Assembly (NCBI GenBank): GCA_030426085.1
Contig: JAUHYW010000009.1
Span: forward strand, 62,001 to 126,000
Source: a bacterium
GTDB taxonomy: Bacteria > Myxococcota_A > Bradymonadia > UBA7976 > UBA1532
Length of the DNA: 64,000 bases
Reading direction: 5' to 3'
How positions within the stretch are numbered: position 1 is the stretch's first letter; the number at the start of each line of letters is the position of its first letter. Positions 1 to 64,000 of the stretch are shown here, in pieces. The notes below the pieces were generated by a model. The model saw only the letters and a list, made by a program, of their open reading frames with translations. It did no database searches and had not been told where the DNA came from. Made by a program: the position numbers and the translations under genes.

Positions 1-36
1 GGCTTCCCCTGACGATCCGAGGGGAGCCTATCAGAT

Positions 37-75
37 CCGGCGGCCGGCGCGGGGGCACATCGCGCCGGCCGCCGG
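37..75 (-). terminator. Strong hairpin downstream of the sigma-factor gene
   Basis: A perfect 15-bp inverted repeat (arms 37-51 and 61-75, 9-nt loop) lies about 30 nt past the stop codon of the minus-strand sigma gene. A second, imperfect hairpin occupies 1-28. No T-run follows either stem on the minus strand, so intrinsic termination is uncertain; it may only stabilise the 3' end of the mRNA. Confidence 0.4.
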
Positions 76-104
76 CCGGGGGATGCGCAGACGGCGGAGC
101 GCGG

Positions 105-1094
105 TCAGACGGCGGCGCTCGCCGCCTCGGCCGGCACGCACGGGGTGGCGGCGGTGTGCAGGTGATGATGCCGGCCGAGGCACGCCGCGCAGACGCCGTC
201 GCCCATCTCGGTGGTCCAGCGCAGCATGTTGAGCCGCAGGGCGCGGTGCTTCTGCATCTCGGAGAAGCCCATATGCCCTTCGAGGCCGGGGATCGTGCGC
301 AGCATGGGCATGAGCTGCCGGTCGCGCTTCAGCCGGGCCCGGCGCACCACGTTGCCCACGTCGGTGCGCTTGAGCCCCAGGCTCTCGGCCACCGCGTCGT
401 AGCCCAGGCCCTCGATCTCGACCAGCACCAGCGCGGCCCGCTCCACGTCGGGCAGGCCGTTGACCACCCCCAGCACCGCCTCGCGCAGCCGGCGGGCCAG
501 ATCGACCCGCTCCCGGCGCACGATGCGCTGCTCGGGGTCGTCCCGGCGGGTGCCCAGCGTCCAGTGAGCGGCGTCCGGCTCGGCCACCCGATCGTCCATC
601 GTCTCCCGATACTCGGGCCGCTTGCGGCGCAGGAAGTCGATGGTGCGGTGATCGGCGATGGACACCAGCAGCGCATAGCGCAGCGTGTGCCGCTCCCGCC
701 GGGCGCCGCGGATGAGTGTGTGCACCGCCTCGGCAGTCGCCGAGACCAGATCGGCCACCTCGGCCGAGTCCGGATCCTGCCCCGAGGCGGCCAGTCGACG
801 CCGGATGCGGGAGGCGAAGCGGCGGTGCAGGCACTCGAAGGTGAACGCGGCGAGCGGGCGGGCGCGGTAGCCGAGGTCGAGGCTGCCGTTGAGCACCGCC
901 TCGAAGCAGCCGATCGTGTTGGTGTCGGCGCCCTGGATGTGCTCTTCGACGAGGCTGAGGACCGCGCGGCGGCGGGCCACCCGCTCGGGGTCGGTCGAGC
1001 CGCGGGCCATGCCCTGGCGCAGCCGGCTGCGGAAGCGCACGAGGGCCGGGTTGACGGTCAGCGGGCGGGCGGTGCGGGCGAGGCGGTCGCTCAT
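105..1094 (-). CDS. Sigma-70 family (ECF-like) sigma factor with C-terminal Cys/His motif
   Basis: Predicted alternative sigma factor of 329 residues. A region 2-like segment lies near residues 85-165 (ends in a DHRTIDFLRRKRP stretch) and a region 4 helix-turn-helix follows (LPDVERAALVLVEIEGLGY, then SLGLKRTDVGNVVRRAR). After region 4 comes an extension of about 70 residues that ends in CAAC (302-305), HHHLH (309-313) and Cys319, which looks like a metal or redox site. The start is the ATG at 1094, which overlaps the stop of the upstream gene as ATGA (1091-1094), so the two are probably translationally coupled. ECF sigma factors with Cys-rich C-terminal sensor domains are known in myxobacteria (CorE type), but a closer relation to those is inference. 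No anti-sigma factor is adjacent unless the coupled membrane protein serves as one. Confidence 0.8.
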   Translation of the reverse strand: MSDRLARTARPLTVNPALVRFRSRLRQGMARGSTDPERVARRRAVLSLVEEHIQGADTNTIGCFEAVLNGSLDLGYRARPLAAFTFECLHRRFASRIRRRLAASGQDPDSAEVADLVSATAEAVHTLIRGARRERHTLRYALLVSIADHRTIDFLRRKRPEYRETMDDRVAEPDAAHWTLGTRRDDPEQRIVRRERVDLARRLREAVLGVVNGLPDVERAALVLVEIEGLGYDAVAESLGLKRTDVGNVVRRARLKRDRQLMPMLRTIPGLEGHMGFSEMQKHRALRLNMLRWTTEMGDGVCAACLGRHHHLHTAATPCVPAEAASAAV

Positions 1095-1684
1095 CGGTCC
1101 CCCTCCCGGCGGACCCGGACGAGCAGCAGCAGCGGGAGCAGCGCGAACCACCAGCCGGTTTCGGCGTGGTCCGCCGCCTGGCTGCACCCGGCGCTGGTCT
1201 GCATCTGGGGGTCGATGGACTTGTAGTGCCCGTCCATCGAGGGCAGCCCGCTGGCGCTCTTCGAGGACTGCTCGCCGCCGCCCCCGCCGCTGTCGTCGTC
1301 TTCGACTTCGAGTTGATCGTCGCCCTTGTCGTCCATCTCGCGCCGCCCGGGCTCTTCGAGCTCGAGGTCGCCTTCCTCGCCGGGGCGCGGGGTGTCGATC
1401 ATGCGGGGGGCGGGCAGGATGAAGGTGTCGATGCCTTCGTGGCTGGCGCAGAACTCCTCGGCGGTGAGGACCGGGTCGCCCTTCTCAGAGTGCGCGTCGT
1501 CGCCCTCGTCGAGCCCGTCGACGACCCGGACGAGGCCCACGGCGTCGGTGGAGATCTCGACCCCGGCCTTGTCGGCGCCCTCGACCCGGGGCTCGCCGCT
1601 GCACACGATGCGGGCCTCCGGCGCGGCCTCTGCTGCCGCGGTGACGCATCCGAGAACGACTGCGAGTCGAATCAGCCCCTTCAT
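1091..1684 (-). CDS. Putative MYXO-CTERM-anchored exported protein
   Basis: A 197-residue secreted protein of unknown function. The N-terminus is a signal peptide (MKGLIRLAVVLGCVTAAAEA). The middle is acidic and low-complexity, with runs of Asp/Glu and a Gly stretch (DDSGGGGGEQ). The C-terminus has the layout of a myxobacterial sorting tail: a Gly-Cys-Ser, a short linker, a hydrophobic helix (WWFALLPLLLLV) and a basic end (RVRRE). Such MYXO-CTERM tails are thought to be handled by myxosortases for surface anchoring. The start ATG at 1684 is preceded by GGAGGGGAA. Its stop overlaps the sigma-factor start, suggesting the two work in one pathway, perhaps as signal source or target. No enzymatic motif is seen. 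Confidence 0.72.
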   Translation of the reverse strand: MKGLIRLAVVLGCVTAAAEAAPEARIVCSGEPRVEGADKAGVEISTDAVGLVRVVDGLDEGDDAHSEKGDPVLTAEEFCASHEGIDTFILPAPRMIDTPRPGEEGDLELEEPGRREMDDKGDDQLEVEDDDSGGGGGEQSSKSASGLPSMDGHYKSIDPQMQTSAGCSQAADHAETGWWFALLPLLLLVRVRREGDR

Positions 1685-1742
1685 TTCCCCTCCGTCGCGT
1701 GCGAGCGGCGATCGGCGCCGCGCGGGAGGGGGCGATGCAAGA

Positions 1743-1771
1743 ACGGTACCAGTGCGACGGGAGTGTGTCAG
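1743..1771 (-). promoter_or_regulatory. Weak candidate promoter for the MYXO-CTERM/sigma pair
   Basis: On the minus strand CTGACA (1766-1771) and TACCGT (1743-1748) are separated by 17 nt. The -35 match is good and the -10 poor. It is the best sigma-70-like candidate in the 120-bp gap between tsaE and the gene starting at 1684. Confidence 0.25.
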
Positions 1772-1804
1772 CGAACCTCGGACTGCCACAAGCCACCGAA
1801 ATAA

Positions 1805-2317
1805 CTATGAAATCCCGGTATTCCCCAGGTCGGTGTCGGGGCGTTCGTTCTCGAACGCCCGCCGGAGCCAGGCGCCCGAGCGGGGCCCGCGACCGATCAG
1901 GCGGATGCGCCGACCGTCGCCGGCGGGCTCGATGCACAGCCAGACCGCGTCCCCCGGGATGGCCTCCGGCAGCCGCCCGGGCCACTCGACGTAGGCCACC
2001 CCATCGGTCCCGATCGCCTCCTCCAGCCCCAGCCCCAGGGCCTCGTCGGGATCGGCGATGCGGTACAGGTCGATGTGATGGAAGTCGAGGCGCCCGGGGT
2101 GCACCTGCATGATCGCGAAGGTCGGGCTGTTGACGTAGTGCTCGTCGGGCACGCCGAGCCCCCGGGCGAGGCCCTGGGCGAGGCAGGTCTTGCCCGCGCC
2201 GAGCGGACCGACGGCCGCGACGACGTCCCCCGCCCGCGCCGCCCGGCCCAGCCGCCGGCCCAGCGCCGCGGTGGCCTCGGCGTCGGCCAGATACCGCTCG
2301 AATCGGATCTCGCTCAT
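1805..2317 (-). CDS. tsaE: tRNA threonylcarbamoyladenosine biosynthesis ATPase TsaE
   Basis: TsaE is the P-loop ATPase that works with TsaB/TsaD (and TsaC) to make t6A at position 37 of ANN-decoding tRNAs in the cytoplasm. The 170-residue length fits the family. The Walker A motif GPLGAGKT is at residues 37-44, followed by the family's NSPTFAIMQ and the HHIDLYR segment. VAYVEWPGRLPE matches the conserved EWP motif near the middle. The start ATG at 2317 gives a normal N-terminus. It lies 39 bp downstream of a NUDIX hydrolase gene on the same strand. No tsaB or tsaD is adjacent. Confidence 0.95.
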   Translation of the reverse strand: MSEIRFERYLADAEATAALGRRLGRAARAGDVVAAVGPLGAGKTCLAQGLARGLGVPDEHYVNSPTFAIMQVHPGRLDFHHIDLYRIADPDEALGLGLEEAIGTDGVAYVEWPGRLPEAIPGDAVWLCIEPAGDGRRIRLIGRGPRSGAWLRRAFENERPDTDLGNTGIS

Positions 2318-2356
2318 GGTGCGCTCACTCCGCGATCACTGCGCGAACACCCCCGC

Positions 2357-2767
2357 TCAGAGGCGCTCCCGCCGCAGACGCTCCACCACCGGCACGTCGG
2401 CCGGGGGCAGCGGCAGGGCCACGATCTCGCCCGCGGTCAGCCAGGCGAACTCGGCCACCCCCAGGCACTCGGGGGTGCCCGCGATCATGCGGGCGTCGTA
2501 GACGAGCAGGATGACCTCCTTCTCGGGGTAGACGTGATGCCCGACGGCGAAGATGTCCCCCACCGCGACCTCGACGCCCAGCTCTTCGACGATCTCCCGG
2601 GCCAGCGCCGCGTCGGGCGCCTCTCCGGGCTCGACCTTGCCCCCGGGGAGCTCCCACGAGTGAGCCAGGTGGGCATCGGCGAGGCGCCGGCTGACCAGGT
2701 ACCGATCGGATCGGGGACCCTCCACCGGCCCCCGGATGAGGCCCGCGGCCACGACGATGCGCTTCAT
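2357..2767 (-). CDS. NUDIX hydrolase (MutT-like)
   Basis: A 136-residue NUDIX-fold hydrolase that cleaves nucleoside-diphosphate-X substrates. The complete Nudix box GX5EX7REUXEEXGU is at residues 43-65 (GKVEPGE, then REIVEELGV). The preceding SWELPGG fits MutT/8-oxo-dGTPase-type enzymes, and a C-terminal FAWLTAGEI segment fits the same group. Substrate cannot be assigned from the sequence; nucleotide-pool sanitation is the usual role. The start is ATG 2767, 26 bp after the stop of the small gene at 2794-3078, so it is probably part of a run of minus-strand genes down to tsaE. Confidence 0.88.
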   Translation of the reverse strand: MKRIVVAAGLIRGPVEGPRSDRYLVSRRLADAHLAHSWELPGGKVEPGEAPDAALAREIVEELGVEVAVGDIFAVGHHVYPEKEVILLVYDARMIAGTPECLGVAEFAWLTAGEIVALPLPPADVPVVERLRRERL

Positions 2768-2793
2768 CGCTCCTCCCCTGCCCCGCGCCCGGC

Positions 2794-3078
2794 TCAGGCG
2801 CCGAAGCCGGCCCGCCCGGTGCGCACCTCGTCGGCCCGGTCGACCTTGAGGCCCGCGAGGTGCTCATAGGGCAGCGTATAGGTCGCCTTCTCGGTCTCGA
2901 TCCGCGCGATGGCGTCGGAGAGCGTGATCCGCTGGACGCGAGTCAACGGCACCGGGCCGCCCGAGGTCGCCTGCAGCAGCACCGACAGGCCGCTCTTGCG
3001 GTTCACGTCGAACGCGTCGCCGTCCCGGTCGAGGGCCGGCTCGGCGGAGAGGATCGTCTCGAAGAGTTCGCGGTTCAT
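2794..3078 (-). CDS. Small conserved-looking hypothetical protein
   Basis: A 94-residue soluble protein that I do not recognise. It starts MNRELFETILSAEPALDRDG and has a mixed alpha/beta composition with no signal peptide, membrane segment or Cys. Its coding status is supported by tight packing: 6 bp after the Cys-rich lipoprotein gene and 26 bp before the NUDIX gene, on the same strand, with a GGTGA sequence upstream of the start. The function is unknown. Confidence 0.6.
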   Translation of the reverse strand: MNRELFETILSAEPALDRDGDAFDVNRKSGLSVLLQATSGGPVPLTRVQRITLSDAIARIETEKATYTLPYEHLAGLKVDRADEVRTGRAGFGA

Positions 3079-3084
3079 ATCACC

Positions 3085-4458
3085 TCACCTGAAGGGGTCG
3101 AGATCGCATCGACGGATGCAGACGTCGCCCATCGGGTTGCCGTCCTGATCCATCAGCTCGACGCACTGGTAACCTTGGGGGCAGGCGTTGGGCGGCTCGG
3201 CGCACGGCTCGAAGCAGAAGTCGCCGAGCATCACCACCTCGCCGTTCTCGTCTTCTTCCTGCAGCGACAGGCACCGCCGCCCCTCGCCGCCGCAGCTGTT
3301 CTCCTCCATCGGATCACAGCCCGGCTCGCAGTGCCGTCCCTCGGCCATCTCACAGCGGTTGGTCTCGAGGTCGCAGATCTCGCCGAAGCCGCACTGGAAG
3401 GCCCCGGTGCAGCCGCGCACGACGCAGCTCCCGGCGCTGCACTCTTGGGTGGCGTCCTGGCAGTCGTCGTCGACCTCGCAGCCGGGCACGCACATACCCA
3501 TCGCCCGGTCGCAGTAGGTCGCGGGCTCGGGGCAGTCGGCGCTGGTCGTGCACCCGCCCGGCACCCGGCAGCGGCCGTCGTCCTGGCACACCGCCGGCGC
3601 CTCGCACTGCCCGTCGCCCTCGCACGGCGGCCCGCAGCGCCCGGCGTTGCAGATCTCGCCCACCGGGCAGTTGGCGTCGTCGGCGCAGCCGATCTGGCAG
3701 AAGCCGTCGTTGCAGATGCGGCCGCCGGGGCAGTCGGCGTCGGCCTCGCACTCGTCGATCGCGTCGCACTGGCGGGTGACCGGCACGCACAGCGAGGTGT
3801 CGTCGTCCACCGGCAGGCACTCGTAGCCCGGGCCGAAGCGGGCGCAGTTGCCCTGGCACCGCTGGAGGCAGTGCCCCAGCCCGGCCGCGCCCACCGGGTG
3901 GCAGTTGGCCCGGCGGTCGCACGCGCTCGAGTCGGCGCACGGCTCGCACTGGCGGGCCCGGGGGGTGCAGGTCCCGGTGCACGGGTCGCAATAGTCCACC
4001 GTGTCGCATTGCAGGTCGACCTCGCACGGGTCGCCCGGCGCGGGCACACAGACCCCGTTGCAGTCGCACACCGAGCCGGCGGCGCAGTCGTCGGGGCCGG
4101 CGCAGGCGGGCAGCTCGGCGCAGAAGCCGCCGACGGTACATCGAGCGGTGGGGCCGCAGTCCCGGTCGTCGCCGCACGACGGGCGGCAGATCCCCTGAGC
4201 GGTGTCGCAGCGCGCCCCGGGCGGGCAGCCGTCGTCGGCCATGCACGACGCGCCGGCCCCGCCCATGCCCCCCATGCCGCCCGCACCGCCCATGCCACCG
4301 GACCCGCCCATGCCGCCGTCCCCCTCGACGACCCCGCCTGCGCCGCCCGACCCCCCGGCGCCGTCGCCGTCAGTCGAGTCGTCGCATCCGAAGAAGGCGA
4401 GTGGCAGGCAACACAAGGCGAGCGGCAGGCAGGCGGTCAGCGCGGTTCGACGGATCAT
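3085..4458 (-). CDS. Cysteine-rich repeat lipoprotein
   Basis: A predicted outer-membrane or surface lipoprotein of 457 residues. The signal peptide ends in a lipobox (AFFGC). A Gly/Met-rich linker (repeats such as GGMGGAGG) follows, then about 60 cysteines in tandem modules of roughly 20-25 residues with the pattern C-x3-DCPxGxICxxGxC. This is the Dickkopf/EGF-like Cys-rich layout common in Myxococcota surface proteins. The modules are presumably disulphide-bonded and used for binding outside the cell. The start ATG at 4458 is chosen because it opens the signal peptide; an upstream in-frame ATG would add 25 residues without signal character. The ligand is unknown. Confidence 0.8.
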   Translation of the reverse strand: MIRRTALTACLPLALCCLPLAFFGCDDSTDGDGAGGSGGAGGVVEGDGGMGGSGGMGGAGGMGGMGGAGASCMADDGCPPGARCDTAQGICRPSCGDDRDCGPTARCTVGGFCAELPACAGPDDCAAGSVCDCNGVCVPAPGDPCEVDLQCDTVDYCDPCTGTCTPRARQCEPCADSSACDRRANCHPVGAAGLGHCLQRCQGNCARFGPGYECLPVDDDTSLCVPVTRQCDAIDECEADADCPGGRICNDGFCQIGCADDANCPVGEICNAGRCGPPCEGDGQCEAPAVCQDDGRCRVPGGCTTSADCPEPATYCDRAMGMCVPGCEVDDDCQDATQECSAGSCVVRGCTGAFQCGFGEICDLETNRCEMAEGRHCEPGCDPMEENSCGGEGRRCLSLQEEDENGEVVMLGDFCFEPCAEPPNACPQGYQCVELMDQDGNPMGDVCIRRCDLDPFR

Positions 4459-4486
4459 GCGCGGGGCGTCCTCGGCTGGGGATGGC

Positions 4487-4531
4487 GATATCGACTGCGC
4501 GGCCGGTCGACGCCGCGTGCCGCTCGATATC
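4487..4531. promoter_or_regulatory. Inverted repeat, possible operator
   Basis: Two 8-bp arms, GATATCGA (4487-4494) and TCGATATC (4524-4531), face each other across 29 bp in the 123-bp gap upstream of the Cys-rich lipoprotein gene. The arms are more AT-rich than their surroundings. This may be a regulator-binding site; no regulator is identified. Confidence 0.25.
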
Positions 4532-4581
4532 ACGAATCACCGCCCCGCGGACTACCCGAATCGAAACGGCGTGCCGACGGA

Positions 4582-6495
4582 CTACTGGAACTGGAACGGC
4601 AGCTTGACCTTGACGTTGGTGCCGGCGAAGCCCGGGACCCGCAGCCCGCGCAAGGCCCCGCGCACGCAGGACTGCCCCCGGCCGCTGCTGCCGGGCATCT
4701 TGACGTTGATCAGCTCGCCGCTGGGGATGACGGTGATCTCGACCGTCAGCGACTTGAGCTTGGGGTTGCGCCGCACCTCGTTCTGCAGGCAGCGCACCAT
4801 CTTGCCCTGGCGCCCGGCCATCACCCGGTCGAACGCGCCCCGGTCGAAGCGGCCGCTGCCCCCCGCCTCGGCGTTGAGGCTGCTCGACGCCGCCAGCCGC
4901 TCCTCCCGCGCGATGCGGGCCCGCTCGGCGGCGCTGGCCCGGGCGAGGCGGTCGGCCCGCTCCTTCTCGCGCCGCTCGCGGATCTCGGCCGCCGTCTCGG
5001 GCAGCTCTTCGGGCAGGCTCACCGGCGGCAGGCCGACCTTCATCACCGTCACCACCCCGGCGAGGTTGGCCTTGGTCGGGGTCGGCAGCGTCGACTGATA
5101 GAAGAACCACCCGCCGAAGCCGCCGCCGACGGTCACGAGCAGGAACAGGATGGTGCCCAGCACGATGCGGGTGCGCCGACGGGCCGCAGCGGCCTCGGCC
5201 TCCTCGGCCCGCCGCTTCTCGCGCTTGTCCTTCTCGTGCACCCAGGCGACCATCGTGTCTTCGAAGACGTCGATCTCGCTGAGAGGCAGCCGGCGGTCGG
5301 TCTCGATGTCGAAGACGATGGTGCTGGCGTCGATCTCTTCCTTGAAGAGCTTCTCGACCATCTGCTTGCCGGTGAACGGGCCGTAGTCGATGCCATCCCG
5401 CTCCATCAGCCAGCGCTGGGTCGTGCCGTCGTCCTCGCCGCCGCCGGCCGGCCCGAGGTCGGGGATCACGAAGCCGCCGCCCTTGCGGGACTTGCGCGAC
5501 TCGCCGTTCGGCTCGGCGTCGGGCCCCGGCCCGGCCACCGGGCGCACCTCCGGCTCCTCGTCCTCGGCCTCGTCTTCGTCCGGTGGCGGGGGCGGGGCGC
5601 CCTCGCTCGGCGGCGGGCCGACCGCTGAGCGGGCCGCCGCCGAGGTGTTCTCGATCGCCCGCCCCAGCTCGGCCTTGAGATCGTGGGGGTCGTCGAAGCG
5701 CTCGGGGGCGCCGACGAAGCAGCGGACGACCACGCTCGACAGGGGCTCGGGCAGGCGGCTGCTGGCCTCGGCCGCGACGTCGACCGACGCTGGCGGCGCG
5801 CCGACGAGCAGCTCGTAGAGGATGATCCCCAGGCTGTGCAGGTCGTCGGCCGGCACCCCCTCGGTGTCGGGGAAGCACGGCTGATCCCACCGGTTGAGCC
5901 GATCGCGGCGCTCGACGAAGGCCCCCCGCAGCTCGGCGAAGCCGAAGTCGGCCAGCTTGACCCGACCCAGCCGGTTGATGAGCACCACCGACGGCCGCAG
6001 CGTGCCGTGGGCCATCTGCCCCCGCCCGTACTGGAGGGCGTTGCAGACGTGGGCCACGAGGTTGTAGGCGCCCTTGAGGGTGAACTGCTTGCCCGACGAG
6101 GCCTTCTTGTCGAGCAGATCGGCCAGCGTCTGCCCGTCGACGAAGTCCCGGGCCACGTAGCGGTGCTGGCCCTCCTTGCCCATCCCGAAGACGCCGAGCA
6201 GGTTCTTGTGGCGGATCTCGGTCGCCAGCTTCACCGACGCCCGCACCTTCTCGGTGACCGCCCGATCACCCACCACGTCGGGCTCCATCATCAAGATGGC
6301 GATCGTCTTGCCCGTCTTCTCGTCCACCGCCCGATAGAGCGTGCCGTGCACGTCGGCGAGGACCCGCTCGTCGATCACGAATCGATTGCCGACCACAGTC
6401 CCCTGGGGGAGCGGCCCCCCGCCCGACGAGACGGGGTCCGGCGCTCGTTCGGTTGTCGGCGTCTGCACGCTGTCCACCTGTGAATCACTCCCCAT
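4582..6495 (-). CDS. Pseudokinase with GYF-like domain and AgmX/PglI TonB-like C-terminal domain
   Basis: A 637-residue predicted inner-membrane protein. Residues ~35-280 have a Ser/Thr protein-kinase fold, but the ATP-binding lysine of VAIK is replaced (IAIL, 65-68) and the catalytic HRDLKP is HGTLRP (163-168). Only DFG (183-185) remains, so phosphotransfer is unlikely. A Pro/acidic linker follows, then a GYF-like segment around 366-412 (DYGPFTGKQMV), a charged helix, one membrane helix (~443-466), another charged helix and a TonB-like domain at ~545-637 of the AgmX/PglI type (paired Cys in RCLQNE and SCVRGALRG). This topology is known from motility proteins such as GltJ/AgmX of Myxococcus xanthus: cytoplasmic sensing part, periplasmic TonB-like end. 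The role here is inferred only. It lies 39 bp downstream of a small lipoprotein gene. Confidence 0.8.
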   Translation of the reverse strand: MGSDSQVDSVQTPTTERAPDPVSSGGGPLPQGTVVGNRFVIDERVLADVHGTLYRAVDEKTGKTIAILMMEPDVVGDRAVTEKVRASVKLATEIRHKNLLGVFGMGKEGQHRYVARDFVDGQTLADLLDKKASSGKQFTLKGAYNLVAHVCNALQYGRGQMAHGTLRPSVVLINRLGRVKLADFGFAELRGAFVERRDRLNRWDQPCFPDTEGVPADDLHSLGIILYELLVGAPPASVDVAAEASSRLPEPLSSVVVRCFVGAPERFDDPHDLKAELGRAIENTSAAARSAVGPPPSEGAPPPPPDEDEAEDEEPEVRPVAGPGPDAEPNGESRKSRKGGGFVIPDLGPAGGGEDDGTTQRWLMERDGIDYGPFTGKQMVEKLFKEEIDASTIVFDIETDRRLPLSEIDVFEDTMVAWVHEKDKREKRRAEEAEAAAARRRTRIVLGTILFLLVTVGGGFGGWFFYQSTLPTPTKANLAGVVTVMKVGLPPVSLPEELPETAAEIRERREKERADRLARASAAERARIAREERLAASSSLNAEAGGSGRFDRGAFDRVMAGRQGKMVRCLQNEVRRNPKLKSLTVEITVIPSGELINVKMPGSSGRGQSCVRGALRGLRVPGFAGTNVKVKLPFQFQ

Positions 6496-6534
6496 CTTCG
6501 GCGCCGGCCCGGCTCACCCCCGGGCTGCGCGGCG

Positions 6535-6966
6535 CTACGAGTCCGCGTCGGGCTTCGGCCGTGCCTCGACCAGCTCCACCCGCCAGCTCTCGCCGACCCG
6601 GATCACCGGCACCGCCTGCAACCGGCCCGCCAGCGACCCGATCACGATCCGCCGCTCGGCCAGCGCGCGCGCCGGATCGACGCGCGCCCGGTGGCTGCGG
6701 TCGACGATGAACGTCCACCCCGGCCGGACCGCGAGCCGCTCGGCGACGGCCGACCCGTCGGCATCCGGCGCCAGACCGACACCCTCGGCGAGGGCCTGTC
6801 GGCTGGCCGGCCCGAGCAGGGCATGGACCCGCTCGGCGTCGCCCCGGGCCATCGCCGCGAACAACCCCTCGAAGGCGATCACCGCCGGATCCTTCGGCGG
6901 CGGTCCACAACCGGACGAGCCGAGCAGGGCGAAAGCCACGGCGAAACTGATCGAGAGGCGTCCCAC
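6535..6966 (-). CDS. Small lipoprotein of unknown function
   Basis: A predicted lipoprotein of 143 residues with a GTG start at 6966. The signal peptide (VGRLSISFAVAFALLGSSGC) ends in a lipobox and a Pro/Lys stretch (GPPPKDP) follows. The remainder resembles small ligand-binding or NTF2-like folds (AFEGLFAAMARGDAERVHAL), but this is not firm. A longer open frame to 7305 exists; its extra residues have no signal character and run antisense to the divergent lipoprotein gene, so the shorter form is preferred. It precedes the pseudokinase gene and diverges from another small lipoprotein that shares the 'PA...D....L' layout. Confidence 0.62.
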   Translation of the reverse strand: MGRLSISFAVAFALLGSSGCGPPPKDPAVIAFEGLFAAMARGDAERVHALLGPASRQALAEGVGLAPDADGSAVAERLAVRPGWTFIVDRSHRARVDPARALAERRIVIGSLAGRLQAVPVIRVGESWRVELVEARPKPDADS

Positions 6967-7052
6967 CGGTTGATGATGCCCCCCCTTTCGACCAGCGCGC
7001 AACCCCGGGGGTCGGTGCGAGCCCGGGCGCGGTGTCCGGTCGCGGCCGGCCG

Positions 7053-7081
7053 TTGACTCGGGCCCCCGGTGGCGACACACT
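7053..7081 (+). promoter_or_regulatory. Candidate promoter giving a leaderless transcript
   Basis: TTGACT (7053-7058) and CACACT (7076-7081) are separated by 17 nt. The -10 ends 6 bp before the ATG at 7088, so transcription would begin at about the start codon. No Shine-Dalgarno sequence is visible. The -35 is good, the -10 weak. Confidence 0.35.
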
Positions 7082-7087
7082 GATCGC

Positions 7088-7708
7088 ATGCGCATCCTGT
7101 CCGCCCTGCTCGCCCTGTTCATGGGCCTCGCCCTCGCCGCGTGCGAGGAGAACCGCGACCCGGCGACGCCCGACGGCGCGATGCACGTCCTGCGGGACGC
7201 GCTGATGGACGAGGACGTCTCCGGCCTGCTCGACGCCTCGTCGGCCCGCACCCACAAGCTGCTCGCCGAGCTGCAGACGCTGCTCAAGGAGCAGCGCACC
7301 GCCATCGCCGAGCGCTACCCCGAGGAGCACCGGACCGAGACCGCCGTCGCCTTCCCCCCGGGGGTGCTCGAAGCGGACGACATGGTGGCCCTGTTCACCG
7401 CGCTGACCAAGGTCGAGCTCGGCCAGCTCGAGCGCGACGAGCGGCTCGCCTTCGGCATGAGCACCCTCGGCCGGCCGAACATCAACGGCGACCGGGCCAC
7501 GGTCACCACCCAGAGCGGCGAGACGGTCGAGTTCGTGCTCGAGGAGGACACCTGGAAGACGACGGTCTTCGAACGCCCCATCGAGCAGAGCCTCAACCGG
7601 ATCAAGCTCAACCGCCAGACCCTCGAAGAGAACCTCAAGGTCTTCGAGGAGATGAAGCGGCGTGCCGCGGCCGAGAAGGCCAAAGCCGAGGCCGAGGAGA
7701 CGCCCTGA
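7088..7708 (+). CDS. Lipoprotein of unknown function
   Basis: A 206-residue predicted lipoprotein. The signal peptide MRILSALLALFMGLALAAC ends in a clear lipobox (LAAC). The mature part is mainly alpha/beta with a charged C-terminal helix rich in Lys, Glu and Ala (EEMKRRAAAEKAKAEAEE). An N-terminal stretch (DGAMHVLRDALMDEDVSGLL) recalls the neighbouring minus-strand lipoprotein, so the two may be distant paralogues. The ATG at 7088 has no ribosome binding site upstream. The gene's last 74 bp overlap the end of the convergent helix-hairpin-helix gene. Confidence 0.75.
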   Translation: MRILSALLALFMGLALAACEENRDPATPDGAMHVLRDALMDEDVSGLLDASSARTHKLLAELQTLLKEQRTAIAERYPEEHRTETAVAFPPGVLEADDMVALFTALTKVELGQLERDERLAFGMSTLGRPNINGDRATVTTQSGETVEFVLEEDTWKTTVFERPIEQSLNRIKLNRQTLEENLKVFEEMKRRAAAEKAKAEAEETP

Positions 7709-8225
7709 GCCGGGGCGCGATCCGCGCCAGCCGGGCGGGCCCGATCCCCCACACCGCGTCCAGCGCGTCCACCGACGCCCACGGCCGACCCTCGACGATA
7801 CGCCCCGCCGTGCGAGGCCCGATGCCGTTCACCTGCGCCAGATCGGCCGCCGAGGCGTCGTTGACGTCCAGGCGCAGGCCGAGGCGCAAGCGATGGGCCG
7901 CCGAGAGCGGCTCGACCACGACCCGGCAGCGCCCGCCGGACGGCTCGAGACGCAGGCGGTCGCCGCGATGAACGGGCGCGCCGGGGCGGCAGATCCCGAC
8001 GAGCAACGCCACCACCGCCCGATCGCAGAGCAACCGGGGGCGGCCGCGCGCGTCGTGGACCACGACCGCCGCGCACGGCCCGGCAGCCACCTCGGGCTCC
8101 GCGGCCGGCGGATCGCAGCCGCGCATCGCGCCCAGCCCGCCGAGCGCGAGCACCGCGACGAGCGCCCGCGCGCTGCGCCAGCCCGCGCCCGATGAGGTGA
8201 TGTCCCGCCTGCTCCGATCTCGCAT
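7635..8225 (-). CDS. Helix-hairpin-helix (ComEA-like) protein
   Basis: A 196-residue protein with an N-terminal hydrophobic helix (ARALVAVLALGGLGAM) and a C-terminal tandem helix-hairpin-helix. The key segments are DVNDASAADLAQVNGIGPR and VDALDAVWGIGPARL, which match the GIG turns of the ComEA/ComE family. ComEA binds incoming double-stranded DNA in the periplasm during transformation; this protein may do the same, but the middle (residues ~45-110) is not family-typical. The start ATG is at 8225. The basic Arg/Pro-rich C-terminal tail overlaps the convergent lipoprotein gene by 74 bp, so the exact C-terminus deserves care. No other competence gene is adjacent. Confidence 0.7.
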   Translation of the reverse strand: MRDRSRRDITSSGAGWRSARALVAVLALGGLGAMRGCDPPAAEPEVAAGPCAAVVVHDARGRPRLLCDRAVVALLVGICRPGAPVHRGDRLRLEPSGGRCRVVVEPLSAAHRLRLGLRLDVNDASAADLAQVNGIGPRTAGRIVEGRPWASVDALDAVWGIGPARLARIAPRLRASPRPRLWPSRPRHAASSPRRP

Positions 8226-8343
8226 CGGCCCCCGTTCGCGCACGCCCGCGCCGATCGCGAGCCCTCGGGCACTCCATCGATCAATCGGCGCCCGTGTTGC
8301 GCAGAATCGACATCGCCCCGACAAAAAGTCGCGGATGGGCCCT

Positions 8344-9240
8344 TCAGTCGGGGGTGTCCGGCCGCCCGGTCGCCGGCTTCCAGCGGCGGTGGATCCAGAG
8401 CCACTGATCGGGGTGGGCGGCGATCGCCGACTCCACGACACTCAGGCACAGCCGGGTGTTGCGGTCGATGTCGGTCGCCCGATCAGGGGTGTGGTCGAGG
8501 GCCAGCGGCGGGTCGAAGCGTACGACGTGTGTCCGACCCGCCCGCCAGGTGAACGCGGGCACGACCACGGCGCCGGTCATACGAGCCAGCCGGGCCAGAT
8601 CGGGGCTGGTGGACGCCATCCGCCCGAAGAACGGCGCCCGCACGGCCCGGGCCTCGGCGCAGTGCTGGTCGAGCACATAGCCCACGATCTCGCCCCGCCG
8701 CAGCGCCGCGACCACCTGCCGGGCCGAGGCGCCGGCGGGCAGGAGCCGCGGCCCGCCCCGGCGCAGCGCGCGCCACGCGGCCTCAGCCCAGCCGGCCCGG
8801 AACCGCCGGGTCACCACCGAGACCGGCCGCTCCAGCAGCGTGCCCACCCGGACCAGGAGCTCCCAGTTGCCGAGGTGCGCGGTGACGACGAGCACCCCCC
8901 GCGCACCGGCCGCCGCGATGTGCGCCCGCCCTTCGATGCGCACGGCCTCTGGCGGCAGCGGCCGCCCGCCGAAGCGCAGCAGCTCCACGAAGGACCGCCC
9001 CAGGTGACGATACATCCCGCGCACGACGGCCTCGGTGCCGGTCGGGTCGAGGGCCAGCGCCCGGGCGACGTTCTCCCGGGCGACCGCCCGCCGGATGGGG
9101 ACCAACCGGTACCAGCCCCAGCCCAGCAGCCGGCCCAGCGCGTCGCTGCAGCGATGAGGCAGCGCCCGGAGCAGCGCGCAGATCGGCCACAGCGCCGCCC
9201 GGGCGATCGCGACGCGGGTCTTCGAGGCGGCTGCGCTCAC
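8344..9240 (-). CDS. Lipid A acyltransferase, LpxL/HtrB family
   Basis: A 298-residue late acyltransferase of lipid A biosynthesis on the inner face of the inner membrane. The HX4E catalytic motif is AHLGNWE (His122, Glu127). DQHC-AEARAVRAPFFG corresponds to the conserved DQ...PFFG segment, and the C-terminus has WIHRRWK, the family's conserved end. The start is GTG 9240, which overlaps the stop of lpxK as GTGA (9237-9240); an upstream extension would overlap lpxK and lacks homology. The gene is therefore translationally coupled to the LpxK-like kinase. Whether it is LpxL, LpxM or LpxP cannot be decided. Confidence 0.9.
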   Translation of the reverse strand: MSAAASKTRVAIARAALWPICALLRALPHRCSDALGRLLGWGWYRLVPIRRAVARENVARALALDPTGTEAVVRGMYRHLGRSFVELLRFGGRPLPPEAVRIEGRAHIAAAGARGVLVVTAHLGNWELLVRVGTLLERPVSVVTRRFRAGWAEAAWRALRRGGPRLLPAGASARQVVAALRRGEIVGYVLDQHCAEARAVRAPFFGRMASTSPDLARLARMTGAVVVPAFTWRAGRTHVVRFDPPLALDHTPDRATDIDRNTRLCLSVVESAIAAHPDQWLWIHRRWKPATGRPDTPD

Positions 9241-10253
9241 CGCAGCCCGCGGGAGAGCAGCGCGGCGAGCCGCGAGCCGCCGGACACGACCTCGACCTCG
9301 ACCTCGAGGACGGCGGCCGGGAACCCGGGCGGGAGCCGCGCGCGATCCTTGGCGGTCGTGACCCAGGGGCCGTCGGGCAGGCGCGCCAGCTCGGCCGTGG
9401 TGAACCGGTGATGATCGGCGCGCACGCAGCCCGGCAGGATCCGCACGCCGCAGGCGTCGAGGCGGTGGAGGAACGACGCCGGCCGACCGATGGCACACAG
9501 CGGCCGCAGCGCGCGCCCGGCGAGCCAGCCGGCGTCGACCAATCGTCCGTCGCTCAGCCGGACGCCGCGGACGACATACCGGCTGGTGACGTCGACCGGG
9601 CCGGGCAGCGGGCGGGCGCCGGGCTCGTCGATCTTGCTCAGCCAGACCGCGTCCGCCCGGCTCAGCGCCGACAGCGGCTCGCGCAGGGGGCCCGCCGGCA
9701 TCACCCGCCGGCCCGCCGTGGCGTCGACGACCACGAGGTCGAGGGTCCGGGGCAGGTCGGGATCCTGGAAGCCGTCGTCGACCACGATGAGGTCGGCCCT
9801 CGAAGCGGCCGCCCGATGGCACGCCCCACGGCCGCCGCCGACCACGATCCGGACCCGGGGCACGTCACCCAGCGCTGCGAAGAGCGCCGCGGCCTCGTCC
9901 CCGAAGCGCGCGGCGTCGGGGCCGTCGACGATCGTCGGCCGCTCGACCCCCGCCCGGTAGCCGTGACCCACGATCACGACCCGGCGGTCGGCCGCGAGCC
10001 GCCGCGCGAGCCACTCGACGACCGGGGTGCGCCCGGCGCCGCCCACCGACAGCCCACCGACGACGATCGTGGGCACCGTCGGCGCCGGCGGCCGGGGCCG
10101 GCGGGCCCGACGCCGCGCGACCCAACCCACCCCGGCGCCGAGCGCTCGGGAGATCGGGTCGGCGTGCCCCCGGTGCAGCCAGCCCTGAACCCGGCGCCGC
10201 AGCCGCGCCCGGGGGTCGGGCCGATCGATCCCGCCCTCACCGCCTGCGCTCAT
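9237..10253 (-). CDS. lpxK: Tetraacyldisaccharide 4'-kinase (LpxK) with variant P-loop
   Basis: LpxK phosphorylates the 4' position of tetraacyldisaccharide-1-phosphate to give lipid IVA at the inner membrane. The family layout is intact: VVGGLSVGGAGRTPV (P-loop, ~65-78), HGYRAG, GDEAAALFA, DDGFQDPDLPRTLDLVVVDA split by the DDGFQ motif, and TTAKDRARLP. The P-loop is normally GGTGKTP; here the lysine is arginine (Arg75, codon CGC). The first ~60 residues carry many Arg residues, as expected for the membrane-binding N-terminus. Start ATG 10253; the ATG at 10310 would add residues of no family character. Coupled to the LpxL-type gene by a GTGA overlap. Confidence 0.9.
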   Translation of the reverse strand: MSAGGEGGIDRPDPRARLRRRVQGWLHRGHADPISRALGAGVGWVARRRARRPRPPAPTVPTIVVGGLSVGGAGRTPVVEWLARRLAADRRVVIVGHGYRAGVERPTIVDGPDAARFGDEAAALFAALGDVPRVRIVVGGGRGACHRAAASRADLIVVDDGFQDPDLPRTLDLVVVDATAGRRVMPAGPLREPLSALSRADAVWLSKIDEPGARPLPGPVDVTSRYVVRGVRLSDGRLVDAGWLAGRALRPLCAIGRPASFLHRLDACGVRILPGCVRADHHRFTTAELARLPDGPWVTTAKDRARLPPGFPAAVLEVEVEVVSGGSRLAALLSRGLR

Positions 10254-10318
10254 CGCTGCCGCGCCCGGGGCCGTCCGTGCTATGCTGCGCGCTCTCATCT
10301 GCCGCATCATCGCCGACC

Positions 10319-11356
10319 GTGACCCGATACGAAATCCACATTCCCGGCGAGGACGGCGGCCGCGTCGAGCGGGTGCACGGCGACAACTGGCTCGACGCCT
10401 TGCGCCGCGGGCTCGCCGCGGCCGGCCTGCCCGCCCCCAACCGCAACCTGGGTGTCGCCTTCGGCGCCGGCGGGGCGGTCGACATCACCGACGCCGACGC
10501 GGGCCGGGTCTACAAGGTGGTGCCGGTCGCCGACACCCAGCCGACCCGCACGACGACCGGGCCGATCGATGTGCCCATCGTCGACCCGGTGGACGATCCG
10601 TTCGCCGAGGAGGGGGACGCCGAGCCGAGCCTGCCCTACCGCCCGCCGGTCCAGGCGGCGCCCGGCCCCCGGCACGCCCCACGGCGGGCGGGGCGCCTGT
10701 CGGCCATGGCCTTCGGCCCCTACCGCCGGGCGATCCGCTCGCCTGCCGACGCCCCCGCCGCGCCAGGCGTGCTCGACGCGCAAGAGCCGGCCCGCAGCGC
10801 CCGCGGGCTCCATGAAGGCCCGTCACCCGACGAGAGCGTCGAGACCCGCGCGGCCCAGACCGACGACCCGCTGCTGAGCGATGTCGCGGCCCTCGACCGC
10901 TTCGACGGTGCCCCGGCCGAGGCCGCCGCGTTCCTGCTCGATCGGGCGATGCACCACGTCCCGTGCGCCGCCGGATCGGTGCTGCTCGTGCACCCGCGGG
11001 CGCGCTGCTTGTACTTCGCGGCGGTCCGGGGGTCGAAGGCCGACATGCTCGTCGATCAGAAAGTGCCGCTCGAGGTCGGGCTGGTGGGGCATTGCGTGCG
11101 CACCCGGCGCTCGCTCAACGTACCCGATCCACCCCGCGACCCGCGCTTCTCACGCACCATCGCCGACAAGGTGGGCTACATCCCCAGCTCGATCGTCTGC
11201 TTGCCGATCCTGGCGGGGCGCAAGATCTTCGGGGTGCTCGAGCTGCTCGATCGACTGGGCCGGGAGACCTTCACCGACGCCGAGGAGGCCAGCCTGCGCC
11301 GGGCCAGCCGCACCCTGGGCGCGAACCTCGCCCGGCTGCTGGGGTTGACCGGCTGA
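10319..11356 (+). CDS. GAF-domain protein
   Basis: A 345-residue cytoplasmic protein. The N-terminal ~60 residues form a small unknown domain (TRYEIHIPGEDGGRVERV, then DNWLDALRRGLAAAGLP). A Pro/Ala/Arg-rich variable region follows (~70-185), and the C-terminus (~205-340) is a GAF domain (AGSVLLVHPRARCLYFAAV, GLVGHCVRTRRSLNVPDP, FGVLELLDR). GAF domains bind small ligands such as cyclic nucleotides or regulate output domains; no output domain is attached, so it may act as a sensor or partner. The start is set at GTG 10319; an ATG at 10277 adds 14 residues of unlikely sequence. It converges on rpoD with 21 bp between stops. Confidence 0.75.
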   Translation: MTRYEIHIPGEDGGRVERVHGDNWLDALRRGLAAAGLPAPNRNLGVAFGAGGAVDITDADAGRVYKVVPVADTQPTRTTTGPIDVPIVDPVDDPFAEEGDAEPSLPYRPPVQAAPGPRHAPRRAGRLSAMAFGPYRRAIRSPADAPAAPGVLDAQEPARSARGLHEGPSPDESVETRAAQTDDPLLSDVAALDRFDGAPAEAAAFLLDRAMHHVPCAAGSVLLVHPRARCLYFAAVRGSKADMLVDQKVPLEVGLVGHCVRTRRSLNVPDPPRDPRFSRTIADKVGYIPSSIVCLPILAGRKIFGVLELLDRLGRETFTDAEEASLRRASRTLGANLARLLGLTG

Positions 11357-11377
11357 CGGGCCGAGCAGCGGCTCGGC

Positions 11378-12919
11378 TCAGGTGTTGTCGAAGAAGGTGC
11401 GCAGCGAGCGGCTGCGGTGGGTCTGGCGCAGCTTGCGGATGGCCTGGGCCTCGATCTGACGGATGCGCTCGCGGGTGAGTTCGAAGACCTGCCCCACCTC
11501 TTCGAGCGTGTGATCGCTGCGCACCCCGATGCCGAAGCGCAGCCGCAGCACCCGCGCCTCGCGGGGGCTGAGCGTCTCGAGGACCTTCGCGGTCTCTTCG
11601 CCCATCATCATGTCGGTCGTCGCCGAGTCGGGGCTGATCTGGCTGATGTCCTCGATGAAATCACCGAGCTGGCTGTCGTCGTCGCCCACCGGCGTCTCGA
11701 GCGAGACCGGGGCCCGGCTGATCTTGAGCGCCCGCCGCACCTGCTCAGGGGTCATGTCGAGCCGCTCGGCGATCTCCTCGGGCAGCGCCGGCCGCTCCAG
11801 CTCCTGCTCCATCTGGCGGGCGACGCGGGTGATCTTGTTGATGGTCTCGATGAGGTGCACCGGGATGCGGATGGTGCGGGCCTGATCGGCGATGGCCCGG
11901 GTGATCGCCTGCCGGATCCACCAGGTGGCGTAGGTGCTGAACTTGTGGCCCCGCTGATATTCGAACTTGTCGACCGCCCGCATCAGCCCGATGTTGCCCT
12001 CCTGGATGAGATCCAGGAAGTGCAGCCCGTGGTTGAGGTAGCGCTTGGCAATGCTCACCACCAGCCGCAGGTTGGCCAGGATCATCTCGCTCTTGGCCCG
12101 CTCGAGGTTGCGCGCGTGCCGCTGGATGCCGGCGACGACCTCGCGCAAGGCCGCGTAGTCCATGCCGGCGACGACCTCGAGCTCCTCGATGCGGGTGAGG
12201 GCCTTCTTGGCGCTGCGGGTCAGCTCGGTCCACTGCTTGACGTCGAGGCCGCTCTCGGCGGTCGGCTCGCACCCGGCGACGAGCGCGTCGACGTCGACCC
12301 CGGCCATGACCTCGCACTCTTCGATGAAGCGCCGCCAGTCGCGCATCTCGTCCCGGGCGCTCTTGAGCTGCTCGGCGATCTCGGCGATCACGTTCCAGCT
12401 CACCTTCATCCGGTCGACGAGCGCCCGCAGGTCGCCCTCGTAGTCCCGGCGGCTGGTCGAGCCCTTCTTCTGGGCCCGCGCCCGCGAGCGGGCGACGTTC
12501 TTCATGCGCTTGGCGATGTCTTCGGTGCGGTCGATGCCGGTCAGGCCGGTCTCTTCGTCGGGCTGGGAGCTGCTGCTGCCGTCGAGGATCTCGCGCAGGC
12601 TGCGCAGGCCCTTCTTCACCTGGCGGGGCAGATCGACGAAGGCGTTGACCCCGGCCTGGGTCGCCAGGATGCCCGCCAGCATACCCTCGCGGGCGGCCTC
12701 GATGCGCTTGGCGATCTCGACCTCCTGCTCGCGGGTGAGCAGGTCGACGCAGCCGATCTTGGAGAGGTACATCCGGACGCTGTCGAGCTCCCCGGCGTCC
12801 GGCTCGCGGTCCTTGCGGCCCCGGCGGGAGGTCTTGCTGGTGCTCTTCCGGGTGGATGCCCGCTTGCGGGAGTTCTCGGCCGAGCCGTCCTGGGTTCGGG
12901 TGCGCTTCGCGTCGGACAT
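11378..12919 (-). CDS. rpoD: Primary RNA polymerase sigma factor RpoD
   Basis: The housekeeping sigma-70 factor, 513 residues. A basic N-terminus ([18 protein letters not shown]) precedes region 1.2 (~44-75, [19 protein letters not shown]). The non-conserved region spans ~85-275. Region 2 runs from ~276 to 350 with the near-invariant [31 protein letters not shown] and RTIRIPVH. Region 3 follows, and region 4.2 ends with [18 protein letters not shown]. The start ATG 12919 has a strong AGGAGG at a 5-nt distance. The upstream 275 bp contain a perfect 16-bp palindrome and a second dyad. The gene sits between two blocks of lipid A genes, which is not its usual place beside dnaG. Confidence 0.96.
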
Positions 12920-13087
12920 CGGAACCTCCTGTCGCCCGGCCGGGTTCTCGGGCGGCTTGACGGCGCTCGCACGATGCAACACCCGCACCATGCGAGATCG
13001 AGATGCCGCCGGAGGGCCTGAGTCGCGTCGCCGCGCGCCGGCTGCGCGGCCGTTCGGCGGCGGCCGGACCGCTGCGGAGCCCGGACA

Positions 13088-13103
13088 CTGACATCGATGT
13101 CAG
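13088..13103. promoter_or_regulatory. Perfect 16-bp palindrome upstream of rpoD
   Basis: CTGACATCGATGTCAG reads the same on both strands. It lies about 170 bp upstream of the rpoD start, in the only long gap of this region. Its size and symmetry fit a dimeric regulator operator; no regulator can be assigned. Confidence 0.4.
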
Positions 13104-13148
13104 GGCATGATGCAATGGTTGCCGGACCGGCTCGATATGTATGAGAAC

Positions 13149-13179
13149 CGGAAAACCACCGTCGTGACAAGGTTTTCCG
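13149..13179 (-). terminator. Hairpin between the DUF374 gene and rpoD
   Basis: Arms CGGAAAACC (13149-13157) and GGTTTTCCG (13171-13179) form a 9-bp stem with a 13-nt loop, 15 bp past the stop of the DUF374 acyltransferase gene. It may terminate the msbA-like operon. There is no clear T-run, and the AT-rich patch 13130-13180 could instead hold promoter elements for rpoD, which I could not place. Confidence 0.35.
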
Positions 13180-13194
13180 AGAGGGGCGCCCCGC

Positions 13195-13845
13195 TCACCC
13201 CGACCGGCGGGCACCGGCCCTCTCCGAGCCACGGCCGCGCGCCAGATCGCGGCGGGCGGCTGCGTTGATCCGGTCGATGCGCCGGGCCAACTCGGCGCAG
13301 GCGCCCTCGATCGACCCGTCGGCCGGCGGGTGCCACGGCGCCCCGACCCGGACGACCGCGCGGGCGAATGGACACGGCAACAGGTAGCGATCCCACGCCC
13401 GGCGCAGCCGCCAGCCGCGGGAGACGGCGACCCCCACCGGCCAGATGGGCAGCCCGGTGCGCCGGGCGAGGTAGATCACGCCCGGCTTGACCGTGCCCCG
13501 CGGGCCGCGCGGGCCGTCGACCGCCATCAGCGCCAGCGCCCCGCCCCGCAGCGCCCGCCACAGACCGCGCAGGGCGCCGGCGCCGCCCCGGCTGCTCGAG
13601 CCCGAGACGTGCCCGATGCCCAGGCGCGTCAGGATGCGGGCCTGCAGCCGCCCGTCGGCGCTCAAGCTCACCGGCGCCACCAGCCGGCCGCAGGGTCGAT
13701 GACCGAGCAGAGGGAGCTGATCGCCGTGCCAGAAGGCCACCAGCCCCGGGCCGTCGAACGGCGCGCCGACGCGCCGGGCGCGCAGCGTGAACAACCACGA
13801 GCGAATGAGCAGAGCGGCGGGCAGCGCCAGCCAACGCCGGCTCAC
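13195..13845 (-). CDS. Lysophospholipid acyltransferase-like protein, DUF374 family
   Basis: A 216-residue membrane-associated acyltransferase-like protein. Family features are the FWHGDQLPLLGH motif, SLSADGRLQARILTRLG, the GSSSRGG motif and DGPRGPRGTVKPGVIYLAR. DUF374 proteins are often found in lipid A clusters of Deltaproteobacteria and Bacteroidetes and are predicted to move acyl chains on lipid A or related lipids. The start is GTG 13845, overlapping the stop of the upstream ABC transporter gene as GTGA. Longer open frames upstream only run antiparallel inside that gene. Confidence 0.87.
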   Translation of the reverse strand: MSRRWLALPAALLIRSWLFTLRARRVGAPFDGPGLVAFWHGDQLPLLGHRPCGRLVAPVSLSADGRLQARILTRLGIGHVSGSSSRGGAGALRGLWRALRGGALALMAVDGPRGPRGTVKPGVIYLARRTGLPIWPVGVAVSRGWRLRRAWDRYLLPCPFARAVVRVGAPWHPPADGSIEGACAELARRIDRINAAARRDLARGRGSERAGARRSG

Positions 13846-15551
13846 GAGGCCTCCGCGACGGCTGGAGCACCGGCCCCGCCGAGGCGGACCACCCGATCGG
13901 CGAGCGCGGCGACGGCCGGGTCGTGGGTGATCAAGAGCACGGTCCGGCCGTCGGCGACCGCCGGCAAGGTCTGGCGCAGCGCGCCGAGCGCCTCGGCATC
14001 CAGGTGGGCGTCGGGCTCGTCGAGCACGAGCAGCGCCGGATCGCGCACCAGCGCCCGGGCCAGCGCCACCCGCTGACGCTCGCCGCCCGACAGGCCCGCG
14101 CCGCCGTCGCCCAGCGGCGTCTGCCAGCCGGCGGGCAGGCGCTCCACGATCCGATCGAGCCCGGTGAGGCGCGCCACATCTTCGAGGCGGTCCGCGCCGC
14201 CGGGCGGGTCGCCGAACAAGACGTTCTCCCGCAGCGTGCCTCGGCCGACATCCAGCCCCTGCGTCACCCACCCGATGCGGGCCCGCCACCCGTCGGCGTC
14301 CAGCTCGGCGAGGGGCACCCGGTCCACCCGCAGCCCGCCACCGTCGGGGCCGAGCAGGCCGGCGATGAGCCAGGCGGTGGTCGTCTTGCCCGAGCCGTTG
14401 GGCCCCAGCAGCGCCGTGATACGACCCGCCGGCAACGTCAGATCGAGGCCGTCGAGCACAGCCCGCCCGCCCCGTCGGGCGACGACCCCCCGCAGCTCGA
14501 CGGTCGGCCCCCGCTCGGGCGCGGCCCGTCGGCCCCCGACGGGCAGCCGCTCGGCGCGCTCGAGCACCTCGGTGATCCGGGCCAGCGCCGCCCGCCCCGG
14601 CTGGATGACCTCCTGGGCCCGCACCAGCCCCTTCACCGGCTGATACAGCATCATCAGCGCGGCGAAGAAGCCGATGACGCTCTCAGGCGCCAGATCGCCG
14701 TCCGCCACCCGCCCGGCGGCGTAGAGCAGCGTACCGGCCAGAGCCGCCGCGCCGAGGACCTCGGTGAACGGTGAGGCGAAGGCCCGGATGCGCACCGAGC
14801 GCACGACCGCCCGGCGCACGGCGTCGAACGCCCGAGAGGCCCGTGCGCCCGCCCAGCGTCCGGCCCCGCTGAGCTGGATCAAGGACAGGCGGGCGAGCTG
14901 GTCGGTCATCTCGACGGTCAGCGCCCCCCGCTCGGCGTGCGCGTCGCCGGCGGCCCGCCGAAGCCGGCGGGCGAAGCGGGCGACCGGCCAGAACGCGAGG
15001 GGGTAGACCGCGAACGCGACCACCGCCAGCGCCGGATCGAGCGCGACGCACACCGCGATCAGGGCCAGGGCCTGCAAGCCGTCACGGATCACCGCCGCCA
15101 CCCCGTCGACCAGCAGCCGCTCGGCGGCGTCGGCGTCGTGAGTGGCCCGGCTGACGAGGTCGCCCAGACCCCACGCCCGGGCCAGATCGGGCGGCAGGTG
15201 CAGGATCCGGGCGTGTAGCCGCTCGCGCAGCTCGGCGACGACCGACTGGCCCAGCTCGGCGAGCCCGACCGCGTGGCGGTGGAAGGCGAGCGCCTTGAGC
15301 AAGGCGACGGTGACGATCACGAGCGGCAGGCCGGCGCGCAGCGTGGACAGATCAGGCGGCGGCGGCAGATGAGGCATGAGCCAGCCCGGCCAGCTCAGCC
15401 CGTCACCCCCGAAGAGCGCCCGCAGCGCCGGCCCGGCCAACGCCCCGTAGGCCGCGGTGCAGGCCGCGAGCAGCCCGGCCCACGCGGTGAGCCGCAGGAC
15501 GGCGCCCCAGCGGGGCCCGAGCAGGGCGCGTACGTGAGGATCGGGCAGCAT
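13842..15551 (-). CDS. MsbA-like ABC transporter (lipid A export)
   Basis: A 569-residue half-transporter with a fused membrane and ATPase part. About six membrane helices occupy the first ~310 residues. The ATPase part has Walker A GPNGSGKTT, signature LSGGERQR, Walker B ALLVLDEPDAHLD and the switch His in LLITHD. This is the architecture of MsbA, which flips lipid A core across the inner membrane as a homodimer. The coupling to a DUF374 acyltransferase and the nearby lpxK/lpxL genes support lipid A export; multidrug export is the alternative. Start ATG 15551, chosen because the residues before it belong to another frame of upstream sequence. An extended -10-like TGCTATCCT sits just upstream on the minus strand. 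Confidence 0.82.
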   Translation of the reverse strand: MLPDPHVRALLGPRWGAVLRLTAWAGLLAACTAAYGALAGPALRALFGGDGLSWPGWLMPHLPPPPDLSTLRAGLPLVIVTVALLKALAFHRHAVGLAELGQSVVAELRERLHARILHLPPDLARAWGLGDLVSRATHDADAAERLLVDGVAAVIRDGLQALALIAVCVALDPALAVVAFAVYPLAFWPVARFARRLRRAAGDAHAERGALTVEMTDQLARLSLIQLSGAGRWAGARASRAFDAVRRAVVRSVRIRAFASPFTEVLGAAALAGTLLYAAGRVADGDLAPESVIGFFAALMMLYQPVKGLVRAQEVIQPGRAALARITEVLERAERLPVGGRRAAPERGPTVELRGVVARRGGRAVLDGLDLTLPAGRITALLGPNGSGKTTTAWLIAGLLGPDGGGLRVDRVPLAELDADGWRARIGWVTQGLDVGRGTLRENVLFGDPPGGADRLEDVARLTGLDRIVERLPAGWQTPLGDGGAGLSGGERQRVALARALVRDPALLVLDEPDAHLDAEALGALRQTLPAVADGRTVLLITHDPAVAALADRVVRLGGAGAPAVAEAS

Positions 15552-15661
15552 CGGCCGCGGAGGATAGCACGCCACCGCCGAGCAGGGACGGCGTTCGCCC
15601 GGGGGTCGAAGGCCGGAGCGAAGCTCGGGGTCGGGAACCCGGCGCCACCTCGCGCGCCGGA

Positions 15662-16444
15662 TCAGAAGTCGAGGCTGTAGCCCAGATAGCCCCCGCCCGG
15701 CGCGAGCCCGACCTCGACCCGGGCGTCCTGCTGGGCGTGATCGGCCCGGGTCCACAAGAAGATGGCCGTGCCCACCGCCACCGCGCTGGTCGCGAAGGCG
15801 ATGTCGGCGATGAGCGCGCTCTGCTCGGCCCCGTCCTTGAACTCGAGGGTGTCGTCCCGGGTCTCGGCCGCTCGGGCCTGGGACGCCTGGTCGAGCGCGT
15901 CGAGCCCGAACCACGTCCCCACACCGGCCGCCGCGAGGCCGACGCCGGCCACCACCCACGGCCAGGGGTCGGTCTTCGGCTCGACGGCCAGCGGGGTCTG
16001 GATGCCGACCTTGCGGGCGACGTCCCCCAGGTCGACCTCCTTGGGCACCGGCTCTCCGCCGAGTTGGCGGATACGGTGGATGACCGCCGTCTCGTCGGCC
16101 GGCGTCGTCGCCAGGTAGGCCCGGTACCACTCGATGGCGCCCTCGCCGTCGCCCAGCTTCTCGCGGCTGCGGGCGATGTTGAAGAGCAGGTCCCGGTGGT
16201 TGGTGAGCACGAACGCCTTCTGGAAGTCGACCGCCGCCTCTTCGAACCGCGCCTGCCGATAGTGGGCCAGCGCCTGGAAGAACAGCGTCTCGGCCTGATC
16301 GAGCGTCGCCTGGTCGAGCTGCTCCATCTCGGCGACCACGGCCGGCTCGTCCGACTCGGTCGCCGCTGCCCGTTGGGGCACGCCGAGCACGGGCGCCGCC
16401 ATCGCGCACAGAGCCAGGGCGCGTATGTCGAACCGGGATCTCAT
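15662..16444 (-). CDS. Periplasmic TPR protein with C-terminal membrane segments
   Basis: A 260-residue exported protein of unknown function. It has a signal peptide (residues ~1-30, AMAAPVLGVPQRAAA), then a TPR-like helical region (AETLFFQALAHYRQARFEE, AVDFQKAFVLTNHRDLLFNI, EGAIEWYRAYL). Two hydrophobic segments follow (WVVAGVGLAAAGVGTWFG and ATSAVAVGTAIFLW), and a short tail ends GGGYLGYSLDF. The start ATG 16444 has GGAGG upstream. It lies 37 bp after the MopE-like gene. The layout (TPR, then paired hydrophobic helices) is repeated in the gene at 21628-22374. Confidence 0.68.
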   Translation of the reverse strand: MRSRFDIRALALCAMAAPVLGVPQRAAATESDEPAVVAEMEQLDQATLDQAETLFFQALAHYRQARFEEAAVDFQKAFVLTNHRDLLFNIARSREKLGDGEGAIEWYRAYLATTPADETAVIHRIRQLGGEPVPKEVDLGDVARKVGIQTPLAVEPKTDPWPWVVAGVGLAAAGVGTWFGLDALDQASQARAAETRDDTLEFKDGAEQSALIADIAFATSAVAVGTAIFLWTRADHAQQDARVEVGLAPGGGYLGYSLDF

Positions 16445-16481
16445 CGCAGTGCCTCCATTCGGGATCGGGTGCGTCTCCTCA

Positions 16482-19301
16482 TCAAGGGCAGGCCATCGAC
16501 GCGCCGCCGCTGATGCAGCCGTCGTCGGCGCAGCATCCGATCTTGATCTCGAGCCCGCTCGGACCGTCCTCGGCGCGGGTCGGCGGCGATGGCCCGCAGT
16601 CGATGCCCCCCTCGCCGGCATCGCTCCCAGCCGCGCCACCAGGTCCGCCGTCACCGCCGGCGCCCGGCACGAAGCCGAGCAGGGCCTGGGCCCGCCCGGC
16701 CGCGTCTTCGTCCTCCATCGAGTCGACGCCGGTCACGAAGCGGATATCCGAATCGGCCAACTCCCCGTCGACGGGATGCAACCGCAGCACGGCCACCGAC
16801 GGGCCGCCCGCGCCCCCCCCGGCGTTTCCGCCGCAGCCACCGGGGCCGCCGTCGCCCCCGGCACCCCCGACGGTGCACATGTCGCAGCCAGCGTTCGAGC
16901 CACCCGAGCCACCTGCCGCGCCCGCGCTGCCCGCGCCGCCGTCTCCCCCGGCGCCGCCCGGGCCTCCCTGGCCGGTCTCGATGCGTACGTCGTGCAGCCG
17001 CACGACCCCGCCCCGGACCACAAGGCCGAACGAGCCCCCACCGCCCCCGGCTCCACCGCCCCCAGCGCCGGGGCAGCCGCCCGCGCCGCCGCCGCCGCCG
17101 CCGCCGCCGGGCGGGCTGTCGTTGGGGGCAGAACCCCCTCCGCCGCCGCCCCCACCACCACCCGGCAGTCCTGCGCCGGCCGAGGCGCCGTCGCTCGGCA
17201 TCCAAGGGAATCCGGGGTTGTCGACCACTCGACCAGCGGCCACGCCGGGCATCGACGGCGCGCCGTGTGACCCTCGAGCACCGGGCCCTGCCGATCCACC
17301 GGGCCTCCCCACCAAATCACTACCCGCGCCACCAGCCCCCAGGAGCTGATCTATGAACGTGATCCCACCGCCTGCGCCATCTTCGCCATGATCGCCACCG
17401 CGCCCGCCGGCCGCAGGCAGCGTGACGCCCACCAGCTCCAGATCCGTCGCGCATGCCGGCGCCTGCCCGCCGGCCCCGCCCTCACCGGCCCGGTCGACAT
17501 GGTTGCTGTTCATGCCGGCCTGACCCCCGGCCGCGATATCGAGCGACGGGCCAACCGCGCCATTCGCCCCGTCCCGTCCGGGGCCGCCAGCGCCTCCGAT
17601 CAGGCGGCTGTCCGCGATCTGCAAGTGCTCGCCCACGCCGACGGCGAGCACGGCGGCGCTGCTGTCCGATGCATCCACCGCATCGCCTGCCTCCACGACG
17701 ACGTTGTGCAGCACCGTGCGCCCAGTGAGCCGCCGATAGCGCAGCAGCACCCGATGGCCGGTGAGCCGGGTCACCCCCTCGCCCGCGGCGCTGCGCACCC
17801 GGCTCCAGGTATGGCGAACGACGTCCTCCGGTGCCTGCCGCATGTCGACGTCGCCGCCCTGCGGATCGAAGCGATAGCCCCCGAGGATCGAGACCTGATC
17901 GGGCACTTCCAGACCCAGGAGCAGGGGGTATTCCCCCGTCTCCAGCACGATGGTCAGGGGGCCCTCGACCCCAGCGCCGCGGAGCGCCTCGGCCTTGGCG
18001 AGCGCGTCGCCGAGGCTGATATACGGGGCGACCGGATCGCCGTCCGCGTCGGTGCCCACGTAGGAGGCCCCGGTGTGATCTGGACGCGCGCCGACCGACG
18101 GGGCGACGAAGATGAACAGCTCGCTGCGGCTGCCATCTTCGACGCCATCACAGTCACCATCGGTGAAGTCGACCGCCTCTTGCACCTCTGGCCCGACCAC
18201 GCACTCGCAGCCATTGGCCGGGTCACGGTCCAGATCAAAGCTGCCCTCGGGGCACCCGGTCAAGACGCAAGCGCTCGATTGACACGCGAAGATCCCAGCG
18301 CGCGGCTGCCCCCCGGACTGGTGACAATCGGTGCCACACGCGCCGCAGTTGAGCGGGTCGGACGTGAGGTCGAAGCCCTCGTCAGTGGACCCATCGCAGT
18401 CATCATCTACGCCGTTGCACGCCTCGTCGGGTACTGGGCCACACGCACCGCACACGTTGAACTCGTCGGCGTCGCCGTCGCAGTCCTCGTCGATGCCGTT
18501 GTCACACACCGTCGGAGCCGGTCCCACTTCACCCACACACGGGCCCGAGAAGTCGCCATCGACGCACGCCCGGGTGCCCGCCATGCACGCTCCTGTCTGC
18601 TGCTCTGGGGGCACCACATCCCAGCATGACTCGGTGATGCCCTCGTCAACGCTTTCATCATCGTCGTCGTCATCGCCGTCGCAGACCTCACACCCCTCGT
18701 CGGGCAGGCCGTCGCAGTCGTCGTCCGCCCCCAGAGGGTCGCAGTTCTCCTCGGGCGGGGTCCCCCTCCACTGGACATCGCACTTGTCATCGGGGCCGAG
18801 GAAGGTGATCGTCCCCCCGCCCACCCCCCCATCGGGTGGTGGCTGCACTTCGACCGACGCCCGATACAAGCGCAGGATGCAGCCCGCCAGATCACGACAC
18901 GCTGTGATCGGCAGGACGCGCCCGCGCTCACAGTCGGCCAGTGCGCTGTTCTCCACGCTGACATCGAAGACGAAGAGGGCCGCGTCGCGGATGGCATCCC
19001 GGGACACGTCGAAGCGAGCGCTGTCCATCTCGATACGGGCGTTGCCTACGCCCATGCCCTGCGGCCACCGGACCGGCGCGGCGCCCACTTCATCCAGATT
19101 GGAATCCAGGACGAGGCAACCCGCGATCTCACGTCCATCTGCTCGGCTGCGCATCGCTGCGCCGCACTCGTCCCCGTTCTCGAGGCAACTCCTGAAATCG
19201 ATCGAGATCCGGCCATTCGTGGCGCGGTACGCCACCTCCGGCTCGACACACCCCAGCCCGCAGACCCCGAGCAGCACGAACCAGATGCCCCTGATGCCCA
19301 T
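16482..19301 (-). CDS. MopE-like Gly-rich surface lipoprotein
   Basis: A 939-residue lipoprotein. The lipobox is GLGC. After an N-terminal domain (~20-165) come four or five MopE-type metal-binding repeats (~170-395) with the DxDCDGxxDE pattern, for example DDDCDGLPDEGCE and NGIDEDCDGDADEF. MopE repeats bind Ca2+ or Cu. Next is a domain of beta-helix character (~400-600, VDQVSILGGYRFD-like) and then ~270 residues rich in Gly, including runs of ten and eight glycines. The C-terminus has paired Cys. The protein is probably surface-exposed, perhaps an adhesin. Its codon choice looks less GC-biased at third positions than the neighbours, which might mark recent acquisition. Confidence 0.72.
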   Translation of the reverse strand: MGIRGIWFVLLGVCGLGCVEPEVAYRATNGRISIDFRSCLENGDECGAAMRSRADGREIAGCLVLDSNLDEVGAAPVRWPQGMGVGNARIEMDSARFDVSRDAIRDAALFVFDVSVENSALADCERGRVLPITACRDLAGCILRLYRASVEVQPPPDGGVGGGTITFLGPDDKCDVQWRGTPPEENCDPLGADDDCDGLPDEGCEVCDGDDDDDDESVDEGITESCWDVVPPEQQTGACMAGTRACVDGDFSGPCVGEVGPAPTVCDNGIDEDCDGDADEFNVCGACGPVPDEACNGVDDDCDGSTDEGFDLTSDPLNCGACGTDCHQSGGQPRAGIFACQSSACVLTGCPEGSFDLDRDPANGCECVVGPEVQEAVDFTDGDCDGVEDGSRSELFIFVAPSVGARPDHTGASYVGTDADGDPVAPYISLGDALAKAEALRGAGVEGPLTIVLETGEYPLLLGLEVPDQVSILGGYRFDPQGGDVDMRQAPEDVVRHTWSRVRSAAGEGVTRLTGHRVLLRYRRLTGRTVLHNVVVEAGDAVDASDSSAAVLAVGVGEHLQIADSRLIGGAGGPGRDGANGAVGPSLDIAAGGQAGMNSNHVDRAGEGGAGGQAPACATDLELVGVTLPAAGGRGGDHGEDGAGGGITFIDQLLGAGGAGSDLVGRPGGSAGPGARGSHGAPSMPGVAAGRVVDNPGFPWMPSDGASAGAGLPGGGGGGGGGGSAPNDSPPGGGGGGGGAGGCPGAGGGGAGGGGGSFGLVVRGGVVRLHDVRIETGQGGPGGAGGDGGAGSAGAAGGSGGSNAGCDMCTVGGAGGDGGPGGCGGNAGGGAGGPSVAVLRLHPVDGELADSDIRFVTGVDSMEDEDAAGRAQALLGFVPGAGGDGGPGGAAGSDAGEGGIDCGPSPPTRAEDGPSGLEIKIGCCADDGCISGGASMACP

Positions 19302-19323
19302 GTGCGTGTCCCTCCCGGTGCCT

Positions 19324-20478
19324 CTACTCGACCCGGAAAAGCGTCGGCGCGAAGCGATCCGGCGTCGGCAGGGCGTCAGCCGGATCGAGCGTCTCGTCGA
19401 AGCGGGCCTTCCAGTACTCTGTCAGCGCCGCCCGGTGCCCGTCCACCTCTGCGGGGAACGTCGCGTCGAAGCGCTCGAGGCCGAAGTCGCCGAAGCTGTA
19501 GATGGTGAGCTGGATCTGGCCGTCGTCGAGCGGGTTGATGTAGCCCGCCACCAGCTCCAAGACGCCGAAGGTCTCGGTCATCGTGAACATCAGGTCGTTG
19601 ATGTAGCCGTCACTGAAGGCGTCCTCGCCCCGATACAGCAGCCCGGCGAGCGGGTCGTACTCGTCGCCCTTGTTGCGGGCGTCCTTCAGCCGGGCCCGCA
19701 CCGACTCGCTCTTGCCGTTCTCCAGGCTGACCAGATCACCCCAGCGCACGTAGCCCGCCTTGCGGACCTCGACCAGATGGGGCCCGGCGGGGATGAACGG
19801 GTTCACGTAGGGCACGTTCTGCCCGATGACCCCCACCGCCCGACCGTCGACGTACACATGGGCCCCGTCCACGTTGGCGGTCACCTGGAGCTCGGCCGTG
19901 CCGGCGATGGTGCTCTCGCCGCACTTGTCGGCGAGCGGTTCGAACTGCTCGAGCGGCCCGGCGCTGCCGGCGATGTTGCGGGTCAGCGAGACATAGGCAC
20001 AGTAGGACTCGACCGCCTTCTCGACCTGCCCCGCCGCGCTGCGCGCCAGATAGTAGTAGAAGAAGATGCCCCGCAAGAGCGCCGTGTCCGACGCGTAGGG
20101 GATCGCCTTGGTGTAGAAGCGCTGCGCCCGGAAGAGCTGATCGATCGCCTCGTCGGCGTCGTCCTTCTCCATCGCCCGCTGCGCGTCGTTGAAGTGCCGG
20201 CGGGCCTTCTCGATGTCGCTCTTGCTGAGATAGCCCACGTCGAAGCGGGGCTCGATGGGGAAGCTGCGGGCCCGCTGCGCGTCGTTCTCCCGGGCATAGT
20301 CGTACATGTTGCGCAGATCGCGCTCGATGCGGACCGCCGTGTTGGGATCGGCGTCATCCCGGGCGAAGACCAGGATCACGGCCTCCCGGGTGTCTTTCTC
20401 GCTCGACTGCGCCCCGGCGCTCACCGGCAACGCGAGCGCCACGGCCAGGGCGGCGAAGCAGGCGCGACGCCGGCTCAC
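19324..20478 (-). CDS. Exported TPR/PEGA-domain protein
   Basis: A 384-residue periplasmic protein. The signal peptide (VSRRRACFAALAVALALPVSAGA) starts at GTG 20478. The helical middle (~60-175) is TPR-like with ALLRGIFFYYYLARSAAGQVEK. A PEGA-like beta domain follows (~185-255: VDGAHVYVDGRAVGVIGQNV, then PHLVEVRKAGYVRW). The C-terminal third is unassigned. Its start overlaps the stop of the TolB-like gene as GTGA (20475-20478). PEGA domains often bind or decorate cell-envelope structures; here the protein belongs to the transporter operon and may link it to the envelope. Confidence 0.7.
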   Translation of the reverse strand: MSRRRACFAALAVALALPVSAGAQSSEKDTREAVILVFARDDADPNTAVRIERDLRNMYDYARENDAQRARSFPIEPRFDVGYLSKSDIEKARRHFNDAQRAMEKDDADEAIDQLFRAQRFYTKAIPYASDTALLRGIFFYYYLARSAAGQVEKAVESYCAYVSLTRNIAGSAGPLEQFEPLADKCGESTIAGTAELQVTANVDGAHVYVDGRAVGVIGQNVPYVNPFIPAGPHLVEVRKAGYVRWGDLVSLENGKSESVRARLKDARNKGDEYDPLAGLLYRGEDAFSDGYINDLMFTMTETFGVLELVAGYINPLDDGQIQLTIYSFGDFGLERFDATFPAEVDGHRAALTEYWKARFDETLDPADALPTPDRFAPTLFRVE

Positions 20479-21602
20479 TCGGCGGTCAGATCGGCCGCGG
20501 TGAAGGTCACCACGTACAGCCGCTCCCAGGTCTTGTTGCTCGACCCGGTCTGGCCCAGCGCTTTGAACGCCAGCAGCATCTGCTCGCCCCGGGCCATCAG
20601 CGACAAGTCGCTGTTGAGCTGGGTCCCGGTGTTCAGCCGCCCGCGGGCAGAGCCGTCGGTCCGGACCCACATCACCGGGTTGTTCCGCTTGAAGTCGCGC
20701 TTGACGTACAGCACCGTCTGCCCGTCGGGCATCCACTGCGGCCCGTCGTGGTCGTCGACGACGATGTCGTCGGCCAGCTTGGTCGCGTTCTCGCCGCTGA
20801 TGTCGATGACCCACAGGTCGAAGACCTTGTCGCTCTTGTTGCCCTTGTTCGAGTAGAACGCCACCCGCCGCCCGTCGGGCGACCAGCTCGGCCGGATCTC
20901 GTCGCCGGTCCAGGCGGTGATCATCTTGGTGGTGTCCGCCGGCCGGGTCACGTCGATGACGAGGCCGATGTCCTGCCCCTTCTCGGGCCGGGCCCGGGTG
21001 AAGAGCAGATAGCTCTTGGTCGGCGACCACCGGGGCCGGAACTCGGTCGACCCCTGGAACGTCGTCGCCTGCAGCGGCTTCTCGGTGTCGCCAGCGAGGT
21101 CGATGACGTAGATGTCGCCCGAGTCGCGCCGCTGCGAGGCGTAGGCGATGAACCGCCCGTCCTGGCTCCACGCCGGCTGGCCGTCGTTGCCCGGGTTGTT
21201 GGTCAGCCAGCTCCCGTCGGCGAAGAGGTCGAAGTTCTTCTTCGGCCCCCGGCTGCTGAACACATAGGGCTTGGACAGCAGCTTCATGTCCGGGGCCCAG
21301 GTCAGCTCGACGACCGGCGGCTTCTTGCCCCCGAGCATCGCCGAAGCCGCGCTGCGCCCGGTGGTCACCTCGTCCTCGCCCTGCTTGCGCAGATCGGCAG
21401 AGAACCGGGCGATCCAGGTCTCGCGGGTGTCGGCTTTGGGGTTGTAGACATCGAACGCGATCTGCTGGGCGTCGGGCGCCCAGCGGGGGGCCTGGCAATG
21501 TGCCGACGGCCGATCGGCGATCTGGCGAGGCGAGCTGACCTCGGCCGAAACCAGGGTCGGCGCGAGGAGGGCACAAGCTGCGAGGGCGATCGTCTTCTTC
21601 AT
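20475..21602 (-). CDS. TolB-like beta-propeller protein
   Basis: A 375-residue exported protein. The signal peptide (MKKTIALAACALLAPTLVSA) is followed by five or six PD40/TolB-type blades with the motif SPDGRRVAFYS: PRWAPDAQQIAFDV, AWSQDGRFIAYASQ, RWSPTKSYLLFTRA, SWSPDGRRVAFYSN and QWMPDGQTVLYVKR. TolB-like propellers act as periplasmic scaffolds or as partners of outer-membrane proteins. Start ATG 21602. It lies between two membrane or periplasmic TPR proteins and shares the minus-strand operon with the ABC transporter. Not true TolB: the N-terminal domain is missing and the length is short. Confidence 0.78.
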   Translation of the reverse strand: MKKTIALAACALLAPTLVSAEVSSPRQIADRPSAHCQAPRWAPDAQQIAFDVYNPKADTRETWIARFSADLRKQGEDEVTTGRSAASAMLGGKKPPVVELTWAPDMKLLSKPYVFSSRGPKKNFDLFADGSWLTNNPGNDGQPAWSQDGRFIAYASQRRDSGDIYVIDLAGDTEKPLQATTFQGSTEFRPRWSPTKSYLLFTRARPEKGQDIGLVIDVTRPADTTKMITAWTGDEIRPSWSPDGRRVAFYSNKGNKSDKVFDLWVIDISGENATKLADDIVVDDHDGPQWMPDGQTVLYVKRDFKRNNPVMWVRTDGSARGRLNTGTQLNSDLSLMARGEQMLLAFKALGQTGSSNKTWERLYVVTFTAADLTAE

Positions 21603-21627
21603 CTCGACACCGTCGTCAATCGAATCA

Positions 21628-22374
21628 TTACCACTGCAATCTGACAGCTTCCCGGACCTCGGGGTCGGGCTCCGCCACCAAGAACGCCACGCCGACCGCG
21701 ACGGCGGCCGCGGCGACCGCGCCTCCGCCGAGGTACCACCACAGGGCCGAGTCGTCGTCATCTTCGTCCCTGCGGATCTGCAGGATGATCTTCACCGTCG
21801 GCGAAGGCGCGCCCTGTACGATCTCGAAGGGCACATTGTTCGCCGTGTAGTGCCCATAGGGTAGAAATACCGTCCGCGGAAGTTCAATGTCGGTCTCGCG
21901 GAAGCGGGTGCGGATCGACTCGAAGTGGGCTTTCTTCTCTTTGTTGACCATGCCGGTCTTCGACTCGAAGAAGATGCGCCCCTTCTCGTTGGTCTCGCCC
22001 TCGCTCGCCTCGACGTGCAGGGCGCCGAACAGGCCCGACATCTCGCCCTTCAACGCCTGGGCGTCTTCGAGCACGTCGGCGTCGCCCTCGGCGAGCCCGA
22101 GCGACGTGTCGACCATCTCGAACGCCACCTCGAGCAGCAGCAGCTCGTAGGCCGCCCGCGCCCGTAGAAGCGCCGTCTCGGCGTCCTGCTTGCCGGCCGG
22201 CGTCGCCCACGCTCGATCCATCGTGCTCAGCGCCTGCTTGGGCAAGCCCCGCTTCAGGTACAGCTTGCCCTGCGCCTTGAGATCGTCGAGCGGAGCGCTC
22301 GGCGCCTCGGCGAGCGCCGGGGCCGACCCGACCCCCAGGATGCACAGAGCCGCACCGAGCGCGAGCGCTCTCAT
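21628..22374 (-). CDS. Exported TPR-like protein with membrane anchor
   Basis: A 248-residue protein with a signal peptide (MRALALGAALCILGVGSAPA), a helical TPR-like N-terminal half (LKAQGKLYLKRGLPKQALST, ALLRARAAYELLLLEVAFEM) and a membrane helix near the C-terminus (WWYLGGGAVAAAAVAVGVAF) followed by a short acidic end. The layout resembles the gene at 15662-16444. The start ATG 22374 overlaps the stop of the upstream ABC ATPase gene as ATGA (22371-22374). The function is unknown; it may interact with the transporter. Confidence 0.7.
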   Translation of the reverse strand: MRALALGAALCILGVGSAPALAEAPSAPLDDLKAQGKLYLKRGLPKQALSTMDRAWATPAGKQDAETALLRARAAYELLLLEVAFEMVDTSLGLAEGDADVLEDAQALKGEMSGLFGALHVEASEGETNEKGRIFFESKTGMVNKEKKAHFESIRTRFRETDIELPRTVFLPYGHYTANNVPFEIVQGAPSPTVKIILQIRRDEDDDDSALWWYLGGGAVAAAAVAVGVAFLVAEPDPEVREAVRLQW

Positions 22375-23387
22375 TCGTCTTCCTCCGCCAGTTCGGACGG
22401 CGCGCCGAAGCACGCGATCCAATGGGACTCGCCCACGACCTGCGCCGGGGGGCGCTCCCGGCGGCAGCGGCTCAGGATACCGAGTCGTTCGGCCAGAGCA
22501 CAGTCGGGCGAATAGACGCACCCCCCGCGAGCCTCGGCCTCGTCGGGGCGGGTCACCCGCGGCGGGTCGCGCCGCTCGCGCGGCGGCCGGCGGCGGTCGC
22601 GGGCCAGATCGGCCGCCCGCATGAGCCGGCCGGTATACGGGTGATGGAACCGGGTCTGCCCCAGCAGCGGCGCGGGCACCTCTTCGATGATGCGGCCCTT
22701 GAGCATGACCAGGACCCGATCGGCGATGCGCCGGACCAGCCCCAGGTCGTGGCTGATGAGCAGGTACGTCAGCTTCTCGCCCTTGAGCTGCTTGAGCAGA
22801 TCGATGATCTGGAGCTTGATCGCCGCGTCGAGCCCGCTCGTCGGCTCGTCGGCCACGATGAGCTTGGGCTTGGTCGCCAGGATGCGCGCCAGGCCAGCCC
22901 GCCGCTTCTCGCCGCCGGACAGGCTCGCCGGCCGCTGATCGGCCCGGGGCAGCAGCCCCACCCGATCGAGCAGCTCGTCGGCGTGCTGGCGCCGCTCTCC
23001 CTCGCCGAGCCCCGGTCGGTGCAGGCGCAGCGACTCGTCGAGCATCTCCCGCACGCTCATCTTCGGGTGCAGGTTGGCGGTCTGGTTCTGGAACACCATC
23101 TGGAACGAACGCCGCCGCTCGCGCAGCTCGCCCCGGTCGACGGCGAAGAGATCCTCCCCCTCGAAGAGCACCTGCCCCTCGTCGAGGCCGGTCAACCGGG
23201 TCACCACCTTGCCCAGCGTCGTCTTGCCCGACCCCGACTCGCCGATGAGCGCCACCACCTCACCGGGGTGCACGTCCAGGTCGACGGCGTCGAGCGCGAT
23301 GGTCGTCTGCCCCCCGCGCAGCAGGCTGCGGGACCGGAAGCGCTTGACGAGCCCTCGCGCCGAGAGCAGATCGGACCTCTCGCTCAC
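22371..23387 (-). CDS. Oligopeptide ABC transporter ATP-binding protein, OppF type
   Basis: A 338-residue ABC ATPase. Walker A is GESGSGKTT, the Q-loop region MVFQNQTANLHPKMS, the signature LSGGEKRR, Walker B KLIVADEPTSGLD and the switch His in LISHDLGLV. The C-terminal ~70 residues have the oligopeptide/dipeptide (HPY) extension with FHHPYTGRLM and clustered Cys near the end (CVYSPDC...C...C). GTG start at 23387 overlaps the stop of the OppD gene as GTGA. With its partner ATPase it would energise two-permease import. Substrate not assignable. Confidence 0.87.
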   Translation of the reverse strand: MSERSDLLSARGLVKRFRSRSLLRGGQTTIALDAVDLDVHPGEVVALIGESGSGKTTLGKVVTRLTGLDEGQVLFEGEDLFAVDRGELRERRRSFQMVFQNQTANLHPKMSVREMLDESLRLHRPGLGEGERRQHADELLDRVGLLPRADQRPASLSGGEKRRAGLARILATKPKLIVADEPTSGLDAAIKLQIIDLLKQLKGEKLTYLLISHDLGLVRRIADRVLVMLKGRIIEEVPAPLLGQTRFHHPYTGRLMRAADLARDRRRPPRERRDPPRVTRPDEAEARGGCVYSPDCALAERLGILSRCRRERPPAQVVGESHWIACFGAPSELAEEDE

Positions 23388-24271
23388 GCCGCCGCTCCGC
23401 TGGGCAGATCGGCCGCCGAGAGCAGCATCGCGGTGTAATCCGCCCGCTGCCCCCGACCGAGCCGCAGGTTCTCGGCCGTCTCGGTCTCGACGACCCGGCC
23501 GCCCTTCATCACGATCACCCGATCGGCGAGATACAGCACCTCGCGGATGTCGTGGGAGATGTACATCATCGAGCGCCGCTCCTCTTCGAGCAGCGCCCGG
23601 AACAGCTCGACGATCTCGGCCCGCACCGTCGTGTCGAGGCCGGTCGTCGGCTCGTCGGCGATGAGCAGCTTCGGCCGGCGGGCGAGCGCGACGGCGATCA
23701 TCGCCCGCTGACACATGCCACCCGACAGCTCGTGGGGATACGACCCGTGCACCCGGCCCGGCTCGTTCATCTGGACCCGGTCGAGCCAGTCGACGGCCTT
23801 CTCCCCCCGCTGGGCCGCGGTCAGATCGGGCAGCGCGAGGGCGATGGACTCCTCGACCTGGGCGCCGACCGTCATCAGCGGGTCGAGCGAGTGGCGCGGG
23901 TTCTGGAAGACCGCCGTCATCATGCGGCCCCACAGCGGCCGCATGCGGGCGTGCACCATGCGGCGCCACTTGCGACAGTTCTTGCTCACCCGCTTGCCCT
24001 TGCGCGAGATGACCTGCTCCAGATCGGACAGCAGCCCGATCTCGTCGTCACCGTCGCGCAGCGTGATCGAGCCGCCCATCACCCCCGGCTCGCCGGCCAC
24101 GAGGCCGAGCACCGCCATCGTCGTCATCGTCTTGCCGCTGCCCGACTCACCGAGGATGCCCAGGACCTCGCCCGGCGCCAGGTCGAAGCTGACCCGGTCG
24201 ACCACCCGTCGCCGCCCGCGGGCGGTGTCGAACTCGATCACCAGATCCTCGACCGACAGCAGGGGGCTCAT
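23384..24271 (-). CDS. Oligopeptide ABC transporter ATP-binding protein, OppD type
   Basis: A 295-residue ABC ATPase: Walker A GESGSGKT, Q-loop AVFQNPRHSLDPLMT, signature LSGGMCQR, Walker B KLLIADEPTTGLD, switch His in YISHDIREV. It also has an insertion (SRKGKRVSKNCRKWRRM) after the Walker A region, richer in basic residues than usual. The C-terminus has a short YTAMLL remnant of the HPY extension, and no Cys cluster is present. ATG start 24271 overlaps the OppC stop as ATGA (24268-24271), preceded by GGAGG. Confidence 0.87.
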   Translation of the reverse strand: MSPLLSVEDLVIEFDTARGRRRVVDRVSFDLAPGEVLGILGESGSGKTMTTMAVLGLVAGEPGVMGGSITLRDGDDEIGLLSDLEQVISRKGKRVSKNCRKWRRMVHARMRPLWGRMMTAVFQNPRHSLDPLMTVGAQVEESIALALPDLTAAQRGEKAVDWLDRVQMNEPGRVHGSYPHELSGGMCQRAMIAVALARRPKLLIADEPTTGLDTTVRAEIVELFRALLEEERRSMMYISHDIREVLYLADRVIVMKGGRVVETETAENLRLGRGQRADYTAMLLSAADLPSGAAA

Positions 24272-25089
24272 CGCACCTCCTCCTCGTCGGCTCGGGCGAG
24301 CAGGTTGCCGAACGCGAGGAAGCCGGCGATCGTGACCACGATGGCCACCGCGGGCACCGCCCACGGCCACGCGCTCACCCCGCGAAGTCCCCGGGCCTGG
24401 GCGACCATGTTGCCCCACGAGGGATCGGGCTCCTGCACCCCGTAGTCCCCGAGGTACGACAGGGCGACTTCGACGAAGAGCACATAGCCGAAGACGTAGG
24501 TCGCCTGCCGGATGAGCAGCGGCCGGCACTGCAACCAGAGGATGTGGTAGAGCAGGATGCGCACCGGCCGGAAGCCATGCGCCACATGGGCCAGGATGTA
24601 ATCCTCGCTGCCCAGCGCCTCCACCCGTCGGCGGATCACGGTCGCGATCGACGGCACGAACAGCACCGCCGCGACGAACGCGATCAGGTAGATCGACGGG
24701 TTGAGGATGGTGCAGACCAGGATGATGAACACCAACCGCGGCAAGGTATCGATGAGCTGCATCGTGCCCAGCACGCCCCCGCGCAGCCAGCCGCCGGCGT
24801 AGCCCGAGACCGCGCCGCAGAGCGCGCCGAAGACCGTCGCGAGCGCCGCCGCCATCAGCCCCGGCAGGAAGAACGCCTCGGTGCCCTTCAGGAGCCGCAT
24901 CGCCACGTCCCGACCCTGGCCGTCGGTCCCGAAGATGTGGCCCATGCCCGGCGCCTGGAGGAGCTGGTCGTAGTCGACCGCGTCGGCCGGGTCGTAGGGC
25001 ACGAAGGGGGCGATGACGCCGAGGAGCAGGACCAGCCCCACGACGGTCCCGCTGAGGTACAGCCCGACACGCAGGCGGCTATCCCCCAT
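24268..25089 (-). CDS. Oligopeptide ABC transporter permease, OppC type
   Basis: A 273-residue inner-membrane permease of the BPD_transp_1 family, with six predicted helices starting at VGLYLSGTVVGLVLLLGVIA. The EAA-type cytoplasmic loop is around SEDYILAHVAHGFRPVRILL. The start is placed at ATG 25089, after GAGGTGG on the minus strand; this overlaps the OppB stop by 11 bp. An ATG four codons upstream is possible. Pairs with the OppB-type permease for a heterodimeric channel. Confidence 0.83.
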   Translation of the reverse strand: MGDSRLRVGLYLSGTVVGLVLLLGVIAPFVPYDPADAVDYDQLLQAPGMGHIFGTDGQGRDVAMRLLKGTEAFFLPGLMAAALATVFGALCGAVSGYAGGWLRGGVLGTMQLIDTLPRLVFIILVCTILNPSIYLIAFVAAVLFVPSIATVIRRRVEALGSEDYILAHVAHGFRPVRILLYHILWLQCRPLLIRQATYVFGYVLFVEVALSYLGDYGVQEPDPSWGNMVAQARGLRGVSAWPWAVPAVAIVVTIAGFLAFGNLLARADEEEVR

Positions 25090-26056
25090 GGGCCACCTCA
25101 CGGGGATCGACGAGGGCCCGGATGATATCGGTCAGCAGGTTGACCGCGATGATCGTCGCGGTGAACAGCACGCTCAGCCCGACCACCACCGGGAAGTCGC
25201 GCTCGCGGGCCGCCTCGAGCAGCACGTAGCCCCCGCCGTCGAGGGTGAAGACGTACTCGACGATGACCACCCCGCCGAGCACGATCGGCAGGCGCGCGGC
25301 GTAGCCCGACAGCAGCGGCATCACCATGTTGCGGGCGATGTGCCCCAGGGTGCGGGCGCCCTTGGCCTTCACCGCCGCGATGAACTGCGCGTTGCGCAGG
25401 GCGTTCAGGTCGGCGCGCACCGAGTTGAAGAAGTCCATGAACAGGCCATCGCCGGCGATCAGGGTCAACCCGGCGAAGACGTACGGCACCAGCGACTCGG
25501 TGTACATTTCGAGCGGATACCAGCTCGGCGGTACATAGCCCCCCTCGACGAGGAAAGCCTTGATGCCCCAGTTGACGAACTGGACGAACACCACCGCCAC
25601 GACGAACGACGGCGCCGCGGTGGCCACGTAGAGCGGGCCGGTCAGGAGCTGCTGCCGGCGGCTGGGCTCGCCGAGCAGGAGGGCGGCGAGGATCGCCAGG
25701 ATCAGGCAGGCGACGAGGGCCGAGGCCGAGAGCAGCAGGGTGCGCCCGAAGGCCGGCAGCACGACCTCCATCACCGGGGCCCCGGGGGAGAAGACCAGGG
25801 ACTCGCCGAAGTCGCCGAACAGCGACCGCATCAGCCACGCGATGTATCCCGTGAAGGGGTCGCGGTCGAGCCCGAACTCCTCCATCAACCGGGCCTTGAC
25901 GTCGGGCGGAGTGCCCATCGGGCTGATCGCGTCGATCGCGTCGCCCGGCGCCGACCGGATGGTGATGTAGATGACGAACGTCGCGCCGACCAGCAGCAGC
26001 AGGCCGCCTGCCGCGCGCCGGAGGGCGGCGATCGCCAGGCGCGCTGCTCGGCTCAA
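25079..26056 (-). CDS. Oligopeptide ABC transporter permease, OppB type
   Basis: A 325-residue permease with the OppB N-terminal helix (ALRRAAGGLLLLVGATFVIY), the typical long periplasmic region with PGD and MGTPPDVKARLMEEFGLD, and the EAA loop (KAKGARTLGHIARNMVMPLL). The start is TTG 26056, overlapping the stop of the binding-protein gene as TTGA (26053-26056); earlier starts would read into that gene. It is one of the rare TTG starts in the window. Forms the channel with the OppC-type protein. Confidence 0.83.
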   Translation of the reverse strand: MSRAARLAIAALRRAAGGLLLLVGATFVIYITIRSAPGDAIDAISPMGTPPDVKARLMEEFGLDRDPFTGYIAWLMRSLFGDFGESLVFSPGAPVMEVVLPAFGRTLLLSASALVACLILAILAALLLGEPSRRQQLLTGPLYVATAAPSFVVAVVFVQFVNWGIKAFLVEGGYVPPSWYPLEMYTESLVPYVFAGLTLIAGDGLFMDFFNSVRADLNALRNAQFIAAVKAKGARTLGHIARNMVMPLLSGYAARLPIVLGGVVIVEYVFTLDGGGYVLLEAARERDFPVVVGLSVLFTATIIAVNLLTDIIRALVDPREVAHGG

Positions 26057-27591
26057 GGGCTCAGCTCCCACTCCTCGAATGACGTGAAGTAGTAGTAGGG
26101 CTGGATGAACGTGCCCTTGAGCTGCCGGCTGAGGCCGGAGTAGACGTCGAGCGACCACAGGAAGTAGTATGGCAGGTCGCGGTTGAGCACCGCGTGCAGC
26201 TGCTTCATGTACTCCTTGTACTTCTTGTAATCGCGGGTCGACTTGGCAGTGTCGAGCAGCTCGTCGACCTCTTTGTTCGAGTAGTTGATGAAGTTCATCA
26301 CCCCCTTGCTGTGGAACAGCGGGTAGACGTCCTCCACCTCCTCGAACGACCACACGTTGAGGGTCAGGTCGAACTTGTTGCGGTTGAACACCTGCTCCCG
26401 GTAGCGGGCGTGGTCGACGTACTGCGCCTTCACCCGCACGCCGATCTTCTTGAGCTGGGCCTCGATCCCGAGCAGCAGCGCCTGATTGCTGGCCAGCTCC
26501 TTGTCCATCACGAACGTGAACTGGAGCTTGGTGCGGCCCTTGCGCCGCACGCTGCCCTTCTTCTTGTAGCCCGCGTCGTCGAGCATCTTGTTCGCCCGCG
26601 CGATGTCCTGCTCCCGGGGATCGACCTCGAAGTTGTAGAACGGGCTCGACTCGGTGAACGGGCCCCCGAGGATGTCACCCCGACCGAGGTGCGCCTCGAG
26701 CAGTTCCTCACGGTTGATGGCGAGGGCGATGGCGTCGCGCACGACCGGGTCTTCGAGGCCCCGGGACTTGTGGTTGAACGCCATGTACCACCACGAGACC
26801 GTGTGATACGGCTCGAGCACCACCTGATCGCTGTTCTCGAAGATGGGCACGTTCTTCGGCGGCAGGAAGATGACCGCCTGAACGCCGGCCTGCTTGCCCG
26901 AATACTGCAGCAGGCTGACCTGAGCCGACTTGTCCGGCGTGTGCTGCATGAGCACCTCGCCGATGCGGGCCGGGGCCCAGTAGTCGGGGTTGACCTCGAG
27001 CGAGACCGAGCGGGCGCCGAACTTCTGCACCTTGTACGGCCCGGTGCCCACCGGCTTCCGCCCGAAGCGATCCTTGCGGCTGATGCGGGTGCTCTTGAAC
27101 GCGTGCTTGGGCAGCACCTTGAAGAGGAACCGCCGCTCGGGCTCGTTGATCGGCCGGTTGAAGGTGAAGTGCACCCCGAACTGGCCCTCGGCGCTGACGT
27201 CGCGGATGAACCCGAACTTGCTCTTGGCGTTGAAGACGGTCTTCGGGTTCTGGGCCGCCTGCACGGTGAAGACGACGTCCTCGGCGCTGAACGGCTTGCC
27301 GTCGTGCCACTTGACGCCCTCCCGCAACACGAAGCGGATGCCCATGTTGTCGGGATCGGTCTTCCACGAGGTGGCCAGAGAGCCCTCGAGGTCGCCGCGC
27401 TTGTTGATGATCACCAGCGAGTCGAAGATGAGCTCGACCATGCGCACCGAGCTCATGTCTTCGGCGAAGAACGGGAGCAGCGAGGTCGGCCGGGCATCTT
27501 CCGGATAGCGGAACACCTGTGCATCGGCCGGCGCCGCGAACGCAGCGACGACACACGATACGAGCAGGCTCGAGAGGAGACGGTTCATCAT
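26053..27591 (-). CDS. Extracellular solute-binding protein, family 5 (peptide/nickel type)
   Basis: A 512-residue periplasmic substrate-binding protein. A signal peptide with an AxA-type site (AAPADA) and no lipobox starts at ATG 27591 (a second ATG follows). Family-5 features include LVIINKRGDLEGSLATSWK, REGVKWHDGKPFSAEDVVFT, GTGPYKVQKF and ALAINREELL. The size matches OppA/DppA. The substrate cannot be read from sequence; peptides, opines, or nickel chelates are family options. It stands first in the chain of overlapping transporter genes and 28 bp after the TPR lipoprotein gene. Confidence 0.9.
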   Translation of the reverse strand: MMNRLLSSLLVSCVVAAFAAPADAQVFRYPEDARPTSLLPFFAEDMSSVRMVELIFDSLVIINKRGDLEGSLATSWKTDPDNMGIRFVLREGVKWHDGKPFSAEDVVFTVQAAQNPKTVFNAKSKFGFIRDVSAEGQFGVHFTFNRPINEPERRFLFKVLPKHAFKSTRISRKDRFGRKPVGTGPYKVQKFGARSVSLEVNPDYWAPARIGEVLMQHTPDKSAQVSLLQYSGKQAGVQAVIFLPPKNVPIFENSDQVVLEPYHTVSWWYMAFNHKSRGLEDPVVRDAIALAINREELLEAHLGRGDILGGPFTESSPFYNFEVDPREQDIARANKMLDDAGYKKKGSVRRKGRTKLQFTFVMDKELASNQALLLGIEAQLKKIGVRVKAQYVDHARYREQVFNRNKFDLTLNVWSFEEVEDVYPLFHSKGVMNFINYSNKEVDELLDTAKSTRDYKKYKEYMKQLHAVLNRDLPYYFLWSLDVYSGLSRQLKGTFIQPYYYFTSFEEWELSP

Positions 27592-27619
27592 CTCTGCAAC
27601 GGCTCCTTGGCAGACACGT

Positions 27620-29197
27620 TCACTGGCCCGAAGTCACGCCGCTGCCCTGCTCCATCGCCTTGTGGCTGAGCAGATCGCGGAGCATCTCGGCGGGACCGTC
27701 AGCAGCCGGGAGCGCTGTGCTCATCCGGCTGAGGTACTTGAGGGCGACCCGCGGCCGACCGATGCCGACGTTGTCGAGGGCGGCGGCGGTCAGGGCCGAC
27801 AGGGCGTTTCGCGCCGACGGGGCCTGGGCCGAGGTCTTGTCCTCGGCGGCGTCGCGCATCTTGACGGCGAGCGCCGGGCGATCCATGCGCACCAGAGCAT
27901 CGGCGAAGCGCCGCTGCACGGCGTCGACATAGCGATCGACCAGCATCAGCTCGGCGAGGGTCGCGGCCCCCGGGGCGTCCTCGCCCACGGCGGTCACGAC
28001 GTCGATCAGCGCCCGGCTGAAGACGGTGCGATCTTCGGGGAACGCCTCGGCGTCCACCCGGCCGATGAAGCTGCCGGCCCACGCCTGGACCACCCGCTGG
28101 CCGATGGTGCCCCGGGCCAGTCCGTCGACGGCCTTGCCCGCGCCGGGCTCGTCGCCCTTCTCGGCGAGCAGCCGGGCCCGCAGCGCCGCGGCCTGCTCTT
28201 TCAGATCGCCGGCGTCGAGCGCGTCGGAGAGGACCAGCATCGGCAGGCCGGGCGCAGCGGGCGCGGCGGCGCCCAGCGCGTCGAGGGTCGCCAACGCCGC
28301 GTCGGGCTGCCCGAGCATGCGCTGGGCGTCGGCCTTGAGCAGCAGCGGCCAGCCGCTCGCGTCGGCCAGCAACTCGACCGTCAGCGCGGCGTACAGCCGG
28401 GCGCCGACATCGGCGGCGGCCGGATCACGCAGCGCGACGCGCTCCTTGCCTTCGCCGAGGATGACATCGCCGGCCTTCGCCTCGAGGCGGCCGTAGCGGG
28501 CGCGGGCCTCTTTCACCCGCCCGGCGGCCACCAGAGCCCGGACTCGCAGCCGGATCTCGTAGGCCTCGGTGCCCCCGGGGGGCAGCTCGGCGTCCACCCC
28601 GGCGGCCTCACCGCGCAACAGCGCGCCGAGCGGCGTATCGGCCCCCGACTTCAGCGCAGCGGCCCATGGCGCGGCCGGCGCGTCAGCCGGGATGCGCGCC
28701 AGGGCGGCCGCCGGATCGGCGCCGCGGGACTGCGCCAGCCGGGCCTCGATGTAGGCCCGCCACGGCGCGCTGGCTTCGGCGCCCGGGCGGCTGGCCTGGA
28801 CCTTGAGCAGATCGGGCGTGAGCGCGCGGATCATGAAGCCGATGCGGGCGTGGGCCCGGGCGAGCTCGAGCGCGGTGCGCGCCGCCCCGGTCCGCGCGGT
28901 CGGCGACTTGTCGGCGTCCTCCTCAAACGCCTCGAGCGCCTCCCGGGTCTGGCCGGTGAAGAGCGCGCGCCAGCCGGGGCTGCTCTGAGCCAGCTCCACG
29001 AGCGGCTTCGGATCCCGGGCGAGCCCCACGAGCCAGCTCGACTCGAAGCGCGCCTTCTCGGCCTCGGCCGCCTTCTTCTCGGCGGCCTCCTCGGCCTCGC
29101 GGGCCGGATCCGGCTCGACTTTCTTCGGGCAGCCGCTCAGCGCGAGGGCGCCCGCGACCGCGAGCCATGCGGCCCGGCGGTGGAGGAGAGAGCCCAT
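27620..29197 (-). CDS. Ala-rich helical TPR-like lipoprotein
   Basis: A 525-residue lipoprotein. The signal peptide ends in ALALSGC, then comes a charged linker ([20 protein letters not shown]) and a mainly helical body of TPR-like character with long Ala/Leu-rich helices ([35 protein letters not shown]). No catalytic motif is seen. The start ATG 29197 lies 5 bp after the stop of the preceding lipoprotein gene. It precedes the binding-protein gene and may act as a periplasmic scaffold in the same system. Confidence 0.72.
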
Positions 29198-29202
29198 CCG
29201 CG

Positions 29203-30999
29203 TCAGAGCTCCATCTCGCGCTTGAGACCCGAGAGCTTCTCGATCTTCTTGTTCGCCTGGGAGACCGCGCCGGGGTTGCTGCCCTGGGAGAAGGTCCGGT
29301 AGCGCTCCCACTTGGCGATCGCCTTGTCGACGAGGCTCACGTTGGCTCGCTTCGGATCCTCGTGGTACTGCCGCAGGAACTCGAACTCGAGCATCTCGGC
29401 GTGGAACCGGTAGGCGTCGCCCTTCTGCCGCGCGGGCAGCCGCCGCATCTTGCGCTCCACCCGGCCCATGGTCTTGAGCGCCTTGCCGTAGCTCTTCAGC
29501 TGAGCGTACGACTTGGCGAGCGAGAGCAGGATCGCGGGGTCGTGCTTGTAACGCCCGCGACGGGTGGCCTCTTCGAGCGCGGTCGACTGCCGCTTGTAGT
29601 CCTTGAGCTGGAAGTAGAACTCGGCGAGCAGGCGGTTGGCCTCGTAGTAGCCGGGGTGGGTCCGGTCGATACCCGCGAGGAAGTTGACGTCGGCCCGCTG
29701 GAGCACGCCGCTCTGGTCGAGGCGGGCGTTGATCTGTTCGAGCCGATCGCTGATCTCCTGCCGGCTCATCGCCGCCACCGACGGGTTGTCGGTGTCGGTG
29801 ACCGCCGTGCCCTCCCCGATCGCGTTCGGATCGACCTCGGCGCCTTCCCCCCCGAGCAGCCCCTCGGGCAGCTGGCCCTCGGCCTCGGCCTTGCGGGTCC
29901 GACCCCGGGAGACCCCGGTCGCGGTGATCTCGGGTGTGGTGTCCACGGCGGGCGGAGGCGGATCGGCCGGCGGGAGCGGGTCGGCCGGCGGCGGATCTTC
30001 GACCGCGAAGAGGTCGCCGAAGTCGTCCCCCTCCGGCTCGAGCACCGGCTCGGGCTCCGCCGCGACCGGCTCCGGGTCGGGGATCGGCGCCGGGTCGGGG
30101 ATCGGCGCCGGGTCGGGGATCGGCGCCGGGTCGGGGATCGGCGCCGGGTCGGGGATCGGCGCCGGGTCGGGGATCGGCGCCGGGTCGGGGATCGGCGCCG
30201 GGTCGGGCATGGGCTCGGGCTCGGCGACCGGCTCCGGATCGGGCGCCGGCCTCGGATCCCGGCCGATGGCGAACGGGTTCGGGTCTTCCTTGGGCGGGTC
30301 GTTCTGAGCCACCGTCGTCGGCAGATCGACCTTGGGCGGGTCGGGCTTCGGGGGCTCGTCGGCCGCCGGCTCGTCGGCGTCGCCCCCGCCGAGCGGGCCC
30401 TGCTTCTTGTCGGTGAGCAGGTAGATCTCGTCGTCTTCGGCGAAGACGCCGCCCTTGATGGTCAGCTTGCCGGCGGTCGCGGTGAACTTGGTGCCCGGCA
30501 CCCCGCTCACCCGCAGCAGCGCGTCACCAGCGGGGCTGGTCTTGCCCACCAGGGTGCCGTTGACCTTGACCCCCTGGCCGCCTTCGCCGGTGCGCACCAT
30601 GAACAGGTAGTCCCGCTCCGGCCGCTGCAGCGTCGCGCTGAAGTCGACCTCGAGCCGCCCGTTCTTGGGGTACTTGACCGTGATCTGCCACTGGCTCTGG
30701 TCGGTGTTGGGCGGCACGCTGAAGCCCTGGGGCGCCTCGACGTTGAACGCGAGGACCTCCCCGTCCTTGGCTTCGTACTTGCCCTGGAAGTTGCCGTCGT
30801 CGTCGGTGATCCCGAACTTCTTGCCGTTGATGTAGAAGCGCACCATCGCGACCGGCCGTCCGGAGACGTCCACGGTCTTGACGTTGAGCTTGACGAAGCG
30901 TTCCTGCGGCTCCGGCGGGTCTCCGCTGCACCCGAAGGCGAGCACGACGAGCCCGAACAGGGCGGCGCGGCAGTACCTGATGGCGTTGACCGGCGTCAT
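29203..30999 (-). CDS. Lipoprotein with PDPAPI repeat and helical C-terminus
   Basis: A 598-residue lipoprotein. A signal peptide ends in VLAFGC. The N-terminal domain (~30-200) contains two beta-sandwich-like segments of the PEGA/carboxypeptidase-regulatory kind ([20 protein letters not shown] and [20 protein letters not shown]). A Pro/Asp/Glu-rich linker follows with seven identical PAPIPD hexapeptides, which would span the periplasm or cross the peptidoglycan. The C-terminus (~420-598) is TPR-like ([40 protein letters not shown]). The start ATG 30999 is preceded by GGAGAGG; an upstream ATG at 31014 has no such site. Confidence 0.75.
30074..30199 (+). repeat. Seven perfect 18-bp tandem repeats
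   Basis: The unit GGGTCGGGGATCGGCGCC is repeated seven times without a mismatch from 30074 to 30199. It encodes seven PAPIPD hexapeptides on the minus strand inside the lipoprotein gene. Perfect identity between copies shows recent expansion or ongoing homogenisation, so copy number may vary between strains. Confidence 0.9.
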
Positions 31000-31029
31000 G
31001 AGCGTCCTCTCCATACCCGTCGGCGCGCC

Positions 31030-31488
31030 TCAGATACCCGTCTTCGGGATCGAGGATTCATCCGGCGCGATCTCTTTCTCTTCGAGCGCCTCGGGCGCAG
31101 TCTCGCCGATGTCCGGCGTGCGCGGCTTGAGGATGAGATCGGCGACCCGCGTCTGGCCGCCCTCCACCGTGACCTCGAAGTCGAGGTCCTCGAAGCCGAA
31201 CTTGCGCACCATGATGCGATAGGTCCCGGCCGGGATCGGCTCGGTCTCGCCGAGGTCGTTGATGCGCTGCCGCAAGACGAAGAAGCCCCGGCTGTTGCTG
31301 ACGACCACGTCGGTCTCGGGCTGGGTGGCCACCTCGGCCTTGGGCACCGGCGTGCCTCGGTGGTCGACGACCCGTCCGCCGATCGAGATCGGACCGCCGC
31401 CGCAGGCGACCAGGGTCATCGCCCCGGCGAGCAGGAGCAGGCGCCGGCCGAAGCGGGCGATCAGGGGGTGGGTCACAACGGCGTGCAT
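31030..31488 (-). CDS. Lipoprotein with carboxypeptidase-regulatory-like domain
   Basis: A 152-residue lipoprotein. The signal peptide ends in LVACGGG. A carboxypeptidase-regulatory-like beta-sandwich (~35-120: ISIGGRVVDHRGTPVPKAEV, PAGTYRIMVRKFGFEDLDFE) makes up most of the mature chain, followed by an acidic tail. The start ATG 31488 shares one base with the stop of the preceding gene (TGATG). Probably a surface or periplasmic partner in the operon that runs to 19324. Confidence 0.73.
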   Translation of the reverse strand: MHAVVTHPLIARFGRRLLLLAGAMTLVACGGGPISIGGRVVDHRGTPVPKAEVATQPETDVVVSNSRGFFVLRQRINDLGETEPIPAGTYRIMVRKFGFEDLDFEVTVEGGQTRVADLILKPRTPDIGETAPEALEEKEIAPDESSIPKTGI

Positions 31489-31946
31489 CAGCCGCCCTCC
31501 ATCCGCTGGCCGATCACCGTCAGGGCGTAATTGATCGTCCATTTGCGGGGGTCGATGAACCGGAGTTCGTTGAAGCGATCGTAGGCATCGGTGAGCCGCC
31601 CCTCTTCGGTGGCGGCGATGGCCTCGGCGCGCAGCTCGTCGCTGCGCTCGACCACCTCGGGGCGCTCGTTGGCCTCTTTGATGCGGTCGCTGATTTCCTG
31701 GAGCAGGTCGGGAGCGTCGTTCTCGAGCTTGCGGCTCGTGATGATGATGTAGGCCCGGGCATACTCTTTGAGACCCTCGACGAGCAGGTCGAGCTTCTTG
31801 CTCTTCCGGCGGGTCTTCTCGGCCTTGTCGAGCTGCTTGCGCCCCTTGTCGACGAACTCCCGGGCGTCTTCGATGGGCCCGGCGAAGGCGGGCAGCGGTG
31901 CGAGCAGCGCACCGAGCGTCAGCCACATGAGCACTCGTTTCCGCAT
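31488..31946 (-). CDS. Exported helical protein, first gene of the operon
   Basis: A 152-residue protein with a clear signal peptide (MRKRVLMWLTLGALLAPLPA) and a mature all-helical region, charged and TPR-like (AREFVDKGRKQLDKAEKTRR, KEYARAYIIITSRKLENDAP). Function unknown. It is the first gene after the promoter at 31990-32020 and is followed by eleven more co-oriented, mostly overlapping genes. Confidence 0.72.
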   Translation of the reverse strand: MRKRVLMWLTLGALLAPLPAFAGPIEDAREFVDKGRKQLDKAEKTRRKSKKLDLLVEGLKEYARAYIIITSRKLENDAPDLLQEISDRIKEANERPEVVERSDELRAEAIAATEEGRLTDAYDRFNELRFIDPRKWTINYALTVIGQRMEGG

Positions 31947-31989
31947 CGTTGCCGTCTTCCTTCCGAGCGATCCGCGGGGAACCTGTCGC

Positions 31990-32020
31990 AGTATAAACCA
32001 CGGGCGAATCGGCAAGTCAA
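31990..32020 (-). promoter_or_regulatory. Sigma-70 promoter of the transporter/TPR operon
   Basis: On the minus strand TTGACT (32015-32020) and TATACT (31990-31995) are 19 nt apart; TTATAC one base earlier gives 18. Both boxes are close to the consensus. Transcription would begin near 31983, about 35 nt before the ATG at 31946. This is the clearest promoter for the whole 31.9-19.3 kb block. Confidence 0.65.
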
Positions 32021-32062
32021 TCTGACGCCCCCGGCCCACGCGGTCCGGGCGGACGCCCCTCC

Positions 32063-34309
<2,247 letters not shown>

Positions 34310-34335
34310 TCGCCTCCCACGGGTCCGACCCGGCG

Positions 34336-34363
34336 ATTCTAACCGAGCGTGGTTCTCGATCAA
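34336..34363 (-). promoter_or_regulatory. Promoter of the Ser/Thr kinase gene
   Basis: TTGATC (34358-34363) and TAGAAT (34336-34341) on the minus strand, 16 nt apart. The predicted start of transcription is about 20 nt before the ATG at 34309. Confidence 0.6.
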
Positions 34364-34388
34364 GCTCACCGGCCACACGGGCCCCGCG

Positions 34389-34418
34389 TTGACCGGGCCG
34401 GGCGCGTCTGCGTACAGT
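34389..34418 (+). promoter_or_regulatory. Promoter of the surface lipoprotein operon
   Basis: TTGACC (34389-34394) and TACAGT (34413-34418), spacing 18 nt. A start of transcription near 34425 leaves a short leader with GAGG before the GTG at 34449. It lies back to back with the kinase promoter, 26 bp away. Confidence 0.55.
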
Positions 34419-34448
34419 CGGCTGTCCCTCAAGTCTTCGAGGTCAGGT

Positions 34449-36557
34449 GTGTATAGACCGGTCACCCGCTCGCTGGCGGTCCGCTGGGTCATCTTCGTGT
34501 CGTGCATCGGTCTCGCCGCGTGCGACGGCGAGTCTCCCGCCGAGCCCGCGCCGACCCCGGTCGACGCCGCGGGGCCCGAGTGCGAGGCCGACGCCCGCCG
34601 CTGCGGAGACGCCGGCCCCGAGGTCTGTATCGCCGGGGCCTGGGCCGCCGCCGATCCGTGCCCCGAGGGCGAGATCTGCGTCGAGGGCGCCTGCGCGCCC
34701 GAGCCGGTCTGCGCGGCGGGCGAGACCCGCTGCGCCGGGCCGATGCTGCTCGAGATCTGCGACATGGACGGCCTGGGGTGGCAGCCGACCGCCTGCGCCG
34801 AGGGCCGCTGCAACGTGGTCGACGGCGAGGCGGCGTGCGGCGAGTTGGCGTGCGATCCCGGCAAGCGGCAGTGCAACGGCGATCAGGTCGTCGTCGAGTG
34901 CAACGCCGAGGGCACCCGGCTGGACGTCGTCGAGACGTGCAACGGCGCCCGCACCGGCCGGCAGTGCGACCTCGGCGAGTGCGTCGAGCTGTGCGTGCTC
35001 AACGAGAAGGTCAAGACCAACGTCGGCTGCGACTACTGGGCCGCCGATCTGGACAACGCGCTGGTGCCGGGGGGCGACGGCTTCCTCAACGCCGCCCGGG
35101 CGCCCTACGCGGTCGTGGTCTCCAACCCCCACCCGGACTACACCGCCGAGGTGTCGATCTACAACAACGAGGGGCTGGTTCAGCTCGAGAGCGGATCGCC
35201 GGCCCAGACCCAGGTCCCGCCGCTGGGGCTGCACGTCTTCAACCTGCCCCACCGGGACATCGACGGCACCGGCATCACCCCCCGGGCCTACCGGGTGCGC
35301 AGCTCGATCCCGATCGTGGCCTACCAGTTCAACCCGCTGGACAACGAAGAGGTCTTCAGCAACGACGCCTCGCTGCTGCTGCCGAGCCACGTCCTCGGGG
35401 GCGAGTACTACGTCATGACCCGGGAGCAGAGCTTCGCCCGCCTGCGGGGCTTCCTGACGGTCATCGCCCTCGGCGACGAGCCGGTGACGGTCGACGTGAC
35501 GGTCACCGCGCCGACCCAGCCCGGCCCGGGCATCCCGGCCATGCAGCCGGGCGACACCTTCCAGACGGTGTTGAGGCAGTTCGACGTGCTCAACATCGAG
35601 AGCGGGGCCCCGGGGGCCGATCTGACCGGCTCCTACATCAGCGCCGACGACGACGTCGTCGTCTTCGCCGGCAGCGAGGCGGCCAACGTGCCCAACACCA
35701 ACGGCTGCGTCGACATCGACCCGATGACCGGCATGGGCGTCTGCCAGGCGTCCGTGCTCGATCCGGACATCCCGCTGACCGAGTGCCGGGACAACTACGA
35801 CTGCAACTCGGCGGGCCTCAACACCTGCTGCGCCGACCACCTCGAGCAGCAGCTCTTCCCCACCAAGACCTGGGGCAAGCGCTACGTGGCGAGCAAGAGC
35901 TACGACCGCGGCGAGGAGAGCGACTACTGGCGGGTGCTGGCCCTCGAGGACGAGACCAAGATCGAGACCGTGCCGCCCCAGGTGCCGATCCCCAACCTGA
36001 ACGCCGGGGAGTGGTTCGAATTCGGCAGCCGGGCGCACTTCGAGCTGATCAGCGACAAGCCGGTGCTGCTCGGGCAGTTCCTCGCCTCGGAGCACGCTCC
36101 GAACCCCAACTGGCGCGACCGCATCGAGCCGGGGGACGCCGCGACCGGCGACCCGGCCTTCATCCTCGCCGTCCCCGAAGAGCAGTACCGCCCCGACTTC
36201 GTCTTCCTCGCGCCCGACAAGTACGAGTTCGACTTCGTCAGCATGATCGCGCCCGTCGCGGCCGAGGTGCGGTTCGACGACCAGCCGGTGCCCACCGACT
36301 GGGAGCCGGTCGGCGACGGCGCCGAGTGGAAGGTGGCCCGATTCCCCATCGGCGACGGGGTGCACTTCATCAACTCCGACCTGCCGCTGTCGGTGATCGT
36401 CTACGGCTACGACCAGTACGTCTCGTACGGCTACCCCGCCGGGCTGAACCTGGACGTCGTCGACCCGGAGACCGGCGAGCCGGTCGAGCCGGGTGAGCCC
36501 GAGCCGGCGCCCGAGCCCGAGGCGGAGCCCGAACCCGAGGCGCCCCCCGCCGAGTGA
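34449..36557 (+). CDS. IgGFc-binding-like surface lipoprotein
   Basis: A 702-residue lipoprotein. The signal peptide starts at GTG 34449 and ends in GLAAC. Residues ~30-190 form Cys-rich modules (CEADARRCGDAGPEVC and similar). The remainder (~200-660) matches the IgGFc-binding domain layout of myxobacterial lipoproteins: PYAVVVSNPHPDYTAEVSIY, PIVAYQFNPLDN, TWGKRYVASKSYDRG and DKPVLLGQFLASEHAPNPN. A Pro/Glu-rich tail (PEPAPEPEAEPEPEAPPAE) ends the chain. It probably sits at the outer surface; the ligand is unknown. Followed 26 bp later by the IPT/TIG lipoprotein gene. Confidence 0.83.
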   Translation: MYRPVTRSLAVRWVIFVSCIGLAACDGESPAEPAPTPVDAAGPECEADARRCGDAGPEVCIAGAWAAADPCPEGEICVEGACAPEPVCAAGETRCAGPMLLEICDMDGLGWQPTACAEGRCNVVDGEAACGELACDPGKRQCNGDQVVVECNAEGTRLDVVETCNGARTGRQCDLGECVELCVLNEKVKTNVGCDYWAADLDNALVPGGDGFLNAARAPYAVVVSNPHPDYTAEVSIYNNEGLVQLESGSPAQTQVPPLGLHVFNLPHRDIDGTGITPRAYRVRSSIPIVAYQFNPLDNEEVFSNDASLLLPSHVLGGEYYVMTREQSFARLRGFLTVIALGDEPVTVDVTVTAPTQPGPGIPAMQPGDTFQTVLRQFDVLNIESGAPGADLTGSYISADDDVVVFAGSEAANVPNTNGCVDIDPMTGMGVCQASVLDPDIPLTECRDNYDCNSAGLNTCCADHLEQQLFPTKTWGKRYVASKSYDRGEESDYWRVLALEDETKIETVPPQVPIPNLNAGEWFEFGSRAHFELISDKPVLLGQFLASEHAPNPNWRDRIEPGDAATGDPAFILAVPEEQYRPDFVFLAPDKYEFDFVSMIAPVAAEVRFDDQPVPTDWEPVGDGAEWKVARFPIGDGVHFINSDLPLSVIVYGYDQYVSYGYPAGLNLDVVDPETGEPVEPGEPEPAPEPEAEPEPEAPPAE

Positions 36558-36583
36558 CCGCCCGCCCCGACAAGGAGGCATCG

Positions 36584-39484
36584 ATGCGAAAGTTGACGCT
36601 CCCGACCGCCTGCGTGGCGATGGCTTGCGCGGCGCTCGTATTGGCCGGATGCGACGCAGAGGAGCAGGCGCCCGCGGATGATCCGATCATCGTGGTGCCC
36701 CTGCCCGACGGCGGCACACCCGACGCCGCCGCCGCCGACGATGACGGCGGGGCCCCCGACGGGGCGGTGACGCCCGACGCCGAAGCCGACGCCGGCCCCC
36801 CGGTCGACGCCGAGGTCCCGCTCGAGGATCTGACCCTCAACTCGCTGGTGCCCAACCGGGGCCTCGCCGCCGGGGGCTATGACATCCGGGTCATCGGCAC
36901 CGGCTTCGTCGACGGCATGATCGTCGCGATCGGCGGCCAGGACTGCCTCGCGTTGCAGGTCGAGAGCGCCAACCGGGCCATCTGCACCGTGCCCAACGGC
37001 GCCGCGGGGCCGGCGACGGTCGCCTTGAGCCGGATCCGCGGCGACGACGCGCAGCGGGTCGAGGCCCCCGAGGGCTTCACCTATTTCGAGCCGGTCGAGA
37101 TCGCGGCGGCGCTGCCCGGTCGGGTGCCGCTGCGGGGCGGCGTCGAGGTGGTGCTCCAGGGCACCGGGCTCATCGAGGGCAGCCAGGTGACCATCGCCGG
37201 CCAGCGGGTGGCCAACGTGGTGGCCAACGCCGACGGCAGCCTCAGCGTCTTCGCGCCGGCGGCCGAGCCGGGCCCCCAGGACATCGAGGTGGTCAACTTC
37301 AACGGCCGCGCGTCACTGCCCGGGGGCCTCTTCTACTACGAAGATCTGGCCGTCGATGTCATCGACCCGCCGATCGGCCCGACCGCTGGCGGGGTCGACG
37401 CCACCCTCCGGGGCACCGGCCTCACCCGCGACGCGCTGGTGCTCTTCGGCGAGCGGGGGGCCGAGGTCCAGGACGCCGACGACGCCCGCCGCCGGCTGGA
37501 CGTGCTGGTGCCCGCCGCCGGCGGGCCGGGCCCGGTGGACGTGACGGTGGAGAACGCCAACGGCGAGCTGACCGTGCCCGGGGCCTTCGTCTACTTCGAC
37601 CCGGCCGCCCAGGGCTTCCAGGTGGCCGGCGTGGCCCCGGCGAGCGGCCCGGTGGAGGGCGGCGCGCAGCTCTTCGTCGCCGGCTCGGGCTTCGGCGAAG
37701 GCACGACGGTCGCCTTCGATGGCCGCCCGCTCGACTGCGACGCGCTCGACGGCAACCGGCTGCGCTGCACCACCCCGCCGGGCGACATCGGCCCGGTGGA
37801 CGTCGAGATCGCCGACGGCGCCGAGCGGGTGGTCATCGAAGACGGCTACACCTACTTCCAGACCCTCGAGATCATCACCATCATCCCCGACCGGGGCGCG
37901 GTGGCCGGCGGGGCGTTGGTCACCGTCAGCGGCACCGGCTTCGTGCCCGACATGACGGTGAACCTGGGCGAGGTCGAGCTGGAAGACGTGCAGGTCATCG
38001 ACGAGACGACCCTGGTCGGGGTGACCCCGGCCAACAGCCCGGGGCCGGTGGATGTCCGGGCCCGGACGGCGTTCTCCCGGTCGACGATCCCCGCCGGCTT
38101 CACCTACTTCGACCCCACCAGCGACTTCGGCGGGGTCTGGGGCGAGGCGATCGAGGGCGCGGTCAACGTCACCGTGATCAACGCCGCCAACGGCGCCCCC
38201 GAGGCCGACGCGTCGGTGCTGGTCTTCTCGGGCGACGGCGCGCTTCAGCTCGAGGGGCTGAGCAACGCGCAGGGGCAGCTCACCCTGTCCGACCCGGCGC
38301 TGCGGGGGCCGGTGAACGTGACCGCCGCCAAGGAGGGCTTCGAGGCGACCACCATCGAAGAGGTCGTCGTCGAGAACACGACGATCCTCTTGCAGCCCAA
38401 CGACGGCGAAGGCACCCCGCCGCCCGGCGTGCCGGCGGCGATCCTGCGGGGCACGGTGACCGGGCTCGACGTGCTGCCCAAGCCGGCCAACGACATCTTC
38501 GTCAACATCCTGGTCGTCGAGACCACCCACACCACGCCCTACAACCGCAACCGGCTGCCGCCCCCGGGCCCCGGCGGGCTGCTGCTGGAGGACGGCCCGT
38601 TCGAGATCATCGCCCGCCCCGGCGAGCTGGCGCTGGTGGCGACGGTGGGGGCGATCAACCGCGACACGCTCAAGGACTACGAGGACGGCCTGATCGACTA
38701 CTGGTCGATGCGCCTGTCCCTCGACCCCATCGCGATGGGCATCCGACGCTTCGTCTCGGCCAGCCCCGGGGACCAGATCGACGGCCTCGACCTCGCGGTC
38801 GACCACCCGATGGATCTGCTCTTCCCCGCCGACCTGGACAACCCGCCCCGCGGCGCGCCGCCGGGCCCCGACCTGTACGCGATCCTGCCCCGGCTGAACT
38901 TCGGGGCCGAGGGCTACTGGGAGCTCGACGCCCAGTCGATCGCGGTCGACCCGGCGATCACCGTGCGCAAGATGCCCCGGCTGGACGGCTGGCCGGGCGA
39001 CATCTCGTACTACCTCATCGCGCTGGCCTTCTCGGCCACGGCCGACAACACCCCGATGACGGTGACCATCGAAGAGACCCGCGATGTCGAGGCCGGCGTC
39101 TTCATCACCCCGTTCGTGGGGGCGCCCTTCGTCATCGACCCCGGCAACGGCGTGCTGGGCCCCGACCGGCGGGTGACTTGGGGCGTGGCGGACGGCTTCG
39201 ACGGCCCCATCCGCCCGCCACACGCCAACCTGGTGACCATCGAGGAGCCGCAGCTCGGCCCGCCGAAGCCGCTGTGGCGCTATGTCACCCCCAGCCTCGT
39301 CACCGAGTTCGAGGTGCCCGAGCTGCCCGCGGAGGCCGGCGCCACCGGGCTCGGCGGCGGGGTCATGATCCTGACGATCTCGCCCTTCATCTCGGAGGGC
39401 CCGTTCGACTTCGACAACTTCACCTACAACGACCTCAACCGGTGGAAGAGCTGGGGGGTCACCTCGACCACCTTCACCCCCTGA
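36584..39484 (+). CDS. IPT/TIG-repeat surface lipoprotein
   Basis: A 966-residue lipoprotein. The lipobox is LVLAGC. Five or more IPT/TIG immunoglobulin-like domains follow (~90-520). Marker motifs are PNRGLAAGGYDIRVIGTGF, PPIGPTAGGVDATLRGTGL, PASGPVEGGAQLFVAGSGF and PDRGAVAGGALVTVSGTGF. Then comes a carboxypeptidase-regulatory-like domain (~535-600) and a unique C-terminal region (~630-966). ATG 36584 is chosen over the ATG at 36554 because it carries the signal peptide and follows a strong AAGGAGG. Cotranscribed with the IgGFc-like lipoprotein; likely adhesion or cell-cell contact. Confidence 0.85.
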   Translation: MRKLTLPTACVAMACAALVLAGCDAEEQAPADDPIIVVPLPDGGTPDAAAADDDGGAPDGAVTPDAEADAGPPVDAEVPLEDLTLNSLVPNRGLAAGGYDIRVIGTGFVDGMIVAIGGQDCLALQVESANRAICTVPNGAAGPATVALSRIRGDDAQRVEAPEGFTYFEPVEIAAALPGRVPLRGGVEVVLQGTGLIEGSQVTIAGQRVANVVANADGSLSVFAPAAEPGPQDIEVVNFNGRASLPGGLFYYEDLAVDVIDPPIGPTAGGVDATLRGTGLTRDALVLFGERGAEVQDADDARRRLDVLVPAAGGPGPVDVTVENANGELTVPGAFVYFDPAAQGFQVAGVAPASGPVEGGAQLFVAGSGFGEGTTVAFDGRPLDCDALDGNRLRCTTPPGDIGPVDVEIADGAERVVIEDGYTYFQTLEIITIIPDRGAVAGGALVTVSGTGFVPDMTVNLGEVELEDVQVIDETTLVGVTPANSPGPVDVRARTAFSRSTIPAGFTYFDPTSDFGGVWGEAIEGAVNVTVINAANGAPEADASVLVFSGDGALQLEGLSNAQGQLTLSDPALRGPVNVTAAKEGFEATTIEEVVVENTTILLQPNDGEGTPPPGVPAAILRGTVTGLDVLPKPANDIFVNILVVETTHTTPYNRNRLPPPGPGGLLLEDGPFEIIARPGELALVATVGAINRDTLKDYEDGLIDYWSMRLSLDPIAMGIRRFVSASPGDQIDGLDLAVDHPMDLLFPADLDNPPRGAPPGPDLYAILPRLNFGAEGYWELDAQSIAVDPAITVRKMPRLDGWPGDISYYLIALAFSATADNTPMTVTIEETRDVEAGVFITPFVGAPFVIDPGNGVLGPDRRVTWGVADGFDGPIRPPHANLVTIEEPQLGPPKPLWRYVTPSLVTEFEVPELPAEAGATGLGGGVMILTISPFISEGPFDFDNFTYNDLNRWKSWGVTSTTFTP

Positions 39485-39571
39485 CGCCGCCCCGAGGCGA
39501 CCCGTCGGGCCGTCGTCCGCCCGCCGCCGCCCGCCCGCCGCGCTCACCGCCGCGCCGCTCCTCGCCCTCGC

Positions 39572-39599
39572 TTGCCAGCCCGCAGGGTTCGGGTTAAGA
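39572..39599 (+). promoter_or_regulatory. Candidate leaderless promoter of the symporter gene
   Basis: TTGCCA (39572-39577) and TTAAGA (39594-39599) at 16-nt spacing. The -10 ends 7 bp before the ATG at 39607 and no Shine-Dalgarno sequence is present, so the transcript would start at or one base before the ATG. Confidence 0.35.
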
Positions 39600-39606
39600 C
39601 CGGTGC

Positions 39607-41295
39607 ATGCAGGTCTACACCAAGATCCTCATCGGTATGGCGGTCGGCGCGGTCATCGGGCTGACGCTGGGCCCCAACTCCTCGCTGCTCGAGCACGACC
39701 GCTACAGCTACAAGGACGCCCGTAGAGCCGAGCTGTACCTCGACCGGGCCGATCCGGGCAGCCGGCTGACGCTGCCGGGCAAGGCGCCTCTCGATCTGGC
39801 GGTGCAGGAGGTCGTACGGGGCGAAGTCCCCGACGCGACCGGGGCGCAGGTCGAGGTCGTGCAGTGGGTGCGGGTCGACTTCCCCATCACCGAGAAGCTG
39901 GCTCTGCTCGACGAGGACGGCGCCTTCCGCGAGCGGGTCGGCAAGCGCAGCGGCGAGCGGGTCACGGCGTGGCTGAAGCTGCAACAGATCCCGCTGGACG
40001 GGGGCGGCATCCAGACCGCGCCCCAGCCGATCAGCGCGCTGGGGGACGACATCATCGCCGTCCTGGCCCCGATCGGCGACCTGTTCATGCGGCTCATCAA
40101 GATGGTGATCGTGCCGCTGGTCTTCGCCTCGCTGCTGGTCGGGGTGGCCAGCCTGGGCGACGTGCGCAAGCTGGGGCGCATGGGCGGCAAGACCCTCGGG
40201 CTGTACCTGTGCACCACCGCCGTCGCGGTGACCATCGGGCTGGCCTGCGCCCACATCATCCAGCCGGGCGACTTCATCGATCAAGCCGACCGGGCAGCCC
40301 TGGTGGCGCAGTTCGCCGGGGACGCCGGGTCGAAGGCGAGCGCCGCAGCCGAGGCCCCGTCGACCATCGAGAACATCCTGTCGATCATCCCCCTGAACCC
40401 GATGGAGTCGCTCTCCTCGGGCAACATGCTCCAGATCATCTTCTTCGCGGTCATCCTGGGCATCGCGCTGACCATGCTGGGCCAGGGCGAGGGGCAGCCG
40501 GTCGTGCGCTTCTTCGACCGCATCCAGCAGGCCATGATCATCGTGATCCACATCGTGATGGCGATCGCGCCCTACGGCGTCGCCGCGCTGGTGGCCGAGG
40601 TGGTGGGCACATCCGGCTTCAGCGTGCTCAAGGCGCTGCTGGTCTATGGCCTCGCGGTGCTCGCCGGGCTCTCGCTGCACGCCGGGCTGGTCTATGGGGG
40701 GCTGGTGGTGTTCAAGGCCCGGCTGAAGTGGCTCGACTTCATGCGGGCCATCCGCCCGGCGCAGCTCATCGCCTTCTCGACGTCGTCCTCCTCGGCGGCC
40801 CTGCCCGTCTCGATGGAGTGCGCCGAGCAGAACCTGGGCGTCAGCAACGCCACCTCGAGCTTCGTGCTGCCCCTCGGCTCGACGGTGAACATGGACGGCA
40901 CGGCGCTGTACCAGGGCGTCGCCGCGATCTTCATCGCCCAGGTCTTCCAGATGGACCTCACCATCGCCGATCAGCTCAGCATCGTGCTCGCGGCGACGAT
41001 GGCCTCGGTGGGTGCTGCCGGCGTGCCCGGCGCGGGCATGGTCACCCTGGCGATGGTGCTGACCGCCTCGGGCATCCCTCAGGTCGGGCTGGCGCTGATC
41101 CTGGGCATGGACCGGCTGCTCGACATGTTCCGCACGGCGGTCAACGTGACGGGCGATCTGGCGGTGACGTCGGTGATGGCGGTCAGCGAGGGGGAGTCGA
41201 TCCGGGTGCTGAGCGACGCCGAGGATCAGGCCGACCCCGAGCGGGGCTTCGAGCACCGGCTCGACAAGGACGAGCACCCCGTCGAGCCCGATTGA
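39607..41295 (+). CDS. Dicarboxylate/amino acid:cation symporter (DAACS) with inserted loop
   Basis: A 562-residue secondary transporter of the SDF/GltP-DctA family, which imports C4-dicarboxylates, glutamate or other amino acids with Na+ or H+. The core is typical: the LIKMVIVPLVFASLL segment, the serine-rich STSSSSAALPVS hairpin, and PLGSTVNMDGTALY with the NMDGT substrate motif. Between the first helix (~5-25) and the next (~150-175) lie about 115 extra residues (~30-145) not seen in standard members, with a basic/acidic beta-rich character (VRVDFPITEKLALLDEDG). The start ATG 39607 gives the usual first helix. It stands alone on the plus strand. Confidence 0.9.
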   Translation: MQVYTKILIGMAVGAVIGLTLGPNSSLLEHDRYSYKDARRAELYLDRADPGSRLTLPGKAPLDLAVQEVVRGEVPDATGAQVEVVQWVRVDFPITEKLALLDEDGAFRERVGKRSGERVTAWLKLQQIPLDGGGIQTAPQPISALGDDIIAVLAPIGDLFMRLIKMVIVPLVFASLLVGVASLGDVRKLGRMGGKTLGLYLCTTAVAVTIGLACAHIIQPGDFIDQADRAALVAQFAGDAGSKASAAAEAPSTIENILSIIPLNPMESLSSGNMLQIIFFAVILGIALTMLGQGEGQPVVRFFDRIQQAMIIVIHIVMAIAPYGVAALVAEVVGTSGFSVLKALLVYGLAVLAGLSLHAGLVYGGLVVFKARLKWLDFMRAIRPAQLIAFSTSSSSAALPVSMECAEQNLGVSNATSSFVLPLGSTVNMDGTALYQGVAAIFIAQVFQMDLTIADQLSIVLAATMASVGAAGVPGAGMVTLAMVLTASGIPQVGLALILGMDRLLDMFRTAVNVTGDLAVTSVMAVSEGESIRVLSDAEDQADPERGFEHRLDKDEHPVEPD

Positions 41296-41307
41296 GCGGG
41301 GCGGGGC

Positions 41308-41946
41308 TCAGAAACCCCAGAGCATGCCGATGTTGAGTTGGAGCCCCTCCAGCTCACGGTCGCCGGTGAGCGGCTTGTAGTTGACCGGCCGCTTCTCGAA
41401 GGTGCCGTCTGCCAGCGGGCTGCGCTCGACGTCCTCGCCGTCGCGGAACATGCGCACCCCCTTCAGCGCGACGTCGAGGCGCACGATCTTCCACCGGAAC
41501 TCGAAGCCGAGGCCGAGCTGGGCCATGGGCGTCGCGAAGTCCAGACGCTCGCCGAGCGCCTCGTAGCGGATGGAGTGCCCGGCGATGCCGATGCCGCCCA
41601 TGAGGTAGGGCTGGAAGCGGCTGTCGGGCCAGCCGTAGAGCAGCATCGAGCCGGTGATCGGGGTGGTGATCCGGCTCACCCGGCCCGCGTCGCCCGGCGC
41701 CTTCTGGTCGGCGGCGAACACGTCGACCCCGATCTCGAGGCCGATGCGCCGGCTGGCGCGGAAGCGCAGCGCGCCGCCCATGCCCCCCATGTCGAGCTCG
41801 GCGCCGGTCTCGGCGTCGGCCAGCGAGAGCTGGGTGATGTGCGGCCCGGCGGCGACACGCCGCCGCTGCCACTCGGCGTCGGCTTCATCGGCGTATGCCG
41901 GGGGCACGCAGAGGAGTACGGCGGCGGCGAGAGCGAGACGCAGCAT
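41308..41946 (-). CDS. Outer-membrane beta-barrel-like protein
   Basis: A 212-residue exported protein: signal peptide MLRLALAAAVLLCVPPAYA, then alternating hydrophobic beta-strands (LRFRASRRIGLEIGVDVFAA, YLMGGIGIAGHSIRY, AQLGLGFEFRWKIVRLDVAL) ending LQLNIGMLWGF with a terminal Phe, as usual for barrel proteins. Start ATG 41946 with GGAGG. The stop lies 12 bp from that of the convergent symporter gene. Function unknown. Confidence 0.72.
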   Translation of the reverse strand: MLRLALAAAVLLCVPPAYADEADAEWQRRRVAAGPHITQLSLADAETGAELDMGGMGGALRFRASRRIGLEIGVDVFAADQKAPGDAGRVSRITTPITGSMLLYGWPDSRFQPYLMGGIGIAGHSIRYEALGERLDFATPMAQLGLGFEFRWKIVRLDVALKGVRMFRDGEDVERSPLADGTFEKRPVNYKPLTGDRELEGLQLNIGMLWGF

Positions 41947-42089
41947 GATGACCTCCGAGCGGAATTCCCACATTTCGAGTATGACAGATCGCCGGAGTCG
42001 GTTTCGAGGGTGGTAGACGATCGCGCGCCATACGAGAGCTCGGCACACAGCCCGTTCAGCCGGCGCGCGGCATGCGGTAGAGTCGCCCC

Positions 42090-42806
42090 ATGAGGACACG
42101 CCTCCCCTGCCCCCTCGTCGCCCTCGCGCTCCTGCCGCTGCTCGCCGCGTGCGGCGTCGCCCCGCAAGCGGATGACGGGCCGGTGCACCAGCGGCCGCCC
42201 GACAGCCGGCTCGACCCCGACGGCTACGCCGAGCTGCCCCCCCACGTCGTCGACGCCGTCTTCGCCGAGCAGAAGGCCGGGTTCAGCAACTGCGGGCGCA
42301 ACCTGCCGGGCGCCTTCGTCGGCGGGGTCGCCCGGCTCATCTTCCTGCTCGACGAGCAGGGGCGGACCGAGCAGGTCTACGTGGCCGAGTCGGACGTCGG
42401 CAGCATCGACGTCGAGCGCTGCCTGCTCACCGCGGCCCGATTCATGGAGTTCCCGGTGCCCCGGGGCAGCGGCAAGACCCGGTTCGTGCGGGCCTTCCCC
42501 ATCAACCCCGCGGCGCGGGGCACGGTCACCGAGCAGCCCGAGTCGTGGGGCTACCCCACCATCCGCGGCCGGCGGGACGCGATCCGGCAGTGTCGAGCCC
42601 GGTATCGCTATGACGGGCCGTTCCACCTGACGACCTTCATCGGGGGGCGAGGGCGGGTGCTCAGCGCTGGTTTCCACGCCCGGCACGCGACACCGGAGGG
42701 CTTCGCCGACTGCGTCATCCGCGTGATCCGGGAGACCACCTTCCCCGACACCGGCGATCAGGTGATGAAGTACCGGGCGCTGGTGGAGTTCCTGCCCGAC
42801 GACTGA
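42090..42806 (+). CDS. Lipoprotein with two AgmX/PglI TonB-like domains
   Basis: A 238-residue lipoprotein. Lipobox LLAACG. Two related ~80-residue units follow. The first (~45-150) has NCGRNLPGAFVGGVARLIFL and VERCLLTAARFMEFPVP. The second (~155-235) has QCRARYRYDGPFHLTTFIGG and ADCVIRVIRETTFPD. Each carries the paired Cys and the GxV...G...C pattern of the AgmX/PglI C-terminal domain, also present in the pseudokinase at 4582-6495. A TAGAGT (42078-42083) ends 6 bp before the ATG and no ribosome binding site is seen, so the mRNA may be leaderless. The target of these domains here is unknown. Confidence 0.72.
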   Translation: MRTRLPCPLVALALLPLLAACGVAPQADDGPVHQRPPDSRLDPDGYAELPPHVVDAVFAEQKAGFSNCGRNLPGAFVGGVARLIFLLDEQGRTEQVYVAESDVGSIDVERCLLTAARFMEFPVPRGSGKTRFVRAFPINPAARGTVTEQPESWGYPTIRGRRDAIRQCRARYRYDGPFHLTTFIGGRGRVLSAGFHARHATPEGFADCVIRVIRETTFPDTGDQVMKYRALVEFLPDD

Positions 42807-42831
42807 CGCGCCGGGCGGGGGTGCGTGCGGC

Positions 42832-43536
42832 TCAGCTCGCGGCCATGTTCTTGCGCACGATCTCGCGCACATAGCGCAGCACGACGCTGACCGCCACGCA
42901 GTTGAGCAGGAAGTTGCGCAGCTTGCCCCGGTCGGGCGTGCGGAACTGATTGTAGAAGATCAGCTCGCCGAGGAAGAGCAGCCGGTCGTCGTCCAGATCG
43001 ACCAGCCCCGGGATCCCGTCCTCGATGTAGCCCTCGGGCAACGCCGACTCGATGCCCGGCAGGCAGAACTCGGCCGGCAGCTTGGTGCGGTCGGGCAGGA
43101 TCAGGTTGCACCGGTGGAAGAAGCGCAGCGAGGCGGGATCCTTGCCCGTCTTCTTGAGGACCGTCTCCACCTTCGGGCTGTGGCTGAAGCTGGCGTAGAG
43201 GTCGGGCTCGATCGGATCCGACGCGCTGGGCAGCTCCCGGGCGACGTGTGTCACCAGCTCGGGCAGGCCCGACGGCTGCCGGTGGATGCGCTGGAGGGCC
43301 CAGAAGCGGCCGGGGTAGATGTTGAATGGCTCGATGAGGCCGCTGAACGGCTCGAAGCTGAAGCTCAGCCAGGGCACGACCCCCGCCTTGCGGCCGCCGG
43401 ACGCGATGGGCCGATAGACGCTCTGCACGTCCTGAATGTCCTGCACGAGCGCGTGCATCACGTCCCTGTCGAACAGCGTGTCGGGGGAGACCTCGAGGAC
43501 CTCTCGCACCCGCTCGCTGATATCCCGCAGCCGCAT
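42832..43536 (-). CDS. Conserved-looking hypothetical protein
   Basis: A 234-residue soluble protein that I do not recognise. No signal peptide or clear membrane segment is present except a mildly hydrophobic stretch near the end (LLNCVAVSVVLRYVREI). Start ATG 43536 follows AGGAGG. Its third codon composition matches its neighbours and a good promoter lies upstream, so it is a real gene. It converges on the lipoprotein at 42090-42806. Confidence 0.6.
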   Translation of the reverse strand: MRLRDISERVREVLEVSPDTLFDRDVMHALVQDIQDVQSVYRPIASGGRKAGVVPWLSFSFEPFSGLIEPFNIYPGRFWALQRIHRQPSGLPELVTHVARELPSASDPIEPDLYASFSHSPKVETVLKKTGKDPASLRFFHRCNLILPDRTKLPAEFCLPGIESALPEGYIEDGIPGLVDLDDDRLLFLGELIFYNQFRTPDRGKLRNFLLNCVAVSVVLRYVREIVRKNMAAS

Positions 43537-43607
43537 CTCATACCTCCTGCGAGCACCCGCTCGCGCCCGGACCCGCTGGCTGGCGGTGCCGGTGAATCGA
43601 TCGTCTA

Positions 43608-43636
43608 CACATACCTACACAGCGCCAGACCGTCAA
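43608..43636 (-). promoter_or_regulatory. Promoter of the hypothetical gene
   Basis: TTGACG (43631-43636) and TATGTG (43608-43613) on the minus strand with 17-nt spacing. The transcript would start near 43601 and have a leader of about 65 nt. The surrounding TACACATACCTACACA-like stretch is AT-rich for this genome. Confidence 0.5.
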
Positions 43637-43687
43637 CGTCCTGTCACGCCATGCTGCCGATCGCCCGCGTCGCCGCGCCCGATACAT

Positions 43688-43723
43688 ACGTGGCGGGCCG
43701 CCACGATCGGCGACCCGCCACGT
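43688..43723 (-). terminator. Hairpin after tRNA-Arg
   Basis: Arms ACGTGGCGGG (43688-43697) and CCCGCCACGT (43714-43723) form a 10-bp stem with a 16-nt loop just after the tRNA on the minus strand. No T-run follows, so it may be a processing or attenuation structure. Confidence 0.35.
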
Positions 43724-43728
43724 CGGGG

Positions 43729-43802
43729 TGCCCCCAGCAGGACTCGAACCTGCGACACCAGGTTTAGGAAACCTGTGCTCTATCCGCCTGAGCTATGGGG
43801 GC
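43729..43802 (-). tRNA. tRNA-Arg (anticodon CCU)
   Basis: A 74-nt cloverleaf on the minus strand. The 7-bp acceptor stem (GCCCCCA with TGGGGGC) is fully paired; the anticodon stem-loop CAGGT-TTCCTAA-ACCTG gives CCU, which reads AGG. The T-arm GCAGG-TTCGAGT-CCTGC is standard. CCA is not encoded; the discriminator is A at 43729. Only 6 bp separate it from the apt stop codon, so it is probably cut from the apt transcript. Confidence 0.95.
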
Positions 43803-43808
43803 CGGGAG

Positions 43809-44324
43809 TCAGTACTTGAGCAGGCTGTAGACCTGCCGGGGCGCCACCCGGCGGGCGCCGCCCAGATCGCACAACTCGATCATGACCAGCACCGAGGCCA
43901 CCTCGGCGTCGAAGTGCTCCACCAGCCGGCAGGTGGCCTCGGCGGTGCCCCCGGTGGCCAGCAGGTCGTCGATGATGACCACCCGATCACCCTTCCGGAT
44001 CGCGTCGGTGTGCACCTCGAGCGCGTCGCTGCCGTACTCCAGATCGTACTCGACCCGCTCGGTGGCGAAGGGCAGCTTGCCCGGCTTGCGCACCGGCACG
44101 AAGGGCAGGCCGAGGCGAGCGGCGACCGGCGTGCCGAGGATGAAGCCCCGGGACTCGATCCCGACGATGCGGGTCGCGCCGTGCACCCGGGCGAGGCCGC
44201 ACAGCGCGTCGATGACCGCGTCGAGCGCGTCGGCGTCGGCCAGGACCGGCGTGATGTCCCGGAACAGGATCCCCGGCTTGGGGAAGTCGGGGATGTCGCG
44301 GACCAGCTTGCGCAGGTCGATCAT
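43809..44324 (-). CDS. apt: Adenine phosphoribosyltransferase
   Basis: Purine salvage enzyme that turns adenine and PRPP into AMP in the cytoplasm. A 171-residue type-I phosphoribosyltransferase fold with the PRPP motif VVIIDDLLATGGTA (~125-138), the adenine-binding GIESRGFI segment (~56-63) and the flexible loop PGKLPFATERVEYDLEYG. Start ATG 44324, 5 nt after AAGGAG; GTG 44327 is less well spaced. The gene ends 6 bp upstream of tRNA-Arg and starts 21 bp after the peptidase gene. Confidence 0.95.
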   Translation of the reverse strand: MIDLRKLVRDIPDFPKPGILFRDITPVLADADALDAVIDALCGLARVHGATRIVGIESRGFILGTPVAARLGLPFVPVRKPGKLPFATERVEYDLEYGSDALEVHTDAIRKGDRVVIIDDLLATGGTAEATCRLVEHFDAEVASVLVMIELCDLGGARRVAPRQVYSLLKY

Positions 44325-44345
44325 CACGTCTCCTTCGGCGGCCTG

Positions 44346-45140
44346 TCAGCGGGCGGGCAGGTGCAGGAGCGGATCGACCGCCTTGCTCTCGAGGCGCAGC
44401 TCGAAGTGCAGGTGCGGCCCGGTACTGCGCCCCGTGTTGCCCAGCTCGGCAATCACGGCACCTTGCCGCACGGTATCGCCCTCGTCAACAAGGTTGCGGC
44501 GGTTGTGGGCGTAGACCGTGACCACGTCCCCGGGGTGCTGGATGATGACCAGATTGCCGTAGCCCCGCTGCTTGTTGTCGCTGTAGATGACCTTGCCGTC
44601 GGCCACCGCCTTGATGGGCGTGCCGGGGTCGGCGGCGATGTCGATGCCCTTGTGCACCCGCCGCCCGCGGGGGCCGAAGCCGCTGGTGAAGGTGCCCCCG
44701 TCGATGGGCCAGATGTAGGGGGACTTGCGGGCCGGCGCCGGCTTCCGCCCGGTGGGCTTCCCCGACTTCGGCCGGACCTTGGGGCGGGTCGGCGCTCGGC
44801 GCTTCCCCCCGGTGGCCGGCTGCTGCCCGCTCCCGGACGACGCCGAGGCGACGGCCCGGCGGGCGAGCAGCTCGTCGATCCCGTAGAGGAACAGGTGCTG
44901 GTCGACCTCGAGCCGGTCGGGATCGACCAGCCCGTTCAGCTCGACGATGTCCTCGACGGGCACCCCGTTCCGCTCCGCGATGCGGCTGACCGAGTCCCCT
45001 CGCTCGACGGTGTACCAGACCCCCACCAGCTCCGGCGCGTCGTCGGGCGAGACCGCCGGGCCCGGACCGCCGCAGCCGAGCAGCGTCGCCAGCACGACCG
45101 CCGCGGCGATGGGCCACCGACCCTCGGGCCCGGCGATCAC
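44346..45140 (-). CDS. NlpD-like lipoprotein with LysM and peptidase M23 domain
   Basis: A 264-residue lipoprotein, lipobox TLLGCG. A LysM domain (~43-88, YTVERGDSVSRIAERNGVPV) binds peptidoglycan. A basic Pro/Lys linker (KRRAPTRPKVRPKSGKPTGR) leads to the LytM/M23 domain (~145-264) with HKGIDIA and HLHFE, so metal ligands appear complete, unlike E. coli NlpD. It may cleave cell wall or activate amidases at division. Start GTG 45140 overlaps the surE stop as GTGA (45137-45140). The neighbour order surE-nlpD is the same as in proteobacteria, without pcm and rpoS. Confidence 0.9.
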   Translation of the reverse strand: MIAGPEGRWPIAAAVVLATLLGCGGPGPAVSPDDAPELVGVWYTVERGDSVSRIAERNGVPVEDIVELNGLVDPDRLEVDQHLFLYGIDELLARRAVASASSGSGQQPATGGKRRAPTRPKVRPKSGKPTGRKPAPARKSPYIWPIDGGTFTSGFGPRGRRVHKGIDIAADPGTPIKAVADGKVIYSDNKQRGYGNLVIIQHPGDVVTVYAHNRRNLVDEGDTVRQGAVIAELGNTGRSTGPHLHFELRLESKAVDPLLHLPAR

Positions 45141-45907
45141 CGGCGCTCGAAGCCGGGCAGATCCACCTCGGACATCGCCGCCAGCAGCTTCTCGTGAGTG
45201 AGATCGAGATCGAGGGGGGTGATGGCGGCCAGCCCCTCGGCCACCGCGTCGCAGTCGCTGCCGTCGAGCGGGTAGTAGCCGAGTCGATCGCCGCCGAGCC
45301 AGTAATACGGCCGCCCGCGGGGGTCCTCGCGCACGGTGACGGTGTGGCCGTAGTCCCGCAGGCCCCCTCGGGTCCAGCGGAAGCCGGTCACCGGCTCACC
45401 CCGGGTGTCGGGCACGTTGACGTTGAGCATGGTGCGCACCGGCCAGCGCCGGTTCAGCATCAGCTCGGCCACGGCCACCGCGACCGTCGTGGCCGGCCCG
45501 TAATCCAGCGGCGGGCGCCCGTCGAGGCTGATGGCGAACGCCTTGAGCCCGAGCAGCGCCGCCTCCATCGCCCCGGCGACGGTGCCGGAGTAGGTCACGT
45601 CGTCGGCCAGGTTGGGGCCCCGGTTGATACCGCTGACCACAAGATCGGGGGCGCGGGGCAGCAGCTCGTGGATGGCGAGGTAGGCGCAGTCGGTGGGGCT
45701 GCCGTCGACCGTCCAGCGCAGCTCACCGCGGGGGCGGGCCCGCAGCGGTCGGCCGAGGCTGATGAGCCGGGCGACGCCGGAGCGCTCCTGATCCGGCGCG
45801 ACCACCGCCACGTCACCCAGAGCGCCGAGGGCCTCGGCGAGCGCCTGGATGCCGGGGGCGTAGAACCCGTCGTCGTTGGTCACCAGGATCAGTCGCCGGT
45901 CTGCCAC
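45137..45907 (-). CDS. surE: 5'/3'-nucleotidase SurE
   Basis: A 256-residue metal-dependent nucleotidase that hydrolyses nucleoside 5'- or 3'-monophosphates and helps in stress survival. The N-terminal LVTNDDGFYAPG holds the metal-binding Asp pair. APDQERSGV and SGINRGPNLADDVTYSGTV match the family's second and third motifs. Length is normal. The start is GTG 45907 with GGAGG. It lies downstream of the tRNA-Pro terminator and is the first gene of surE-nlpD-like-apt-tRNA-Arg. Confidence 0.96.
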   Translation of the reverse strand: MADRRLILVTNDDGFYAPGIQALAEALGALGDVAVVAPDQERSGVARLISLGRPLRARPRGELRWTVDGSPTDCAYLAIHELLPRAPDLVVSGINRGPNLADDVTYSGTVAGAMEAALLGLKAFAISLDGRPPLDYGPATTVAVAVAELMLNRRWPVRTMLNVNVPDTRGEPVTGFRWTRGGLRDYGHTVTVREDPRGRPYYWLGGDRLGYYPLDGSDCDAVAEGLAAITPLDLDLTHEKLLAAMSEVDLPGFERR

Positions 45908-45950
45908 CGGTGCCTCCTCGCATCACGCCGAGCGGGGGCCCGGCGGCGGG

Positions 45951-45994
45951 CCGGAAAACGAAAAAGGCCGCGAGGTGAGAACACCTCGCGGCCT
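45951..45994 (-). terminator. Rho-independent terminator after tRNA-Pro
   Basis: A perfect 13-bp stem (45965-45977 with 45982-45994, 4-nt loop) is followed on the minus strand by TTTTTCGTTTT. It directly follows the tRNA-Pro gene and separates it from surE. Confidence 0.88.
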
Positions 45995-45997
45995 GAG

Positions 45998-46071
45998 TCG
46001 GGGTGAGAGGATTTGAACCTCCGACCACTTGCACCCCATGCAAGTGCGCTACCAGACTGCGCTACACCCCG
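45998..46071 (-). tRNA. tRNA-Pro (anticodon GGG)
   Basis: A 74-nt cloverleaf. Acceptor stem CGGGGTG/CACCCCG, anticodon arm CTTGC-ATGGGGT-GCAAG giving GGG (reads CCC/CCU), T-arm GGAGG-TTCAAAT-CCTCT. CCA not encoded. Has its own promoter (46084-46112) and terminator (45951-45994), so it is a single-gene unit. Confidence 0.95.
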
Positions 46072-46083
46072 AGACGGGTGCGG

Positions 46084-46112
46084 AATCTACGGTGTCTCCG
46101 CACCCCAGTCAA
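46084..46112 (-). promoter_or_regulatory. tRNA-Pro promoter
   Basis: TTGACT (46107-46112) and TAGATT (46084-46089), spaced 17 nt, close to consensus. The predicted start lies about 6 nt before the mature tRNA end at 46071. Confidence 0.75.
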
Positions 46113-46137
46113 CCCTTTTCCCGCACCGGTGGCGCGG

Positions 46138-46425
46138 TCAGGTATTGATCGCGTTCTTGAGCACCTGGCTCGGCTTGAACGTCAGCACCTTGCGCGGCGC
46201 GATCCGGATCTCCTCCCCCGTCTGGGGGTTGCGCCCGGTGCGCTCCTTCTTCTGGCGCACGACGAAGTTGCCGAAGCCGCTGATCTTGATCTTCTCGCCA
46301 GTCTCGAGGGTCTCTTTGATGGACTCGAAGACCATCTCGACGATGTCGGCGGACTCCTTCTTGGAGAACCCGTCGAGGTTGTCGTAGACCTGCTCGACGA
46401 TGTCGGCCTTGGTCATGGTCGCCAC
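46138..46425 (-). CDS. ihfA: Integration host factor alpha-like DNA-bending protein
   Basis: A 95-residue HU/IHF-family protein that binds and bends DNA as a dimer. The beta-arm segment ERTGRNPQTGEEIRIAPRKV (with the intercalating Pro64-like residue in RNPQTG) and FKPSQVLKNAI match IhfA. The N-terminal TKADIVEQVYDNLDGFSKKE fits too. GTG 46425 is selected because GGAGG stands 5 nt upstream; ATG 46416 gives a product three residues shorter but has poor spacing. Lies 56 bp after rplT. In many proteobacteria the order is rplT-pheS-pheT-ihfA; here pheST is missing. Confidence 0.88.
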   Translation of the reverse strand: MATMTKADIVEQVYDNLDGFSKKESADIVEMVFESIKETLETGEKIKISGFGNFVVRQKKERTGRNPQTGEEIRIAPRKVLTFKPSQVLKNAINT

Positions 46426-46481
46426 GTATCCCTCCCGTGCCGGGAGGCTCACACGCCGGCGCGGGTCCGGCGCCGCGAGCC

Positions 46482-46835
46482 TCAGAGCGCCGCGCGGGCG
46501 GCCGTGACGACGTCGGCGAACGCCTGCGGGTCGTTGATCGCCAGATCGGCGAGCACCCGTCGGTCGAGCTCGATGCCCGACTTGCGCAGACCGTTCACGA
46601 AGCGGCTGTAGCTCAGGCCGTGGTTGCGGGTCGCGGCGTTGATGCGCACGATCCACAGGCGGCGGAAGGCCCGCTTGCGCTGCTTGCGGTCGCGGTAGGC
46701 GTAGCACAGGGCGCGCTCGACGGCCTCGACGGCGCTGCGGAACAGGCGACCGTGCGCCCCGCGATAGCCCTTGGCGAGCTTGAGGACCCGGTTGTGACGG
46801 CGGCGGGCTTTGAAGCCCCTCTTGACCCTCGGCAT
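46482..46835 (-). CDS. rplT: 50S ribosomal protein L20
   Basis: A 117-residue L20, an early 23S rRNA-binding protein needed for 50S assembly and, in several bacteria, autoregulation of the rpmI-rplT operon. The basic N-terminus ([20 protein letters not shown]) and the [20 protein letters not shown] core match the family. Start ATG 46835 after AGAGGAGA. Second gene of rpmI-rplT-ihfA; the 92-bp gap to rpmI could hold leader structure. Confidence 0.98.
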
Positions 46836-46927
46836 GGTTCATCTCCTCTGTGGTCGCACGCCCCCGGGATCTTCGGGCCCGGATGTTCTCGCGCGCGTCC
46901 AGTCGAGCGGTGGTTGGCAGCGCCGCT

Positions 46928-47125
46928 TCAGGCGTAGGGCAGCTGGGACTTGACCAGCTTGGCGTCCCCGGTCGCGAGGAAGCCGGGGTCGCGGAGCTGA
47001 CGCTTCCGCTTGCTGCTCTTCTTGGTCAGGATGTGCCGGCGGTTGGCCCGGCTGTACTTGACCTTGCCACTCTTGGTGACCTTGAAGCGCTTGGCCGCCC
47101 CGCGATTCGTCTTCATCTTGGGCAT
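46928..47125 (-). CDS. rpmI: 50S ribosomal protein L35
   Basis: A 65-residue L35 with the conserved start [20 protein letters not shown] and [15 protein letters not shown]. Start ATG 47125. infC, normally just upstream, is absent; tRNA-Val takes its place. The promoter in 47126-47180 was not recognised. Confidence 0.98.
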
Positions 47126-47180
47126 GTTCGCCGTCCTTCGTCGAATCTGGTTCGGGAGCCGTCCCTCACCGACCGATGGG

Positions 47181-47225
47181 CCGGGACGAAACGACAGCGC
47201 CCGCCGGCTGAGCCGGCGGGCGCTG
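47181..47225 (-). terminator. Hairpin terminator after tRNA-Val
   Basis: A perfect 14-bp stem (47195-47208 with 47212-47225, 3-nt loop) followed on the minus strand by TCGTTTCGTCC. The T-run is broken, so termination may be partial and rpmI could be reached by read-through. Confidence 0.6.
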
Positions 47226-47228
47226 GGG

Positions 47229-47300
47229 TAGGCACGGGCGGGATCGAACCGCCGACCCCTTCCACGTCAAGGAAGTGCTCTCCCACTGAGCTACGCGCCT
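47229..47300 (-). tRNA. tRNA-Val (anticodon GAC)
   Basis: A 72-nt cloverleaf. Acceptor AGGCGCG/CGTGCCT with one G-U pair, anticodon arm CTTCC-TTGACGT-GGAAG giving GAC (reads GUC/GUU), T-arm GGCGG-TTCGATC-CCGCC. CCA not encoded. Own promoter upstream and hairpin downstream. Confidence 0.95.
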
Positions 47301-47326
47301 GAAATGCTCCCCGTGGAGCGCGGCGT

Positions 47327-47356
47327 GTTCTATCAGGGCCCCGGAGTACGCGTCAA
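47327..47356 (-). promoter_or_regulatory. tRNA-Val promoter
   Basis: TTGACG (47351-47356) and TAGAAC (47327-47332) with 18-nt spacing, and a TG one base before the -10 (extended -10). Start of transcription about 20 nt before the mature tRNA. Confidence 0.65.
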
Positions 47357-47381
47357 CCTAAAATGCGGTGATTTTCGGGGG

Positions 47382-47410
47382 TTGACCGCCGACGGCCCGG
47401 GCGGTGTGAT
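47382..47410 (+). promoter_or_regulatory. dciA promoter
   Basis: TTGACC (47382-47387) and TGTGAT (47405-47410), 17 nt apart. The transcript would begin near 47417, leaving room for GGAG before the ATG at 47434. Confidence 0.5.
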
Positions 47411-47433
47411 CGCCGCCTACCCCCGGAGACCCC

Positions 47434-47871
47434 ATGCCCCGCCGCGACAGCCCGCCGATGCTGCCCGATGTCGTCGCCCGGCTCGTCGAACCGCTCGCCC
47501 GGGACGCCTCCGACCCGCTGCGGCGGATCGGGCTGGCCTGGGCCGAGATCTGCGGCACGCCGCTGTGGCGCCACATCGAACCGCTCGAGCTGCGCGACGG
47601 CACCCTGCACGTCGGCGCCCGGGGGCCGGTGTGGCGGGACGCGGTCTTCCACGAGCGGCGGGTGCTCACCGAGCGGGTCCGGCGGTACGCCCCCGGGGTG
47701 CGGCGGATCTGGCTGCACACGCTGCCCGGCGACGCGGCGGCACCCGCGCCTGCGCAAGCGGCCCCGGCGTTGACCCCCCGCACCGCGGGCATCGGCGACC
47801 CCGATCTGCGAGCGGCGTTCGAACGACTGCTCGCCGCCCGGCGGGCGGCGCCCTCCCCGCGGGAGCCGTGA
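47434..47871 (+). CDS. DciA-like protein (DUF721)
   Basis: A 145-residue protein with the DUF721/DciA domain (~10-100: WAEICGTPLWRHIEPLELRD, LHVGARGPVWRDAVFHERRV). DciA loads or stabilises the replicative helicase DnaB in bacteria without DnaC/DnaI. The remainder is a Pro/Ala-rich C-terminal tail. Start ATG 47434 after GGAG. It stands ahead of the DEAD-box gene on the plus strand, 148 bp away. Confidence 0.8.
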   Translation: MPRRDSPPMLPDVVARLVEPLARDASDPLRRIGLAWAEICGTPLWRHIEPLELRDGTLHVGARGPVWRDAVFHERRVLTERVRRYAPGVRRIWLHTLPGDAAAPAPAQAAPALTPRTAGIGDPDLRAAFERLLAARRAAPSPREP

Positions 47872-48019
47872 GGCGCCCTCCCCGCGGGCGTCTCGAAGCG
47901 CGGCGGTCGACGAAGGGCGCGTCTTGGCTGGTCCTGGGCTGCGCAACGTGGTAAAGCAGGCGCCGTTGGGCCCGCCGGGACTTGCCGGGCCAGCCCGCCA
48001 TCCGCCTGCCGAGAGCCCG

Positions 48020-50005
48020 ATGACCGAGACCCGATTCACCGACCTCCCCCTCTCCGACAACATCCACCGGGCCCTCGAGGACATGGGCTACGAGCGACCG
48101 ACGCCGGTCCAGGCCAGCGCCATCCCGTTGGTGGCCACCGGCCGCGACCTCATGGTGCAGAGCCAGACCGGCACCGGAAAGACCGCCGCCTTCGGCATCC
48201 CGGTCATCGAAGCGCTCGGTGACCGCCCGCAGGGCATCCGGGCCCTGGCCCTATGTCCCACCCGGGAGTTGGCCCGTCAGGTGGCCGAGGAGTTCAACCG
48301 CCTCGGCAAGCACGCCCGGGTCCGCACGGTCGCGGTCTACGGCGGCGCCTCGCTCGAGAAGCAGATCGCCGAGATGCGGTTCGCCCAGATCGTCGTCGGC
48401 ACCCCGGGGCGGGTGCTCGATCACCTGCGGCGGCGCACGATGAAGCTCGACAAGCTCAGCATGCTCGTGCTCGACGAGGCCGACGAGATGCTGAGCATGG
48501 GCTTCGCCCAGGAGATCAACGCGATCATGCAGTTCGTGCCGGGCAACCGGCAGACGCTGCTCTTCTCCGCGACGATCCCCGAGGACATCAAGCGCTACGC
48601 CCGGCGCTACATGAAGGAGCCGGAGTTCCTCAGCCTCATCGAGGAGAACGTCGGCGCCGACGACGTCGAGCACCACTACTACATGGTCAGCGGGGTCGGC
48701 CGGCCGCGGGAGCTGGTGCAGGTCATCGAGTACGAGGAGCCGGAGTCGGCGATCATCTTCACCAACACCCGCCAGGACTCCGAGCTGGTGGCGCGCTACC
48801 TCAAGCGCCAGGGCTACAACGCCGAGTACCTCAACGGCGACCTGCCCCAGCGGGAGCGGGAGCGGGTGATGCAGCTCAGCAAGGAGAAGAACCTGCGGTT
48901 CCTCTGCGCGACGGACATCGCCGCCCGGGGCATCGACATCAGCGAGCTGAGCCACGTCATCAACTACATCCTGCCCGAGTCGCCCGAGGTGTACATCCAC
49001 CGCACCGGGCGCACCGGGCGGGCCGGGTCGAAGGGCACCGCCATCAGCCTCATCGGGCCCCGTGAGATCGGGGTCTACTATTACCTCAAGCGCATCTACA
49101 ACGTGGCGCTCCAGGAGCGCACCGTGCCGACCCAGGCGGAGATCGAGTTGCGGCGCGAAGAACGACGGACGGACGGTCTGGTCGAGGAGATCCTCGGCAG
49201 CGTGGAGGGGGCCCGGCCCGATGCCAACATGCGGGCGCAGGTCATGCGGCTGCTCGAGCGGGACGAGGCGGTGGAGGTGGTGCAGGCCCTGCTGATGCAC
49301 TTCAACCAGCGGGGCGCCCAGCGAGCGAGCGGGCCCAAGGCGGGCGGCGTGCTCGACGACGTGCCCCGCCCGGAGCGCACCGCGCCCGGCAGCCGGCCGG
49401 TGTCGGTCTCGGGGGTCGCCGATCGGGTGGCCCTGATCACGAGCGCCCACCGGGGCCCGGCGGCCCGCAAGGCGGCCCCGGCGGCCAGCAAGGAGGCCCC
49501 GGCGGCCGAGGCGGCTGCCGAGGCGCCGGCCCGCGAGCCGGCCCTCACCCCGGAGCCCACGCCGGCCCGCGCGCCCGACCCCGAGCCGGAGTCCGAGCCG
49601 AAGCCGGAGGCCGAGAGCACCCCCGAGGCGGCCCCCGAGCCCACCGAAGCGACCGAGGAGAGCCCGCCCCGCCGTCGGCGACGCCCCTCGAAGCAGAGTG
49701 AGCCCCAGGCGGCCGCCCCGGCCGAGCCGGAGGAGCCCGCCGAGCCCGAGGCGCCGAAGGGCCCCCAGATGAGCCGGGTCTTCGTGAGCCTGGGGGAGCG
49801 GGACGGCTACGACGTCGACGAGCTGCGCGACACGCTCGCCGAACTGGGCGGCCTGCTGCCCGAAGATCTGCGGGACATCGAGGTCAACTCCCGGCACAGC
49901 TTCGTCACGGTCGAGCGGGAGTTCGCCGAGGACTTGATCGCCGCGGTGAATGGGGAGACTCTGGACGACAGGTCGGTTCGAGTGGAGTTCGCCCGCAATG
50001 GTTGA
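48020..50005 (+). CDS. DEAD-box RNA helicase with C-terminal DbpA-type RNA-binding domain
   Basis: A 661-residue ATP-dependent RNA helicase. All core motifs are present: Q-motif PTPVQ, I SQTGTGKT, Ia PTRELA, II DEAD, III SAT, V CATDIAARGID, VI HRTGRTGRAG. After the helicase core (~1-370) come a helical region and a long Ala/Pro/Glu-rich linker (~480-585). The last ~75 residues (SRVFVSLGERDGYDVDELRD ... NSRHSFVTVEREF) form a DbpA RNA-binding domain. DbpA/CsdA relatives act in ribosome assembly or RNA decay. The start is ATG 48020; upstream in-frame sequence lacks homology. Overlaps the next gene by 8 bp. Confidence 0.92.
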   Translation: MTETRFTDLPLSDNIHRALEDMGYERPTPVQASAIPLVATGRDLMVQSQTGTGKTAAFGIPVIEALGDRPQGIRALALCPTRELARQVAEEFNRLGKHARVRTVAVYGGASLEKQIAEMRFAQIVVGTPGRVLDHLRRRTMKLDKLSMLVLDEADEMLSMGFAQEINAIMQFVPGNRQTLLFSATIPEDIKRYARRYMKEPEFLSLIEENVGADDVEHHYYMVSGVGRPRELVQVIEYEEPESAIIFTNTRQDSELVARYLKRQGYNAEYLNGDLPQRERERVMQLSKEKNLRFLCATDIAARGIDISELSHVINYILPESPEVYIHRTGRTGRAGSKGTAISLIGPREIGVYYYLKRIYNVALQERTVPTQAEIELRREERRTDGLVEEILGSVEGARPDANMRAQVMRLLERDEAVEVVQALLMHFNQRGAQRASGPKAGGVLDDVPRPERTAPGSRPVSVSGVADRVALITSAHRGPAARKAAPAASKEAPAAEAAAEAPAREPALTPEPTPARAPDPEPESEPKPEAESTPEAAPEPTEATEESPPRRRRRPSKQSEPQAAAPAEPEEPAEPEAPKGPQMSRVFVSLGERDGYDVDELRDTLAELGGLLPEDLRDIEVNSRHSFVTVEREFAEDLIAAVNGETLDDRSVRVEFARNG

Positions 50006-50531
50006 TCGCACCCGCACGCTGGGATCGCTCTGCGCTCTGGCGATGCTCGCCGGCTTCGCCTGCACGCCGCCGCCGGTCGAGCCCCCCAAAGAGAAGGCCG
50101 CCGAGAGCAACCTGCCCCCGGCCAAGGTCGATCTGCCGCCGCTGATCAAGCTCGAGGGCACCATCCCGCCCGAGACGCACCCCGATCACACGATGCGCAT
50201 CGACGGGCTGCTCGCCCGGCGGGACAAGTACCTCGACCAGAAGGTGCTGGTCCGAGGCTACCTCATCGGCAAGTACGAGTGCCCCAAGGACGCCGACAAG
50301 TGCGAGCGCCCCCATGTGTGGCTGGCCGACTCGCCGGCCGGGGGCGACAAGAAGCTGATGGTCGTCGCCCTCGAAGAAGAGCGGGTCGAGAAGCTCGAAG
50401 AGGGCGAGCAGTACGTGGTGACCGGCCGCTTCGCCCAGAAGTCGGCCGACGGCTTCGTGCGCTCCGAGGGGCTGCTGCTGCACGAGAGCATCGAAGGTCT
50501 CGATGACCCCGAGGGCGAGAAGGCTCGCTGA
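49998..50531 (+). CDS. Lipoprotein of unknown function (OB-like)
   Basis: A 177-residue lipoprotein. Signal peptide with a somewhat unusual lipobox (AGFAC), then a Pro/Lys-rich linker (TPPPVEPPKEKAAE). The mature core (~75-165) is beta-rich and reads like an OB fold (DQKVLVRGYLIGKYECP, EEGEQYVVTGRFAQKSADGF). Start ATG 49998, 8 bp inside the helicase gene, indicating coupling. Two Cys flank a short loop (CPKDADKC). Confidence 0.7.
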   Translation: MVDRTRTLGSLCALAMLAGFACTPPPVEPPKEKAAESNLPPAKVDLPPLIKLEGTIPPETHPDHTMRIDGLLARRDKYLDQKVLVRGYLIGKYECPKDADKCERPHVWLADSPAGGDKKLMVVALEEERVEKLEEGEQYVVTGRFAQKSADGFVRSEGLLLHESIEGLDDPEGEKAR

Positions 50532-50633
50532 GCCACCCGGCGCCCCCCGCCCGACGGCGCACGCCGCGCGCCGTCAGCTCTCCCACTCGAATCCAGCGTG
50601 ACAGGCTCGATGGGCGGGAGATACGCCGTCCGG

Positions 50634-50648
50634 GGGCTCGCTGAGCCC
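50634..50648. terminator. Hairpins between convergent genes
   Basis: GGGCTC-GCT-GAGCCC (50634-50648) followed by TT on the plus strand, and GACGGCGC-N7-GCGCCGTC (50553-50575) just before it. Both lie between the stops of the lipoprotein and methyltransferase genes and may limit read-through in both directions. Confidence 0.35.
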
Positions 50649-50661
50649 TTACCGACCGGTC

Positions 50662-51897
50662 TCAGCGCTCGACGGTGAGCAGGACCCGCTCGCTGGACGC
50701 GCCGAAGAAGGCGCCCGGCGTGTGCAGCGACCCCGACAGCTCGACGAAACGGAAGCCGACCAGCCGCAGCATCGCCAGCACCTCATGGGCGCTGAAGAGC
50801 CGCAGGGCGATGTCGTACTCCCGCTGGGTGCCGTCGGCGTAGACCAGGAAGCGCTTGGTCATCAGCCGACTCGTCAGGTGGTCGAAGTCGACGTCCTCCT
50901 GGATGAGACAGCCGTCCCCCTCCCACCAGTTGCGCGCCGGGATCGACTGGATCGCGTGATCCCGATTGGCCACGTCGATGAGGAAGCGCCCGCCGGGCTT
51001 GAGCGCCCGGTACACTCCCCGCAGCACGATGAGGTTCTGGGCCTCGGTGAAGTAGCCGAAGGTGGTGTTGAAGCAGAACGCGCCGTCGAAGACCTGATCG
51101 AACTCCAGGTCGCGCAGGTCGCCGTGCACGAACTTGATCGACGCCTGCTTGGCCTGGGCCCGCCGCAGGGCGTTCTGCAGCAGGTCGAGGCTCAAGTCGA
51201 GACCGACCATCTCGTAGCCCCGCCGGGCGAGCGGTACGGTGTGCCGCCCGTACCCGCAGCCGAGATCGAGCATGCGGCCGCCGGAGGGCACCGAGAGCGC
51301 CGACTCGATGAAGTCGACCTCGGTGCGGAGCTGCTCGCCGGTGGTCGGCGGCTCCGAGCGGATGTAATCCTGGGAGAACAGCTCCTGGTACCAGGCGCCC
51401 TCGGTGGGGCGGTGGCGGCCGGCGTTCTGCTCGGCGATGCCCAGGATCGCCTCCCGGGCCCAGACCGGATCGGCGTCCGGCGGGATCAGATCCTCGAGGC
51501 GCGGCGGCGCCGGGCTCGTCGCCGGCGGGGTCGAGCCCGGGGCGACCCGGAAGTCGTCGGTCAGGAGAACGTCGAACGACTCATCGGGGCTGCGCTCGTC
51601 GATCTCGAGGGCGTCGCCCTCGAGCACGTCGAGCACGTCGAGCGGCGGGTCGGAGGCCAGCGGATAGCGCTCGTCCTCCCGGCTGCCGCCGGTCAGGTTG
51701 CGCTCGGGCGTCGGCGGCGGTGTACTCTGGCGGCGCGGGCTGCGGCGGCGGGTCTTGAAGACCGCCGCCAGGGGGGCCGCGCCGGCGCTCTCGCCGATGG
51801 CGAAGAGGCGCTCCTTGACCTCCCCCGACGCTACGCCTTCCCCCGCGCCGGATCCGGGCGGGGTGCGCTGACGGTCGCGATCATCGTTTCGGCTCAA
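50662..51897 (-). CDS. SAM-dependent methyltransferase with acidic N-terminal extension
   Basis: A protein of about 411 residues. The C-terminal ~260 residues form a class I methyltransferase: motif I MLDLGCGYGRHTVPLA, DLSLDLLQNALRRAQ, DGAFCFNTTFGYF and LKPGGRFLIDV. The preceding WYQELFSQDYI segment is common in related enzymes. The first ~130 residues are low-complexity, Pro/Ser/Asp-rich and of no known domain. The start is uncertain: TTG 51897 has GGAGG 7 nt upstream; GTG 51918 would add seven residues. Substrate unknown. Lies 64 bp downstream of psd. Confidence 0.75.
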   Translation of the reverse strand: MSRNDDRDRQRTPPGSGAGEGVASGEVKERLFAIGESAGAAPLAAVFKTRRRSPRRQSTPPPTPERNLTGGSREDERYPLASDPPLDVLDVLEGDALEIDERSPDESFDVLLTDDFRVAPGSTPPATSPAPPRLEDLIPPDADPVWAREAILGIAEQNAGRHRPTEGAWYQELFSQDYIRSEPPTTGEQLRTEVDFIESALSVPSGGRMLDLGCGYGRHTVPLARRGYEMVGLDLSLDLLQNALRRAQAKQASIKFVHGDLRDLEFDQVFDGAFCFNTTFGYFTEAQNLIVLRGVYRALKPGGRFLIDVANRDHAIQSIPARNWWEGDGCLIQEDVDFDHLTSRLMTKRFLVYADGTQREYDIALRLFSAHEVLAMLRLVGFRFVELSGSLHTPGAFFGASSERVLLTVER

Positions 51898-51961
51898 CTG
51901 CCGGCCTCCACCGCACACCTCAGCCTAACACCTGACACCGGGTTGTGCGCCATCTCGCGCA

Positions 51962-52807
51962 TCAGGCGGTCTTCCGCGCGATGGCCTCGCCCATCCGGAT
52001 CGGCTGGTCGGGCGACAGATCTTCGGGCACGACGTCGGGATCGGCGAAGAGCACCACCACCGTCGAGCCCAGCCGGAAGACGCCCAGCTCGTCCCCCCGG
52101 GCGATGGGCAGGCCCTCGTCGTAGAGCTTGTGCACCGCCGGCAGACCCCGGTTGGCCACGATGTCCTGGTCGTAAGCCATCGTCATGTGGCCCACCGAGG
52201 TGGCGCCGACCATCACCGACGCCACCTCGCCGAGGGGGCTGTCGACGTAGGTCACCACCCGCTCGTTGACGCAGAAGAGGTCTTCGATCCGGGTCACCGC
52301 GGCCTGATTGACCGGCCACAGGTGGCCCGGCACATAGCGCGAGGCGACGATGCGGCCCTCCACCGGGTGGTGCACCCGGTGATAGTCCCGGGGGCTGAGG
52401 TAGACCGTGACCCATGAGCCGTGGGCGAAGCGCTCGCCCTCGTGGCGGTCACGCAGCAGATCGGCCACCGAATAGCTGCGCCCCTTGGCCTGGATGAGCT
52501 GCCCGTCCTCGATGCGGCCGCTGTTCGAGATGTGCCCGTCGGCCGGCGACACCGCGAACCCCGGCCGCCGGTCGATGGGCCGGGCCCCGGGCTTGAGGCG
52601 CCGGGTGAACAGCTCGCCGATGGTGCGGTACTCGGAGACCGGCAGCTCAGCCTCGTCGAGATCGATGCCGTAGCGCGAGGCGAACACCCGCACGCTGGTG
52701 CGGGTGATGGGCGACGGCAGCCGGGCATGGGCAGCGGCGCCGACCGCCCGGCTGAGCAGGTTCTTGGGGATCAGGCCGAGGGTGCCGATCAGGAGGGCGT
52801 CTTTCAC
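51962..52807 (-). CDS. psd: Phosphatidylserine decarboxylase proenzyme
   Basis: Makes phosphatidylethanolamine from phosphatidylserine at the inner membrane. 281 residues, typical length. The pyruvoyl-forming cleavage site LGST is near residue 246-249 (FRLGSTVVV), the DYHRVHHPV motif and the SPADGHIS motif are in place, so autocatalytic maturation should work. Start ATG 52807. It lies 81 bp downstream of the giant TPR gene. psd usually sits next to pssA; that gene is absent here. Confidence 0.96.
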   Translation of the reverse strand: MKDALLIGTLGLIPKNLLSRAVGAAAHARLPSPITRTSVRVFASRYGIDLDEAELPVSEYRTIGELFTRRLKPGARPIDRRPGFAVSPADGHISNSGRIEDGQLIQAKGRSYSVADLLRDRHEGERFAHGSWVTVYLSPRDYHRVHHPVEGRIVASRYVPGHLWPVNQAAVTRIEDLFCVNERVVTYVDSPLGEVASVMVGATSVGHMTMAYDQDIVANRGLPAVHKLYDEGLPIARGDELGVFRLGSTVVVLFADPDVVPEDLSPDQPIRMGEAIARKTA

Positions 52808-52888
52808 GTCGAGTCCACTCTGGAATCCACTTGGGGGGTCCGCTCGGGGCGCGCTCTGGAGTCCGACCGGGCCGAAGCCCGGCCCGGC

Positions 52889-55800
52889 TCAGAGCTGCTC
52901 CATGGCCTGCTTACTCGGCGCATGAGCGGGGTCGAGGCCCAGCGCCCGGCGGAACATGTCCTTGGCCTTGCGCGCGTCGCCGAGCGCGTGCCGGACCATG
53001 CCGAGGTGGTAGAACACGTCCACCCGGCCCGCCTTGTCGAGCTTCATCTGGTGCAGCAGCACCGTCTGGAAGATCTTGAGCGCCTGATCCCAGTCCTGCC
53101 GCCGATAGTGCAGATGGCCCAGCTTCACCAGGTTGGGCACATAGGTCGCGTCGTACTCGAAGCACTCGGTGAAGTACTGCAGCGCGGCCTCTTCGTCCCC
53201 CCGCTCCTCGGCGACGCAGCCCATCCGGTAGTTGTAGGTGAACAGCTCCTTGTAGCGGCGGGCCGCCTTGAGCTGCTCGATGATGGCCACCAGGACCGGC
53301 TCGGCGTCGGCGTGACGCCCGGCGGAGAAGTAGGCCTCCAGCATCTGGTCGGCGACCTTCAGATCGTCGGGCGCCAGCCGGAAGGCTTCTTCCAGGGCCC
53401 GCACCGCGCCGTCGTGATCGCCGGCCGCCGTGCGCAGATCGGCGATCTCGCTGAGCAGGGCCACCCGGTCGGCGCCCTCGGCCCCGGCCAGCCGCCGCTC
53501 GAGCAGCTCGGCCACCCGGGCGTCGTCCCCCGCGTCGCGGGCCATGCGGACCAGGGCCTCGAGCGCCTCGTCGTCCCCGTTCTCGGCCACCGCCGACTCC
53601 AGCGCGGCCTGCGCCTTCTCCGGCTGGTCGAGCTGATCGAGGTACAGCAGCCCGATGCGGCGCCAGGCGGTCGCCTTGTCGTCGCCCTCGGCGTGGGCCA
53701 GGGCCCGCTCCAGTGTCTCAGCGGCCTTCTCCCACTCCCCGCTGCGCTCGTACAGCCGGGCCAGCACGGTCAACGCGCCGGCGTGGTGGGGGTCGGCGTC
53801 GAGCACCTCGTTGAGCGTCTCGATGGCCAGATCGGCGTCGCCGAGGTGCTCATTGGCCACCGTGGCCAGCTTGACCAGCAGCCCGATGATCACCCCGCTC
53901 TCGGCGCCCTCCTCCCGCAGCACCGACACCCGATCGCGCAGCGCCTCGACGAGGTCGTACCACCGGGCGTCGCTCTCGTAGAGCGAGAGCAGCCGATCGA
54001 AGGCCGCGGCGTTCTTGGGCCGCAGAGCCAGGATCTGCCGGTAGTACTCGATGGCGTTGTCCGACCGGTCCAGGTGCTGCTCGGCGTTGTCGCCCAACGC
54101 GGCGAGCACCTCGACCCGCTCCGACTCCGCCTCGACGATGGAGAGCTTCTTGACCAGCACCTCTTGCAGGTAGTGCCACTCCTCCATCTCGCGGTACAGG
54201 CCGCGCAGGGCCTCCATCGCGCCCGCGGAGTCCGGCTCGAGGTCGAGCACCTTCTCGAACGACTCCGCCGCCCGGGCCTTGTCCTCCAGGCGGTCGCGGG
54301 CCAGCTCACCCATACGACCGTGGATCACCGCCAGCTTGCCGCCGTCGTAGACCGTATCCGCCCGGCGGGCGAGCACGTCGTAGAGAGCCTCGTAGTCCCC
54401 GGCCAGCTCGTGGATGCGCTCCAGGGCCGAGAGCGCCTCGGCGTCGGTCTCGTCGATGTCGAGGATCTCGTTGTACGCCTCGACCGCCGCCGCCGCGTCG
54501 CCCAGCTTCTCGGTGCACAGCACGCCGAGCTGATGCAGGCGGGCCTTCTTCTCGTCGAGGTCGAACATCGCCGCGGCCTTGCGCCGGTAGACGTCGGCGA
54601 GCTGCTCCCAGCTCTCGACCCCGCGGTACAGCTCCTCGAGGGCGTCGAGCGCCCGCTCGTTGAGCTCGTCGATCTCCAGCGCCTGCCGGTAGTGATCGAC
54701 CGCCCGCCCCGGATCCTGGAGCCGACCCCGACACCACTCGGCGATGCGCAGGTGATCCTCGAGCATCAGATCGGGATCCTCGAGCCGGGTCTGGGCCGAC
54801 TCGAAGGCGTCGGCCAGCTCGCTCCACGCGCCACGCTCGGTGGCGATGCGGATCAGCCGCTCCCGGATCTCCTCATCCTCGGGCAGCTCGTCGAACGCCT
54901 GCAACAGCGCCTTGAGGGCCGTCGCGCCATCGTTGAGCCGGCTCTCCCGCAGATCGGCCGCCATCGCCCAGAGCTGGGCCCGGTCGCGGCGGTCATCGGT
55001 CAGCTCGATGCGCATCTCGGTGAGGATGGCCAGCTTCTCCCACTCCCCGGTGTCCCGATAGATCGGGTCGAGCACCTCGGCGATGGACTGACGAAACTCG
55101 ATGCGGACCGCCAGCTCCTCCATGCGCTCGAGGCTGTAGGCGTGGTCCGGCTTGTCCCACAGCACCGAGCGATACAGCTCGATGGCCGCCGCGACGTCGC
55201 TCTCGACCGCCTCGAGCAGGTAGCCCAGGCGGAAGCGCAGGTCGAGCAGCTCGGCCTCCTCGGCCCCGATCTCGATGCGCCGCCGCAGCACCTCGATGAG
55301 CGTGTTCCACTGCTGCCCCTTCTGGTACAGCCGGTCCAGCGCCCGCAGGGCCTCGTCGTCGTAGGGGTCGTTGCTCAGCACCGCCTGCCACGAGGCGACC
55401 GCCGGCTTGTGCTCCTCGAGCTTCTCGTCGTACAGCCGGGCCAGCCGCCGGTGCAGCACCCGGGCCACCTCACCGTCGACCCCGGCGTCCACCTGGGTCT
55501 GGAACAGCAGCGCCAGCGGCTCGTGCAGCTTCAGCTCGTCGGCCAGCGCGTCCAGCTCCTCGTAGTTGCTGGCATCGGCCGGGTCTTCCTGGAAGGCGCG
55601 GGCGTAGGTGTCGAACGCCGCCCGGGGGTTCTTGAGCACCGCGTTCTGGAGCTGGGCCAGCCGCTTGAGCAGCTCGATGCGCTCGTAGGGCTGGTCCAGG
55701 TCGAGGAGCTGCAGCTCGTAGATCCGGGCCAGCGCGTCGGGCTCGTCCTTCTGCTCGTAGAGCGGCTCGAGCACCCGGCTGGCGGTCAGCCGCTGCTCGG

Positions 55801-58800
55801 GATCGTCCAGCAGGCGCTCGAGGGCCGCGCGGGCCTCCACCGAATCCGGCGAGCGGCGCAGCACGTCGCCGTAGCGCTCGATGGCCGCCCCCGGCTGACC
55901 GAGCTGATGCTCCAGCACATCGCCGATGCGCAGCTCGAGGGCGTCGACCCGGGCCGGATCCTCGTCGAGGTACTCGTCGCGCTCCCCCTCCAGCAGATCG
56001 ATCAGATCGGGCCAGCGGCCCTCGCCGCTGAACAGCCGGTCCAGCGCGTCGAGCGCCTTGCGGTCGCGGGGGTCGAGGTCGAGCACCGAGCGGTAGGCGT
56101 GGATGGTCTCGTCGACGTCGCCCAGCCGGACCTCGTAGGTCTCGGCGATGCGGTACAGCAGCGGCTTCCGATCGGCGTCGGCGTCGACCGTCTCCAGCTT
56201 CTCCCGCAGCATCTCGATGAGCGCGTCCCACTCCTCGGTGCGGGCGTAGAGGCCGATGAGGGCCTCGATGGCCGTCAGATCCTCGGGGTCGTCCTGGAAG
56301 ACCCGCCGGTAGGTGTCGATCGCCCGATCGGGCCGGCCCAGCCGGGTATCCCACAGATCGCAGACCCGGAAGAGCAGCTCCTTGCGCTCGACCAGATCGG
56401 CGGCGAACTCGGCCTTGCGCTCGAGCACGACCACCAGATCCTCGTGGCGCGACTCGGCGGCGAGGATGCGCTCCAGCGCGTCGAGGGCCTCGACGTTGGC
56501 CTCATCGAGCTCGAGCACCTTGCGGTGACTCTCGATCGCCCGCTCGGGCGACTCGAGCTGCGCGTCGTGGATGTGGGCCACCTTGAGCAGGATGCCCACC
56601 GCCGCCTGCGCGTCGGGGAAGCTGTCGATCCCCTCCTCGTAGATGTCGACCAGCAGACTCCACGCCTGGAGCTGACTGCCCAGGCGATCCAGCTCACGCT
56701 GGAGGTCGGGGTTGCCGTAATCCTCGCGGAACGCCCGACCGAACGCCTGGAAGGCCGACTCGGGCGAGCCCAGCTTCTCCTCCTGCTTCTCGGCGATGCG
56801 CCGCAGGGTCTCCAGCCGGCTCCAGCGGTCGTCCTGGAAGTGCAGCTGCACCTCGAGGACCGAGACCCAGTCGGCCCAGCGTTCGCGGTCGGCGTAGAGC
56901 GGCTCGAGGATGCGGGCCAGCTCCTGGCGCAGCGGCTCGTCGGGATCGGCCGCCAGATCGGCCAGCACCTTCTCCAGCGCGGCCAGCGAGGCGTCGTGGC
57001 TCGGCGCGTCCTCGAAGAGCACCGTGCGCCACGCCTCGACCGCCCCCTGGGGGTCACCCAGGCGGGCGTAGAGCACCTCGCCGAGCTGATGCCGCAGCGC
57101 CGCGCGGTCGTCGGCCTCCGAGGCGTACTGGATCTCGTCCCGCAGCAGATCGGCCAGCTCGTCCCACCGCTGGCCCTCGCGGAAGAAGCGCTCCAGCTCC
57201 TTGAACGCCTTCTGGTTGTCGGGCTCGATCTCGAGTACCCGGCGGTAGGTGACGATGGCCCGCTCGACGTCGCCGATGACCTCCTCGAGGAGCTGGCAGA
57301 CCCGGAAGTACAGGGTCTTCTGCTCGTCGGGGTCGAGGGCGTTGTCGGCCAGCTCGGAGTAGAGCCCGACCAGCGCCTCCCAGGCCGCCGTGCGGGTGAA
57401 CAGCTCGACGAGGGCGCCGACCGCGGCCTTGTTGTCCGGCTCGATGCCGAGCACCTCGCGGTAGACGTCCCGGGCCTGCTCGTCGCGGTGGCAGTGGCGC
57501 TCGAGCACCGCGCCCAGCTCCAGGAGCAGGCTCACCCGCAGCAGCGGATCAGGCGTCTCGCCGGCGACGTCCTCCAGCAGCAACGCCAGGTCGTCGTAGC
57601 GGTCGGTGACCCCCGCCAGCCGCTTGAGGTCGGCCCGGTTGTCGGTGTGGTCCGGCATCAGCCGCAGCACCCGCCCGCAGGTCTCGAACGCCGCCGCCGG
57701 ATCACCCAGCTTCTGCTCCTCGAGGCGGGCGATCTCCCGGAGGGTCTCGACCCGGGCGATGGGATCGCCGAAGGCCCCCGACTGCTGCGCCTCGAGGACC
57801 GGCACCAGCGCGGCGTGGTCCTCCTCGGCGCGGTAGAGGGGCTCGAGGATGCCGGCGACCGACAGCCGGTCGACCCCGGCCCGCATCGCGGCGTCCTCGT
57901 CGGCGAACAGCTCGGCCAGCGCCTGCCGGGTCGCCGGGTGGGCCGGCGCCCGGGAGAGCACCTGGCGATACAGCTCGAGCGCCCGCTCGCCCTCGGCCAG
58001 CCGGATCTCGCAGACCCGACCCAGGCGATACTCGAACTCGGCCAGGGCGGCGTCGCCCTCGGTGATCGAGATGCGGTGCTCATAGAGCGACGACAGGTCG
58101 ATCCATCGCTCGGTGTTGCGGTACAGCCGCTCGAGGTTGTCCAGCGCGGCCACGTCCCGCTCGTCTTCGAGCATCAGCCGGCGCCACGTCTCGATGCCGG
58201 CCTCCGGATCCTGCAGCTCGTTCTCCTGGATGCCGGCGATGCGCTCCAGCAGCAGCTTGCGCTCGGGCAGCTCGGTGGCCAGCTCGGCCTTGCGCTCCAG
58301 GATCTCGACCAGGTCGATGGGCGCCCCGGTGGCGTCGTACAGCGCTTCGAGGGCGTCGAGCGCCTTGCGGTTGTCGGGCTCGATGGCGAGTACGTTGCGG
58401 TAGTCGCCGATGGCCCGGTGGGCGTCGTCGAGGTGGGTCGCGGCCACGACCGCGATCTCGAGGTGGATGTCGACCGCCCGGTGGGGGGCCAGCATGACCA
58501 CGTCGGCCAGCAGATCGGCGAAGGCGGCGTAATCGCCCAGCAGGGCCGCCAGCCGCTTCAGCTCGGCCTCGAGCCGGGGATCGGCCTCGCTGATGCGATA
58601 GGCCTCGGCCAGCGAGCCGAAGGCCATGGCCGGGTCGTCGAGCTGCGCCTCCTCGATGAGCGCGATGCGCTCGAGGGTCTGCACCTGCTCGTCGGGGCCG
58701 GCCAGCTCTTCGAGGGTCAGCCGCAAGGTATCCCGCAGCTTCACCCACTCGCCGTCCTTCTCGTAGAGCGGCACCAGGATGCGGGCCGCCGGCAGCCGGA

Positions 58801-61800
58801 CCTCGGGCTCGGCCAGCAGCCCCTCGAGGGCCGCCCGGGCCTCGGCGTGCTTCGGCGCCCGCCCGATGACCGCCTGGAAGCACTCCACCGCCCGCATCAG
58901 ATCACCGATGTGGTCCCGCTGCAAAGCACCCATGCGGAACTCGAAGCCGTTGCGCTCGGCGTCGTCCCGAGCCAGCTCCCGCTCCCGGTCGAGGATCTCG
59001 AGCAGCTCCAGCGGCTGCTCCATCATCTCGTAGAGCCGGTCGAGGTGGGCCAGCGCGTCCCGGTTCTCGGGGTCGAGGTCGAGCACCTGCCGGTAGACCA
59101 TCACCGCGTCGTCGGGGCGCTCCAGCGCGTTCTCATAGGTGCCGGCCGCGCTGAACAGCAGCGCGATGCGGGCCCCGGCGTCCTCGAGGTGCTCGGCGTG
59201 ATCGAGCTGGACCTCGACCAGCCGCTCCCAGTTGCCGGCGCCGGTGTGCAGCCGCTCCAGCGCGACGTGGGCCCGCAGATCGTCGGGGTCGATCTCCTCC
59301 CGCACCCGGGCATAGGCGTCGATGGCCTGCGCCGGATCCTCCAGGCGCAGCTCGTACAGCTCGCCCAGCCGGAAGCAGAGGGCCGCCCGGGCGTCCGGCT
59401 CGAGGGTCAGCTCGACCCTGCGGCCGATGATCTCGGCCAGGGCGTGCACGTCGTCGACCCGCAGGTAGAGCCGATCGAGGCTCTCGAGGGCCTGCATGTC
59501 GGTCGGATCCTCATCGAGGATGCGCCGGTTGAAGGCGATCGCCTCCATTCGATCGTCGATCTTCTCCTCGTAGAGCGCCGCGACCCGGCCCAGCATGTCC
59601 CGCTTGAGCACCGGGTCGAGCATCATCGCCTTGTCGGGATCGTCCAGCCCGGCGCGCAGCACGCCGGCCAGCTCGGTCCAGGCGTCGAGCCCATGGGCCA
59701 GCCGCAGCAGCTCGGCGAGCACGTCGGCGTTGCCGTAATCCTCGGCGAAGGCCGCGCCGTAGGCCTCGAAGGCCGCCCGCTCGTCGCTCGCCTCGCTCTC
59801 GTAGGCCCGGGCGATGCGGACCCACAGACCCACCCGCTCGGCGACGCCCTCGGCGTCACCCAGCCGGATCTGGAGCAGCTTGATGCCGTTCTGCCAGTCC
59901 CCGCGGGACGCGTAGATCGGCTCGAGGATGTCGCATGCCCGAGCCCGCAGAGCGACCGACTCGTAGTCGGCCTCGACGTGGGACGCCAGCAGGCTCTCCA
60001 ACGCGTCGCGGGTCGGCTCGTGACGGGAGTCGGCCTCGAGCACCTCGGCGTAGCGATCCAGCGCGTCGGCCGGCGACTCGAGCTGGTGCTCGAGCACCTG
60101 GGCGAGCTGGAAGCCGAGCGGGATGCGGTCGTCGCCCTCGGCGTCGGCCAGCCGGCTCTCGAGCAGATCGGCCAGATCGCGGAAGCGCCCGACCTTGTAG
60201 AAGATGCGCTCCAGCGCGGCGACCGCCTCGGGCTGACCGGGCACCTCTTCGATCACCCGGCGCCAGGTGTCGACCGCCGAGTCGGGGCTGTCGAGGTTGT
60301 CCTCCCACAGCCCGGCGATGCGGATGAGCATCGGCACCCGCTGCTCGACCTCGTCGAGCAGGCGCAGCTTGCGCTCGCAGACCTCGACCAGCCCGGCCCA
60401 GTCCTCCAGGCGGGTGGTCAGCCGGTCGACGGCGTCGAGCAGCTCCAGGTTCTCGCCCTGCTCGACGAGCACCGTCTCCAGGGTCGCCCGGGCCTCGGCG
60501 TAGCGCTCGAGCTTCTCCTCCTGCACCCGGGCCAGCCGGCGGGAGTAGAGCGCGGCGGTGATCGGATCCAGCCCGACCAGCTCACCCTCGAAGCCGAAGC
60601 GCCCGTACAGCGCGGCGGTCTCCTCCCACCGCTGCAGCACGTCGGCCAGCCGCTCGATCTGCTCGCGCACGGTGCCGTCGGTGCGATCCACCGTCAGCAG
60701 GCGGGCGTAGGTCTGGAACGCGGCCTCGGCCTCGCCCAGCCGGGCCTCCTCCAGCTCGGCCACCTCACGCAGCAACCGGGCCTGGAACTCGGGGTCGTCG
60801 CTGCCCTCGACCTGCAGCAGCAGGACCCGCCGCAGCCCGGCCCAGTCCTCCTGATTGCGGGCGTAGGGCTCGAGGATCTCGGCCGCCCGCGGCGCCAGAT
60901 CGGGCGCGTCGAGGTAGATCAGCAGCGCCTGTACCGTCTGCGGGTGCTCGGGGCGCACCTCGAGCACCTGCTCGAAGGCCTCGAGGGCCCCGTGAGGGTC
61001 GCCCTGCAGATCGGCGAGCTGCCCCAGCCGGAAGCGCAGGGTCGCCACGTCGTCGGGGTTGGTCGTCAGCTCCAGCTCGGCCGAGACGTACTCCGTCAGC
61101 CCCAGCACATCGCCCGAGCGCTCGGCGAGCCGCTGCAGGCCGCGCAGCGCCTCGACGCTGTCGGGGTCGACCATGCGCAGCTCTTCGTAGGCCTGCTGGG
61201 CGGCGTCCTGATCGTCGCGCACCGTCTCGTGAAGCTGCCCGATGGCCGCCAGGATGCGGGCCTGCTCGCCGGTGTCGTCGGCCGCCTCGAGCTGCCGCTG
61301 ATAGACCTCGAGCAGGTCGTCCCACCGGCCGAGCTTCTGATACAGCGCCTTGAGGGCCTCGAGCACGTCGAGGGTCTCGCCCTCCAGCTCGCGCACCCGC
61401 TCGTAATGGGTCGCCGCGTCGGCCGAGCGGCCCAGCTCCTCGGCGCAGGTCTCGGCCAGCATGCGCCGGAACCGGACCTCGATCTCCACGTCGTCGACCA
61501 GATCGGTCATCAGCTCGAGCAGATCGACCAGATCGATGTAGCGGTCGCTGAGCGCCGCCATCCGCCGGGCCTGGGTCAGCAGATCGATGCGATCCACCTG
61601 CTGGCGCAGCGCGCGGGAGTACCAGTCGAAGGCCACGTCGGGCGCGTCGAGGTGGCGCTCGTTGACCCGGGCCAGCTCGACCATCAGCTCGACCGGCTCG
61701 GCGGGGTCGTTGCGCAGCATCACCTCGAGCACCCGGATCAGCTCGGGCCACTGCTCGGTGCGGGTGTAGTGCGGGGCCAGGGTGCGGGCGGCGTCGAGGT

Positions 61801-64000
61801 TGTCCCGATCGTCGTCGAGGATGCGCTCCCAGCAGACGACCGCCGCCGCCTCGTCGTCGAGGTTGACCCGGTTGATGCGCGCCGCCCGCTTGAGCAGCGC
61901 CACCCGGCCCTCGACGTCCTCGGCCCGGTCGAGCGATCCCTGGAGCAGCCGCACGAAGCCCGCCCAGTCGCCCCGCTCGCCGTAGAGCCCCTCGAGGGCG
62001 TCCCAGTCGTCGCGCCGCAGGTACAGCTCACGCAGGTAGCCCTCGGCGTTGAGGTCGCCGGGGTGCAGCCGCAGCACCTTGCGCCAGGTCTCGGCGGCCC
62101 GCTCCTCGTCGCCGATCTTGTCGGCGTAGACCCCGCCCAGCTTGCGCAGCCAGTTGGCCTGCTCGCCCTCGTCCTCCAGCCGGCTGACCCGCCGCTCGTA
62201 GAGATCGGCCAGGTCGTCCCACCGCTCGGTGCGCTGGTAGAGCGTCTCGAGCGCCTGCCACGCCTGCTCCCGCTCGGGATCGGCGTCGAGCACGTCGCTC
62301 CACAGCTCGATGGCCTCGGCCTTCTCGTCGAGCCGCTTGGCGGCGATGCGGGCCATCTCGACCAGCCGCTCGGTGCGCTCGTCGCCGTCGAGCAGGTCGA
62401 GCTGGCGACGGTAGATGCCGTACAGCGCCCGCCAGTCCTTGCGGTGCTTGTAGATGTCGATGAGCTGCTTGATGGCCTCTTCGTCGGCCGGCCGCCGCTC
62501 GAGGATGCCTTCGAGGAACTGGATCGCCTGGTTGGGGTTGCTGAACTTGTCCAGCCACAGCCCGGCGATCTGACGGTACAGGTCGATGAACCGCCCCTCG
62601 TCACCGGTCTCGTCGGCCGCCTCGGCCCGCCGGTTGAGGATGCCGATGAGGTCGTTCCACCGCGAGCTCTCGCGGTACTTCTGCTCGAGCGCGTCGAGGG
62701 CCTCGCCGTTCTGGGGGTCGACCTGCAGGATCTGGTTGTAGGTGTTGATCACCATCACCGGCAGCCCGAGCTGATCGCGGTAGATGGCGATCATCTGGCG
62801 GTAGACCTCGACCTGGGGCTCGATGTCCGCCTCGGGCACCAGCTTGAGGTCCTCCTTGAGGAACTCGAGCAGCGCGTTCCACTTGCCGGTGTCGAAGTAC
62901 AGCCGGCGCAGGGCCTCGCGGGCCTCCACGTTCTCCGCGTCGAGGCGCAGGATCGACTTCCAGATGTCGATCGCCTTCTCGCGGTTCTTGAGCCGGGTCT
63001 CGGCGACGTCGGCCATCTCGAGGCCGATGGCCACCTTGCCTTCGAGCGTCTCCTCGTTGTTCTGGCGCGAGCCGAGCACGCCGAGCAGCCGCTTGAAGTC
63101 CCCCTTCGCCGCGTAGAACTCCGAGTAGAAGTGCAGCATCATCGAGTCGCGGGGGTTGTTGAGCTTGATGCGCTTGAAGTAGTTCTCCGCGCCCTTCAGA
63201 TCCTCCAGCTTGCGCCAGTAGATCATCGCGATCTGGAAGAGCATCTCCTGCTCGTTGCCGCTGCGGTGGCGGGTGCGCAGGGCGGCCTCGTAGACCTTGA
63301 CCAGATCGGACCACGCCTCGCGGGCGCTGTAGTACTCGACGCAGTACTCCAGCGACTCCTGCTCGGTGGGGCTGAGCTTGAGCACCTCCCGGTGCCAGCG
63401 GACCGCCTGCTCGGCGTCGCCGAGCACGATCTGGGCGATCTCGGCGAGGCGCTGGTAGATCACCAGCCGGTCGGTCTTGCGGGCGGTCTTCTTGGCCCGA
63501 TCCTCGAGGTACTCGACCAGCTCGGCCCAGCGCTCGTTGGTCTCGTAGTACTCGAACAGGAGCTGGCGGGCGGTCTCGTTGCGCGGATCCTGGGCCAGCA
63601 CGTCCTGGAAGACCTGCTCGACATAGGGATCGTCGGGGGACTCGTCGGACCACTGCGCGGCCCGCTCGAGCATCGTCGCCACCCGCTGCCGCGGGTCGCG
63701 GATGCTCTTGGCCTCTTCGAGCAGCGCGTCGTAGCGCGCCTTGCGGTCGCGGCCGACCTCCTCGACGAGGGCCCGGTACTGCTCCGCGTCGGGGTGGTCC
63801 TCGGCGATCTCGAGCGCGCGCCCGGCCCACTTGAGCACCTGCGCCGGCTGCTGGAGCTGCTGGTCGCACAGCTCGGCCATCGTCAGGTAGATGCCCGCCT
63901 TGTCGTGGGGGTCGGAGACCGCGTCGGCCTGGAGCTTGTAGAGCTGGAGCACCAGATCCCAGTTCTCGCGCTCGACGTAGATCGCCCGGGCCGCGTCGAG
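52889..64000 (-). CDS. Giant tetratricopeptide-repeat protein (5' end outside window)
   Basis: One open frame of 3,704 codons that is still open at the right edge (16 codons beyond an internal GTG at 63952 continue the same repeat), so the gene starts outside. The visible ~3,703 residues are all-helical repeats. The base unit is ~76-78 residues: roughly R...L.RIA.I.E..L.DP..AI..YR.VL..DP....AL.AL.RLY...ERW..L...LE. This is about 48 units. A variant unit beginning LEPLYxxxxxW occurs at 60874, 59926, 58777, 57847, 56908, 55771 and 55072, separated by 3, 4 or 5 base units. The last part ends in ordinary TPRs (DPAHAPSKQAMEQL). No membrane segment is seen. Giant TPR proteins act as scaffolds; GltI of Myxococcus motility is one example, but identity is not shown. 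Confidence 0.88.
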   Translation of the reverse strand, partial: LDAARAIYVERENWDLVLQLYKLQADAVSDPHDKAGIYLTMAELCDQQLQQPAQVLKWAGRALEIAEDHPDAEQYRALVEEVGRDRKARYDALLEEAKSIRDPRQRVATMLERAAQWSDESPDDPYVEQVFQDVLAQDPRNETARQLLFEYYETNERWAELVEYLEDRAKKTARKTDRLVIYQRLAEIAQIVLGDAEQAVRWHREVLKLSPTEQESLEYCVEYYSAREAWSDLVKVYEAALRTRHRSGNEQEMLFQIAMIYWRKLEDLKGAENYFKRIKLNNPRDSMMLHFYSEFYAAKGDFKRLLGVLGSRQNNEETLEGKVAIGLEMADVAETRLKNREKAIDIWKSILRLDAENVEAREALRRLYFDTGKWNALLEFLKEDLKLVPEADIEPQVEVYRQMIAIYRDQLGLPVMVINTYNQILQVDPQNGEALDALEQKYRESSRWNDLIGILNRRAEAADETGDEGRFIDLYRQIAGLWLDKFSNPNQAIQFLEGILERRPADEEAIKQLIDIYKHRKDWRALYGIYRRQLDLLDGDERTERLVEMARIAAKRLDEKAEAIELWSDVLDADPEREQAWQALETLYQRTERWDDLADLYERRVSRLEDEGEQANWLRKLGGVYADKIGDEERAAETWRKVLRLHPGDLNAEGYLRELYLRRDDWDALEGLYGERGDWAGFVRLLQGSLDRAEDVEGRVALLKRAARINRVNLDDEAAAVVCWERILDDDRDNLDAARTLAPHYTRTEQWPELIRVLEVMLRNDPAEPVELMVELARVNERHLDAPDVAFDWYSRALRQQVDRIDLLTQARRMAALSDRYIDLVDLLELMTDLVDDVEIEVRFRRMLAETCAEELGRSADAATHYERVRELEGETLDVLEALKALYQKLGRWDDLLEVYQRQLEAADDTGEQARILAAIGQLHETVRDDQDAAQQAYEELRMVDPDSVEALRGLQRLAERSGDVLGLTEYVSAELELTTNPDDVATLRFRLGQLADLQGDPHGALEAFEQVLEVRPEHPQTVQALLIYLDAPDLAPRAAEILEPYARNQEDWAGLRRVLLLQVEGSDDPEFQARLLREVAELEEARLGEAEAAFQTYARLLTVDRTDGTVREQIERLADVLQRWEETAALYGRFGFEGELVGLDPITAALYSRRLARVQEEKLERYAEARATLETVLVEQGENLELLDAVDRLTTRLEDWAGLVEVCERKLRLLDEVEQRVPMLIRIAGLWEDNLDSPDSAVDTWRRVIEEVPGQPEAVAALERIFYKVGRFRDLADLLESRLADAEGDDRIPLGFQLAQVLEHQLESPADALDRYAEVLEADSRHEPTRDALESLLASHVEADYESVALRARACDILEPIYASRGDWQNGIKLLQIRLGDAEGVAERVGLWVRIARAYESEASDERAAFEAYGAAFAEDYGNADVLAELLRLAHGLDAWTELAGVLRAGLDDPDKAMMLDPVLKRDMLGRVAALYEEKIDDRMEAIAFNRRILDEDPTDMQALESLDRLYLRVDDVHALAEIIGRRVELTLEPDARAALCFRLGELYELRLEDPAQAIDAYARVREEIDPDDLRAHVALERLHTGAGNWERLVEVQLDHAEHLEDAGARIALLFSAAGTYENALERPDDAVMVYRQVLDLDPENRDALAHLDRLYEMMEQPLELLEILDRERELARDDAERNGFEFRMGALQRDHIGDLMRAVECFQAVIGRAPKHAEARAALEGLLAEPEVRLPAARILVPLYEKDGEWVKLRDTLRLTLEELAGPDEQVQTLERIALIEEAQLDDPAMAFGSLAEAYRISEADPRLEAELKRLAALLGDYAAFADLLADVVMLAPHRAVDIHLEIAVVAATHLDDAHRAIGDYRNVLAIEPDNRKALDALEALYDATGAPIDLVEILERKAELATELPERKLLLERIAGIQENELQDPEAGIETWRRLMLEDERDVAALDNLERLYRNTERWIDLSSLYEHRISITEGDAALAEFEYRLGRVCEIRLAEGERALELYRQVLSRAPAHPATRQALAELFADEDAAMRAGVDRLSVAGILEPLYRAEEDHAALVPVLEAQQSGAFGDPIARVETLREIARLEEQKLGDPAAAFETCGRVLRLMPDHTDNRADLKRLAGVTDRYDDLALLLEDVAGETPDPLLRVSLLLELGAVLERHCHRDEQARDVYREVLGIEPDNKAAVGALVELFTRTAAWEALVGLYSELADNALDPDEQKTLYFRVCQLLEEVIGDVERAIVTYRRVLEIEPDNQKAFKELERFFREGQRWDELADLLRDEIQYASEADDRAALRHQLGEVLYARLGDPQGAVEAWRTVLFEDAPSHDASLAALEKVLADLAADPDEPLRQELARILEPLYADRERWADWVSVLEVQLHFQDDRWSRLETLRRIAEKQEEKLGSPESAFQAFGRAFREDYGNPDLQRELDRLGSQLQAWSLLVDIYEEGIDSFPDAQAAVGILLKVAHIHDAQLESPERAIESHRKVLELDEANVEALDALERILAAESRHEDLVVVLERKAEFAADLVERKELLFRVCDLWDTRLGRPDRAIDTYRRVFQDDPEDLTAIEALIGLYARTEEWDALIEMLREKLETVDADADRKPLLYRIAETYEVRLGDVDETIHAYRSVLDLDPRDRKALDALDRLFSGEGRWPDLIDLLEGERDEYLDEDPARVDALELRIGDVLEHQLGQPGAAIERYGDVLRRSPDSVEARAALERLLDDPEQRLTASRVLEPLYEQKDEPDALARIYELQLLDLDQPYERIELLKRLAQLQNAVLKNPRAAFDTYARAFQEDPADASNYEELDALADELKLHEPLALLFQTQVDAGVDGEVARVLHRRLARLYDEKLEEHKPAVASWQAVLSNDPYDDEALRALDRLYQKGQQWNTLIEVLRRRIEIGAEEAELLDLRFRLGYLLEAVESDVAAAIELYRSVLWDKPDHAYSLERMEELAVRIEFRQSIAEVLDPIYRDTGEWEKLAILTEMRIELTDDRRDRAQLWAMAADLRESRLNDGATALKALLQAFDELPEDEEIRERLIRIATERGAWSELADAFESAQTRLEDPDLMLEDHLRIAEWCRGRLQDPGRAVDHYRQALEIDELNERALDALEELYRGVESWEQLADVYRRKAAAMFDLDEKKARLHQLGVLCTEKLGDAAAAVEAYNEILDIDETDAEALSALERIHELAGDYEALYDVLARRADTVYDGGKLAVIHGRMGELARDRLEDKARAAESFEKVLDLEPDSAGAMEALRGLYREMEEWHYLQEVLVKKLSIVEAESERVEVLAALGDNAEQHLDRSDNAIEYYRQILALRPKNAAAFDRLLSLYESDARWYDLVEALRDRVSVLREEGAESGVIIGLLVKLATVANEHLGDADLAIETLNEVLDADPHHAGALTVLARLYERSGEWEKAAETLERALAHAEGDDKATAWRRIGLLYLDQLDQPEKAQAALESAVAENGDDEALEALVRMARDAGDDARVAELLERRLAGAEGADRVALLSEIADLRTAAGDHDGAVRALEEAFRLAPDDLKVADQMLEAYFSAGRHADAEPVLVAIIEQLKAARRYKELFTYNYRMGCVAEERGDEEAALQYFTECFEYDATYVPNLVKLGHLHYRRQDWDQALKIFQTVLLHQMKLDKAGRVDVFYHLGMVRHALGDARKAKDMFRRALGLDPAHAPSKQAMEQL

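Follow-up and report, generated by a model that had tools for sequence, protein, structure and literature searches.

A peptide importer is normally viewed as a self-contained system; here a complete one is encoded among a series of exported envelope proteins. In the window (the whole stretch of 64,000 nucleotides that was analysed), a block at 31946-19324 on the minus strand comprises 12 co-directional genes, which encode the five components of an Opp-type importer (SBP_bac_5, OppB, OppC, OppD and OppF) and seven exported proteins. The features of the block and its flanks are as follows.

32063..34309, minus strand: STK, a transmembrane Ser/Thr kinase with one TM helix and a PEGA-like extracytoplasmic tail (Pfam Pkinase 1.3e-45)
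31985..32025, minus strand: promoter-like box TTGACT-N19-TATACT, within the 116-bp gap between STK and g1
31488..31946, minus strand: g1, a 152-aa exported helical protein (ORF with signal peptide)
31030..31488, minus strand: CbR, a lipoprotein with a CarboxypepD_reg fold (PF13620 1.4e-10)
29203..30999, minus strand: arm lipoprotein ('repeat lipoprotein'), with beta domains, a linker and a C-terminal TPR-like arm of ~190 residues
27620..29197, minus strand: TPRlipo, a 525-aa helical lipoprotein with no Pfam family
26053..27591, minus strand: SBP_bac_5 periplasmic peptide-type binding protein (SBP), with a Sec signal and no lipobox (PF00496 3.7e-68)
25079..26056, minus strand: OppB permease (PF00528 6.6e-15; NCBIfam Opp4B 1e-36, below cut-off)
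24268..25089, minus strand: OppC permease (PF00528 6.5e-11; NCBIfam Opp4C 1.4e-47, below cut-off)
23384..24271, minus strand: OppD ATPase, catalytic motifs intact (PF00005 6.3e-24)
22371..23387, minus strand: OppF ATPase with an oligo_HPY tail (four Cys), motifs intact (PF00005 4.7e-33, PF08352 1.9e-4)
21628..22374, minus strand: TPRmem, with a signal peptide, helical N-domain, PEGA-like beta domain and C-terminal TM helix (alignment A8)
20475..21602, minus strand: PD40, an exported TolB-like beta propeller (PF07676 1.2e-28)
19324..20478, minus strand: PEGA_TPR, an exported protein with a PEGA domain and the invariant C-terminus PT(L/F)F(K/R)VE (PF08308 8.1e-8)
16482..19301, minus strand: possible thirteenth gene, a large Cys-rich, MopE-like, Gly-rich lipoprotein (weak PF11617, 0.011)

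The importer and its exported partners

The initial annotation had read the block as twelve tightly packed genes on one strand, five of them a full importer, and both points hold: the successive intergenic gaps are -1, 30, 5, 28, -4, -11, -4, -4, -4, 25 and -4 bp, and Pfam assigns SBP_bac_5, two BPD_transp_1 permeases and two ABC ATPases. Its description of the operon as 'fused' is figurative only, as the window contains no gene fusion. It also placed a promoter ahead of g1. Of the seven genomes of the family compared, counting the window's own, six have a TTGAC(T/A) box in the gap between STK and g1, and -10-like hexamers follow it at 17-19 nt; a stock promoter scan misses the window's promoter because its 19-nt spacer is long. 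The MopE-like lipoprotein gene starts 22 bp downstream of PEGA_TPR; a similar gene lies downstream in most relatives of the window's family and was not found in the sister family of the window's order. It may be a thirteenth operon gene in the window's family.

The five transport genes encode an Opp/App-type importer, with an export-signalled SBP, two permeases and two intact ATPases. The Sec-type N-terminus of the SBP is present in all aligned orthologues, its conservation is very high (alignment A3), and its closest solved relative is AppA, a binder of oligopeptides (1xoc, 6e-43). Both ATPases retain Walker A, the LSGG signature, Walker B with its Glu and the H-loop, and OppD carries an insertion of ~27 residues before the Q-loop in all aligned orthologues. 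None of the curated equivalog models (OppA, AppA, DppA, NikA etc.) claims the SBP, the best score being that of Opp5A_nikA (145 bits against a cut-off of 600), and the permeases and ATPases likewise fall below the NCBIfam equivalog cut-offs.

Among the exported partners, the previously described propeller and PEGA domains are confirmed by Pfam, which also found the CarboxypepD_reg domain (values listed above). The label 'TPR' fared less well: the C-terminus of the arm lipoprotein gives a weak match (TPR_19 4.9e-5), and for TPRlipo and TPRmem Pfam offers no support (1 of 11 members), leaving the label unproven. PDB profile searches with TPRlipo and the arm lipoprotein returned no match, and AlphaFold models of TPRlipo and TPRmem, built from two-sequence alignments, reached a mean pLDDT of 39.8 each, too low for fold searches. 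The linker of the arm lipoprotein spans ~190 residues, is rich in Pro, Ala and Glu and contains PDPAPI repeats; in alignment A9 both ends of the protein are conserved, and the linker is conserved just in length and composition. From this length an envelope-spanning arrangement is plausible. The gene set encodes no outer-membrane channel and, by Pfam, no peptidoglycan-binding domain.

Conservation across genomes and control loci

The search for the gene set covered the window's phylum. Gene content and order are kept in 13 of the 16 genomes of the window's order (five on broken contigs). Outside the class, loci were found with profiles built only from that order and confirmed with widened profiles; in ten families they show the order [kinase-arm]-CbR-TPRlipo-SBP-B-C-D-F-TPRmem-PD40. 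These loci answer the check proposed initially, whether the gene order recurs in related genomes, and an examination of relatives for Opp genes that lack the TPR and propeller genes in every case did not find that pattern. This joint conservation across families supports the claim that importer and envelope proteins are one unit. Raw distance correlations between the genes also fit joint inheritance but, the species tree being common to all of them, do not count as evidence on their own.

Individual partners differ in their range. CbR is present in 32 of the 33 type-A loci having at least 1.8 kb of upstream flank; it has a lipobox in all members of the window's order and is either a lipoprotein or Sec-exported in distant loci. 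TPRmem occurs in 22 of the 25 type-A loci with at least 4 kb of downstream flank, and PD40 in 17 of 23 type-A loci (sufficient flank) and 9 of 9 type-B loci, type B being a second SBP set that is found close to kinase genes in several loci. PD40 and TPRmem are the genes most regularly placed after OppF. TPRlipo homologues were found in type II and distant loci, and g1 orthologues in the window's order (L038/L039 at 5e-10 and 4e-12) as well as in a single family beyond the class (L126). PEGA_TPR is confined to the window's order among the genomes sampled (13 of 16 genomes, against 0 of the other 315 in the phylum). A full paralogous set with one rearrangement exists in the same family (L048, L083), and at one locus (L099) the lipoproteins and SBP are retained with no OppB-F beside them. 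A PD40 relative in genome G001, with 45% identity, was rejected as part of a different protein.

Control loci bear out the claim that such partners do not generally accompany importers of this type. Six other SBP_bac_5 loci of the same genome, including two complete Opp operons, gave no match to any partner profile, nor was there a partner-profile match around any of seven orphan SBPs. PD40 genes number only ~5 in the 10.1-Mb genome, which puts the chance of finding one inside a given ~15-kb operon at ~0.7%, and the pairing also recurs across families. Nothing supports the suggestion that the peptides are derived from prey: family f6, which we presume to represent the known predators Bradymonadales, lacks the set, and the SBP relatives inspected there are orphans.

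The upstream kinase and the arm

The STK gene sits directly upstream of the operon, before its promoter, and is syntenic in relatives. Its catalytic motifs VALK, HRDLKPDN and DFG are intact in the window and in three relatives, giving the Lys, HRD Asp and DFG Asp of a Hanks-type kinase. Across families, the window's own and one other retain the motifs, and most others, including the sister family, have lost them. Outside the class, the C-terminal domain of the arm lipoprotein forms the periplasmic end of a TM (pseudo)kinase, with a long linker between. This arm is fused to Pkinase in nine of the ten distant ORFs tested, the tenth being truncated by a contig end, and the linker measures 101-265 aa in nearly all fused ORFs measured and is Pro-rich in most. 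Neither the upstream kinase nor the kinase-arm fusion seen in other families was noted in the initial annotation, which also missed the second paralogous sets. The window's kinase is a separate gene ahead of the promoter, and it could act elsewhere.

Competing explanations and known systems

The simplest alternative is a plain nutritional peptide importer, whose exported proteins are structural helpers holding the SBP or permease at the envelope and whose kinase is a neighbour or remnant outside any signalling. We consider this possible but rather unlikely. Kinase motifs have been lost in the sister family and most families outside the class while the importer stayed intact, and the window's kinase lies outside the main transcription unit; however, many families retain the pseudokinase fold, TM helix, linker and arm as a fusion, as would be unusual for a mere remnant, and the type-B SBP set is found close to kinase genes in several loci. 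Some Opp-type importers accept murein peptides (MppA/Opp), and together with the TolB-like propeller and lipoproteins this could suggest an importer placed at the wall by these proteins to recycle the cell's own peptidoglycan- or outer-membrane-derived peptides. That role is improbable, as the propeller is not TolB, AppA rather than MppA is the nearest solved SBP, and a peptidoglycan-binding domain is missing by Pfam. A chance neighbourhood of unrelated genes, as might arise in a gene-dense genome, is barely conceivable and already refuted by the order conserved across classes, the absence of the partners from control loci and the rarity of PD40. A system that acts primarily as a sensor, its SBP passing a peptide signal via the arm to the kinase while transport plays a secondary part or clears the signal, would fit the arm-kinase fusion, the very high SBP conservation and published cases of kinases under the control of binding proteins (PMC6069109, PMC9769921, PMC10667598). 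We regard it as unlikely, since the four importer subunits are all complete and the ATPases intact, indicating that import is selected for, and most distant kinases are catalytically dead.

The explanation that we favour, with a confidence just short of even, is a dedicated oligopeptide importer that sits in an envelope scaffold and whose uptake would be coupled to the cytoplasm by a transmembrane (pseudo)kinase arm. The conservation and architecture described above are observed; from them we infer the coupling. Counting against this reading are the 6 of 23 distant loci that lack PD40, locus L099, the separate kinase gene of the window and the lack of an encoded outer-membrane channel. Periplasmic peptides would be bound by the SBP and handed to OppBCDF, PD40 and TPRmem may dock on the periplasmic face of the permease, and CbR, TPRlipo and the arm could bridge towards the outer membrane. 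The kinase and arm would link the state of the importer or ligand to the cytoplasm; an intact kinase would do so by phosphorylation, a dead one as a scaffold. In its widest form, which we hold to be doubtful, the proposal is of a phylum-wide, undescribed trans-envelope import machine in which a TM kinase, repeatedly turned pseudokinase, crosses the periplasm on a TonB-like linker and couples importer, propeller and outer-membrane lipoproteins to the cytoplasm. No published description of the combination of importer, partners and kinase was found in a search that mostly lay outside subscription journals. If true, an importer that always occurs together with one set of envelope proteins and a (pseudo)kinase arm would be a new kind of uptake system, regulated or scaffolded. 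It would identify a specific source of signal for one of Myxococcota's many orphan kinases, and its active, dead and split-arm forms would make a natural series in which to study the role of membrane pseudokinases in bacteria.

Known systems share parts of this arrangement. TolB of Tol-Pal is likewise an exported PD40 beta propeller, and PD40 partially matches the TolB model; an identification with TolB was rejected (TIGR02800 98 bits against a cut-off of 343, with no TolQRA/Pal among the operon genes). The Agl-Glt gliding machinery of Myxococcus, in the same phylum, also has operons of TPR and envelope proteins, but no Opp importer, PD40-SBP pairing or shared families were seen, and a link to gliding (AglT/Glt) was dropped as the gene sets differ (PMC3169522). 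In the Vibrio ChiS system, a chitooligosaccharide SBP serves both uptake and signalling (PMC10667598); this SBP and the window's belong to one broad family, 1zty being one of the matches to the latter, whereas the kinase is a histidine kinase, the ligand a sugar, and the lipoprotein/propeller set is lacking. In the GlnH-GlnX-PknG system of Actinobacteria, a single path runs from a periplasmic binding protein through a TM linker to a Ser/Thr kinase that has TPR parts; GlnH binds amino acids, and PknG, a soluble cytoplasmic kinase, is controlled via GlnX in C. glutamicum and M. smegmatis (PMC6069109, PMC9769921). The combination of binding protein, membrane part and Ser/Thr kinase is alike in architecture, seen here as gene linkage and arm-kinase fusion, while the window's kinase spans the membrane and shares its locus with a complete importer. 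The importer itself is closest to OppABCDF/AppABCDF of the PepT family, with which it shares SBP_bac_5, two BPD_transp_1 permeases, two ABC ATPases, oligo_HPY on OppF and, in B. subtilis AppA, the nearest solved SBP; it differs from them in scoring below the NCBIfam equivalog cut-offs, in the OppD Q-loop insertion, and in its obligate exported partners and (pseudo)kinase arm.

The importer operon and its conservation

A complete Opp-type importer lies with seven exported proteins in the window's genome (10.1 Mb, 178 contigs), at small or negative (overlapping) intergenic distances; the starts were re-selected, which leaves several of the genes shorter than their raw ORFs.

34309-32063, minus strand: STK, a Ser/Thr kinase gene upstream of the operon
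31946-19324, minus strand: operon, in the order g1 (152 aa, exported), CbR (lipoprotein, CarboxypepD_reg), arm lipoprotein (beta domains, Pro-rich linker and a TPR-like C-terminus, the arm), TPRlipo (525 aa), SBP_bac_5 (the binding protein, SBP), OppB, OppC, OppD, OppF, TPRmem, PD40 and PEGA_TPR

Because both ATPases, OppD and OppF, have all motifs complete and the oligo_HPY tail of OppF has four Cys, the importer looks functional. The STK-g1 gap of 116 bp contains a promoter-like box, and this TTGAC(T/A) box is present in 6 of 7 genomes of the window's family. OppD (23384-24271) has a conserved insertion of ~27 residues with a K..R.W...PLWG motif immediately before the Q-loop, an insertion not known from E. 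coli OppD. Adjoining the downstream end is a large lipoprotein (16482-19301), rich in Gly over long stretches and with MopE-like Cys/Asp repeats; most relatives in the window's family have a similar gene. Elsewhere in the window, a 3703-residue minus-strand frame (52889-64000), repeat-like by eye, extends beyond the window.

By tblastn, gene order and orientation are identical in the window's family and order (L030-L040, L081 and L082), with contig ends interrupting the cluster in five genomes (G007, G009, G010, G011 and G015). The PEGA_TPR profile found one copy in 13 of the 16 genomes of the order, the other three being incomplete assemblies (81, 89 and 77%). The 315 genomes sampled elsewhere in the phylum gave no match, and the protein is restricted to this order. 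The window's family and its sister family, which also has g1, share 57-62% identity in SBP, OppC, OppD and OppF and ~25-50% in the remaining operon proteins, so the exported parts are faster-evolving, yet retained. In one type-I operon of the sister family (L040:4995-6887, G015), OppD and OppF share a single uninterrupted reading frame of 631 residues.

Recurrence and specificity

The 61 further genomes of the phylum in which an SBP profile detected relatives, mostly two per genome, all lie outside the class. We fetched 44 loci from outside the class and searched them initially with profiles built from the window's order alone. The recurrent order there is [kinase-arm]-CbR-TPRlipo-SBP-OppB-OppC-OppD-OppF-TPRmem-PD40. 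A second search, with profiles widened once, covered type A (35 loci, ten families) and type B (nine loci). Among type-A loci, the widened profiles found CbR in 32/33 whose upstream flank is 1.8 kb or longer, and, counting loci by their downstream flank, TPRmem in 22/25 (4 kb or longer) and PD40 in 17/23 (6 kb or longer); these profiles contain the loci themselves, and the independent evidence is the first-round matches of the order-only profiles. All nine type-B loci read SBP-B-C-D-F-(TPRmem)-PD40. In the SBP tree, type I (the window's order) and types B, II and III each form one clade, as does type A bar L126, with weak support for the deep branching between types.

The PD40, TPRmem, CbR, arm and TPRlipo profiles gave no match (E 0.05) at six SBP_bac_5 loci elsewhere in the window's genome, of which two are complete Opp operons, or at seven orphan SBP loci from the class's other families; these partners therefore go with this type of importer and not with peptide importers generally. 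The window's genome has about five PD40 genes. A looser exception is a third set, strongly divergent, in the window's genus (L049, L084): its Opp importer, in which OppD and OppF form a single chain, is accompanied by a large lipoprotein and a PD40-like gene. In the window's own genome (L049, G000:C107), this one polypeptide lies at 1160-3139, and a non-membrane stretch of OppB (4083-5492) contains an inserted DxDxDG-type (thrombospondin-3-like) segment. The SBP_bac_5 proteins at L041-L047 (families f6 and f7, same class) are orphan binding proteins, with no OppBCDF inside about 8 kb. A 1174-residue frame (L080:7822-11343, G001:C71) combines a caspase-like N-terminal stretch (by eye), FGE-sulfatase (1.6e-45) and a C-terminal PD40 domain with 45% identity to the operon propeller, distant from any Opp gene.

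In genus g3 (L048, L083), type-I profiles found kinase, CbR (1.6e-6), arm (4.3e-6), TPRlipo (1.6e-10, L083), SBP, PD40 and Opp genes in a single run, with a weak TPRmem match (0.016); TPRmem and PD40 are placed upstream of OppB. Up to its contig end, L126, a locus of a different family and not of this class, is arranged likewise, so whole sets rather than single genes were inherited in parallel.

The kinase and its arm

The initial annotation's importer and partners form one conserved unit, with the same genes, order and orientation across the family and order, and the comparison of gene order in other Myxococcota that it suggested has been run, the order recurring in ten families (type-A loci); the upstream kinase and its fusion to the arm had gone unnoticed there. 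In other families, the arm is the C-terminus of a kinase-domain-first protein in 9 of 10 ORFs tested (Pfam Pkinase 1e-12 to 1e-40), a fusion that ties the operon to the kinase gene upstream of it. The kinase domain is followed by a TM helix and, in nearly all fused ORFs measured, by a linker of 101-265 residues. HRD and DFG are intact in two fused kinases of family f11; the catalytic Asp residues are missing from nine by pattern and five more by reading, and these are pseudokinases. The window's family has the kinase on its own gene with intact motifs, and the sister-family kinase is degenerate (Pkinase 0.0053 and 6.7e-7; HLSIS/HQG in L038). The same arm thus occurs on three carriers, namely a TM kinase, a TM pseudokinase and a lipoprotein.

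Proposed working and known systems

The SBP, which reaches the cut-off of no equivalog model, would bind oligopeptides, its nearest solved relative being AppA. PD40 and TPRmem may help at the permease, the lipoproteins and their linkers could span towards the outer membrane, and the kinase or pseudokinase would transmit the importer's state to the cytoplasm. Catalysis repeatedly lost with the architecture kept argues that, in many lineages, connection may count for more than phosphorylation. Judged from sequence, both physical interaction among the parts and the SBP ligand are putative. The suggestion that the operon serves uptake of prey-derived peptides gained no support: the class is probably Bradymonadia, and if family f6, which lacks the set, corresponds to Bradymonadales, as we infer, the known predators of the class would be without it; elsewhere the set may yet have such a role.

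No published description was found in the literature searched, mainly open-access, and the gene searches covered one phylum; the system appears undescribed. Precedents for a binding protein acting on a kinase are GlnH-GlnX-PknG (PMC6069109, PMC9769921) and the chitooligosaccharide-binding proteins of Vibrio chitin signalling (PMC10667598), but neither shares the make-up of this system.
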